From Pseudomonadota bacterium (GTDB lineage Bacteria; Desulfobacterota; Desulfobulbia; Desulfobulbales; CALZHT01), in NCBI GenBank assembly GCA_018823135.1, contig JAHJJF010000089.1, positions 1 to 43,627 of the forward strand: a stretch of 43,627 nucleotides of DNA. Reading direction: 5' to 3'. Shown in pieces: positions 1 to 43,627 of the stretch. The notes under the pieces were generated by a model that was not told the origin of the DNA, made no database searches, and was given only the letters and a program-made list of their open reading frames with translations. Both the position numbers and the translations under genes were made by a program. Each line of letters opens with the position of its first letter. Position 1 is the stretch's first letter.

Positions 1-509
1 ATGTCAAGCAAGAAATGGCGCAAGATTGCTTAGCAATTTAACGAACCTGCAGGCAAGCGAACTCTAAGCCCCCACCTCACTCCATTTATCTGCGAGACAC
101 CAATATACGCCAACTGCGCCTGACAAAAAACTACTCAGAAAAGCTTCAAAACCACTCCGCAAATCAACCAGTTACAACGAGACCCACTTTGATCTCGCAG
201 TTTTCACGAAACCGACAATCCTGTTGCCAACAGGACCCTGTTACGTTTCCCAACCTGCTGAACCTGCTGAACCTGCAAAGCAAAGCGCTTATCCCACTCA
301 AGTGGAGTGCTGAAACGAGTGGTCCAGAAACATTGCTCGCAGCGCGGAGTCCATGCCTCTTGCAGGTACTTTCCTGCCACGGGGCTTAATCCGATCTTTT
401 TTCAGTTCCGCACGCTTCAAATTATTGATTCCTGTTGACCTGAAGCAAATGATCTTTTACGATGCCTGGGATTAACACTCTTAACAACCAGCAATAACAG
501 TGGATAATA
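1..509. other. Non-coding left edge with a short 9-bp tandem repeat
   Basis: No convincing gene is seen on either strand. The only open frame over 60 codons (189-389, +) has no ATG start, no ribosome binding site and no domain-like composition. A small tandem repeat lies at 252-278: two perfect copies of aacctgctg followed by aacctgcaa. No tRNA, terminator or mobile-element end was recognised. Confidence 0.5.
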
Positions 510-860
510 ATGAAACTCAAACCAGACAAGAAAAAAAAAGAAGCCGCCCTGGCAGCAATAAAATCCGAAGAGGCGATGATCGAAGGTATCATTGAAGGCA
601 GTCCGGATGCAGTGGGTGTTGCGGTAGTCAGGCTACAATGCGGCTGCAGGAAGATGGCGGCGGTGGCTGCAAACGGCGAACCGGCTAGTAAGGTCATTAT
701 TTACCGGGATTCGGCACAAAGCATATGCGATAAGTGCAAAGAAGACGATGGCGCTTATACAAGGGTCAAAGAGGCATTCATCCACTGGGTGGAACCCGCC
801 CCGGGAGAGCATAACAAAAAAATGATCGAGATAAAGGCGCTGGGAACAAAACCTAATTAG
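510..860 (+). CDS. Small Cys-containing hypothetical protein, probable zinc binder
   Basis: A 116-residue protein of unrecognised family. A Lys-rich amino end (residues 1-10) and a helical stretch are followed by two cysteine pairs, C44-x-C46 and C73-x-x-C76, spaced like the two knuckles of a small zinc ribbon. The last 40 residues are mixed and carry no signal peptide or membrane segment, so a cytoplasmic location is likely. The ATG at 510 has only a weak purine-rich sequence upstream. It stands alone and converges on the next gene, with a shared hairpin between the two stops. The function is unknown. The paired cysteines and protein-like composition are why I regard it as real. Confidence 0.7.
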   Translation: MKLKPDKKKKEAALAAIKSEEAMIEGIIEGSPDAVGVAVVRLQCGCRKMAAVAANGEPASKVIIYRDSAQSICDKCKEDDGAYTRVKEAFIHWVEPAPGEHNKKMIEIKALGTKPN

Positions 861-875
861 CTTTCATCCGGAAAA

Positions 876-894
876 GCCCCTTTAATTAAGGGGC
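876..894 (-). terminator. Hairpin between two convergent small genes
   Basis: A 7-bp stem (GCCCCTT/AAGGGGC) closes a 5-nt loop. Read on the minus strand it is followed by TTTT, so it best fits a terminator for the zinc-ribbon membrane protein gene ending at 902. It may also end transcripts of the plus-strand gene that stops at 860. Confidence 0.55.
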
Positions 895-901
895 ATCCGG
901 G

Positions 902-1210
902 TCAATGACATTCCGACCGATATTTCTTTTCCTTAGATATTTTCATGAACGCAAAACGGGTAATCGGATAACCGATCATTGGCAGGAGCAAGATCCCGGC
1001 CAGAGCGACAATGGGTTTATCAAGCCCCAGGGCTGGTGCGGCAAGCGCCCCCAAAAAAATTCCCAATATCGGGAAAATACCTGTATATCTCGCAATTCGC
1101 TCCCGCATTTTCATCTCACGGAAATTAGTATACATCGTGCGGCATTCAGGGCAAAACGGCTTGGCGCTGGAACTTTCATGGCCGCAGCTGGAGCATCTGT
1201 ATTTCTTCAT
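902..1210 (-). CDS. Zinc-ribbon membrane protein
   Basis: A 102-residue protein. The amino end is a zinc ribbon with two CxxC pairs (CSSCGHE and CPEC) within the first 22 residues. A short basic helix and two hydrophobic segments follow: an Ile/Leu/Ala/Gly run about 20 residues long and a second Leu/Ile/Pro-rich one. The tail is Lys-rich. It should be a small inner-membrane protein with a cytoplasmic zinc knuckle. The ATG at 1210 is chosen over an upstream in-frame start at 1297 because GGAAGG sits just upstream and the product then begins directly with the ribbon. The function is unknown; such proteins are often annotated only as zinc ribbon domain-containing. Confidence 0.7.
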   Translation of the reverse strand: MKKYRCSSCGHESSSAKPFCPECRTMYTNFREMKMRERIARYTGIFPILGIFLGALAAPALGLDKPIVALAGILLLPMIGYPITRFAFMKISKEKKYRSECH

Positions 1211-1860
1211 TTTACCTTCCTCAGAATGATTCGAAACGAACGTCCACTCAATCAAATATCCAGGATTCCATGATTTCCACATTCCTGCCCGGGTCAAAAT
1301 GAGTGATGTCTCACTTATGTTGAAATACTAAGGAGTTACAATACCTAGATTATACCTCATACCCTCTTGAAAAACAACCCTGAACTTATTTTTTTCATAC
1401 CACAATGTGGTACTTCCTGGCGAGCCGCACCATGCAACGGGAAACACCTCGGGTATCAACCGTTTTTCATGATTCAGTTAAATGTTAACGGGGAAAAAGG
1501 GACCAGGGCGGGAACAATTATTTGAGGGGCAACAGAAGGCCGTTTGCCGGATACCTCACGAGACAGGCAGATTGAATATACAGATAAGCCTGAACTTCAA
1601 GGCTCAAAGATGCTCACCATACTTGGGGTACGGAGCAAACCCGGAAATTTCACAAGCATAGAAGCCTTACATTGAAGGCTATTCGGATGTATCGTCTTGC
1701 CGGAAGGAGGAACAATCGTCTCAAAAAATCTATTCATCCTCCTTGTGCAAACCTTATCCGGGAAAATACATGAAAAACAATAAGTTAACACAACAAAATA
1801 GTTAAGCTGGTTCTTCTTCAAGACTGCTCACAACTCGGGCCAGGAGCCTGTCGGATAATT
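1211..1860. other. Long intergenic stretch containing a 15-nt palindrome
   Basis: No credible gene is seen. An open frame at 1597-1821 (-) lacks a ribosome binding site and any recognisable motif. The clearest structure is the palindrome at 1398-1412. T-rich sequence precedes it and the rest is unremarkable. Confidence 0.5.
1398..1412. promoter_or_regulatory. Perfect 7+1+7 palindrome, candidate operator
   Basis: TACCACA-A-TGTGGTA is a perfect inverted repeat with a one-base centre, in AT-rich non-coding DNA. It has the size and symmetry of a dimeric repressor site. No U-run follows, so it is not a standard terminator. No promoter that it would control could be identified, and the binding protein is unknown. 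Confidence 0.3.
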
Positions 1861-3279
1861 TTAGAAATTTTTCTTTAGCCGTTTACACTGCCTTGCTTTT
1901 TCAACAAGACCTGCTGCCCATTGTGGTGTAGCAACAGCATGAATATGGGTGTAGAGAGCCAGGACATTTTTAAAAACAAGTCCCTCCCGGCCGCCGGCCA
2001 GCCCCACACCTCTTGCCACCCGGAAGACCAGATCCTCGGGATTTCCATCCCATCTGGTGACCCTGCTATAACGGAATTCATGGCCGCTGATCTCCGTGGA
2101 GACTGCATAAAAGGGATTGACCTGGGTTGCCTTCAGGACAGTATATCCATGGGCCTGAGGCTTATCTTCAATCTTGAAATCCACCGGGAAGATACCGACC
2201 AGCGGATGGGTTTCACCTTCATACTCCAAGTGCTCGCCAAGATAGATCAGGCCGCCGCATTCAGCATAAATCGGCAACCCAGCACGGGCTTTATTCTTTA
2301 CCGACTCCCTGAATGAAATATTTGCGGAAAGTTCGCGGACACTGGTTTCAGGAAAACCCCCGCCAATATAGAGGGCATCAATTTCAGGAAGCTCTCTTTC
2401 GTGTAACGCGTTGATTTCAACCAGCTGGGCGCCCTGCGCTTCCAGCGCTTCGAAATTTTCCTGATAATAAAACTGAAATGCCTCGTCCCGGATAATGCCG
2501 ATACGCACATCCTTTTTTCCATCCCTCGGCGGCTTGATGGCTTCCGGTGTCGGCAGATATTTTTCCGGAATCGTGAAATCAGCCATCATTTGCTTGATTC
2601 CATCAAGATCAAGGGACTCTTCGGCGCGCCTGGCAAGCGTGGCAACGGCATCCGGCGCATCCCGGTGTTCCGGCCCCGGGGTCACACCCAGATGCCTTTG
2701 AGGAAATACGTCATGCCGGGAACGATGAATTGCACCCAGCACCGGGATACCGGTGTATTTTTCAACTGATTCTCTTACAATCGCCTCGTGGCGGGAAGTG
2801 CCGACCCGGTTTAAAACAACACCACAGATATTGACCCGCCGGTCAAACTCCCGGCAGCCAAGCACCAGAGCAGCAATCGTTCTGGTCGTTTTGGTACAGT
2901 CAACAACCAGCAGAACAGGAAGTTCAAGAGTGATTGCAAGCTCGGCAGTACTGAAGGAGCCCTTTACATCGACGCCGTCAAACAGCCCCCTATTTCCTTC
3001 CATAATGACCAAATCGGCACTGGCCGAATGACGGAAAAAAGACTCTTCAAGGACCTCCCGGCTCATCAGATATGGGTCAAGATTATAGCACGGCCTGCCG
3101 GCGGCAAGTGACAGCCAGCCGCTGTCAATATAGTCGGGCCCCTTCTTAAACGCTACAACACGGTGCCCCTCTTTGGTCAAGGCTGCAACCAACCCTACGG
3201 CCACAACGCTTTTCCCTGAGCCGCCACCAAGCCCGGCTACGATAATTCCTTTAGATGTCGATTTGATAGCTTGATCCAT
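1861..3279 (-). CDS. dsrN: Cobyrinate a,c-diamide synthase family protein, probable siroheme amidase DsrN
   Basis: A 472-residue glutamine amidotransferase of the CbiA/CobB family, full length. An amino-terminal dethiobiotin-synthetase-like ATPase domain carries the P-loop GGGSGKS (residues 18-24). The carboxy-terminal class I glutaminase domain has the nucleophile C341 in AECGGL, a GGGFPE turn near 306-311, the family motif GHEFRYS (399-405) and the catalytic His in THIHAV (about 445). The family uses ATP and glutamine to amidate side-chain carboxylates of tetrapyrroles. In sulfate reducers a homologue near dsrAB, called DsrN, is thought to make the siroheme amide found in DsrAB. This gene lies about 4 kb past dsrD on the same strand, and no other cobalamin genes are present, so DsrN is favoured over CbiA. 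The two cannot be separated by sequence motifs alone. Confidence 0.85.
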   Translation of the reverse strand: MDQAIKSTSKGIIVAGLGGGSGKSVVAVGLVAALTKEGHRVVAFKKGPDYIDSGWLSLAAGRPCYNLDPYLMSREVLEESFFRHSASADLVIMEGNRGLFDGVDVKGSFSTAELAITLELPVLLVVDCTKTTRTIAALVLGCREFDRRVNICGVVLNRVGTSRHEAIVRESVEKYTGIPVLGAIHRSRHDVFPQRHLGVTPGPEHRDAPDAVATLARRAEESLDLDGIKQMMADFTIPEKYLPTPEAIKPPRDGKKDVRIGIIRDEAFQFYYQENFEALEAQGAQLVEINALHERELPEIDALYIGGGFPETSVRELSANISFRESVKNKARAGLPIYAECGGLIYLGEHLEYEGETHPLVGIFPVDFKIEDKPQAHGYTVLKATQVNPFYAVSTEISGHEFRYSRVTRWDGNPEDLVFRVARGVGLAGGREGLVFKNVLALYTHIHAVATPQWAAGLVEKARQCKRLKKNF

Positions 3280-3642
3280 TTTTTACTCTATCCGGCCCGC
3301 TTGATTGCCTGACCCTGGCCAGTGAAAAATAATACACTGAAATGACCACTGAAACACCTGTCCTGTCAAGTCAAGAAGGCCATGAAAAATTTTTTTGCGT
3401 TTTTTTTTTTGCTGCATCACAGACATGAACTTTGAAATCGCAAAAAACATATACCACATTTTTATTATCGCCCACCAAATCTTTTGACTAACCCCCCTTC
3501 TTATGGTAGTTTTACCGGTCTTGTTGAGTCAACGCAACCACCTGCGGTATTATCCATTAAATCCTTCAATTCCTATGTGCGGCAGGTGAAAAAAATATCC
3601 GTTTTCCGGAACTAATCAGTAGGTCAAAAGAGGACAGGAACA
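3280..3642. other. Divergent intergenic region between dsrN and the TPR operon
   Basis: 363 nt shared as upstream DNA by two divergent transcripts. It is AT-rich with a T-run near 3400. A TTGACT at 3484-3489 has no good -10 partner at 16-18 nt, so no promoter is called. No cobalamin riboswitch-like structure was recognised. Confidence 0.4.
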
Positions 3643-4275
3643 ATGACTGACAAAAAAGCACAGGATGATATTTCAAGTGTAATAGAAGAGCTTGAGAAAA
3701 AACGCGACGAGAAGCCGAACTCCTTCATAGCCCGCCACCACCTTGCCCTGGTTTACAAAAAAGCTGGAAGGATCGACGAGGCAATCATCGAATTTCAGAA
3801 ATCAACTGAAATCGATCCGCTTTCCGCTGAACCCTATGTAAACCTGGGTGCAATATATTTTGAAATCGGCGAAATCGACAAGGCCCTTGCTGCAAACGAG
3901 GCGGCGCTGGCAATCTCCCCCAAGACCGCCCAGGCCCACGCAAACATCGGGCTTATCCGCCAGCAGCGAGGCGAAAACAACAAAGCTATTAACGCCTACA
4001 CTGAAGCCACAAGACACAATCCAAAAATGGTTAATGCCTGGGTCAACCTTTCCGTTGCGTACATTATTGCAGAAAACAACGAAGAGGCCCTGAAAGCAGC
4101 ATTACAGGGTGTTGCCCTGGACCCTGATTTCCCCATGGCTCACAACAACCTGGCAGTAGCTCTCTATTACAATAAGGATTACAAAAAAGCCAAGGTCCAT
4201 GCTGACAAGGCCCTTGAAATGGGCTATGCCGTTGACCCAAGATTTACTGCTGCAATCAAAGAGGCGCTCCAGTAA
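3643..4275 (+). CDS. Tetratricopeptide repeat protein
   Basis: A 210-residue protein that is almost entirely TPR. After a short charged amino end (1-25), five consecutive 34-residue repeats run from about residue 28 to 195, with the typical W/L-G-Y-A-P pattern (for example YVNLGAIYFEIGEIDKAL). There is no signal peptide or membrane segment, so it should be a cytoplasmic protein-protein scaffold. The ATG at 3643 follows the good ribosome site AGGACAGG. It is the first gene of a three-gene plus-strand operon, 3 nt ahead of the HEAT-repeat gene. Placement between dsrN and dsrABD hints at a link with sulfite reduction, but the sequence does not show one. Confidence 0.88.
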   Translation: MTDKKAQDDISSVIEELEKKRDEKPNSFIARHHLALVYKKAGRIDEAIIEFQKSTEIDPLSAEPYVNLGAIYFEIGEIDKALAANEAALAISPKTAQAHANIGLIRQQRGENNKAINAYTEATRHNPKMVNAWVNLSVAYIIAENNEEALKAALQGVALDPDFPMAHNNLAVALYYNKDYKKAKVHADKALEMGYAVDPRFTAAIKEALQ

Positions 4276-4278
4276 GTC

Positions 4279-5406
4279 ATGGCAAAATCAGCTATTAAAA
4301 CCAAACCCTGGTGCGTTTTTTGTGGCCAGACCATTGCCAAGCCCCGCCCCTCTAAAAATCGAAAGCTTGGTGAATTTACTGAGGGCAGTTGTCAGTGCGG
4401 CGCCGTATACAGTTGCGATCCAACCGGCTTCAATGTTGGAGCAGCAATAGTCGAATGCATGGTTAACGCCTGCAATGACGACTGGGACCTTGCGTGGGAA
4501 CTGATCCCTGAAACGGATTACCTGACCGGTCGACTTGAAAATTACGATGAAATTACCAATCAGGTGATTGAAACAAAAAATCTCGACGGCAGAAAAGTCA
4601 AAGGTGTCATTTACTTTATCCGCCTCCACAAAGATATCAGCGAGATCGCCGCCCGATCACAGAATAAGGATTACAATCCAAGCTCTTCCGACAGGAAAAA
4701 TACCATCCCGGACCTGGAACCCACCCGAGACCCTAAACGTAAAAAGAAGCGGGCCGACAAAAAAATCATCCAGGAAATGGCAGCGGCCGGAGATATTGAC
4801 GGGCTCGTGGATCTTGTTTTCGACGACACAAAAACCCTGCGATTCCTCCAGCGCATACTCTACACTCCTGACGATGTCCTGCGCTGGAAAACAGCTCATG
4901 TCATCGGCAAAGTCTGCGCCCGTCTGGCTACCCGCCAACCCGGCAAAGTCAGTGATCTGTTGCACCGATTGTTCGCCGCATGCTCTGACTCCGCAGCCTC
5001 AAGCTGGGGAGCCATTGAAACCATTGGCTCAATCATCGGCGAACGGACCGATATTTTCGGGGCCTTTACGCGACATCTTTTAAATTATCTTGATGATCCG
5101 GCGACCCTGCCGCTGGTTCTTTGGTCCCTTGGAAAAATTGCCAAGACCAGACCGGACCTGATCCGCAGCATCTCGTTCTATCCGCTGCTCAATCACCTTA
5201 TGCATCCCGATGCGCTGGTTCGCGGCCTTACACTGATATTATGTGACCGTATCACCGCAAAAGAAGCAACAAGCACCATTGAGAAACTCACCGTTGACTC
5301 TTCTTCCTTCACCTATTATGAAGCAGGTGAACAAACAGAAACCACCGTAGCAGCTTTAGCCAAACAAGCTCTGGACTCAATTAATCGTCAAGGAGATAAA
5401 AAATAA
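4279..5406 (+). CDS. HEAT-repeat-like protein with N-terminal cysteine knuckle
   Basis: A 375-residue protein. The amino end has C12-x-x-C15 and C38-x-C40 with C46, a zinc-ribbon-like arrangement. A conserved-looking region about 100 residues long and a basic linker (about 145-160) follow. Residues about 165-345 are alpha-helical, HEAT/PBS-lyase-like repeats (VLRWKTAHVIGKV, SSWGAIETIGSI, LPLVLWSLGKIA), the type of alpha-solenoid used for protein binding. It resembles a family annotated in Desulfovibrio as DVU0298-like, but I cannot confirm this without a search. It starts 3 nt after the TPR gene, and its TAA overlaps the next ATG as TAATG, so the three genes are translationally coupled. The function is unknown. 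Confidence 0.82.
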   Translation: MAKSAIKTKPWCVFCGQTIAKPRPSKNRKLGEFTEGSCQCGAVYSCDPTGFNVGAAIVECMVNACNDDWDLAWELIPETDYLTGRLENYDEITNQVIETKNLDGRKVKGVIYFIRLHKDISEIAARSQNKDYNPSSSDRKNTIPDLEPTRDPKRKKKRADKKIIQEMAAAGDIDGLVDLVFDDTKTLRFLQRILYTPDDVLRWKTAHVIGKVCARLATRQPGKVSDLLHRLFAACSDSAASSWGAIETIGSIIGERTDIFGAFTRHLLNYLDDPATLPLVLWSLGKIAKTRPDLIRSISFYPLLNHLMHPDALVRGLTLILCDRITAKEATSTIEKLTVDSSSFTYYEAGEQTETTVAALAKQALDSINRQGDKK

Positions 5407-5990
5407 TGAGTGAAAAAAAACTTAATCAGGAAACCGCTGAAGAACTAAAACCAAAAGATCCTGCCCAGGAAGATTACGAACAAGGCCAGAAATTCCACTC
5501 GGACTTAGACACGGCCCTAGCCGCCAATGCCTTTCATAATGCCTTAATCGGTTTTGAACAAAGCAATAATGAATCCGGTGTAGCCAACGCCAGTGACAAA
5601 CTCGGTGATATCTGCCAGGAAAGAAATGAATACCAGAAAGCCCTTGAACATTATAGACGGGCTTTTGATATCTGCGATCGCCTTAAAGACGCGGCCAGCG
5701 TTATTTCCTTACAGAAAAAAATGGCAGTATCCTACCTTAGCCTTGGACAACACCAGGAAACATTAAAAATTTACTTCGAATTATTCGACACTTTCAGTGA
5801 CTGGAAAAACCCTGGTCTCATCGTTGAAATGCTTGAAAAAATTGCCGAGCTTTATGTTGAAACCAATGAAAAAGATAAAGCCATTGACGCATACAATACT
5901 GCCGCTTCAATCCACAACAATTACGGTCATCCGAATCAGGCTCAAATATTCCTGAATAAGGCCACTGAATTGGCCGGTCAACCACAATAG
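5406..5990 (+). CDS. Tetratricopeptide repeat protein
   Basis: A 194-residue cytoplasmic protein with a charged amino end (1-30) followed by four or five TPR-like helical hairpins through residue about 185 (ASDKLGDICQERNEYQKALEHY, AVSYLSLGQHQETLKIY, IAELYVETNEKDKAIDAY). The start ATG overlaps the stop of the preceding HEAT gene by one base, and GGAGAT lies just upstream. It is the last gene of the three-gene operon. TPR proteins are adaptors, and the partner is not evident. The co-transcription suggests that the two TPR proteins and the solenoid protein act in one complex. Confidence 0.85.
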   Translation: MSEKKLNQETAEELKPKDPAQEDYEQGQKFHSDLDTALAANAFHNALIGFEQSNNESGVANASDKLGDICQERNEYQKALEHYRRAFDICDRLKDAASVISLQKKMAVSYLSLGQHQETLKIYFELFDTFSDWKNPGLIVEMLEKIAELYVETNEKDKAIDAYNTAASIHNNYGHPNQAQIFLNKATELAGQPQ

Positions 5991-6187
5991 TTTATGCACC
6001 AAATAGGTTGAGAATACAGATACGCTCCACTGTGAGGTTCAAAGCAGTTTGTCAGGAGTCTGCGAATTGCCTTAACCTCTGGAGAACCACCATCCTCTGC
6101 TCCCCTTCCGGGCCAGTTCGGATAAAAAACACTTTAATAGTTCAAGACAAATCGGCTCTTGGATCCTGTCATCCCAGGGCAACAAAT

Positions 6188-6814
6188 CTATAAATCACCC
6201 TCAAATCCCGGATCAAGGTCCATGGTCAATGCTTCATGGATATGAAACCGCTTGCTTCCCCTTTCTTCCGGGATGCCCGGATAATTAACCCCCAGAGTGC
6301 TTGATAATTTCAGCAGGTGGTCAAAAATAGTATCGAGCTTAACTGTGGGATACATTTCTCCCTTATTAAAACCTGATAAGCCGCAGACATGCCCCTTGCC
6401 ATTGATTGCCGTTGGCAGGCCATAGACTCTGCAGGTTACAGGGCGCCATTCATACATGGCGCACTCCCCCTGATCGTTGAGCAATGGGCATTGTACCCGC
6501 CACAGGGAAAATTTCTCAAGGAGATCTTGCCGGCTTATTTCGTCCTCAACAGAATTCAGCTTTGATTCAAATTGTTTTTTTGCCTGATCAGCACGCTCAA
6601 AAAGTCGCTGCCGCTCAGCTGATTCCGTGAAAACGTTGTCCATATTCATCCTGATATACACCGCTTCGATAAAGCTGATATCAAAGCAGGCATTGCAGCA
6701 GTCAACACAACCTGGCCGACAATGCACTTCCTGCGGGAAAGCCCCTTTGATCTGCGCAAAAGATGAATTCACTGCTTCGAGAAGAGAGTGGTATTTTTTG
6801 AATATTTCTTGCAT
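6188..6814 (-). CDS. YkgJ-family cysteine cluster protein (Fe-S or zinc-binding)
   Basis: A 208-residue protein of the YkgJ/UPF0153 family, defined by two cysteine groups. Here they are C32, C36, C39, C40 and C43 (CRPGCVDCCNAC), and a second group in CPLL...CAMYEWRPVTCRVYG near residues 110-135. The family binds a metal or Fe-S cluster; its biochemical role is not established. There is no signal peptide. The ATG at 6814 lacks a strong ribosome site but fits the family start. It lies alone between the convergent TPR operon and the dsr terminator. A second, longer family member is encoded at 42727-43614. Confidence 0.85.
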   Translation of the reverse strand: MQEIFKKYHSLLEAVNSSFAQIKGAFPQEVHCRPGCVDCCNACFDISFIEAVYIRMNMDNVFTESAERQRLFERADQAKKQFESKLNSVEDEISRQDLLEKFSLWRVQCPLLNDQGECAMYEWRPVTCRVYGLPTAINGKGHVCGLSGFNKGEMYPTVKLDTIFDHLLKLSSTLGVNYPGIPEERGSKRFHIHEALTMDLDPGFEGDL

Positions 6815-7261
6815 TTTCGGATAATGATTTATTTCAATTCAAGGTGAAAAGAGCTGGAATAGCTAATTGAAACTCCCTTAGCAAAAAAATACTGGGCCTT
6901 GTAGATTTACTCTCAGCGCCACTCTCTAACCCAGATTTACTGGAAATAAATAAAGGCCCTGGATAAGTACCTTAACAGTAGGTGTAACTTATTAGAATCA
7001 AACTAGTTATTAAAAGTCTTGCCACTCAGTTCAGTACTCGCTTGACGGGTGTAAAAAACACGAAAATTACTTATAAGGTACAAATAGCCAACATCCAGCG
7101 ATTCAATAATAAAAAGATGTGCTGAAATCTTGTGCAATGAGTTTTTTTAAAAAACCCAGGCATTTTCCCGTGTGTTGAGGATTTACTGAAAGCCATTGCT
7201 GGAATAGATCGGTACATACCCGGGCAGAAAATCCCTCAACTCAGACATAGACTAATAATGC
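6815..7261. other. Intergenic region with nothing recognised
   Basis: AT-rich, with no open frame that looks coding. It separates the dsr terminator from the YkgJ-type gene and presumably holds the promoter of that gene. No specific -35/-10 pair could be supported. Confidence 0.4.
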
Positions 7262-7263
7262 AT

Positions 7264-7301
7264 AAAAAAAGGCGCAAGGGGATAATTTATCCCCTTGCGC
7301 C
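7264..7301 (-). terminator. Strong rho-independent terminator of dsrABD
   Basis: Perfect 15-bp inverted repeat at 7271-7285 and 7287-7301 (GGCGCAAGGGGATAA and its complement), GC-rich at its base. Read on the minus strand it is followed by a run of seven T (7264-7270). It sits about 40 nt past the dsrD stop. Confidence 0.93.
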
Positions 7302-7339
7302 TTATGAATCAACATACTCTAAATCCGCTGTTTCCGGAC

Positions 7340-7573
7340 TTATTTTTCTTCGCTCTGGCCTCGGCCCTTAGCAGCGTACATTGTGCTGCTGCCACTTGAC
7401 CAGAATTCAACAAGGCCGTCTTTAACTAATTGATTTGCCGCATTCTTGATCTCGCGTGGCTTGAAATCACCGACCTTTGTCTGCATATCCTTGAGATACA
7501 GTTGCGGTTTTTTGGCAGTCAATAACAGATCTAAAATTGCAGCTTTGAGTTCCTCGTTAATATTATCAGCCAT
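7340..7573 (-). CDS. dsrD: DsrD, dissimilatory sulfite reductase activator
   Basis: A 77-residue winged-helix protein of the usual DsrD length (about 78). Its helical amino half (INEELKAAILDLLL) and wing segment (VKDGLVEFWSSGSST) are typical. It follows dsrB by 23 nt on the same strand and has a good ribosome site (GGGAG upstream of the ATG at 7573). The family has been shown to act as an allosteric activator of DsrAB and is typical of reductive-type dsr operons, which argues for sulfate/sulfite reduction here, not sulfur oxidation. It is co-transcribed with dsrAB and closed by the terminator at 7264-7301. Confidence 0.96.
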   Translation of the reverse strand: MADNINEELKAAILDLLLTAKKPQLYLKDMQTKVGDFKPREIKNAANQLVKDGLVEFWSSGSSTMYAAKGRGQSEEK

Positions 7574-7596
7574 GACATAACTCCCTTAGTAAAGGT

Positions 7597-8724
7597 TTAC
7601 TTAATATGGCTTGTGTATTTAAACTGGGTGGTGGTCCGCCAGGTATCATATGCCAGACGGTAATCATCAATGCTCTTATCAGTGAACGGAATGTTGCACT
7701 TTTCAAAGAACTTCTCCCAGCCAATTCTCTCAGCCCATTCACCAACACGCTCATACTTTTTAGCATCTTTAGCATATGTTTCGAGAATGTTCTTTACTGC
7801 AGCAACAGTCTCTGGCCAACGAGGCGGGGTGTTGGGCAAAAACGGAATAACCATTTTGGAGAATTTTGGAGTTGATCTGGAGTTGGAGATTTTGCCACCA
7901 ACCAGGATTGCAATTCCGTCACCGTCTGGATCTGCCAGAGGCATAGCCGGACACATGGTATAACAGTTACCGCAGAACATGCAGCGATCATTATTAACAG
8001 CTACGGATTTTACTTCCTCACCCTTGCTGTTGATGCCCTTGGCAGGTTTAACCGCTCCAAGAGGACAAGCAGAGATTGCCAGGGGCAACTCGCAGACTGC
8101 TGTAATGGTATCGTGATCAATCATCGGCGGCTTACGATGAACACCGAGGATAGCGATATCAGAACAATGCACCGCACCACACATATTCAGACAGCAGGCA
8201 AGAGCAACACGAACCTGCGCCGGCAGTTTCATGCTGGTGAAATAATCAAACAGTTCATCCATAACAGCTTTAACAACACCTGAAGCGTCGGTTGCAGGGG
8301 TATGGCAATGTACCCAACCCTGGGTATGAACGATATTGGTTACACCGGCACCGGTGCCGCCGACTGGCATACTGCCATGTTTGGCGCAAGCATCAAGCAG
8401 AGGCTTAACCTTGGCAGCACTGTCAACCATGAATTCCACGTTGTTCCTGGTGGTGTAACGCATGACGCCGTCAGCGTGTTTGTCAGCGATATCACAGTAG
8501 TCACGAATCATCATAACACTGATCAGTCGAGCGCAACCCACGCGAACGGTGTAGCATTCGTCGCCGGTTTCACTGACATGTTTAAGAACACCTGGTTGAA
8601 TGATCTCATGGTAAAGCCATTTTCCGAAGTTTTTCTTGATGACCGGCGGAAAATATTGCGCATAATGCTGGGGACCAATATCTGTTATCCTGTCCTTCAT
8701 CGGATTTTCTGGATCATAGCCCAT
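7597..8724 (-). CDS. dsrB: Dissimilatory sulfite reductase beta subunit
   Basis: A 375-residue subunit of the cytoplasmic A2B2 enzyme that reduces sulfite with electrons delivered through DsrC and DsrMKJOP. The cysteines of the siroheme-[4Fe-4S] centre are present as C140, C177, C178 and C182 ([12 protein letters not shown]). The inserted ferredoxin domain uses C220 and C248, C251, C254 (CMFCGNC). A perfect AAGGAGG stands upstream of the ATG at 8724. It lies between dsrA (62 nt gap) and dsrD (23 nt gap) in one operon. Length and motifs match the reductive bacterial type. Confidence 0.98.
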
Positions 8725-8786
8725 CGTATTACCTCCTTATATCATTAAATCGTAATTTAACTTTCAGTTAATGAACCAAAGACTGC

Positions 8787-10067
8787 TTACATCTTATGTT
8801 TTTTTCTGAATTCCGCAACACTGCGCTCAAAGCCGCCTTCAACTTCTTCGTCCTTCCAAAAAACGTAAGGATTGGAACGAGGCTCTCTGATATGCTGAGG
8901 AATGGGCGTGATTTCCATGATAGCAAGGAAAGCCGGCAGACCAATACGCTGAATGGACTCACCGATACGCTCACGGTTTTTGCCATGCTCCATCCACCAG
9001 TCCCATGCCTTTTCAATAATTTCCTTATACTCTGCGAATTCATTCTCAAGGTCCATTTTGATAAAAGGAACGACCATGGTAGCGATCTGGGCGCCGTCAA
9101 GGATCGGGGCTTTTGCTCCAAAAAGAATTGTCGCGCCTTGATCCTTACCTGGGCGAAGCGCGCGAGGCATTACGTTGATGCAATGCATGCAGCGGGTACA
9201 TTCGCTGTTGTCTATTTTCAGTTTATCGCCTTCCATCCACATGCAACCGGTGGGGCAAAGGTCGATAACTTCTTTCTGGATATCGAATGGGCCCCAATCA
9301 CGGCCGGCATGCGCACCGCCGTTAGAAGGGAAATCGCCTTTCATGTAACTTTTTACTGCGGCCTGATCAATGCGGATGCTGTCTCTCCAGTTACCGATAA
9401 CAGCCATGTCCGAACGGGCAATAGCAGCAACACAGTCATTGGGGCATCCGGAAAATTTGGTTTTGAATTTGTACGGGAAAGCCGGACGATGCAACTCGTC
9501 CTGATAAGTCATGGTGATATTATGACATGCAGCCTGAGTGTCATAACATGCCCATTCGCAACGTGATTTACCAAGACAGCAGGAAGGAGTCCGCAGGTTA
9601 CCACCGGAGCCACCAAGATCCATCTTCAATTCATGCGTGGCGTCCCAGAAAATCGGCTCAAGCTGATCAGTGGTGGTACCAAGAAGTACGAGGTCACCGG
9701 TTGAACCATGCATATTGGTCATACCGCTACCGCGTTTTTCCCACATGTCACAGATTTTGCGAAGAATTTCCGTTGAGTAGTACTTACTGGACGGCTGGTT
9801 CAAACGTACTGTATGGAAATGAGCAACACCAGGGAACTTAGCCGGAGAATCGGAATAACGACCGATAACACCACCGCCGTATCCGAATACACCGACGATG
9901 CCGCCGTGCTTCCAATGAGTAATTTTGTCTTTAAAAGAAAGTTCCAGCTGGCCCAAAATATCCCAGCACTGATCTTTCTTTTTTGCCATCCGTTTCAGGT
10001 CGGTTACAAAACTCGGCCATGGACCACTCTCTAATTGGTCCAAGAGGGGCGTATCATGCTTTGGCAT
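8787..10067 (-). CDS. dsrA: Dissimilatory sulfite reductase alpha subunit
   Basis: A 426-residue catalytic-complex subunit, close to the usual length of about 437. Siroheme/[4Fe-4S] ligands are seen as C164-x5-C170 and C208-x3-C212 (SGCPNDC), with the same 38-residue spacing between pairs as in Desulfovibrio DsrA. The ferredoxin domain has C271 and C290, C293, C296 (ECTRCMHC). The ATG at 10067 follows TAAGGAGG. It is the first gene of dsrABD; a candidate sigma-70 promoter lies about 190 nt upstream. In the dimer the DsrA-side siroheme pocket is often structural or non-catalytic, depending on the enzyme. Confidence 0.98.
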   Translation of the reverse strand: MPKHDTPLLDQLESGPWPSFVTDLKRMAKKKDQCWDILGQLELSFKDKITHWKHGGIVGVFGYGGGVIGRYSDSPAKFPGVAHFHTVRLNQPSSKYYSTEILRKICDMWEKRGSGMTNMHGSTGDLVLLGTTTDQLEPIFWDATHELKMDLGGSGGNLRTPSCCLGKSRCEWACYDTQAACHNITMTYQDELHRPAFPYKFKTKFSGCPNDCVAAIARSDMAVIGNWRDSIRIDQAAVKSYMKGDFPSNGGAHAGRDWGPFDIQKEVIDLCPTGCMWMEGDKLKIDNSECTRCMHCINVMPRALRPGKDQGATILFGAKAPILDGAQIATMVVPFIKMDLENEFAEYKEIIEKAWDWWMEHGKNRERIGESIQRIGLPAFLAIMEITPIPQHIREPRSNPYVFWKDEEVEGGFERSVAEFRKKHKM

Positions 10068-10571
10068 TCTCTTTCCTCCTTAAAAAATTATTGGTTTTGA
10101 ATAATAAATAACCTAAAAAACAATTCCAACATTATGGCATCCCTGAAGGTATACCACCTATTTCATTAAAGATTTTCCACAAGTTCGCTGACTTAAAGCC
10201 TATGAAAACTCAAGAAAAACCACTAATTGAATACTCATTCATTTTTAATCAGCAGACAATATCCGTCAAATATATGTTTGTCAACAAAAAATAAAAAGAT
10301 GGGGGAAATCTTGAAAACACTGACTGCGTAACGCAGCGGAGAATTCAAGGGTTCGATATTACCTACTTATTAATAACAAATATTTTTCACCTGTTATTAA
10401 ATATATTCTCTGATCGGTGCATGCTCACCGGGATCGCCTGGTACTTTCAATAGATTCCACATAGCCCTTTTCATTGACAGCTGGAAAGATTGAAGTTATA
10501 GCCGTGACTTGTTTCACTTATCAGCCATTACGGTAGAACCATCCAATTCCATCAAATTCAGATAATCCATC
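10068..10571. other. Divergent promoter region between dsrA and an unknown gene
   Basis: 504 nt of AT-rich sequence upstream of both dsrA (minus) and the plus-strand gene at 10572. It holds the candidate dsr promoter at 10256-10284. No second promoter could be supported for the plus-strand gene. Confidence 0.5.
10256..10284 (-). promoter_or_regulatory. Candidate sigma-70 promoter of dsrABD
   Basis: On the minus strand a perfect TTGACA (10279-10284) stands 17 nt before TATTGT (10256-10261), which matches four of six -10 positions. Transcription would start near 10248, giving a leader of about 180 nt. The -35 box overlaps a short inverted repeat, TTTGT-CA-ACAAA on the plus strand, which could be an operator. 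The call is by inspection only. Confidence 0.5.
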
Positions 10572-11690
10572 ATGCGGTTCATATTTCTTTTTTCTTCCCC
10601 CAACGGTGACATCCCCGTTGATCAGCAGCACCGGACCCGGCCTCTGATACTGAACCCCGGAGAGACTCATCCCTGTTTAACCCTTGGCGATTATTTCAAA
10701 ACACTTGCTGCTTTTATTCAACAAAACCTCGACATAATTCTTTCAGAGCTTAAACCCTCTCTTGCCATGGCAGATATACAGACAATATTCCTGCGCACCG
10801 AAAAACACGGCGCCCTCTATCATATCGCCAGCGCTGAAATCGTCTCTCCGTCAACACGTGAAAAATTCGCCATCAGCTCAGCCATCACCGCCCAGGGAAA
10901 AGAAACGCTGATCAGAGATACCGCCGTCCTTGAGTCTCTGGGGGAGACCCACGGACCATCCTTTATACCTCGAATATATTGTAAAGGATCCCTGGACTGC
11001 GGCAGCCAGCAGCAGACAGAAATTTTAAACCTCGTTGCTTCCGAGTGGTTCGAGGATTATCACGAATGGCATCTTACCGCCGATGGAGAAGCAATCAAGA
11101 TATGGGACAATACAAAGGGAAACAGGATTGCTACGGAAGGAGAGCAAACTGAAATTTTCCGCCAGGTAGCCCTAATCCTTACCGTGTATTACGATTTCAA
11201 TACCGGCAAACAGATCCACCCATGGCATCATGCTGCAGGGGATTTTATTATTCGTGACAATAACGGAACAACCGCCGTCAAACTCACTACGGCCCGTGAT
11301 TACCGGCAGATCATTGAACTTGAAAACGACTCCCCCCATTTCCCACTGCTCTCCCTGCTGATTTTCTTTCTGCATCTTACCGTCCGTACCCGTCTTGATA
11401 AAGTTGAAGGCACCGACCAAGCCGTATGGGCAGGAAACTTTTCAGTCACGGCAACCCTCAGAGGATTTATTGAAGGGATCAGAATGCATGAGTCCCTGAG
11501 AAGGTCCCTGCCCTACTCGTCGCAGGAAATAATCGGCATTCTGCAATCCTATACCGCCAGCGACTTCAGCGCAATCATCCAGCCCCTGATGGATGTCTAC
11601 CTTGCAGAAAACCCCCGGGAACACCAGTTCATATCCCGGCATCTCGAAAATCATCTTGCTGAAGTCTGCGGTGAAATCGCCCGACTTTAA
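10572..11690 (+). CDS. Conserved-looking hypothetical protein divergent from dsrA
   Basis: A 372-residue protein not recognised with confidence. It looks globular and cytoplasmic, rich in aromatic and charged residues, without signal peptide or membrane helix. Residues about 90-125 read like a beta-rich N-lobe. A segment around 215-245 (IHPWHHAAGDFIIR, then AVKLTTARDY) faintly recalls the catalytic loop and metal site of aminoglycoside-phosphotransferase-like kinases, but the canonical HxD...N and D are not intact, so this is only a suggestion. The carboxy third is helical. The start at 10572 has no clear ribosome site, so the true start could lie slightly downstream. Being divergent from dsrA and upstream of a persulfide reductase gene, it may belong to sulfur metabolism. 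Confidence 0.7.
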   Translation: MRFIFLFSSPNGDIPVDQQHRTRPLILNPGETHPCLTLGDYFKTLAAFIQQNLDIILSELKPSLAMADIQTIFLRTEKHGALYHIASAEIVSPSTREKFAISSAITAQGKETLIRDTAVLESLGETHGPSFIPRIYCKGSLDCGSQQQTEILNLVASEWFEDYHEWHLTADGEAIKIWDNTKGNRIATEGEQTEIFRQVALILTVYYDFNTGKQIHPWHHAAGDFIIRDNNGTTAVKLTTARDYRQIIELENDSPHFPLLSLLIFFLHLTVRTRLDKVEGTDQAVWAGNFSVTATLRGFIEGIRMHESLRRSLPYSSQEIIGILQSYTASDFSAIIQPLMDVYLAENPREHQFISRHLENHLAEVCGEIARL

Positions 11691-11816
11691 AAAAAATTAC
11701 CTGAAATTCTTTCGGCATACTCCTTGAAATTCTTCGGCTTTTCTTTTAGATTCTCTCTTCGGCCTTACACACGGCACTCACCCAGAAAAGTCCACTCCCA
11801 ATAAATGAGACATACA

Positions 11817-13550
11817 ATGAATAAAAAAATAGTAATCATCGGCGGAGTCGCAGCAGGACCGAAAACCGCAAGCCGCCTCAAACGTCTTATGCCCAATGCG
11901 GATATCACAATAATTGACCAGGACAATCTCATTTCGTATGGCGGTTGCGGCATACCGTATTTCGTTTCAGGAGATGTCACCGATGAAAAGGAATTACGCA
12001 CCACGAGTTTCCATGTGGTGCGCGACGAGGATTTCTTTGAAAATGCCAAAGGCGTCAAGGCGCTTACTTCCACCCGCGCCCTGTCAATCGACCGGAAAGC
12101 AAAAACGGTTCACATTGAAAATGTCATAACCTCCGAAAAAAGCACCCTTGCCTATGACAAACTGGTGCTTGCCACCGGCAGTAAACCCAATGTCATTCCG
12201 ATTCCCGGCGCCGACCTTGACGGCATCTTCACGGTGAACAACATGCACAAGGCCATGGCGATCAAAGAACGCCTCACCAAGGGCAAGGTCGGCCGCGCAG
12301 TGATAATCGGCGGCGGCTTCATCGGCGTAGAGATGGCCGAGGCCTTCGGCGACCTCTGGGGCATTGAAACGACTATCATCGAATTCATGCCGCAACTGCT
12401 GCCGCGCATTGTCGATCCGGTTTTTGCCGGAATGCTCACCCATCATCTTGAGAAAAACGGCGTCACCGTGCACACCAACGAAAGTGCTCAAAAACTCGAA
12501 GCCGATGAAAACGGCAAGGTCGCGAGAGTGGTCACCGATAAGCGCACCCTTGAAACAGACATTGTGATCATGGCGGTGGGCGTCCGCCCCCGGAGCGAAC
12601 TTGCCCTGGATGCCGGCCTGCTGGTCTCACCCCAGGGAGCCATTGTGGTTAATAACCGGCTGCAGACTTCCGACCCGAACATTTACGCCGCCGGCGACTG
12701 CATAGAAACCACCCACCTGGTCTCAGGCAGTAAATCCTACGCACCACTGGGGTCCCTTGCAAACCGCCAGGGACGCGTCGTTGCCGACAATATTGCCGGA
12801 AACCATAAGACGTTTAACGGCATTGTCGGCAGCTTCATCATGAAGGCCTTTGAGTGCTGCATCGGCGCCACCGGCTTGAGCCTCGAGATTGCCCTGGCCG
12901 AAGGTTTCGATGCGGCCTCGGTAATCACCGCCCAGTCGGACAGAGCGCATTTCTTTCCCACCCAGGCGGTTATTCCATTAATGATGGTCTTCGACAGATC
13001 AAACGGCAGGGTTCTGGGCCTGCAGGGATTCGGCCCCGCGTCCGATGCGGTTCTTGCCAGAATCGATGCCGCAGCCGGCCTCATTGCAAAAGGCGCAACC
13101 GTAGACGATTTCAGCATCCTGGACCTGGCATATTCGCCGCCTTTTTCCACGGCACTTGATGCGCTTAATGCCACGGGTAATGTTGCTGAAAATTATATTG
13201 CCGGCCGCCTGCGGACCGTTGGGGTAGCACATTTTGACCACTGGATGAACAATCCTGAATCAGAGTCTGAGTGGGTTGCCCTTGACATCCGGCACCCGAA
13301 AGAGGCAGGGGAATTCGCCGCCCTCTATGGCGGCCGCTGGATTGCCATGCCCTATGTTGAAGTTCGGAAGCGCTTTCAGGAATTGCCTGAGGATAAAACC
13401 CTGATCATCATCTGCGATGCCGGTACGCGTTCCTATGAGATACAGTGCTTTCTGGACAGCACAGGAAGGGTTGGCAGCCTCGTCCTCGGAGGCGGATTCA
13501 ACATTTTTCGCAGGCTGGGTCCTGTTTGGTGGCCCGGCTCAGAAAACTGA
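11817..13550 (+). CDS. CoA-disulfide / persulfide reductase with C-terminal rhodanese domain
   Basis: A 577-residue flavoprotein. The amino end is the FAD-binding fold (IIGGVAAGPK), with the single redox cysteine C44 in SYGGCGIPYF typical of CoA-disulfide reductases. A second Rossmann motif (VIIGGGFIGVEMAE) binds NAD(P)H, and the dimerisation domain follows. The last 110 residues are a rhodanese domain with its active cysteine C533 in CDAGTRS. This arrangement (CoADR-RHD) is known for NADH-dependent reduction of CoA-persulfide and polysulfide. Beside dsrAB a role in sulfur or persulfide handling is likely. The ATG at 11817 is preferred to 11805 because a GAGA element precedes it and the FAD motif then starts at the usual place. 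The gene converges on the topoisomerase-like gene with about 40 nt between stops. Confidence 0.9.
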   Translation: MNKKIVIIGGVAAGPKTASRLKRLMPNADITIIDQDNLISYGGCGIPYFVSGDVTDEKELRTTSFHVVRDEDFFENAKGVKALTSTRALSIDRKAKTVHIENVITSEKSTLAYDKLVLATGSKPNVIPIPGADLDGIFTVNNMHKAMAIKERLTKGKVGRAVIIGGGFIGVEMAEAFGDLWGIETTIIEFMPQLLPRIVDPVFAGMLTHHLEKNGVTVHTNESAQKLEADENGKVARVVTDKRTLETDIVIMAVGVRPRSELALDAGLLVSPQGAIVVNNRLQTSDPNIYAAGDCIETTHLVSGSKSYAPLGSLANRQGRVVADNIAGNHKTFNGIVGSFIMKAFECCIGATGLSLEIALAEGFDAASVITAQSDRAHFFPTQAVIPLMMVFDRSNGRVLGLQGFGPASDAVLARIDAAAGLIAKGATVDDFSILDLAYSPPFSTALDALNATGNVAENYIAGRLRTVGVAHFDHWMNNPESESEWVALDIRHPKEAGEFAALYGGRWIAMPYVEVRKRFQELPEDKTLIIICDAGTRSYEIQCFLDSTGRVGSLVLGGGFNIFRRLGPVWWPGSEN

Positions 13551-13591
13551 TGACAAGCCGCATGAAAATATCCCGGCGGCAATCACTGTAA

Positions 13592-16192
13592 TTATTTTTT
13601 CCGCCGCACCACCACTCTTCTCTTGACGCCGCCTCCCGGAACTCTCCTGATCCTTACTGTTTTCTTTTGGGGTGCTGCTGAGGCATCGCCTGCGTCGTCA
13701 GGCACCGCCGCTCCGGACAAGGACTGTTTGTAATTACAACCGGCCCTGGGGCAGCGCAGTTCAATTTTTCCGCGAATATTTTTCTTTTCCACGAGATACG
13801 GCAGACTACAGGCCGGGCAGACAACTGGATGGGGTTTTGACCAGGCCATGAATTCGCATTTATCTTCGGGACATACATAAAAATCCTTCCCGGCCGGTGT
13901 CCTCTTAAGTATTACCGTGCCTTGGCGACACACAGGACACTCCATGCCTTCGTCCTGTGTCCCGACAAAGGCTTCCGTGTGCCGGCACGCTGGAAAACCC
14001 GAGCATGCCCAGAACTTTCCATACTTATCCCCCTTCAGCAGAAGAGGCCGTGCACATTGGGGACATTTTCTTGATTCCTTGGTTGCCGGACTGATCGCCT
14101 GGCCGGGCATGTCCGGCTCCGGCCCGGTTTCCATCTCTGCCGGCAGATCATCGAGTGCTCCTGCCACTTGAACCTCATCGGCCTGTTCATCTCCCCCCTG
14201 GATATCATCCTCCAGGGAAGCATTTGCTGTTTCCATCTTTTGGTCAAGTCCTTCGCCCACCCCTTCCGCAAGTCTTGCGTCTTCAGTTTCAATGACAGCA
14301 GCCAGCTCATCGGTTTGCAGATCAGCCGAATCCACTATTTGCCCACTTTCCTCGGGGATTTTTACTTCCGCCGGCTCGATCTCCCTTGACGGGAGCTTCT
14401 GAGGCGGCGCGGATGGAGACGCCTTAAAAATACGGCTTGAGGTTTGCTGCCGCCTGGGCATTTGCGGCGCTGCCTGGGAAGACACCTGCTGTTGTGATTG
14501 GGCTGCCTTCCCCAAAGACTTGCCCTGCTGGTAAAAAGTCTGCTCGAACTGATTGAGTGCAAAATCAGGGGCTTTCCGGCCGCTCACTACTTCTTCGACA
14601 GTCTGTTCGATATAGGCAGAAAGATTAATCCCGGTCATGGTCGGGAAAACCCTGTTGACAATATCGGTGACCTTGAACAATCTATCAAGACATTGCAGAT
14701 AGCCGTCCTGGTCGATTTCAATATATTTCAGGTCCAGAAGCTGTTGGATCAAATCCACGCCAGTCCGGTCAAAAATCATTGAAAAATCAGCAAGGTCGAC
14801 AAACAGGCTGTCAAGGGTATACAGTTCCGCAGGAAAGACACTGATCTTTTCAGGCAGAATTTTCAACAGAGAAAAAATCTGCCCTTCCACTGCCCCGGCA
14901 AGAGGACAGGGGTCAAGCAAAGACTTTTCCTGGGGCGAGTGGCAGGCACGGAGATAGCCTTTTTCATGCACCGAACGCATGCTCGCATGAAACGCGCAGT
15001 TTTCGCCCGCAGAAAAATCCACTCCTATAGTCTCGCCTGCCGCAGGGATCATCTGGCTTGCCAAAGCCCTGTTGCGAATCAAGGAATATATCCTTGATGC
15101 CGTTTCCCCAGATGCCTGCCTGACCGCGTTTTCCGGGATTTCCGGCTTCAAGGGAACTATGTGCCCGGAGTCCGGGTCAACATCATTTCCCCGGCCCAGG
15201 GCATCCTTGCCAAAGGATTCGGAAACCTGTTGCCTGATCTTCTCAATCATCCCGAGAGTGACACCGTTATCCATGGGAAGACATGATGAAATCAAACCGA
15301 GACGTTTGCCGTCAATGACGACGCCTGCAAACAACTCAGTAACCGCCTGGAATGCCTGTTTCGGCGAAATACCGTGGAACAAAAAAGCATCCTGTAATAA
15401 ATCAGGAAGTCTATAAGGCGACGGGGCGGGGATTTCAATGGATGAACGGTTCACCGATGTAACGGTGAAAGGATATTCTTTAAAGCTGTTGACTATGGCT
15501 CTTACCTGGTCGGGATCCTCTATGAAGCCATCATCACTGAGATGCCGCACGTGCTGCAGGCGAGCGAAAAGTTCTCCCTGTTCAGCAGAAAGATTGACCC
15601 TCACCTGCCATTTCATGGTGGGGGAATAGAGTTCGATTTCGTTTTTTCGTTCGCCCAGGAGAAAAAGGGTGGTGAGGCTTGATGAGTTCAACTGCAGATC
15701 GCCCGGCCCGGATGCTGTGCCGATCAGTCTTTGCAGATGCCGGGAAAGACAGGAACTGAACAGGGTTCTGATCAGAAAATTCCAGCCGCCGGTATCTTCG
15801 ACGGGTTGCGCCTCTTCAAATGCGGTGGCGATATCCTCAGGATTCAACCCAGCAGGCATCAGCCTCCTGGCCGGTGGAAAATCCTCTGATTTGGAAGCAA
15901 GAAACCCTGCAATCATCCATGACCAGTAATCTCCCATATGGTCGTTGTCAAGAGCGAGATAAATACCGCTGGCGGCAGATGCCAGCAATTGCACAGAAAA
16001 TTCCCGGGCCTGCTCTGTGGGAGCGAAATCAAAACTCAGACCTCCTTCTTCCGGTTCTTCGTCGCCCGACGCTACAAAAGATACCTTCATGGGCGTTGAC
16101 AGCAGAAGGATTGTTTCTATGTCAAGAGCTGCGTTTGCTCTTAATGTTTGCGCCTTAACCTCAGAATCGACAATCACAACCGTTTTTGCCAT
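13592..16192 (-). CDS. Topoisomerase I-like protein lacking the catalytic tyrosine
   Basis: An 866-residue protein that follows type IA topoisomerase architecture but with altered catalytic sites. The Toprim region keeps an acidic residue (D9) and a changed DxDxxGE motif, DNDHMGD (82-88). The region aligned with the active-site GLITYMRTDS reads GLISSCLPMDN (299-309), so the tyrosine is Ser303 and the arginine is lost. Family landmarks around it remain, such as LIRNRALASQMIPAA (371-385), matching the LIWxRFVASQMAPA element. Residues 550-705 are acidic and disordered. Three zinc ribbons follow (C710/C713/C730/C736, C752/C755/C774/C779, C792/C795/C814/C819), then a very basic tail. It likely binds DNA without cutting it. 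It is divergent from the FGE-like gene. Normal TopA must be elsewhere in the genome. Confidence 0.85.
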   Translation of the reverse strand: MAKTVVIVDSEVKAQTLRANAALDIETILLLSTPMKVSFVASGDEEPEEGGLSFDFAPTEQAREFSVQLLASAASGIYLALDNDHMGDYWSWMIAGFLASKSEDFPPARRLMPAGLNPEDIATAFEEAQPVEDTGGWNFLIRTLFSSCLSRHLQRLIGTASGPGDLQLNSSSLTTLFLLGERKNEIELYSPTMKWQVRVNLSAEQGELFARLQHVRHLSDDGFIEDPDQVRAIVNSFKEYPFTVTSVNRSSIEIPAPSPYRLPDLLQDAFLFHGISPKQAFQAVTELFAGVVIDGKRLGLISSCLPMDNGVTLGMIEKIRQQVSESFGKDALGRGNDVDPDSGHIVPLKPEIPENAVRQASGETASRIYSLIRNRALASQMIPAAGETIGVDFSAGENCAFHASMRSVHEKGYLRACHSPQEKSLLDPCPLAGAVEGQIFSLLKILPEKISVFPAELYTLDSLFVDLADFSMIFDRTGVDLIQQLLDLKYIEIDQDGYLQCLDRLFKVTDIVNRVFPTMTGINLSAYIEQTVEEVVSGRKAPDFALNQFEQTFYQQGKSLGKAAQSQQQVSSQAAPQMPRRQQTSSRIFKASPSAPPQKLPSREIEPAEVKIPEESGQIVDSADLQTDELAAVIETEDARLAEGVGEGLDQKMETANASLEDDIQGGDEQADEVQVAGALDDLPAEMETGPEPDMPGQAISPATKESRKCPQCARPLLLKGDKYGKFWACSGFPACRHTEAFVGTQDEGMECPVCRQGTVILKRTPAGKDFYVCPEDKCEFMAWSKPHPVVCPACSLPYLVEKKNIRGKIELRCPRAGCNYKQSLSGAAVPDDAGDASAAPQKKTVRIRRVPGGGVKRRVVVRRKK

Positions 16193-16452
16193 AAAAGATC
16201 TCTCCGTGATTCTTTATGGTTTCGCTTCTCCTCAAAACCGTTTGTCCCAATGGTCCGACCGGTACTATACAGTAAAAGGATACTGTTTAATATATAAAGA
16301 AAACATGCTAGAATTTTATTTTTATTTAAGAAAATTAAACAAATTGTTCGATAATAACCTTAGGTCGCACCAGTTTAAAAGTATGTCCATTATCTGCTTG
16401 AATACAGCAAGTCCAAAACTGTTGGCAATTAAGATGGCCACGGAGCAGTAAG
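16193..16452. promoter_or_regulatory. Divergent promoter region with an inverted repeat
   Basis: 260 nt of AT-rich DNA between the topoisomerase-like gene and the acidic FGE-like gene. ACAGT (16269-16273) and ACTGT (16282-16286) form an inverted repeat with an 8-nt spacer inside an AT-rich, promoter-like stretch. It could be an operator shared by both genes. No -35/-10 pair is clear. Confidence 0.3.
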
Positions 16453-19257
16453 ATGCCGATCCAGATCTCCTCCAAAGGAATTACCGAAGCCATACAGGGC
16501 CTTACTCTCCGGCCAGGAACCCTTAAGGCGAAATTCATTGAGGCGGTATACGCCTACTACCTGAATGAAGATTCATACCCCACCGACCCCATCCCCACCG
16601 AAATCCTTATCGCCCGCATCTGGGAAATCGATTCTGCAGAAGAAATCCGTGCCAAACGAAAAAATTTCAGCAGCACCAAGTCCTCGCTCAATAAATCTCT
16701 TAAAGAACTGGACAAAGATGGGAAAAACCCTGAAGGAATAACCATCGGCAAAGATAATCTCTTTACCATCTCCGATGAAAAAAAAGATTCATTAATCAAA
16801 CAAATCGACGTCAGCTCAGAAGCGACCAGATCACTTCTGGAGATGGTTTCATCCTTTAAGAAACTGTTCGCTGAAATAACTGAAAAACAAGACAACAGTG
16901 CTGTAAAAAAACTGATCAAAGAACTTGAGAACACACAATCAGTTGTACAGAATCTTGTCGACATCCTCCCGGATGACCTTGGACAGACACCTTCCTACCC
17001 GGACGGAGAAGAAAAAGAGACTATACATTTGAGGCCCACACCCGGTGCATCAGTTGATGGAACGGCACAAGGCAATATTGAAGATTCTGAAGCCGGAAAA
17101 ACCGGCGGTATCGATGATATAAAATCGGGTCCCGAAAACCCTGAAAAATTTCTGTCTTCCGATGCTTCACAACATGACGCTGCCGCTAAGGTCGGCGACG
17201 ACGACGGAATTGAAACAATTGGCGCGGAAAGTGAAATTGGAAAGCCCGAAGCCGGAGTGGAAACCCCAGCAGGTGCTGATGAGCTCGAAGAGACTGAGTT
17301 CGAGGAAGAGGAAATCCTTGAAGTTGACGATGAAACACTTGCGAGAATTCAGGATATCGTGGCGGATACTGACGGGATCGGCCCGGATAATGTTGGAGGA
17401 TTCGGTGCAGCTGGCGGGGATGAAGGTTCCGGGGCAGCAGGTGGATCAGCTCCCGGTGATACCGGCCACGGATTCGGGGCAGAAACTGAACCTGGTTCGG
17501 GTATTCCCGATGCGGAAGAGACCCAGCGTGCGCTCGACTGGTTGGCGGATGAAGACGTTGAGATCATTGAGGCGGACGATGAAATTCTTGATGAAACCCT
17601 GGACACGCCAGTAGAGGCAATTGCCGAAGAATCCGTCTCCCTGGCCGATGAGGGGACTGCCGGGGAGACGACATCCACTCCGTCCGTAACCGAAGGCCCT
17701 GATGGAAGCAGCCTGACCGATGATATCCAGGAGGACTATGAGGAGGAGATCATCGAGGTTGACGACGAAACCCTCGAGAAAATCCAGGACATCGTGGCCG
17801 AAGCCGATGGAATCGGCCCGGATGATGCTGAACGCCTCAGCGCGGATGACGGAGGGGAAGGGCCCGGCGCAGCAGGTGAATCATCTGAAGAATCTGCAGG
17901 TCCTGGGTTCTGGGCAGGAACTGAACATGATTCAGGTGTTACCGATACAGGAGAGACCCAGGGTCTGCCCGATTGGATGGCGGAAGAAGACATGGAAATC
18001 ATCGAAGCAGAGGATGAAATCCAGGATGAAGCCCTGAAAGAACTGACTGAAGAATTCGAAGAAATTGAGGAAGTCGAAGTTGCAGAAACTGGATCTGCCG
18101 AACTCGAGGCAACCGAAGCAAACGGGTTCGAGGAAATTCTAGAGTCAGAAGAAATCGAAGATGTCTCGACTGATGCCATGGAGGAGAGCCTGGCTGAAGA
18201 TATTGAAACCGAAGACCTTGAGGAGGTCGATGAAGAAGAAATTCTGGAAGTCGATCAGGAAACCCTTGAGGAAATCAAACGAATCAAAGCAGCTCTCGGT
18301 TCTGCCACCGGGGTTGCCGCAGACGGTGAATCGGCAGATAAACCACGGCTTCTTGAAGTTTTATCGGAATACATGAATCCCCAGGAAGCCCTGGCAGACA
18401 CACCAAAAACCCTCAATGAATCCCATGAAGAATATATTGCGCAAATCATGGAACGATTCACCCCGAAATTCATCACAATCCCTGAAGGGCGATATAGCAT
18501 CGGCAGTAAGCACCCAAAAGCAAATGAGCAGCCCAAGAAGACCGTTCTGCTCAAAAGTTTTCATCTCGGCCAGTTTCCCATCACCAATGATCTTTTTGAA
18601 CTATTCGTGCGTGATACCGGCTATGAGACCGACGCCGAACAGGCGGGCTATGGGGTTGTTGTCGAAGGAAAATGCCGCGACACCATTGACCCGGAATCAG
18701 GCAGGCAGCTGTTTACCATGACCAGGAGCGCCATGGCGCAAAGTATGAACGGCGCCAACTGGCGGCACCCGGACGGCCCGGGCAGTTCAATTGAGAATCG
18801 GCATAATCATCCCGTAGTCCAGGTGAGCCGCAGGGATGCCATGTCGTTTGCAGCATGGGCAGGGAAACGCCTGCCTACAGAAGAAGAGTGGGAGACAGGT
18901 GCACGTGGCAATGACGATCGCCTTTTCCCCTGGGGCAATATGTGGGGCGCTGATAATGGAAATTTTGAAGGGGCCTGCCACAGCGGCACGACTGCCGTGG
19001 ATCACTACGGAAAAAAATCAGCAAGCCCTTTCGGGATTTATGATCTGCTGGGCAATGTGTTTGAGTGGACTTCCGGGGAATATCGGCAAGACCCGGCAAG
19101 CCATATCAAACCGACGGCTGCCGTTTATATCCTCAAGGGCGGCTCCTGGGCCACGGCCGGGCCGGTTACCATCGCCGCCCGTCTCCTGGAAAGAGGTGCT
19201 TACTGGTCCAACACCATTGGCTTCAGGTGCGCGGTAAGTGACCGGGAACGATCGTAA
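16453..19257 (+). CDS. Acidic repeat protein with C-terminal FGE/SUMF1-like domain
   Basis: A 934-residue protein in three parts. Residues 1-170 are helical and basic, possibly winged-helix. Residues 180-660 are extremely Glu/Asp-rich with an internal duplication of about 145 residues: EEILEVDDETL blocks near 285 and 430 with a third near 594, and DW-EIIEA-DE blocks near 362 and 507. Residues 672-930 are a formylglycine-generating-enzyme-like domain (FITIPEGRYSIGS, AWAGKRLPTEEEWE, GIYDLLGNVFEWT, LKGGSWA, IGFRC). The paired cysteines of true FGE near the GGSW region are absent, so sulfatase activation is unlikely; such domains often act in ligand binding or other oxidations. No signal peptide is seen. 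It is divergent from the topoisomerase-like gene, which has its own acidic linker. Confidence 0.85.
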   Translation: MPIQISSKGITEAIQGLTLRPGTLKAKFIEAVYAYYLNEDSYPTDPIPTEILIARIWEIDSAEEIRAKRKNFSSTKSSLNKSLKELDKDGKNPEGITIGKDNLFTISDEKKDSLIKQIDVSSEATRSLLEMVSSFKKLFAEITEKQDNSAVKKLIKELENTQSVVQNLVDILPDDLGQTPSYPDGEEKETIHLRPTPGASVDGTAQGNIEDSEAGKTGGIDDIKSGPENPEKFLSSDASQHDAAAKVGDDDGIETIGAESEIGKPEAGVETPAGADELEETEFEEEEILEVDDETLARIQDIVADTDGIGPDNVGGFGAAGGDEGSGAAGGSAPGDTGHGFGAETEPGSGIPDAEETQRALDWLADEDVEIIEADDEILDETLDTPVEAIAEESVSLADEGTAGETTSTPSVTEGPDGSSLTDDIQEDYEEEIIEVDDETLEKIQDIVAEADGIGPDDAERLSADDGGEGPGAAGESSEESAGPGFWAGTEHDSGVTDTGETQGLPDWMAEEDMEIIEAEDEIQDEALKELTEEFEEIEEVEVAETGSAELEATEANGFEEILESEEIEDVSTDAMEESLAEDIETEDLEEVDEEEILEVDQETLEEIKRIKAALGSATGVAADGESADKPRLLEVLSEYMNPQEALADTPKTLNESHEEYIAQIMERFTPKFITIPEGRYSIGSKHPKANEQPKKTVLLKSFHLGQFPITNDLFELFVRDTGYETDAEQAGYGVVVEGKCRDTIDPESGRQLFTMTRSAMAQSMNGANWRHPDGPGSSIENRHNHPVVQVSRRDAMSFAAWAGKRLPTEEEWETGARGNDDRLFPWGNMWGADNGNFEGACHSGTTAVDHYGKKSASPFGIYDLLGNVFEWTSGEYRQDPASHIKPTAAVYILKGGSWATAGPVTIAARLLERGAYWSNTIGFRCAVSDRERS

Positions 19258-19293
19258 TGTTTTGGTATTGCATGTCGACTTCCCACAATCAAC

Positions 19294-19611
19294 AGAGTGA
19301 GTCTCCCCCAGCATAACTGGAGGCCTCAGGTAGCCTATTAAAAGGGGGACTAACTACTACAGATTTGAATATCGAATATCGAACCGCAGAATAGCGAATG
19401 ATGAAGGATAATACCTACTGATAACTCTTGACCTTCATCGTTTTGAGGAGTGAACTGTCCCCATGAAAGGTCTTCTTCTTTGAACTTCATATTGTTCACT
19501 TCGAAATTCGACATTCCTGATGACCTCAGCAGTTTCAATAAAAACTGATTTTTCTCCGGATCGGTTGAACCTTTCCGGGTCCATCACCAGAGGTGGCGGG
19601 TTTCATGACAA
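19294..19611. repeat. Dispersed intergenic repeat, copy 1
   Basis: About 318 nt highly similar in sequence and order to 41417-41749. Identical blocks include 27 nt at 19350-19376 (against 41473-41499) and 22 nt at 19469-19490 (against 41591-41612). It begins with AGAGTGAG and ends with TTTCATGA just before the aroB stop codon (19612-19614). An open frame on the minus strand (19350-19538) is broken by a stop in the other copy, so I do not call a gene. It fills most of the gap between the FGE-like gene and aroB. Confidence 0.85.
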
Positions 19612-20682
19612 CTAAAGCACCGCATCAATCTGGTCTTCAGAAACATCATCAGAGATTATCACTTTGCCGATCTCCGTGGGCAGCACAAAAAAAGGCCTGC
19701 CGGAGACCGCTTTTTTATCGGTTTTCAGATACCCCTTGATACGCTTTCGATCAAGCAGCGCAGGAATTGTTACCGCCAGGCCGAAGTCGGCAATGAGCTT
19801 TCTTACCTGCCCTGCATCGTCTTTGGAAAGCAGGCCCTTTTCCACGGCAATTTCACAGACCGCAACCATGCCGATGGCTACCCCAAGACCATGATCAATG
19901 GAATAATCCGAGGCGCCTTCCACCGCATGTCCCAGCGTGTGACCGAAATTAAGTATGCGCCGCAGGTCGGATTCCCTTTCATCCGCCTCGACAACCTGGG
20001 CCTTGATGGTACAGCATTTCAAAATGACCTCTTCAAGAATCTGCAGATCAAGGCGCAGAATCCCTTCGCGGTTTACGGCAAGAAACTCAAAAAATTCCTT
20101 ATCCCGGATAACGCTGTACTTGATAACCTCGGCAAGACCGTTTAACAGCTCGGACCGCGGAAGCGTCTTCAGCACGCTGCTGTCGATGTAGACGGCGCGA
20201 GGCTGATAAAAACAGCCCACAAGATTTTTGCCTTCCGGGATATCCACCCCGGTTTTGCCGCCAACGGAACTGTCCACCTGGGCAAGTAGAGTTGTGGGCA
20301 CCTGGACAAAGGGGATGCCGCGCATATAAATCGCCGCCAGAAATCCGGTAATGTCCCCGGTAACTCCGCCGCCAAGGGCAATGAGCGCGTCTTTCCGATC
20401 AACGCCAAGCTGGGCCAGCCGGCTGGAAAGTGCCGCGATTGTTTGCAGGTTCTTACTGCCCTCGCCACGGGGGAAGGTCACCAAATCAACCGGCAGGCCA
20501 TTATCCCGCAAGGACCCAAGTAATTTGTCGGCATACAATTCCGCCACATACTGGTCCGCAATCACAATATATCGCTTGCCAAAGTTCCGATCCCGTAAAT
20601 CCTCGGCGATATTCTCCAGCAATCCTTCTTGTATAATTATCGGGTAAACCCGCTCTCCGAGGCCGACCTGTATCTGCTTCAT
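19612..20682 (-). CDS. aroB: 3-dehydroquinate synthase
   Basis: A 356-residue cytoplasmic enzyme converting DAHP to 3-dehydroquinate, step two of the shikimate pathway, with NAD and a divalent metal. The NAD-binding GGGVTGD is at 104-110 and the family signature PTTLLAQVDSSVGGKTG at 129-145. Metal ligands appear in the later Glu and His-rich segments (NFGHTLGHAVE). Start: the ATG at 20682 is preceded by GAGGAT at good spacing; a longer frame would need a TTG that lies against that ribosome site. The gene is transcribed in the same direction as sat, 371 nt downstream of the sat stop, with a terminator between them. Confidence 0.97.
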   Translation of the reverse strand: MKQIQVGLGERVYPIIIQEGLLENIAEDLRDRNFGKRYIVIADQYVAELYADKLLGSLRDNGLPVDLVTFPRGEGSKNLQTIAALSSRLAQLGVDRKDALIALGGGVTGDITGFLAAIYMRGIPFVQVPTTLLAQVDSSVGGKTGVDIPEGKNLVGCFYQPRAVYIDSSVLKTLPRSELLNGLAEVIKYSVIRDKEFFEFLAVNREGILRLDLQILEEVILKCCTIKAQVVEADERESDLRRILNFGHTLGHAVEGASDYSIDHGLGVAIGMVAVCEIAVEKGLLSKDDAGQVRKLIADFGLAVTIPALLDRKRIKGYLKTDKKAVSGRPFFVLPTEIGKVIISDDVSEDQIDAVL

Positions 20683-20989
20683 ATGGATTATCCTCAAAAT
20701 GTTCTGACAACTGTTTTTACAACCGAATTTCTCCGGTCAGCTGAGCATAAAGCCCAGACCCAATATATATGCCGGACTCCTGAAAGTTCGCGGAGGGAAA
20801 AGGTCCACCACACAGAATCAACAGGTTAACCACGCAATAACTCGATGAAATCACTCTTTTTTACGATTTCATCAATATAGGATGATTATTGATAATTGCA
20901 AGGAAATGAAACGGAAGGATTGGATCTGGGCAGGCGTATTTCTTTCAAGCAGACCTTTTACTCAGGTATCAGCCCCCATATCAATTCAT
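20683..20989. other. Intergenic region upstream of aroB
   Basis: AT-rich non-coding DNA that should hold the aroB promoter (minus strand), since the sat terminator isolates aroB from the upstream gene. No specific promoter could be supported. Confidence 0.4.
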
Positions 20990-21024
20990 AAAAAAAAAGG
21001 AGATGCCGCACAGGCATCTCCTTT
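20990..21024 (-). terminator. Rho-independent terminator of sat
   Basis: Stem GGAGATGCC (20999-21007) and GGCATCTCC (21013-21021) with a 5-nt loop, extended by AAA/TTT pairs. On the minus strand it is followed by a T-run (A-run at 20990-20998). It lies 30 nt past the sat stop. Confidence 0.93.
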
Positions 21025-21053
21025 ATAAACAGAGCTTAGACAATAAGCAAAAA

Positions 21054-22334
21054 TTACTTCATTACATCACCGGAAGCTGCGCCCTGCATCTTGACTGCAA
21101 CTTTCTCGGTGAGACCGGCATAGTACTTGCGGAGAATAACCAGAACTTCCTCTCGACCGAAGTGATCAACAACCACGGTACCTTCGGAAAGGGCCTTACG
21201 CAGTTTGGTTCCGGAAAGAATAACGCGATCTTCTTTACCGTGGCAACAGGTTCTAAGGGAAGCCATACCGTCACACTTGTGGCAGTAGAAGGTCCAGTCG
21301 ATCTTCAGCGGCATGCACTGCAGTGCCTTGCCTGGGTCGGCAGGAGTCGGGATCGTGTCGAAGATGGTCTGCGCTTCAAACAAGCCGTAGAAGTCGCCAA
21401 CACCGGCATGGTCACGACCGATGATCATTTTGGTGATACCGTAGTTCTGACGGAAGGTGGCATGAAGCAGTGCTTCACGGGGACCGGCGTAACGCATATC
21501 CAGCGGATAACCGCCCTGAATGACGTTGTCTTTTACAAAGTAGTTCTCAACCAGACAATCGATGGCTTTTACGCGAACGTCTGCAGGAATATCACCCTTC
21601 TTCAGATTGCCGATCAGTGAGTGAATCAGAACGCCGTCACATACCTCAATGGCGATCTTGGCAAGGAACTCATGGGACCGGTGCATGGGGTTACGGAGCT
21701 GAAGAGCAGCAACGTCAGACCAGCCGCGTTCTTCGAACATGGCGCGGGTCTCTGCCGGAGTAAGGTAAACACCCTTGTACTCGACGGGATACTCGCCCTC
21801 GGAAAGAACCTTGACCTTACCGGCCAGATTGACTTCTTTCTGGGCCATAACCATCTGCACGCCCGGATGATCTTCCATGGCGATTTTCCAGAATTTATCA
21901 TCGGCAGACTCTTCGCCCTGGCCTTTGAATACTTTTTCACATTCCCATTTTTTGTCAGCTTCGGTCATTACCGCTTTCTCGCTGACCTTCATGGTGGCGT
22001 AAATGACACCGGCGTTTTCCAGAGCAATCTCGTCACCAACCTTGATTCCATCAGCATCAGCGGTGGAAACATCCAGGGTGATGGGCAGGGGCCAGAAGGT
22101 GCCGTCAGCCAGGGTGAAATTCTCACAAACGCTTTTCCAATCAGCTTTCTTCATGAAACCATCAAGGGGGCTGAACCCGCCGATTCCCATCATGATTACG
22201 TCGCCTTTGGCGCGGGCGCTGATCTTAATTTTCTTAAGACCCTTAGCTTTTTCCTGCTCTGCTGTCAACGCGCTGCCATGAAGCTTGCAACATACCAAAC
22301 CTTTTCCACCATGTGGAGCTACTAATTTTGACAT
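21054..22334 (-). CDS. sat: Sulfate adenylyltransferase (ATP sulfurylase)
   Basis: A 426-residue cytoplasmic enzyme activating sulfate to APS with ATP, the first step of sulfate respiration. The nucleotide-binding RNPMHRSHE (214-222) and [12 protein letters not shown] (306-317) motifs are intact. A carboxy-terminal zinc-type site, CHKC (351-354) with C363/C364, matches the dissimilatory bacterial form. The start ATG at 22334 follows AAGGAGA. It is a stand-alone gene ended by its own terminator; aprBA and qmo, often near sat in sulfate reducers, are not in this window. A possible operator lies just upstream at 22359-22372. Confidence 0.97.
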
Positions 22335-22358
22335 TTTTCGTCTCCTTCTATTAGTATA

Positions 22359-22372
22359 TTATTGGACAATAA
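22359..22372 (-). promoter_or_regulatory. Inverted repeat in the sat promoter region
   Basis: TTATTG-GA-CAATAA is a perfect 6+2+6 palindrome about 30 nt upstream of the sat start. It lies next to a minus-strand TATACT that could be a -10 box, in the position expected of a repressor site. It does not match the Rex consensus well. The regulator is unknown. Confidence 0.35.
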
Positions 22373-22827
22373 CTGAACCCTCATTCATTTTCCCGCAGCC
22401 GAAAACTCTACGAATAGATATGGGAATTGTCAAGAAAAAAGTTTTATGGGCTTATATCTCAACCGGAAACACCGGCTGTAAACCGTTACCCCCTGTTCCC
22501 TGTCACCTTTAGTATCTTGTCTTGGAATCATCTGCCGAAACAAGTTACTTCCAAAACAATTAAAAGGATACCACAGAGACACATTAATTGGCGTCTGCCC
22601 ATAAAGGAGTTTTTTTTGAAGATCAAGGACCGCAAAAAAAATAAGCACAGGCTTCTGTCTGATATCAGAGTCTCACTCCGTTCGCCTACCTCCGGGCAAG
22701 CTGAGCGAACATCGGGAGGCGGCGGCTTTTGAGCATGACGCCGAAATTCGCGAAAAAGACCATTATTGTAGAGGCAATAGTTATATCGCGACTATTACGC
22801 TTTATCTGCAATGATTAGCTACTAAAT

Positions 22828-22853
22828 AAAAAAAGCCCGCTTGACGCGGACTT
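22828..22853 (-). terminator. Probable terminator past flaG
   Basis: On the minus strand an 8-bp stem (AAGTCCGC with GCGGGCTT, one G-U pair) and 5-nt loop are followed by a T-rich run. It is about 215 nt beyond the flaG stop and probably ends the flagellar transcript. Confidence 0.6.
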
Positions 22854-23065
22854 CTTTTCAATGAACGGCCCCGCCGCAGAGCCGCAGGGTATCAAATTCT
22901 AATCGGTAAATAATTTATACGCGGCACGCCTCGAGGAATTAGACCCGATAGAGATTAAAACCATGCGAAGACGTATTACCACCACTTACGCGATATCCTT
23001 CTCTGCGTACAGATAGAATACAGACACCTGCAGGTGCCTGATTCAGAACCAGGTTTCCGGGTGCC

Positions 23066-23476
23066 TCAGACCTCTGTTTCCAACAAAAGCCCAAGCAGAT
23101 CATCCAGTTTTGCCCTTAAATTCAGCAACTCTTCTGAAGGGAACTGGCGGATCAATTCTCCACTTTTCCGGTCCGTGACCTGAACCACTACACTTTCAGG
23201 TTCCTTGAGGAGAACCAGATTCAATCGCGTTCCCATGGATTCAAGACGCTGCTGAACTTCATCAATGATCTCCGACGCCTGTTCTTCCGACAGACTTTTC
23301 TTGCGCGGCTCATCTTTTTTTCCACGAAGTGCCTTTTCGTCCAGTTCAGCCTTGCTTGAATCGCTGCTTTCCCTAATCGGCAGGATTTGCGGCTTAGATC
23401 TGTTTTCCATCTCCACGGCAGGAGCCGTCGGCATGCCAAAAATTTTGGCCTCGGTATTCATGTTAATATCAACCAT
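23066..23476 (-). CDS. flaG: FlaG family flagellar protein
   Basis: A 136-residue protein. The amino half is charged and probably disordered. Residues about 60-135 match the FlaG domain: a helix (SEIIDEVQQRLESMG), then strands (TRLNLVLLKEPESVVVQVTDRKSG) and the motif LIRQFPSEELLNL. FlaG proteins affect flagellar filament length; the exact mechanism is unclear. The ATG at 23476 follows AAGGAGG. It is the last gene of the flagellin-fliD-fliS-chaperone-flaG series on this strand, 134 nt after the chaperone gene. Confidence 0.9.
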   Translation of the reverse strand: MVDINMNTEAKIFGMPTAPAVEMENRSKPQILPIRESSDSSKAELDEKALRGKKDEPRKKSLSEEQASEIIDEVQQRLESMGTRLNLVLLKEPESVVVQVTDRKSGELIRQFPSEELLNLRAKLDDLLGLLLETEV

Positions 23477-23610
23477 TGGCTACCTCCTTTCATCCTTGTT
23501 CTTCTTTTGCGTAAAGCATGATAAATTCTTCCTTGAATTCATTTAAATATAGCAAAACTCCCTGCAATTCCCACTCGTATTTATAATTAAAAACAAGACG
23601 CATAAAGTTC

Positions 23611-24030
23611 TTATGTCCGGTTACTGAAAAATCTCGGCCGGGGTGATTGCCCGGAAGCTGGATTGTATCCCATTATCACCTTCTTTCCTCTGCGAAGAGA
23701 ACGTATCTTCCCTCCGATAAATTCCTGCTTCTCTGAAACCTGTTGATGCAGAACCTTTTCCTCATCAATAAGCGTACCAAGCCACTGCCGAACCATTTCA
23801 GCAAAGGCTGGATCCTTATATCCCTGCTCCACCTCCAATCTCTCAAGACATTGCTGCAGCAGACGGAAGGCCTTGTCCCGCTCATCACACCAATGGGAAA
23901 CATATTTAAGCTCCCCGGCCGCTAATGCCCTGCCATGCTTTTCGGTCATCGCCGCAAAAGCCTCAAAAGCCTCAAGCACCTGCGACTTCAGTGTTTCGCC
24001 ATCCTTCTGCGTAGAGATCACGGAAATCAT
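23611..24030 (-). CDS. FliT/FlgN-like flagellar export chaperone
   Basis: A 139-residue, mostly helical cytoplasmic protein whose long amphipathic helices and position directly after fliS fit the FliT/FlgN chaperone group. These small proteins guard filament-cap or hook-junction subunits before export. Sequence in this group is poorly conserved, so identity rests on context. Its ATG at 24030 overlaps the fliS stop by four bases (ATGA), so the two are translationally coupled. The tail (residues 118-139) is basic and Pro-rich. Confidence 0.72.
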   Translation of the reverse strand: MISVISTQKDGETLKSQVLEAFEAFAAMTEKHGRALAAGELKYVSHWCDERDKAFRLLQQCLERLEVEQGYKDPAFAEMVRQWLGTLIDEEKVLHQQVSEKQEFIGGKIRSLRRGKKVIMGYNPASGQSPRPRFFSNRT

Positions 24031-24536
24031 ATTGCTACGGACAGGCCGGTTTTTTTCCCGTCCTTTCCCTGGCTCACTGGTTTGTTTTTCCGGTCTGAGA
24101 TATTCCCAGCAGTGACGCTTTGATCATACGCCACATTCTTTTCTGCTGCAGACTTCTTTTCCTGCATAGCCGTCTGCTCCCAGATCTCTTTCAATCTTTC
24201 AACATATCTGGTGGCCTGGTGCAGGATACCGATGTCATTCCCCAGAGACACCTTCGGAAGCTCTGTAAGGATTGCTCCATACAGGCCCCGGAGAAACTCC
24301 GCCGCGTCAGAATCATCCTCAGAATTAATCGATGCAAGCAACTCAGTAACTATAGCTATGGCCTTGCCAAGATTTTCCCCCCTTTTCTGGGGATTCTTCG
24401 ACTCAATCCCTTCTTCCACCAACCTGAAATGAACCAGAAGACGCTCATACATCAGATGGATAAGTTTGACCGGATCAATACCTGTATTAACTGCCGCTGT
24501 CTGCCGATACACCTGTTGAGCGTGTGCTGCAACCAT
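24027..24536 (-). CDS. fliS: Flagellar export chaperone FliS
   Basis: A 169-residue protein with the FliS four-helix core at residues 5-125 (AAHAQQVYRQTAA, DPVKLIHLMYERLLVHFRL, ATRYVERLKEIWEQ) and a poorly conserved basic extension. FliS binds flagellin in the cytoplasm and prevents early polymerisation. The ATG at 24536 is chosen because AAGGAGG lies seven bases upstream; an in-frame ATG at 24542 is too close to that site. It sits 135 nt past fliD and overlaps the next chaperone gene. Confidence 0.93.
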   Translation of the reverse strand: MVAAHAQQVYRQTAAVNTGIDPVKLIHLMYERLLVHFRLVEEGIESKNPQKRGENLGKAIAIVTELLASINSEDDSDAAEFLRGLYGAILTELPKVSLGNDIGILHQATRYVERLKEIWEQTAMQEKKSAAEKNVAYDQSVTAGNISDRKNKPVSQGKDGKKTGLSVAI

Positions 24537-24670
24537 TCGCATACCTCCTTATATTTACTCTTGACTCTATTTTACCTGAAGTTATTGCTCAATAATCATT
24601 AAAATTATTTTACAGGGTCAACCCAGGCTCCGGTTTTTTAAAATTCAGATGCTACACATCTTCCTTTCAA

Positions 24671-26731
24671 TCACTTCTTGCTGCCGCCCCATTGGGAACT
24701 CAGACTTTCAAACTGGCTGGTGAGAAAATTTGAGATGGAGGTCATCTGGTTCATATATCGGTCCAACGCGGAAAACTGTTGAGCCATCAGTTCATATCTT
24801 TTATCAAGTCTGGCGATATTAGATTCAATGGTTTCTTCAAGATTGCTTATCTTTTCCTGGGCAGCGTTTTTCTCCGCCTCGATCAGCCCGGTACCGATAG
24901 TGCTGCCCCGGAGATAGTCATTCAATTGATCGGCAAATCCGGTGACATCATTCTCCGTATCGCCCAGGAAAAATCGCGAGACGGCATCGATGTTGTTGTG
25001 AAGCGCCCGGCTCAACACCGTGGAATCAATGGTGATGGTTCCATCGCGGTTGAACTCCATACCGAGATCAAACAGGGATCTGATGTTGCTGTCCGTGGTC
25101 GTCACCGTGCCATCGCTGTTGAGGGTCCGGCTGATGAGATCCTCGGTGCCGGCAACTGTAAAGACCATAAGCGATTCCAGCTGAAAAGGCAGGTCCCGGA
25201 ATGTAGTGCCGGCAAGAATACCGAATTCGCCGGTGTCCTGGTCATAGCCCGTGTTGGATTTTATTTCCTGAATTGCGGCGTTATAACTCGCCACCATTTC
25301 CTCAATCAGCGAGGTCAGATTATCCGTATTCATTGACACCGAAACCACTGCCGCGCCGGTATCTTCCAGGGTCAGAGTCACCCCTGAAAGCACATCACTG
25401 AAGGTATTGGTCTGTCTTTCATAATCAATTTTATTAATGGTAAACCCGGCGTTCAGGGACTCGGCCGCCGCTCCCTGTTTTTCGGTCATGGTCAGGGCAA
25501 GCTGGTCAAGATCGTTGAGGGTGATCCGGTTATCCTCTCCCTCGGTATTCGCTTCCAGAACCAGCTGATAAGGATTACTTGAAATGCCGGTATTCACCGC
25601 CGAGGCCGAAATCCCGGGATTATTGGTGTCATCGTTAATCAGACTGACCAGACCGCTTAAGGTCGTCTCTTTGGGGACATAAACCAGATAATTTTCACCG
25701 TCGATTTCATAGGAAAAGGTATCGCCCGGATTGCCTTCCTGAAAATCAATTACCGTGTTGCTGGCATTGATTGAAACCTGATACGATTCATTGGGACTGA
25801 TCTCTTCGCTCTCAATATGCAGGTAACTGGTGCCGTTGATGGTCTTGACCTGGGCGGCAATGCCGGAGAGGGCGTCGAGTTCATCGACCACCGCCTGCAG
25901 GGTCTTGCCGGTGGCGCCGCCGGAGATGGTGATCGTCTCCTGGGGGGAAGATGCGCCGTAACTGACGACAAAACTCGTATTGGCCGCCAGAAAGGTATCA
26001 ACTGCGGCATCGGCCACCCCGGTGGTTGAAAAATGCTCCAGGGCCACCGGCGGACTGCTGCTGAAACTCAAGGTGCCGGTGGAGGTCAGCTTGACCCGGT
26101 TGCTCTCGCTGTTGGTTGTTGTATCGGAAATTACCTGAAGATAATACTTGCCGTCGATCTGCTCGGCAGAGGCAGTCACATTACCGCCCAGAGACCCGGC
26201 ATTAATCTCGCTCACAACATCATCGAGACTTTTGCCGACACCGCCGCCACCCACGGTAAAGACACTTGAGCCGCCATAGGTCACGGTTATACTTGATGAG
26301 GCCGGTATATAGGTATCGGTGGAATTATCCAGACCGACAGCGGAATATTGTCTGATCGGCACATTGATGATCGAATCCGTTGTCTCCAGGTTACCGGATG
26401 CCCAGGAACTTTTTGAGGCCAGCCGGGCAACATCAAGGGACGCGGTCTGAAACGAAGTGCCGTCTATTACTGAAACGCTGATCACATCCTCATCGCTGCT
26501 GGAGGCGCTTCGCCCAAGGAATGTGGAAGAAAGGGAAAGGGAAAGTGCCTTGCTCTTGATATCAAAGAGCATGTTCTTGACAACGGTAAACTCCTCAAGC
26601 TGCGCTTCAACCTGAGTAATTTCGGTCTTTTTCTGCTCGACGAGCTGCTGGTCGACCTCGCGCAGCTGATCAATAATCCCTTGCAGATCCAGCCCTGAAC
26701 CAACGCCGAGGGTGGAAATTGAACCGACCAT
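24671..26731 (-). CDS. fliD: Flagellar hook-associated protein 2 (filament cap)
   Basis: A 686-residue secreted filament cap protein. The conserved amino end reads GLGSGLD-type (STLGVGSGLDLQGIIDQLREV), followed by a helix. The centre is Ser/Thr-rich beta sequence, longer than the roughly 470-residue enterobacterial proteins. The carboxy end is helical, with the family ending YMNQMTSISNFLTSQFESL. FliD caps the filament so that exported flagellin can polymerise. It lies downstream of the flagellin gene behind that gene's terminator, and ahead of fliS. The longer middle domain is surface-exposed and parallels the enlarged flagellin. Confidence 0.95.
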   Translation of the reverse strand: MVGSISTLGVGSGLDLQGIIDQLREVDQQLVEQKKTEITQVEAQLEEFTVVKNMLFDIKSKALSLSLSSTFLGRSASSSDEDVISVSVIDGTSFQTASLDVARLASKSSWASGNLETTDSIINVPIRQYSAVGLDNSTDTYIPASSSITVTYGGSSVFTVGGGGVGKSLDDVVSEINAGSLGGNVTASAEQIDGKYYLQVISDTTTNSESNRVKLTSTGTLSFSSSPPVALEHFSTTGVADAAVDTFLAANTSFVVSYGASSPQETITISGGATGKTLQAVVDELDALSGIAAQVKTINGTSYLHIESEEISPNESYQVSINASNTVIDFQEGNPGDTFSYEIDGENYLVYVPKETTLSGLVSLINDDTNNPGISASAVNTGISSNPYQLVLEANTEGEDNRITLNDLDQLALTMTEKQGAAAESLNAGFTINKIDYERQTNTFSDVLSGVTLTLEDTGAAVVSVSMNTDNLTSLIEEMVASYNAAIQEIKSNTGYDQDTGEFGILAGTTFRDLPFQLESLMVFTVAGTEDLISRTLNSDGTVTTTDSNIRSLFDLGMEFNRDGTITIDSTVLSRALHNNIDAVSRFFLGDTENDVTGFADQLNDYLRGSTIGTGLIEAEKNAAQEKISNLEETIESNIARLDKRYELMAQQFSALDRYMNQMTSISNFLTSQFESLSSQWGGSKK

Positions 26732-26926
26732 TGAGCCTACCCCTTACATTTTTGTCTGTAGTTAGAAAAACTTCTTGAATTCCTGTACCTGTATTCAATA
26801 AACGTATCGGCCACGCCTCCTGCCGACTTTAGATATATTTCCATTTTCAGGCATTTTTATCAAGAATGCACAAAAGCCCACCCCGCTGGGCTCACTCCCC
26901 TGAAAATTTTACCGTCTCGCCAAACC

Positions 26927-26965
26927 AAAAAAAGGGGCTGCGGCCCGAAGACCGCAACCCCTTTT
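26927..26965 (-). terminator. Rho-independent terminator of flagellin
   Basis: GGGGCTGCGG (26934-26943) pairs with CCGCAACCCC (26952-26961) with one mismatch, around an 8-nt loop. The minus-strand transcript ends in seven T (26927-26933). It sits about 40 nt past the flagellin stop. Confidence 0.92.
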
Positions 26966-27002
26966 GGTTGAGTTGATAAAATAATCCAGCAGCAGTAGAA
27001 AC

Positions 27003-29927
27003 TTATCCTTGCAGCAATGCCAGAACGGTTTGAGCGCTGGCATTGGCCTGAGCCATTGCAAAGGAACTTGCCTGGGTCAGGATCTGCATCTTGGAGAAGT
27101 TGGCTGCCTCTTCGGCAAAGTCAACGTCACGGATTGAAGATTCCGCTGCAAAAACGTTAACCCTGGTGACCGAAATATTGGCAACCGTTGAGTTCAACTG
27201 ATTCTGGATGGAACCAAGATCGGACCGTACCTTATCAAGATCCTTCAGGGCGGAGTCCGCTACCGAAATAGCAGTCTGCGCACCATCCTGGGTCAGAACA
27301 CTGATCTCAGACAACCTGGTCATGGTGGATGAACCAACCGTACCGATAGCAGAGCCGCTGCCGGAGGTGTTGGCGGCCAGGGTTGAGCCGGCGGTCAGAA
27401 TAGAGCCGCCCTTGATGTCCTGGGCATTAGTCATGGTGGTAGCACCAGCAAGGGTAACCGCCGACACCAGAGTGTCACCGATGGCATAACTGTTACCGTC
27501 GGTGCCGCTAATGGCGTTGGTCAAAACGGTGCCGGCAGCAAAAACACTGCCCGCAGCAGCACTTGAGCCTGCTGCCAGATTCATGGTGGTGCCGACAGCA
27601 ACGGTTTCAGTCTGAGCCAGGGTCAGGGTTGCACCAAAGGTGGAACCGGTGGCCAGGGACGAACCGTCTCCAATAACCGAACCAATTGCCAGAGTCTGGG
27701 CATTGGTCAGGGTGGCGTCGGCAGTCAAGGTAAGATCATTGCTTGAAGCGCTGGAACCATTACCAAGAACACTATTAGCAACAACCACGGTACCGGTGAC
27801 CAGAGTCATGGCCGCGGTCAGGGTGGCATTAGCCGCCAGGACCAGGGCATCGTTATCGGCAACAGACTGTGCGGCAAGTCTCGAGCCGGTAATGAGTGTA
27901 CTGCCGCCCCGGATGGTCATGGTGTTTGTCAACTGCAAATCACCGTGAACCGTAAAGGCGTCATTATTGGCAACGGTATTGGCTCCCAGGGTGGACTGGT
28001 TGGCAATGATTGAACCGGTGAGCAGGATCATGGTGTCAGTCGTGGTCATATCCTGGATCACGATGGCGTCATTGACCGCATACGAACCGGCCTTCAGTGT
28101 TGAACCGGTTGAAATGTCGGTACCACCAAGAACGTTGGATATTTCACCCACCAGGGTAAAGGTACCCGTAGTGGCGCCCGATGTGCCTGCTGTAAAACTC
28201 AGGGTCCAGATGCCGGCGCCCGTGAGAATTGAAGCACTGGCAGCCAAATGGGTCAAGGCTGCGGTGGCATCGGCAGCAGTGTTGAACACAGTGCCGTCAA
28301 CCAGGGTTGAGGTTGCCAGAATAATTGAACCACTGGCAATTGTACCGCCACCAGCAAGGAAATTCACCTGAGCAGTAGCAGCAGCAACGATTGCGTCACC
28401 CTGGATAACCGTCCCGGAAATGAGGGAGGTTCCGGACTGCAGAATAGAACCGACGCCCAGTGTAGCAGCACCGACAAGGGTCTTGCCAGAGATTAGCGCA
28501 ACTGAATTAATCGTCGTGGCAGAACCGATTACCGACCCGGAATTCAGGATTGATCCGGTGGCGGCAACCAGTGTATCCCCGGCCGCAATTGCTGTAGCGG
28601 CAACGGTGATTTCAGAGGTAACCGAAGTCCCTGCCGCAAGGCTGGTACCGGATCTCAGCGTCGAACCGGCGCCGGCAATTGTTGTCCCCGCACCAGCGGT
28701 GAAGGCGGCAACCGTTATATTATTGCTGATCGCCGTACCCGAGTTCAAAACACTTCCTGAACCAAGGGTGGAACCTGCAGCTAAAGTCGAAACTGCGGTT
28801 GTTGCCGCGGAGTTCCCAGTGGTCTCGACATTATTTACCGTAGTAACAGCCAGCCCACTTGTCCCGCCGTTACTCACCTGAACCTCTGCAGCACCAGTCT
28901 GAATCAGATTGATGTATCCAAGGGTTGACAGGCTGTCGCCACCAAAGATTGCATTGGCGCCGGTGGTTGTGCTGCCGGTGGAGATGCTTGTGCTTGTCGC
29001 CTGGATAGCTCGACCGTCAACCGAGGTCAAGGTCATTGCGCCCTCGTTGTCAACACTTGCAATAACACCATGCTCAGAAGTTTTCTGGTTGATGGATTTT
29101 ACCAGTGAACCGTCGGAGTCATTGGCAGCAACATTGATCGCACCGATGGTGATGCCGTTGATGGCGAAATCCGAGTCAGTGGCCCCTGCCACTATTGCAC
29201 CGGTGGTGGATGAAGAGACAACCGCATCTGCGGTAACCCCAAGAACATCACTCAGTTTGTTGATGGCATCTTTAACTGCGCCCAGACTGTTTTCCCGGTT
29301 ATTATTATAACTCAAGCTAATGGCATTCAGGCTGAAGGTCTGGTCCTGCAGATTGCTGTAAAAAGCAAGCTCCGCAGTTCCTGTCCCTGAAAAATCCAGC
29401 CGACTTGCATTGACATGACCTATCTTGCTTGATTCAGCAGAGGCAATGGAAACACTTACCGTTTCCTGCGAATAAGCACCAACCTGGAACTTCTTGTTGG
29501 TAAAATTACCGGACAACAGTTTCTGATTATTAAATGCTGTGGTCTTGGCAATAATGTCCAGCTCTTCCGTCAGCTTGTCGATATCAGCCTGAATCGCCTT
29601 CCGGGATTCCGTGGTCTGACCGTCCTGAGACGCCTGGACTGCTTTGGTTTTTATGGTGTTAACGATATTGATGGACTCCTGAAGAGCACCATCAGCAGTC
29701 TGCACCATGGAAATAGCGTCATTGGCGTTCCTGATTGCCTGGCCAAGACCGAGGGCCTGTGACCGCAGGGAGTCGGCAATGGCCATACCGGAAGCATCGT
29801 CCGCCGCCTTGTTGATCCTCAGGCCTGATGACAATTTTTCCAGCGAGGCTGAGAGATTATCATCATTCTTGATCATATTCTTGTGGGCGTTTAACGCTGC
29901 CACGTTTGTATTAATACGTAATGCCAT
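27003..29927 (-). CDS. fliC: Flagellin with very large repeat-filled central domain
   Basis: A 974-residue flagellin, about twice the common length. The D0/D1 amino end (MALRINTNVAALNAHKNM through about residue 155) and the carboxy end (about 880-974, SVTRVNVFAAESSIRDVDFA) are typical. The centre (about 170-870) is Ser/Thr/Ala/Gly-rich, without Cys or Trp-rich domains. Around residues 610-770 there are at least three contiguous repeats of 37 residues with the pattern GS-L-NDA-L-L-TLT-A-MTL--G, suggesting a beta-solenoid. The ATG at 29927 follows GGAGGAATT. It has its own terminator. The many Ser/Thr residues and the adjacent nonulosonate island suggest heavy O-glycosylation. Only one flagellin gene is in the window. 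Confidence 0.95.
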   Translation of the reverse strand: MALRINTNVAALNAHKNMIKNDDNLSASLEKLSSGLRINKAADDASGMAIADSLRSQALGLGQAIRNANDAISMVQTADGALQESINIVNTIKTKAVQASQDGQTTESRKAIQADIDKLTEELDIIAKTTAFNNQKLLSGNFTNKKFQVGAYSQETVSVSIASAESSKIGHVNASRLDFSGTGTAELAFYSNLQDQTFSLNAISLSYNNNRENSLGAVKDAINKLSDVLGVTADAVVSSSTTGAIVAGATDSDFAINGITIGAINVAANDSDGSLVKSINQKTSEHGVIASVDNEGAMTLTSVDGRAIQATSTSISTGSTTTGANAIFGGDSLSTLGYINLIQTGAAEVQVSNGGTSGLAVTTVNNVETTGNSAATTAVSTLAAGSTLGSGSVLNSGTAISNNITVAAFTAGAGTTIAGAGSTLRSGTSLAAGTSVTSEITVAATAIAAGDTLVAATGSILNSGSVIGSATTINSVALISGKTLVGAATLGVGSILQSGTSLISGTVIQGDAIVAAATAQVNFLAGGGTIASGSIILATSTLVDGTVFNTAADATAALTHLAASASILTGAGIWTLSFTAGTSGATTGTFTLVGEISNVLGGTDISTGSTLKAGSYAVNDAIVIQDMTTTDTMILLTGSIIANQSTLGANTVANNDAFTVHGDLQLTNTMTIRGGSTLITGSRLAAQSVADNDALVLAANATLTAAMTLVTGTVVVANSVLGNGSSASSNDLTLTADATLTNAQTLAIGSVIGDGSSLATGSTFGATLTLAQTETVAVGTTMNLAAGSSAAAGSVFAAGTVLTNAISGTDGNSYAIGDTLVSAVTLAGATTMTNAQDIKGGSILTAGSTLAANTSGSGSAIGTVGSSTMTRLSEISVLTQDGAQTAISVADSALKDLDKVRSDLGSIQNQLNSTVANISVTRVNVFAAESSIRDVDFAEEAANFSKMQILTQASSFAMAQANASAQTVLALLQG

Positions 29928-30464
29928 AATTTAATTCCTCCATGATGGATTTTCCGGGATTCCTTTCCCTTTTCGCTTCATTACTTTTTTGCTTGTCCTG
30001 TAAAAATTAAACATCACTTGTTCTGCAAGTCCCAGGCATCACCTCCTCTGTTTCTAAATTCAAATAATTTTCATAAAAAGAATAACACATAACCCGGGAT
30101 ACAGAGTTATGCCTTCTCTCCTTCTTCAGTTATCATATCGGCACTTCATGGCACGACTTGAGTCTTTTTTCCCCATGGGATCATTTTTTCGTCAACCTGA
30201 CTCGACTCTGGAAAAACAAATCAGGCGTTGCAAGAAATTACCCGATCATTCTGTTGCGCGGCATGTATCTTGCTGTTTTTCAGAATACGTACGGCACGCC
30301 GCCGGAGAGAATATCGCCCAGGGCTGCCTGCAATGGCTAAAAACCCTGTGAACTGAACAGATTTATTGAAAAGAGATTTAAGAAACAGGTCGCAGCTGAC
30401 GATATATATACTGATGCACTGTTGTTTTTTTGACGGAAGTAAAAATCCTAAAGGAGATTATGCT
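29928..30464. other. Divergent upstream region of flagellin and the Maf gene
   Basis: 537 nt. It should hold the flagellin promoter (minus) and the Maf promoter (plus). No convincing sigma-28 site (TAAA-N15-GCCGATAA) was found, and the best sigma-54-like sequence (minus strand near 30028-30045, TGCCTGGGACTTGC) misses a conserved -24 G. An open frame at 30109-30351 has no good start site. Confidence 0.4.
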
Positions 30465-33353
30465 ATGGAAGACAGACTTCCAGATTTTTTTGAATCAAAT
30501 ATGGCCTTATTACATAAACACCACCCGGCCCAGTGGGAAACTTTTTCTGAATCGCCGCCCGATCCTGTTGGCGAGGTATACAAAACTGCATCAGGAGAAC
30601 TCAACCTCCGGGTGACAGGCCGGGATGGCGAGACTGTCACCATGCACAGCGCTGAAAACCCCAAAGGAGCGGGAGATGACTTCCTCACGCAGGTTCCGGA
30701 AGAGGCCACGGGCCTTGTCGGCCTCCTCGGCATGGGCCTGGGCCATGGCGCCCTGGCGATCATCAATGAACGTCCTCATATCCGCCACCTTGCCATATTT
30801 GAGCTTGACCCCGGCATCTTCCGCCAGGCAATGCAGCACATCGACCTTGCCGATTTGCTCAGCGACCCCCGGGTGCTGCTGAGCGTCACTCCGACCCCCG
30901 AGGTCGACAAGATACTGACACCGGCCTTCCGGGCATTAATGCTTGAGAATATTCACACCCTCAGGCATCTGCCATCTTTTGCCCTGCACGAAACCGGTTA
31001 CAAAGAACTGAACAACCAACTGTTTGAAAGATTCAACCGGGCCAATGTTGAGGGCAACACCAATATTTATCACGGCAAGACCTACCTCACCAACCGCCTT
31101 GAGAACATGAAGACCATCCACCATCACTGCCTCATTGACCGCCTGCATAATCGATTCAAGGGAATCCCGGCGATTATCGTTGCCGGCGGGCCATCGCTGG
31201 ACAAAAATATTGATCAATTGAAAGAGGCTCAAGGCAAGGCGGTGATCATTGCCGTGGATTCCACCCTCCCTGCCCTTCTGGCCCATGGCGTCACCCCCAA
31301 CTTCGTCACCACCATTGATGCCCAGGATCTGATCTTTGAAAAATTCGCCCATGTTGCCGATAAATGCCGAGACGTCTCCATCATCACCATGCCATGGGTT
31401 TCAAGCAAAGTGGCCAGGGTTTTTCCGGCAAAAAAAATATTCTGGACCTTCACCGCCCTGCCCATTGAATCGTGGCTCCTTGATTTACTTGGCGGACATC
31501 TCCGCACCGGCGGCGCAGCGACAGTTGCCCATCTGAACCTCCAGGCAGCAACAATCCTTGGCTGTTCGCCGATCATCTTTGTGGGCCAGGACCTGGCCTA
31601 CACCGACAACAAGGACCATGCCGACAACACGACGCTCACCCACAAGGAAACCATGGACCTGGCCATCGGCTCGGAAAACGGCCTGATATGGTCAGACGGC
31701 GTCAACGGCGGCAAGGTAGCGACCAACCGGTCTTTTTTTGAGATGCGGCTCCATTTTGAAAAAATGATCAGTAATGCTGCAGGTTTTGAAATCATCAATT
31801 CCACCGAGGGCGGCGTTCATATTGAAGGAACTCAGGTTCTGCCCCTCAAGGAATCACTGGCCCGCTTCTGCCGCCACGAGCAGGAAATCGATTCCCGGAT
31901 CCATCCCCCTGAGAGTAAGGACTGGCACCCGGACCCCAGACAGTTACTGGCAGCATACAAGAAGCTTCTCGAAAAAATAATTTCCGTGCAGAAAACCATC
32001 AAGGCAAACAGCCCCATATCGCAACAGGCTATCAAACTGCTTAAGCAGGAGAAACGAAGCAAGGATAATCCTCTGACCCCGCAAACCCTTCCACCGGATC
32101 TGCAGAAAAAAATAATCGCCGTCAATGACTGCCACCAGAGCCTGGACAAGGAGCTCACCCTGTGGCAGATCATCCGGGATTTAACCCTGGCAGGCATCCG
32201 CGACTCCGAACGGAAAAAGCATGCCTTAAAAAAAATCCAGGGAGAACCGGAAAAATATTCCCAGTGGCTTATTGGCAGCATGGAGTGCTATGAAGAAATT
32301 AACGATGTGCGCCGCAAGGCACTGGCCCTTTTCAAAAAACATTTTTCAGAAACCCTTGAATTTCACAGAGCAGAGAACCGACTGCTGAAGCGGATTCACA
32401 AAGGCGTCACAGACCATGTGAAGGATTCCATGAAACTTGCACGCCACTACTACGAAACCGGCAATATCGTCCTCCTGGAGAAAGTCCTTGAAACCCTTCC
32501 CCCGGCAGAGCAGGACTCGGCCGAGGTTCATTTCTACAGAGGAATTATCGCCGCCCACCTGGTACAATACGATGCCGCGGACCGGCATTTCGGCGCCGCT
32601 ATTCAAGCCGCCCCTGTATACGCTGAAAAAATCCGGGCCTTTCAGGAACAGATGGCTGAGGAGTACCGTGAATACGGCAGGAACTTTATCATCGACGTCA
32701 AAAGCCGGCGAAGGATGCTGATCAAGGGCCTGCGTTACTGTTCCGATTACCAGCCTCTTATAGACGTGGTCCGGTTGCATGCCAGCGAGGGTTTAAAGGC
32801 GGCCCAGGATCCATCAAAAGCCCCAGCCCATCTGGATTGCATTGACCTCGTTAAAACCTGGTGCCGCGACATTGAAGAGCACGATGTCCTGCGGGCAAAT
32901 CTCCTGCCCAGCCAGATTGCCGGCTTTTACCAGCAATTGATTGTTATCCAGCACAGCGAAGACGACACAGCCGGTGTTCTCAATTCATACAGCCGGATTC
33001 TTGCGATAACCCCGGATGATGCGTCAGTCCACCACAATGTCGCCAGCATCCTGTTTGGCCTCGGTGAATTCCAGCAAGGCATAAAACACCTGGAAAAAGC
33101 TGTTGCGATTGACAAATCATACGCCGGGTTCTGGGAAAAAATCGGCGACAACCTCTATCAGTCCGCGCAATTCGACGAGGCGATCTTCGCCTACGAAAAA
33201 TGCTTCATGGCCTGGCCGGAAAATACCGGACTGCTCAAAAAAATCGGTGATTGCTACGTCGCCATGAACCAGCCGGAAGCAGCCAAGGCCGCCTACCTGG
33301 CGTTAAAGGAGAAGTTGATGGCGGGTCTGCCGACGCCGCCCCAGGTGCACTGA
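30465..33353 (+). CDS. Maf-type (DUF115/MptE-like) flagellin glycosyltransferase with TPR tail
   Basis: A 962-residue cytoplasmic protein of the motility accessory factor type. The DUF115 core lies near residues 200-430 with the motif IPAIIVAGGPSLDKNI (about 233) and the nucleotide-binding-like VTTIDAQD (about 283) and IFVGQDLAYT. A helical region follows, then TPR units from about residue 700 to the end (YAAGFW-type DNLYQSAQFDEAIFAYEKC). Maf proteins transfer CMP-activated nonulosonic acids onto Ser/Thr of flagellin. The ATG at 30465 follows AAAGGAG; the upstream in-frame start at 30366 lacks one. It is divergent from flagellin and next to neuA/neuB-type genes, which supports the role. Confidence 0.9.
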   Translation: MEDRLPDFFESNMALLHKHHPAQWETFSESPPDPVGEVYKTASGELNLRVTGRDGETVTMHSAENPKGAGDDFLTQVPEEATGLVGLLGMGLGHGALAIINERPHIRHLAIFELDPGIFRQAMQHIDLADLLSDPRVLLSVTPTPEVDKILTPAFRALMLENIHTLRHLPSFALHETGYKELNNQLFERFNRANVEGNTNIYHGKTYLTNRLENMKTIHHHCLIDRLHNRFKGIPAIIVAGGPSLDKNIDQLKEAQGKAVIIAVDSTLPALLAHGVTPNFVTTIDAQDLIFEKFAHVADKCRDVSIITMPWVSSKVARVFPAKKIFWTFTALPIESWLLDLLGGHLRTGGAATVAHLNLQAATILGCSPIIFVGQDLAYTDNKDHADNTTLTHKETMDLAIGSENGLIWSDGVNGGKVATNRSFFEMRLHFEKMISNAAGFEIINSTEGGVHIEGTQVLPLKESLARFCRHEQEIDSRIHPPESKDWHPDPRQLLAAYKKLLEKIISVQKTIKANSPISQQAIKLLKQEKRSKDNPLTPQTLPPDLQKKIIAVNDCHQSLDKELTLWQIIRDLTLAGIRDSERKKHALKKIQGEPEKYSQWLIGSMECYEEINDVRRKALALFKKHFSETLEFHRAENRLLKRIHKGVTDHVKDSMKLARHYYETGNIVLLEKVLETLPPAEQDSAEVHFYRGIIAAHLVQYDAADRHFGAAIQAAPVYAEKIRAFQEQMAEEYREYGRNFIIDVKSRRRMLIKGLRYCSDYQPLIDVVRLHASEGLKAAQDPSKAPAHLDCIDLVKTWCRDIEEHDVLRANLLPSQIAGFYQQLIVIQHSEDDTAGVLNSYSRILAITPDDASVHHNVASILFGLGEFQQGIKHLEKAVAIDKSYAGFWEKIGDNLYQSAQFDEAIFAYEKCFMAWPENTGLLKKIGDCYVAMNQPEAAKAAYLALKEKLMAGLPTPPQVH

Positions 33354-33370
33354 TCGCTCTCGATCCATAC

Positions 33371-33410
33371 AAAAATCCCCGGAGGGCCGATGCCTGCGGG
33401 GATTTTTTTT
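33371..33410 (+). terminator. Bidirectional rho-independent terminator
   Basis: An 11-bp stem, AAAAATCCCCG (33371-33381) with CGGGGATTTTT (33397-33407), is followed by T's on the plus strand; the A-run at its other side gives T's on the minus strand too. It separates the convergent Maf gene and methyltransferase gene. Confidence 0.92.
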
Positions 33411-33435
33411 GGCTTGAATGATGGGGCTTAGACAA

Positions 33436-34314
33436 TCATCTGGACACACTCATAACCAGGGTATCGCATTTTCCCATTTCAGCCAGTTGCTTCGCATATG
33501 CGGTCTGCAGCTCAGGAGAGTCCAGAAAATTCCATACCATATGCCCGCCGGGCTTTCCCCTGGCCAGCCAGTACAGATGATTACTCACCGGGTAACGCTG
33601 CACCTGCCTTATGTAGTTCGGCTTTAAACCGGCCTGCCGTACAAGCATTTCCAGGGTGCTCACCGTAAAAAGGAAGAGATGACAGCTCCAGTAGGTAAAA
33701 TGCGAAAAAGGCTCGCATTCGTAGAGGGTCAGAAGGGCGTCATCGGCATGGGGAACCTCGATGATGATCTCACCGGAATCGGCAAGAAGGGTTCCCAGGG
33801 ACTGCAGCATGGATTTAGGATCCGGAAGGTGTTCCAGAACGTGGAACAGGGTAATCAGATCATAGCGGCCGGCTCCTTGCCTCTCCCGCAGATCCTCGAT
33901 ATTTTCAAACACCGTCAGGCGGTTTTTCAGGAAATGGGATTGCAGCCGTTTTTCCAGTTCGACGCCGTGAACTTCGCGGGCCGTTTTCCGCGCCTTGAGG
34001 AGGAAACCGCCGGTTCCGCAGCCGAAATCAAGGAGGCTTTTCCCTGAAAGATGCGGTTCGAGAAAATGAAAACGCCGTTCATCGTCCGCCGCGGTGTTGG
34101 CCATCCATTTGGCTACATCCAGAGGCGCCTCGCCGTGCATGCCGGATTCTTCATAAAAATCCTTTTCAGCGTGAGCAAAGGAGGAAAGGTAAACCAGTCC
34201 GCAGCCGCTGCACTGGCAGACCTTCAGGGCGGGATTGTCACGGACGCTGCCGGGCCTGTATGAAAAATCGGTTTCCCTGCAGAGGTAGCATTCCTGTTGA
34301 GCAGACATTATCAT
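33436..34314 (-). CDS. Class I SAM-dependent methyltransferase with N-terminal zinc site
   Basis: A protein of about 292 residues. The amino end has two CxxC pairs (CYLC near residue 10, CSGCG near 36), as in the sugar-modifying C-methyltransferase group. The Rossmann core has the SAM motif LLDFGCGTGGFLLKA (about residues 93-107), an acidic loop (GVELEKR) and the post-motif DLITLFHVLEHLPDP. The carboxy end is aromatic-rich. It likely methylates a sugar or lipid intermediate of the glycan made by the upstream genes. The start is uncertain: ATG codons at 34314 and 34308 are possible, with only weak ribosome sites. It follows the radical SAM gene by about 25 nt and is the last gene of the island. 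Confidence 0.82.
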   Translation of the reverse strand: MIMSAQQECYLCRETDFSYRPGSVRDNPALKVCQCSGCGLVYLSSFAHAEKDFYEESGMHGEAPLDVAKWMANTAADDERRFHFLEPHLSGKSLLDFGCGTGGFLLKARKTAREVHGVELEKRLQSHFLKNRLTVFENIEDLRERQGAGRYDLITLFHVLEHLPDPKSMLQSLGTLLADSGEIIIEVPHADDALLTLYECEPFSHFTYWSCHLFLFTVSTLEMLVRQAGLKPNYIRQVQRYPVSNHLYWLARGKPGGHMVWNFLDSPELQTAYAKQLAEMGKCDTLVMSVSR

Positions 34315-34340
34315 CAATTCGAAGCGCAGTCCGACAGCGC

Positions 34341-35801
34341 TTATACCGCTTTTTTGAATTTCTTACTTTCGAAATGCCGCGCGCCCCGGAACTTCACCTC
34401 ACCCTTGAAATAGAGATTTTCAAAGTTGTCGATCATCCTTTGCGCCTGCACCATATCACCGTTGGTATGCTGATAATAATCGAGGATCAGCTCCTTGTTT
34501 GCCGCTAGGAGCAGTGTGTAGAATTCCTGATCAGGGATACTGGTGTAGTTCACCGTGAGCAGGTCAGAATTCTTGAATTTATTAAAAAAATCCTCAGGAC
34601 CCGCCAGCAGGCCCTTGCTGATGGCGTAGTCATACAGTTCACAGCCGGGAAACGGCGTAATCGGCCGGATGGTGCGCAACTCGTTATAACTCTGGAACTC
34701 CTTGATAAACGCCACGCTCTTTTGAAGGGTCTCGGCGGTATCGCTCATAATCCCCCAGATAAAGTTGATTCCCATGGGAACACCGTGCTTCTTCATGAGC
34801 TTCGCCGTTGTGAAATTATCGGTGACCGTGGTGTTCTTCTTGAAATCGTCAAGACATTCCTGGGTGACCGATTCAAACCCGACATTCACATAGCAGCAGC
34901 CGGAATTCTTCAATAATGTTGCCAACTCGTCAGTGGCGATATTGGCCCGGATGCCGGCATTGATATTGTATTTGATCCGGTTGAGCAGGCCGAACCGCTT
35001 GAGGCCTTGGACAAATTCCCGCAGCCTGGCCACCGAGGCGATAAACACTTCGTCCTGGATGGCGAAATAGGTCACGCCATAGCCCTCATAAAGTTGTTTC
35101 ATCTCGGTCAACACATTGTCGATGCTTCTGAAGCGAACCCCTTTCTCCATGCGGTAACAGAAGGTACAGCGATTGACACAGCCCCGGCCGGTGAGGATCT
35201 GGATGGCTTTTTCATCCTCATCCTGGAGATGGTACTGCATATTGGTGGTGTATATATCCATGGGAAAAAGGTCCCATGCCGGAAAGGGAATTTCATCCAC
35301 CCGCATGATGGGTTTCCGCCGCTCGTTGATATGCACCTCGCCGGTTTCGTCCTTATAGGCGATGCCTTTCACATCCTGAAAATCCCGCCCTGCAACTATC
35401 AACTGCAGCACTTCGACGATGGTTTGTTCGGCTTCGCCGATGGCGACAAGATCCCCGAGGGTATTCTTCAGAACATACTCCGGTTCCGACGATGGGCCAT
35501 GGCCGCCGAAAATAATCCTCGCCCCCTTCTTATATTTGTGAACCGTCTCACAAAGCGAGACCACGGTTTCCTTGAAGCGCGCAGCCAGAAAGCCGATACC
35601 GATGAGATCATACTCCTGACTCTTGAGATATTTTTCGGCAAGCTCCTCATTGGAATAATGAAAAATATCCTGACAGCACACCGTCACCTCGGCGCCGCTG
35701 TTTCTCAACATGGCTGCCATATAGGCAACGCCCAAGGGAAACTGGTTATCTTCCTGGTACACATCATGGATTATGAACAGCACCTTTCCCGTTGATTTCA
35801 T
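34341..35801 (-). CDS. B12-binding radical SAM protein
   Basis: A 486-residue enzyme with an amino-terminal cobalamin-binding-like Rossmann domain (residues 1-150, including GIGFLAARF and IIFGGHGPSSEPE) and a radical SAM barrel with C208-x3-C212-x2-C215 (CVNRCTFCY). The carboxy 120 residues are helical. Class B radical SAM enzymes of this layout perform methylations or other rearrangements on unactivated carbons; the substrate here is unknown. The ATG at 35801 follows AAGGAG at good spacing, and the upstream GTG at 35807 is not needed. Its position inside the nonulosonate island suggests that it modifies the sugar or its lipid or nucleotide carrier. Confidence 0.88.
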   Translation of the reverse strand: MKSTGKVLFIIHDVYQEDNQFPLGVAYMAAMLRNSGAEVTVCCQDIFHYSNEELAEKYLKSQEYDLIGIGFLAARFKETVVSLCETVHKYKKGARIIFGGHGPSSEPEYVLKNTLGDLVAIGEAEQTIVEVLQLIVAGRDFQDVKGIAYKDETGEVHINERRKPIMRVDEIPFPAWDLFPMDIYTTNMQYHLQDEDEKAIQILTGRGCVNRCTFCYRMEKGVRFRSIDNVLTEMKQLYEGYGVTYFAIQDEVFIASVARLREFVQGLKRFGLLNRIKYNINAGIRANIATDELATLLKNSGCCYVNVGFESVTQECLDDFKKNTTVTDNFTTAKLMKKHGVPMGINFIWGIMSDTAETLQKSVAFIKEFQSYNELRTIRPITPFPGCELYDYAISKGLLAGPEDFFNKFKNSDLLTVNYTSIPDQEFYTLLLAANKELILDYYQHTNGDMVQAQRMIDNFENLYFKGEVKFRGARHFESKKFKKAV

Positions 35802-35895
35802 AAGCACTCCTTCATTGAAAAAAACAATTTCTTACGGATAATTTATTCTGGGCAGCCCGGATGATTCACCTGCCGGTCAGCCCGAATCTGCAGAC

Positions 35896-38172
35896 TTAGG
35901 CGGCATGCCTCTTAATATACTCCGACTTGAACCACTGTTCCAGACGGTCAAGGGCAACCCAGAAACCTTCTCCGTGGTTTTTATGACCCTGCCAGATCTC
36001 CGGGATGAATGATGCGTCCGGCGCAAAAACCCCGAGATCCCTTGCCAGAGAGAAGAAATCGATGTCGCCGTCACCGATCTGCAGTCCTTCACTGTCAAGG
36101 CCCTGGGCGTCAACGATATGCAGGTGCGCCGTATACGGCCCGACGATTTCGATAAACTCGGTAAACGACCATTTAAAATGGTTACAGGCAAGTTTTGAAT
36201 GGGATATGTCAAGACACACCCGCATCTTGTGTTTTGCACAGAACTCGGCGGTTTCATAGGGATCCATGAATAAATTCTGATAGCGCTGACCACCGAAATG
36301 CCAAGGGAAAGGCGGCATGGTCTGGGGGATGATTTCCACCCCGGCCATATCCAGTTCGGCAAGGCTTTTGGCAAATTTCTCATAGTATTTCTGCCGCTGT
36401 TTCGGTTGCAGGTGCGCATGCTGGGTGGCACCGCCGATATTGACGATGATCAGCGGCCTTGTTGTTTTGGGGAAATACTGCTTCAATTCGCGGGTAAGAT
36501 CAATGACCTTCTGCAGCTCGACAATGGAACGGCGCCGGTACGCCTCGTCAAATGAACAGAGATCCAGAATATGGTCGCCGGCAAAAAGCTCGGGACTGTG
36601 GACGACAAAATCCACCTCAAATGGCTGGGTAAACACCTCGTGAATATTGATCAGCATATCCTTGTAGCTCAGGTGGAATTCCAGCAGATCAAAGTTACTG
36701 AGCCCCAGCATCTCATGGACATCATGATACCTGACGGGAATACCCATGGGCCGGCCGAAGTCGTAGTTGCGCGGCGCGATATGGTCTGGAGAAAGATCCG
36801 AGGGAAAAAAGAAATCGCCCGCCTTGAAATCATGCTTTGCTCGAGTGCCGGCAAGCTCTCCTTTGCGGTAGGGCGACAGGCCGTTGCCAGGGCTTTTCAC
36901 CTCCACCATATCCGGAGTAATGATCTCCCCTTTGGGCAGATCACAGTTTATTATCAGGCTTTTACCCAGAACCTCCCGGTTCATCATCTCACCCTGGGAG
37001 ACCACCCGTTCCTCTTTCGTGCCGAGTGCCTGCTCCACTTCCCTGATGCATTTGACCATTTCGCCGAATTCATCCGGCAGCAGACTGACCTTATGATCAT
37101 TTCCTTCCTGATCGCAATCCAGTGTGAAATGCTTTTCAATTACCTTGGCGCCGCGACTCACCGCGGCAATGGGAATGGAGATACCCCGCTCATGACCCGA
37201 GTAGCCGACATAGCATCCGCCGATTTCCTTGAGCCTGTCCAGATAGTTCAAATGCACGTCTTTAAACGGCGCGGGATAGGTGGAATTGCACAAGAGCAGC
37301 ACAAACTGCGCCCCGTATTTCTTTAAAATCTCCACCCCTTTGATGATTTCCGTTTCAGTGGACATGCCGGTGGAACAGATCAGCGGCTTGCCGGTTTCAG
37401 CCATGGCCCGCAGCAGGTCATGATTCGTCAGGTCAGCCGATGCCAGCTTGTAGGCCGGCATGCCGTATGTCTCAAGATATTCGAGACTGACCTGGTCAAA
37501 GGGGGTGCATAACGGCATGACCCCTTTGACCTTGCAATAATCAAAGGCCTCAAACAGGTCGTCCCGGCTCAATTGAAATCTGGAGAGGAGATCAAGGGTG
37601 TACTGCGCGCCGAGATCGGCGCTCTCATCATCTGCGCAACCATTATTCTTGTAAAGCGAGTCCATGTCGCGCATCTGAAACTTGACGCAGTCGGCCCCCG
37701 CCTGGATGGCCTGGTCAATGAGTTTTCTGGCATTTGCCAGACTGCCGTTATGATTATTGCCGATCTCGGCGATCACGAAAACCGGCGAATCTTCGGTTAA
37801 TTTAAAATCGCCGAGGAATAAATTTGGCTCTCTTTTCCTGGCAAGGGCAACCAGCCGATGCTGTCTGTCCACCAGGGGAATAACCTCGATCTTTGCACTC
37901 AGCCGTTTTTTTATGGCGTCCGGCGAATCAGTGATATAGGCGTATTCGCATTGCCGGTTTATCGCTTTCTCGACCTTCTGCGACAGGCTGATGTCCTCCT
38001 GCTGCATGACCCAGCGCCGGAAATCGCCATCCGTCATGATCCCTTCGAGATTCCCCGATTGACTCACAGCAATGATAAACCGGTGCTGATTGCGGCCGAT
38101 CTTTTTCAAGGCCCGCGAGATACAGTCTTCCGAAAAAACTATATAATCGGCAAAATTCTTATCAATGATCAT
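35896..38172 (-). CDS. CBS-NeuB-SAF-TIM-barrel fusion, nonulosonate synthase
   Basis: A 758-residue fusion. Residues 8-112 are a CBS pair. Residues 130-395 are a NeuB-type synthase (AEIGNNHNGS 135-144, KFQ 164-166, CTPFD 222-226, STGM 267-270, GYSGHE 323-328, EKHFTLD 346-352), which condenses phosphoenolpyruvate with a hexosamine derivative. Residues 402-465 are the SAF (antifreeze-like) domain. Residues 475-755 are a xylose-isomerase/AP-endonuclease-2-type TIM barrel with metal-site-like LDISHSK (654-660), HLHIVDAQG (683-691) and IPEIWQGH (723-730). The product could be a sialic, legionaminic or related acid; the sequence does not decide which. The barrel might isomerise the substrate or the product. 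CBS domains suggest nucleotide control. The next gene upstream in the transcript is the SDR, 40 nt away. Confidence 0.9.
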   Translation of the reverse strand: MIIDKNFADYIVFSEDCISRALKKIGRNQHRFIIAVSQSGNLEGIMTDGDFRRWVMQQEDISLSQKVEKAINRQCEYAYITDSPDAIKKRLSAKIEVIPLVDRQHRLVALARKREPNLFLGDFKLTEDSPVFVIAEIGNNHNGSLANARKLIDQAIQAGADCVKFQMRDMDSLYKNNGCADDESADLGAQYTLDLLSRFQLSRDDLFEAFDYCKVKGVMPLCTPFDQVSLEYLETYGMPAYKLASADLTNHDLLRAMAETGKPLICSTGMSTETEIIKGVEILKKYGAQFVLLLCNSTYPAPFKDVHLNYLDRLKEIGGCYVGYSGHERGISIPIAAVSRGAKVIEKHFTLDCDQEGNDHKVSLLPDEFGEMVKCIREVEQALGTKEERVVSQGEMMNREVLGKSLIINCDLPKGEIITPDMVEVKSPGNGLSPYRKGELAGTRAKHDFKAGDFFFPSDLSPDHIAPRNYDFGRPMGIPVRYHDVHEMLGLSNFDLLEFHLSYKDMLINIHEVFTQPFEVDFVVHSPELFAGDHILDLCSFDEAYRRRSIVELQKVIDLTRELKQYFPKTTRPLIIVNIGGATQHAHLQPKQRQKYYEKFAKSLAELDMAGVEIIPQTMPPFPWHFGGQRYQNLFMDPYETAEFCAKHKMRVCLDISHSKLACNHFKWSFTEFIEIVGPYTAHLHIVDAQGLDSEGLQIGDGDIDFFSLARDLGVFAPDASFIPEIWQGHKNHGEGFWVALDRLEQWFKSEYIKRHAA

Positions 38173-38211
38173 CCTTTTCCTCCATGAAAACCATGGGAAT
38201 GAATCGCCCTG

Positions 38212-39036
38212 CTACCATGCTGTCCAGCCGCCGTCCACCACAACCACCGTGCCGGTCATATAACTTGAGGCCTCCGAGGCCAGAAAGATGAACGGCCCGC
38301 TGATCTCCGACTTTTCACACATCCGGCCCATGGGTGACAACTGTGCAAAATTGTGAACGAATTTATCGTCATGATCGTTAAATATTCCATGGGGGGCAAT
38401 GGCATTGCAGCGGATGTTATCCTTTGCATAAAATGTTGCCAGATACCGCGTAAAATTCGGCATGAAGGATTTACTGGCAACGTAATCAACGGGCTTGAAC
38501 TGCACATCATCCTCACCGAAATCGTAAAGCTGCTGGTTCGGGGCAATGAGGGAGTAAGATGAGGCGACATTAATGATATTGCCCTGTCCCTGTTTCAGCA
38601 TCTGCCTGCATGCTGCCTGCGCCATCTGCACCGCGCCTACAAGATTGACTTCAACAGACCTTCTCAACAGCTCTATCGGATAATTTTCAAATCGACTGAA
38701 ATAATTTTTGTCCACAACCCCCTTGTCGAATTTGGCGTTTATCGCGGCGTTGTTGACCAGCACATCCATTGACCCAAACCTGGAGAGCCCCGAGGACAGG
38801 CATTTTTCTATACTTTCGGCGGCAGTGACATCCAGGGCACACACCAGAAAAGAATCAGAATCAAAGTTTTCAGCCAATTCATTGCCAACATCCTTCACCT
38901 GCGCCGGATTATGCCCGGCAACGATGACCCTGGCGCCATGCGCAAGAAAGCTTGCGGTGATCTCCCGGCCCACAAGGCCGAAAGCACCGGTGACCAGTAT
39001 GACCTTATCCTTGATGGAAAATAATCCGTTTGTCAT
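38212..39036 (-). CDS. SDR family oxidoreductase (PtmA-like)
   Basis: A 274-residue short-chain dehydrogenase. The NAD(P) site is TGAFGLVG (about 17-24), the NNAAINAK motif comes near residue 90, and the catalytic triad is Ser in NVASSYS and Tyr-x3-Lys in DYVASKS. It keeps the family carboxy end GGWTAW. In Campylobacter and relatives a similar SDR (PtmA) works in legionaminic-acid-type flagellar glycan synthesis; the neighbourhood here (neuA, NeuB fusion) supports an analogous role. The substrate is not shown. It lies 30 nt after the radical SAM/SPASM gene, in the same transcript. Confidence 0.9.
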   Translation of the reverse strand: MTNGLFSIKDKVILVTGAFGLVGREITASFLAHGARVIVAGHNPAQVKDVGNELAENFDSDSFLVCALDVTAAESIEKCLSSGLSRFGSMDVLVNNAAINAKFDKGVVDKNYFSRFENYPIELLRRSVEVNLVGAVQMAQAACRQMLKQGQGNIINVASSYSLIAPNQQLYDFGEDDVQFKPVDYVASKSFMPNFTRYLATFYAKDNIRCNAIAPHGIFNDHDDKFVHNFAQLSPMGRMCEKSEISGPFIFLASEASSYMTGTVVVVDGGWTAW

Positions 39037-39065
39037 AGTTCCTTTTCAACCCGCCCGGCGGGAAA

Positions 39066-40124
39066 TCACAGGCACATGCCGCCCACCAGCTTCATGTCGC
39101 ACTGCTCAGTGCATTTAATCCCTTTTTTCAAGTCAAACTGCGCTCGACGAAATTGCCCGTATTTTTCACCGTTCCAGATCTCGGTTAAGGTTTCCTTTCT
39201 CGTATCGCCCAGGATGATCTCATTGTTGAAATCCTCGACGCACATGGCCGCCTCACCGTTTGACTTGATGGTCATGGACGACCAGGGGAACTGGCAGAAT
39301 TCCGTCCAGTGCAGGGAGTTGGTCCCCTCATCTTTGCCCTGGTACCATTGCTGGTCCTGGCTTTTCATATAAATATAGACATCCAGCCGTTCAAAGGCCT
39401 GACGGAGTTTTGCAAACTCCTCTTCCTGGTCGTCGCGCTTCAGGTCAAGCATGGTGATGACGATGGTTGTGCCCAGATCGTACTTTTTCTTGGCTGCAAG
39501 CATCTGTTTGATTTTCTGGAAACTTGCCTCGAAATTCGAGGCGTCTCCCCGGATTTTTTTATGGAGGAAATCATCAACGCTTTCGATGGAATACTTGATA
39601 TAGCCAAGACCGTTTTTGAACATCTCAATGTTTTTTTCCACATCGATATTTGCCGGGTTGCAACTGAAGTACGAGGTGAAACCCCGTGCCGACAGCTGCT
39701 TGATGCGGTTCGGCATCTCCGTATCCAGCAGCGGATCGCCATAGCCGTGCAACTGTATGACCTTTGGAATGACATGGAGAAAATAATGATTTTCACTCAT
39801 GTCGTTGCGGTCTATGTGGTAACTCTTTTCAACGAAGCGCTGCCATTCCTCCCATTCCGCTGCGGAAAAAGGCTCGAATTCCTCGATGATTTTCTCAAAC
39901 ACCCCAGTCCCGAGCCGTTCAACCTTCCGGGTCATCATTGTTGTTCGGGGGCACATCTGGCAGCGCATATTACAGGCGTTTGTTGTTTCGATATTATATA
40001 CTACCGGCGCCGTTCTTCTGCATTCCTCAAGCTTATTAAAGACATATTCCCGGTCAAACCTTTCACCGTTCATGATCTTTTTCTTTAAATCATAGACTTT
40101 CATATAAAAATGAATATCAATCAT
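39066..40124 (-). CDS. Radical SAM protein with SPASM-type C-terminus
   Basis: A 352-residue enzyme. The radical SAM cluster ligands are C51, C55 and C58 (CNMRCQMCPR). The carboxy region holds extra cysteines (CQFPW, MCVED, CTEQCDM, CL) in SPASM/twitch order, binding auxiliary Fe-S clusters. SPASM enzymes modify peptides, cofactors or sugars by radical chemistry. Here the context is a nonulosonate glycan cluster, so a sugar substrate is plausible; the target is unknown. The ATG at 40124 has GGGG seven bases upstream; an in-frame ATG at 40103 is a possible alternative. It sits between neuA and the SDR. Confidence 0.88.
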   Translation of the reverse strand: MIDIHFYMKVYDLKKKIMNGERFDREYVFNKLEECRRTAPVVYNIETTNACNMRCQMCPRTTMMTRKVERLGTGVFEKIIEEFEPFSAAEWEEWQRFVEKSYHIDRNDMSENHYFLHVIPKVIQLHGYGDPLLDTEMPNRIKQLSARGFTSYFSCNPANIDVEKNIEMFKNGLGYIKYSIESVDDFLHKKIRGDASNFEASFQKIKQMLAAKKKYDLGTTIVITMLDLKRDDQEEEFAKLRQAFERLDVYIYMKSQDQQWYQGKDEGTNSLHWTEFCQFPWSSMTIKSNGEAAMCVEDFNNEIILGDTRKETLTEIWNGEKYGQFRRAQFDLKKGIKCTEQCDMKLVGGMCL

Positions 40125-40161
40125 TGATTAACCCCGATCTGTAATACGTGTGAATTGAAAT

Positions 40162-40848
40162 TCATTCAACACCATTTTTCAGTATATACTTATTCATCAA
40201 CATTTCTGCGACAAGCCAATCATCTTCATCGTCAATATCAATTGCAGTATACTCAGGCATTTCATATATTGATATATTCCCGGAAAGACGATTCCTGTTT
40301 TTCCTGACATTCCCTACGCTTGTTATATAAAATGCCCCATTTTCCATTAATTCACCCTGAATTTCCTGTCGGCGAGGCCGATTATTGTAATCATAGTTCA
40401 ATGGCTTCCCTTCTCTACTCCAAAGAAATATCTTCACTCGCGCGCAAGAAAGAAGAGAATCCGCCTTTCTGTTCCTATAAATTTCCAGAGCATTTATGAA
40501 ATCGCTGCTTTGCGTCAATGGACAGGTTGCCTGGACTAGCAGGAAGGTGCAATCATCTTCGGTGTGCTGATTTTCCAGAAACTCGAGAATCACGCTTTCC
40601 GTTGAGGAATGGTCCTGGGCGTTTTCCGGCTCGCGCATGTATATCTTTGTCTTGGAAAAACCGAACCCTTTCACCATTGCCTTGATTTCTTCACAGTCAG
40701 TTGCAACATGGGTCTCATCAACTCTATCAACGCCGTCCAATGCTTTGAGGACCCAGTAAATTAACGGCTTTCCACAGAACGACTTAATATTTTTAAGGGG
40801 TATTGATTTGCTGCCGCATCGTGCAGGCACAAAGGCTATTGTTCTCAT
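40162..40848 (-). CDS. neuA: Acylneuraminate cytidylyltransferase (CMP-nonulosonate synthase)
   Basis: A 228-residue cytoplasmic enzyme that activates a nonulosonic acid with CTP, giving the CMP-sugar used by glycosyltransferases. The amino signature IAFVPARCGSKSIPLKNIK (residues 4-22) has the nucleotide-binding Arg and Lys. A later ATDCEEI, the VQATCPLT segment and the DIDDEDDW acidic motif near the end match the family. Whether the sugar is sialic, legionaminic or pseudaminic acid cannot be told. It is the first gene of the minus-strand island. The CMP-sugar would feed the Maf transferase encoded at 30465-33353. Confidence 0.95.
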   Translation of the reverse strand: MRTIAFVPARCGSKSIPLKNIKSFCGKPLIYWVLKALDGVDRVDETHVATDCEEIKAMVKGFGFSKTKIYMREPENAQDHSSTESVILEFLENQHTEDDCTFLLVQATCPLTQSSDFINALEIYRNRKADSLLSCARVKIFLWSREGKPLNYDYNNRPRRQEIQGELMENGAFYITSVGNVRKNRNRLSGNISIYEMPEYTAIDIDDEDDWLVAEMLMNKYILKNGVE

Positions 40849-41416
40849 CCAATTTCACCTGGCAAAGCTTCTCTTCCTGGAACATTCTCCATATAATTTC
40901 CTGCCGTTATCATGCATCACAACCGAATTCACCCCATAAACAAAAACTTATCAGTGCATAACTTATCGGAAACTTCTTCCAGTTTAATAAGCACTGAAGC
41001 ATAATTAATGGCTATTCTCCATGGGTGTGCGCTTCAGACAAGGCATCATTACTTTCTGATCCATAAATTATGGAGCAATTTACATGCCGCGGATTCACAA
41101 AAAAATAATGCAACGAAAACAATGCGTTATAAAAATTCGTGTATTATAGACCCTTTATATAGAGAAAATTTTTCCCTCTTTTCAAAGGTTCGGCGGCAAA
41201 ATGTGTCATTATCTTGACGCGTTCATTCCCTTTGGGCTTGACCATATCTGAGCTTTATTGGATGCGCCTGATTAATCAGTTTTTCAAAGATGGATGTATT
41301 GAATGGTCCAGACAAACCACTGTCAGACAGTTAATGAGGTTTTCTGTTGGTGATCAGAACGGGGAAATGCGGCCTTTGAGTATGACGCTGTAGAAATACA
41401 TTTTATGGACTGCCAA
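40849..41416. other. Intergenic region upstream of neuA
   Basis: 568 nt without a credible gene. The right part (about 41369-41388) holds a 20-nt sequence also found near 22722-22741. The neuA promoter should be in the left part, but no clear site was found. An open frame at 41008-41217 (+) lacks a ribosome site. Confidence 0.45.
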
Positions 41417-41749
41417 AGAGTGAGTTTCCTCCAGCGTAGCTGAAGATCTCAGGTAGCCCCTTAAAAGGGGGCCTAACTACTACAGATTTGAATATCGAAA
41501 TCGAACCGCACAATAGCGAATGACGAAGGATAGTCCCTCCAGATACTTCCAGGCCTTCATCGTTTCGAGGAGCGAACTTTCTTCATGAAGGGTCTTCTTC
41601 TTTGAACTTCATGTTGTTCACTTCGACATTCCTCGGAGTCTACGCTTTTCTGTTCGATATTCTGCGATTTCAAAAAAACTGATTTTTCGCCGGATCGGTA
41701 GAATCTTTCCGGGTCCACCATCTGAGGTGGTGGGTTTCATGATAACTAG
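41417..41749. repeat. Dispersed intergenic repeat, copy 2
   Basis: About 333 nt matching 19294-19611 in the same order and orientation. It has a local replacement near 41632-41671, where the copies differ in length. The left part has GCCCCTT-AA-AAGGGGGC, a hairpin weaker in copy 1. The right end has CCACC/GGTGG. It ends 28 nt from the tatC stop, again against the 3' side of a minus-strand gene. Confidence 0.85.
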
Positions 41750-41777
41750 TTTATTTGTGGAAAAGACAAACGCCTTT

Positions 41778-42544
41778 TCACTTGCCACCCAGTTCGTTTC
41801 CATGAAGATCGTCCTGAGACGATTTCTTCCCGCCGAACAGCCAGACGCCGACAATGCTGATCTCATACAGCACGATAAGCGGCACGGCCATCATCAACTG
41901 ATTGACAATATCCGGGGTGGGGGTGAGGATTGCAGCGATTACAAACGCTGAAAGGATCGCATATTTCCGCTGCTTGTTGAGGAATGACGCATTGACGATT
42001 CCCAGCCGCGCCAGCAAAACCATGAAGACCGGAAGCTCAAAGATCACCCCGAAAGCGATGAGCAGCTTGAGGCTGAGCGAAAAATACTCGGCAACAGTGG
42101 GCATCGGACTCAGGATGTCTGAGGAATAGCTCATGAGAAAACTGAAGGCGGGTGGAAAAACAACCAGATAACCGAAGGCCGTGCCACCAAGAAAACATAG
42201 TGCCGAAAGCAACGCAAAAGGGATCGCCAGGCGCTTTTCATGGTGATACAGCCCGGGGGCCACAAAACGCCAGATTTGATAAAAAATTACCGGGCTTGCC
42301 AATAGAATCCCTGCAACCAGGGCTAATTTCAGGTAAAAAAAAAGGCGCCCTGATACGAGGTAAAGATCAGGGAGGAGTTTTCCGGGAGAACTTCGTAAAG
42401 CGGCTTCAGGAACCAGTGGCCGATTTTCTCAACATAATAATAAGCAATGGAAAAACCCACTCCGGCAGCAGCAAGAGAAATAAGCAGACAGCTTCGCAGT
42501 TCTGCCAGATGCTCGGTTAAAGATTGTTCCTGAAATTCTTCCAT
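41778..42544 (-). pseudogene. tatC: tatC, frameshifted at an A9/T9 homopolymer
   Basis: The reading frame is split into a 71-residue amino part (42544-42329) and a 174-residue carboxy part (42302-41778). Together, with one extra T in the T9 run (plus-strand A at 42335-42343), they give about 255 residues, the normal TatC length, reading through FFFYLKLALVAG into ASPVIFYQIWRFVAPGLYHHEKR. Six membrane helices are expected. TatC is the receptor for twin-arginine signal peptides in the inner membrane. The break may be a sequencing error in the homopolymer, a true mutation, or a slip site used in translation or transcription (UUUUUUU is slippery). No tatA/tatB is in the window. The start ATG at 42544 lacks a strong ribosome site. 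Confidence 0.85.
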
Positions 42545-42726
42545 AGGTTATTGACAGTTTATTATTAGTAGTTTAAATATTTTTCAGTCCGAATTTCAAA
42601 AAGTCCCCAGACTCTGGGATGAATTGCTATGCGAACAGGACGATGCAATGAGTTTCACGCCATCGTTTGCCACATCCACTGCATAGTAATACCGCCTGAC
42701 TTCCCGGTCAAGGAAATGAGACAGCG

Positions 42727-43614
42727 ATGGTTACAGAAAAATCATCTTCAGCTTCCCAGGGCGTTGATCTTCTGAAGCACCCGATACTGCCCATTGCCAG
42801 GATTGTGCAATTTCTTTACCTGGCCCTGCCTTCAACTTCCGTTGACTCGGTTCTGGATGAATTAACCGAACCGGTTGAAACAGTTAGCGCCGTATACCCG
42901 GCTCCAGGAGAAATCCTGCGCCCCTACCTGCCGATTCTCAAAAATTTTGAAATGCTCAAAAAGGCTGAAAAGGTCCCATGGATAATCTTGAATGAACAAT
43001 ATGAGCAGGAGGATGTTTTCGAGGCAATCTCCCTGATGGTTGGCCAGCAGATCATCACCCGAGAACTTGAAACGATAAACAGCCAGCTCTGCGGGCCCTG
43101 CCGGTGCGATCTCTGCTGTGTTGGCCCGAGCAACGAAATGCAGCAGGACTTTTTTGAGATCCCTCTGGCTGCGGATGAAATAAATCTTTTCGATCTTCCG
43201 TGTATTGATACTGCAGAAAGCCGAAACCTGTCGGCACTGACGGAACCGCCGTTTTCTCCGGACAACATCCCTTTTTATAAAAATCCGCAGGCTCTCTACC
43301 ACTGGAAAACCGGCTGGAGCATCATCCTTCCCAAAGAGACTGCCTGTCCTCATCTGGACCGAACCTCAGGGGGTTGTGTCATATACGATCAGCGGCCGGT
43401 CACCTGCCGACGCCCGCAGATTTTCCCGTATCTCCTGGAACCGCTGCCGGACCGGAATCGGGACGAAAACGGCACGGTGGTTCCTGCATATGTTGCCAGG
43501 AAGAAAATCCTGGCTATCTGGGATTGCCCTCATGTGCAGGAATTCAAACAGGAAATTGCCGAGTATGCTGAAATGTGTGAGCTTGAGCCGGTGTTCAAGA
43601 AAAACAAGGGCTGA
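42727..43614 (+). CDS. YkgJ-family cysteine cluster protein, long form
   Basis: A 295-residue protein. The YkgJ-type cysteine groups are CGPCRCDLCC (about residues 121-130) and a second set in CPHLDRTSGGCVIYDQRPVTCRRP (about 204-227), the same DQRPVTC type of motif as in the shorter protein at 6188-6814. It differs by a 115-residue amino extension without recognised domain and an interval of about 70 residues between the two groups. Metal or Fe-S binding is expected; the function is unknown. The ATG at 42727 is divergent from tatC and has only a weak upstream purine tract. It ends just inside the window. Confidence 0.82.
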   Translation: MVTEKSSSASQGVDLLKHPILPIARIVQFLYLALPSTSVDSVLDELTEPVETVSAVYPAPGEILRPYLPILKNFEMLKKAEKVPWIILNEQYEQEDVFEAISLMVGQQIITRELETINSQLCGPCRCDLCCVGPSNEMQQDFFEIPLAADEINLFDLPCIDTAESRNLSALTEPPFSPDNIPFYKNPQALYHWKTGWSIILPKETACPHLDRTSGGCVIYDQRPVTCRRPQIFPYLLEPLPDRNRDENGTVVPAYVARKKILAIWDCPHVQEFKQEIAEYAEMCELEPVFKKNKG

Positions 43615-43627
43615 TTGAACTTACGCC

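Follow-up and report, generated by a model that had tools for sequence, protein, structure and literature searches.

A predicted non-cutting topoisomerase I paralogue and its divergent partner gene in Desulfobacterota

The window analysed here, a stretch of DNA of 43,627 nucleotides taken at its full length, encodes dsrAB and sat, as expected for a sulfur-cycling bacterium, and carries a gene for a topoisomerase I-like protein (pseudo-TopA) that lies divergently to a second gene, its partner (Table 1). On pseudo-TopA the Pfam family Topoisom_bac covers residues 175-542 with 102.8 bits (cut-off 35.1) and Zn_ribbon_Top1 (PF01396) covers residues 708-740 with 52 bits, and the NCBIfam equivalog topA_bact gives 121 bits against a cut-off of 456, so that the protein falls outside it. 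An AlphaFold2 model built with 24 orthologues has a pLDDT mostly over 90 in the core (residues 1-563), which aligns to E. coli TopA (1cy0) with a best Z of 28.3 over 508 residues at an rmsd of 4.8; according to this model, pseudo-TopA is a full four-domain toroid of the type IA fold. The fold landmarks read from the sequence in the initial annotation are thus borne out by Pfam, model and structural match, and the three C-terminal zinc ribbons and the acidic linker that it described are both present. Beside the gene, positions 11805-13550 encode a CoA-disulfide reductase-like protein whose extended C-terminus looks rhodanese-like by eye; in about 30 of 40 loci its gene is conserved next to pseudo-TopA in convergent orientation. 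Two ORFs on the plus strand of the window, at 10572-11690 (372 aa) and 4279-5406 (375 aa), have no Pfam match.

Table 1. Features of the pseudo-TopA locus and of an associated gene at other loci; positions are those of the window unless a locus is named
Feature	Position	Strand	Remarks
Pseudo-TopA, type IA topoisomerase paralogue, predicted to be catalytically dead	13592..16192	-	866 aa, ATG start
Toprim domain, residues 1-129	15806..16192	-	D82 and D84 kept; first Glu is Asp9
Domain IV, first segment, residues ~123-191	15620..15826	-	family-specific HLxRLxGTxxGP; retained in short forms; overlaps the last residues of the Toprim match at its N-terminal edge
Domains II and III, residues ~192-452	14837..15619	-	wholly absent from short forms
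Former active-site segment GLISSCLPMDN, residues 299-309	15266..15298	-	Ser303 at the position of Tyr319; no Arg321
Domain IV, second segment, residues 453-563	14504..14836	-	contains the most conserved family motif
Disordered acidic linker, residues 564-707	14072..14503	-	AlphaFold2 pLDDT under 50
Three C4 zinc ribbons, residues 708-824	13721..14071	-	12 conserved Cys
Basic tail, residues 845-866	13595..13660	-	repeated KKxVxVRR motif; none in TopA
Intergenic region between the divergent pseudo-TopA and partner genes	16193..16452		260 bp
Divergent partner gene	16453..19257	+	934 aa; acidic repeats between a winged-helix-like N-terminal and a SUMF1/FGE-like C-terminal end
Partner N-terminal domain, residues 1-165	16453..16947	+	near-invariant basic helix KKNxSSLKSxxNKxLK
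Partner C-terminal FGE/SUMF1-like domain, residues 671-927	18463..19233	+	catalytic Cys pair absent
ParA-associated small protein	L173:7342-7743(-), L172:2311-2712(+), L174:11330-11830(+), L176:856-1275(-), L184 about 8600-9045(+)

The active site of the topoisomerase has been dismantled. E. coli Tyr319 aligns with Ser303 of pseudo-TopA, and Arg321, His365 (in HEAIRPTD) and the GRPSTY motif are all gone. Among 49 distinct members of the family, the Tyr319 position holds Ser, Ala or Thr in 44, Tyr in 2 and another residue in 3, and by the residue classes listed for the other two positions neither Arg321 nor His365 is kept in any (0/49 each). The two members that bear a Tyr (L023 and L027) come from one genus, and in both the Arg is missing and the Toprim DxD is broken (GSH, DSH). 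Control TopAs from the same search have an intact TYMRT/YMR[TS]D motif in 40 of 40 cases, and the window's own genome encodes a separate, intact topA on contig C42 (G000:C42), with GLITYMRTDS, HEAIRPTD and GRPSTY. In domain IV of E. coli TopA, the cleaved strand is gripped by Tyr177, Gly194, Arg195 and Gln197 (PMC7587558), and the equivalents of these residues are replaced throughout the pseudo-TopA family. The alignment is ambiguous over E. coli residues 172-177, with Arg155 opposite Arg173 in one version and not in the other, and the conclusion drawn here does not depend on it. As judged from these substitutions, pseudo-TopA lacks the cutting machinery and is predicted to be non-cutting. The replacement of Tyr by Ser303 and the loss of Arg that had been noted at the outset therefore hold, and two of the checks proposed with them, a search for orthologues sharing the losses and for an intact topA elsewhere in the genome, gave positive results; since none of the 49 relatives has a working Tyr/Arg pair, a sequencing slip is ruled out.

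The same annotation had also described the Toprim motif as degraded, which was too strong: the DxD is kept in the window's protein, where the first Glu (E9) and the last Glu of the motif have become Asp, and the metal ligands are mostly retained in the family (D111 in 37/49, D113 in 40/49, E117 in 39/49), so that a 'destroyed' Toprim motif was rejected. The DxD and Glu/Asp9 kept in most long forms, with a structural match of residues 3-129 to the Toprim domain of RNase M5 (Z 11.9), could be taken to mean that the domain was re-purposed as a metal-dependent nuclease or phosphotransferase for which Tyr is no longer needed. We consider this improbable, as the metal-binding acidic residues vary within the family, an aspartate being lost in about a fifth to a quarter of the 49 (GSH, TPD, PPD, DSS), and the short forms described below have no Toprim domain at all and still keep the partner.

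The 49 relatives belong to one order, probably Desulfobulbales to judge by the named ones, which are MAGs of Desulfurivibrio, Desulfobulbaceae, Desulfurivibrionaceae, Desulfocapsa and Candidatus Desulfobia pelagia. A scan of the genome contigs with a single protein as query returned no matches, and with an alignment as query 80 loci were kept, about 45 of which belong to the dead family, the others being genuine TopAs; loci of other phyla (Acidobacteria, Nitrospirae, Myxococcales) were rejected as members, being ordinary TopA. Half of the genomes of the window's order (29/58) carry the pseudo-TopA gene or a contig-edge fragment of it. Long members share the core, the acidic linker, two or three zinc ribbons and the basic KKxVxVRR tail, and their last 40 residues have a mean net charge of +11 (5 to 16, n=46), the corresponding value for TopAs of the same order being -0.15 (-3 to 3, n=20). 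Conservation within the family is highest in the motif AYxEQTxxEVxSGRKxxxxAxxQFxQ (also given with QFDQ), which lies in the second half of domain IV, in a stretch that is variable in TopA itself.

Outside the order, the family is represented mainly by short proteins of 460-521 aa or fragments of these (that of genome G237 is split across two contigs), which align to E. coli TopA only at about 149-216 and 472-590, corresponding to domain IV. In these short forms domain IV is followed by a linker, two zinc ribbons and a basic tail, and the Toprim domain and domains II-III are absent. A long form, frameshifted and on a different contig, occurs outside the order in G283. In a tree of domain IV, the long and short dead forms fall into one clade (100/100) apart from TopA and the short forms group together (94/88), which indicates a single inactivation with reduction afterwards. 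The suggestion of a separate family made in the initial annotation is well founded in this clade, in the conserved substitutions peculiar to it and in the intact TopA found alongside. In nine pairs of near relatives, pseudo-TopA has a dN/dS of 0.15-0.45, a clear sign of purifying selection. It might be argued from the many lost catalytic residues, and from the frameshifts or gaps in some MAG members, that the gene is a decaying pseudogene or a product of sequence error or misalignment, but the ortholog set excludes this for practical purposes, as 49 distinct members show family-specific conserved residues and full-length ORFs, together with purifying selection and a high-confidence fold model.

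The partner combines a conserved N-terminal domain, in which K70, S73, K76, S77, N80 and K84 are near-invariant, with a C-terminus of the FGE/SUMF1 fold family (PF03781, 176 bits), the nearest solved relative of which is human SUMF2 (E 8e-39). No significant match to the N-terminus was obtained in the PDB, either by sequence or with Foldseek; the best rows returned by the structural aligner for its model are winged-helix domains, with a best Z of 7.3 that lies under the aligner's noise level of about 8, and the winged-helix likeness is thus suggestive only. Two Cys just before GFRC, which we take to be the active-site cysteines of catalytic FGE, are present in none of 28 partners, and a single one in 4 of 28. 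Given that catalytic residues are missing from pseudo-TopA and from the partner, both appear to be inactive enzyme derivatives.

Between its two conserved ends the partner contains acidic repeats (window positions 17020-18372), the length of which differs greatly among relatives and within which many MAG contigs break. An rRNA operon or a mobile repeat as the cause of contig breaks beside pseudo-TopA was rejected; the breaks correspond to this repetitive acidic region. A motif search in 38 intergenic regions found only subgroup blocks of about ten regions, and one such block, GCATATAATCTGCAAC, is common to about ten of the 38, probably near relatives, and may serve one subgroup as a promoter or operator.

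Partner and pseudo-TopA are divergent in 38 of 40 loci, the remaining two ending at a contig edge. The partner was found in 26 of the 58 genomes of the order, each of which (26/26) also has pseudo-TopA, and the converse, pseudo-TopA without partner, is seen only in G002, G007 and G011, where the gene stands at a contig edge every time. A phylum-wide search of 395 genomes with the partner N-terminus found 13 carriers outside the window's order, and pseudo-TopA is present in all 13. The two genes are divergent in the window's order and in G431, co-directional in L167-L171, convergent in L175, and divergent with two genes in between in L172-L174 and L176. Such an adjacency, outlasting rearrangement, argues for a functional pair. 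Paired dead-enzyme modules, one of them FGE-like, could also form an anti-phage or other conflict system, and FGE-like domains do occur in some bacterial conflict systems; ParA-like and small proteins moreover accompany pseudo-TopA in some lineages. The prospect is nevertheless a slim one, as the locus is fixed, with identical housekeeping genes flanking it throughout the order, PADLOC gave no hit, and the partner was not found in 72,556 plasmid and 50,697 phage records.

The ParA association itself was seen outside the order, in two families: in five of their genomes a ParA-type ATPase, a small protein and a short pseudo-TopA follow each other in an operon. The small protein (134-167 aa, MKITxSExIKxGExELxDAIxAxLDW...) is conserved, its gene coming directly behind that of a ParA-type ATPase in several Desulfobacterota, and belongs to no Pfam or NCBIfam family. 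In the window's order no ParA lies beside the pseudo-TopA gene and a search of the 58 genomes did not find the small protein, so that ParA cannot be essential to the basic function, and in other genomes the pair of ParA and small protein also occurs without pseudo-TopA or partner, so that it is best regarded as an optional associate. It is still the only direct pointer to a process, namely nucleoid-based positioning or partition. The partner, the short forms and this association had no place in the initial annotation and came to light in the follow-up analysis.

A link to the genome's intact TopA or to transcription was considered as well. Pseudo-TopA might regulate either, by competing or heterodimerising with TopA, through its zinc ribbons, for RNA polymerase or negatively supercoiled DNA and so tuning supercoiling, or by controlling genes, such as those of the nearby flagellar cluster, together with the partner. 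The zinc ribbons are closest to those of the genome's own TopA, with 37% identity over 705-832 compared to about 22% in the core; FliD lies 6-9 kb from pseudo-TopA in 7 of the 9 orthologous contigs of sufficient length, and flagellar genes are also found next to the partner in two lineages that do not belong to the order (L174, L208). However, the order of the zinc ribbons, the acidic linker and the basic tail are unlike TopA, the conserved neighbour is the partner and not topA, and the co-occurrence with FliD is weak (25/29 vs 17/29, Fisher p 0.04, uncorrected for phylogeny), four pseudo-TopA genomes having no FliD. We therefore rate such a regulatory role as rather unlikely, though it is the most likely of the rival readings. 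In the window, FlaG, FliS, FliD and a large flagellin (974 aa) are encoded at 23066-29927, 4-10 kb from the partner.

The explanation that we favour, with a probability of roughly 0.6, is that pseudo-TopA is a pseudoenzyme paralogous to TopA which lost its catalytic function in a single event early in the Desulfobacterota and has since been retained as a non-catalytic protein that works with its divergent partner; the best reading of its biochemical role, we infer, is that of a DNA-tethered scaffold. The zinc ribbons of TopA bind ssDNA and RNA polymerase (PMC4678816). In pseudo-TopA, the zinc ribbons and the basic tail would anchor the protein to DNA or to transcription complexes, and the re-sculpted domain IV would offer a docking surface for the partner in place of a strand-cutting groove. 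The partner would in turn bind nucleic acid through its winged-helix-like end and use its acidic repeats or its dead FGE-like domain to contact pseudo-TopA, so that the pair would act as a DNA-tethered scaffold or regulator, which in lineages carrying ParA may be positioned on the nucleoid by the ATPase. Some features count against this scheme: long forms have for the most part retained the metal ligands of Toprim, which would be superfluous for a pure scaffold, and the ssDNA-gripping residues of domain IV are lost. The original proposal of a non-cutting, DNA-binding derivative accordingly stands in its first half and only partly in its second, in favour of which the zinc ribbons are kept and a basic tail is gained, and against which the strand-grip residues of domain IV are replaced. 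More tentatively, the scaffold and its partner could be pictured as a chromosome-associated machine of the Desulfobacterota, made of two dead enzymes, reduced stepwise and driven by ParA in some lineages, that serves nucleoid organisation, DNA positioning or segregation; we hold this wider picture as possible but doubtful.

No family of dead type IA topoisomerases was found described in the open literature, subscription papers and preprints being outside its coverage, and two reviews of type IA topoisomerases, searched for terms of this kind (PMC10969213, PMC9369019), describe only catalytic members. The fold of pseudo-TopA is itself a known one, and the two-gene module that it forms with its partner may be a new system. 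If a non-cutting family has indeed been maintained vertically, the topoisomerase toroid would have been exapted as a scaffold, and its natural reduction series would tell which part of the fold remains useful once catalysis is lost, namely domain IV and the zinc ribbons. It would further point to a new component of the nucleoid or of transcription in sulfur-cycling bacteria. For annotation, it follows that pseudo-TopA genes can be miscalled as a second topA.

Compared with known systems, pseudo-TopA resembles TopA in its toroidal four-domain fold, its mostly kept DxD and its C-terminal C4 zinc ribbons, and differs from it in the absence of Tyr319, Arg321, His365, GRPSTY and SxGHIRDLP, in the replaced grip of domain IV, in the added acidic linker and basic tail, in its obligate partner and in the existence of short forms without domains I-III. 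SUMF2 (pFGE), the inactive paralogue of FGE, likewise lacks the catalytic Cys pair and is the closest solved relative of the partner C-terminus, whereas in the partner, a bacterial protein, this part is joined to a winged-helix-like domain and to long acidic repeats. With partition ATPases of the ParA/MinD type the likeness is limited to the operon with short pseudo-TopA in five genomes, and such systems differ in that ParA and the small protein also exist without pseudo-TopA and that the small protein is missing from the window's order.
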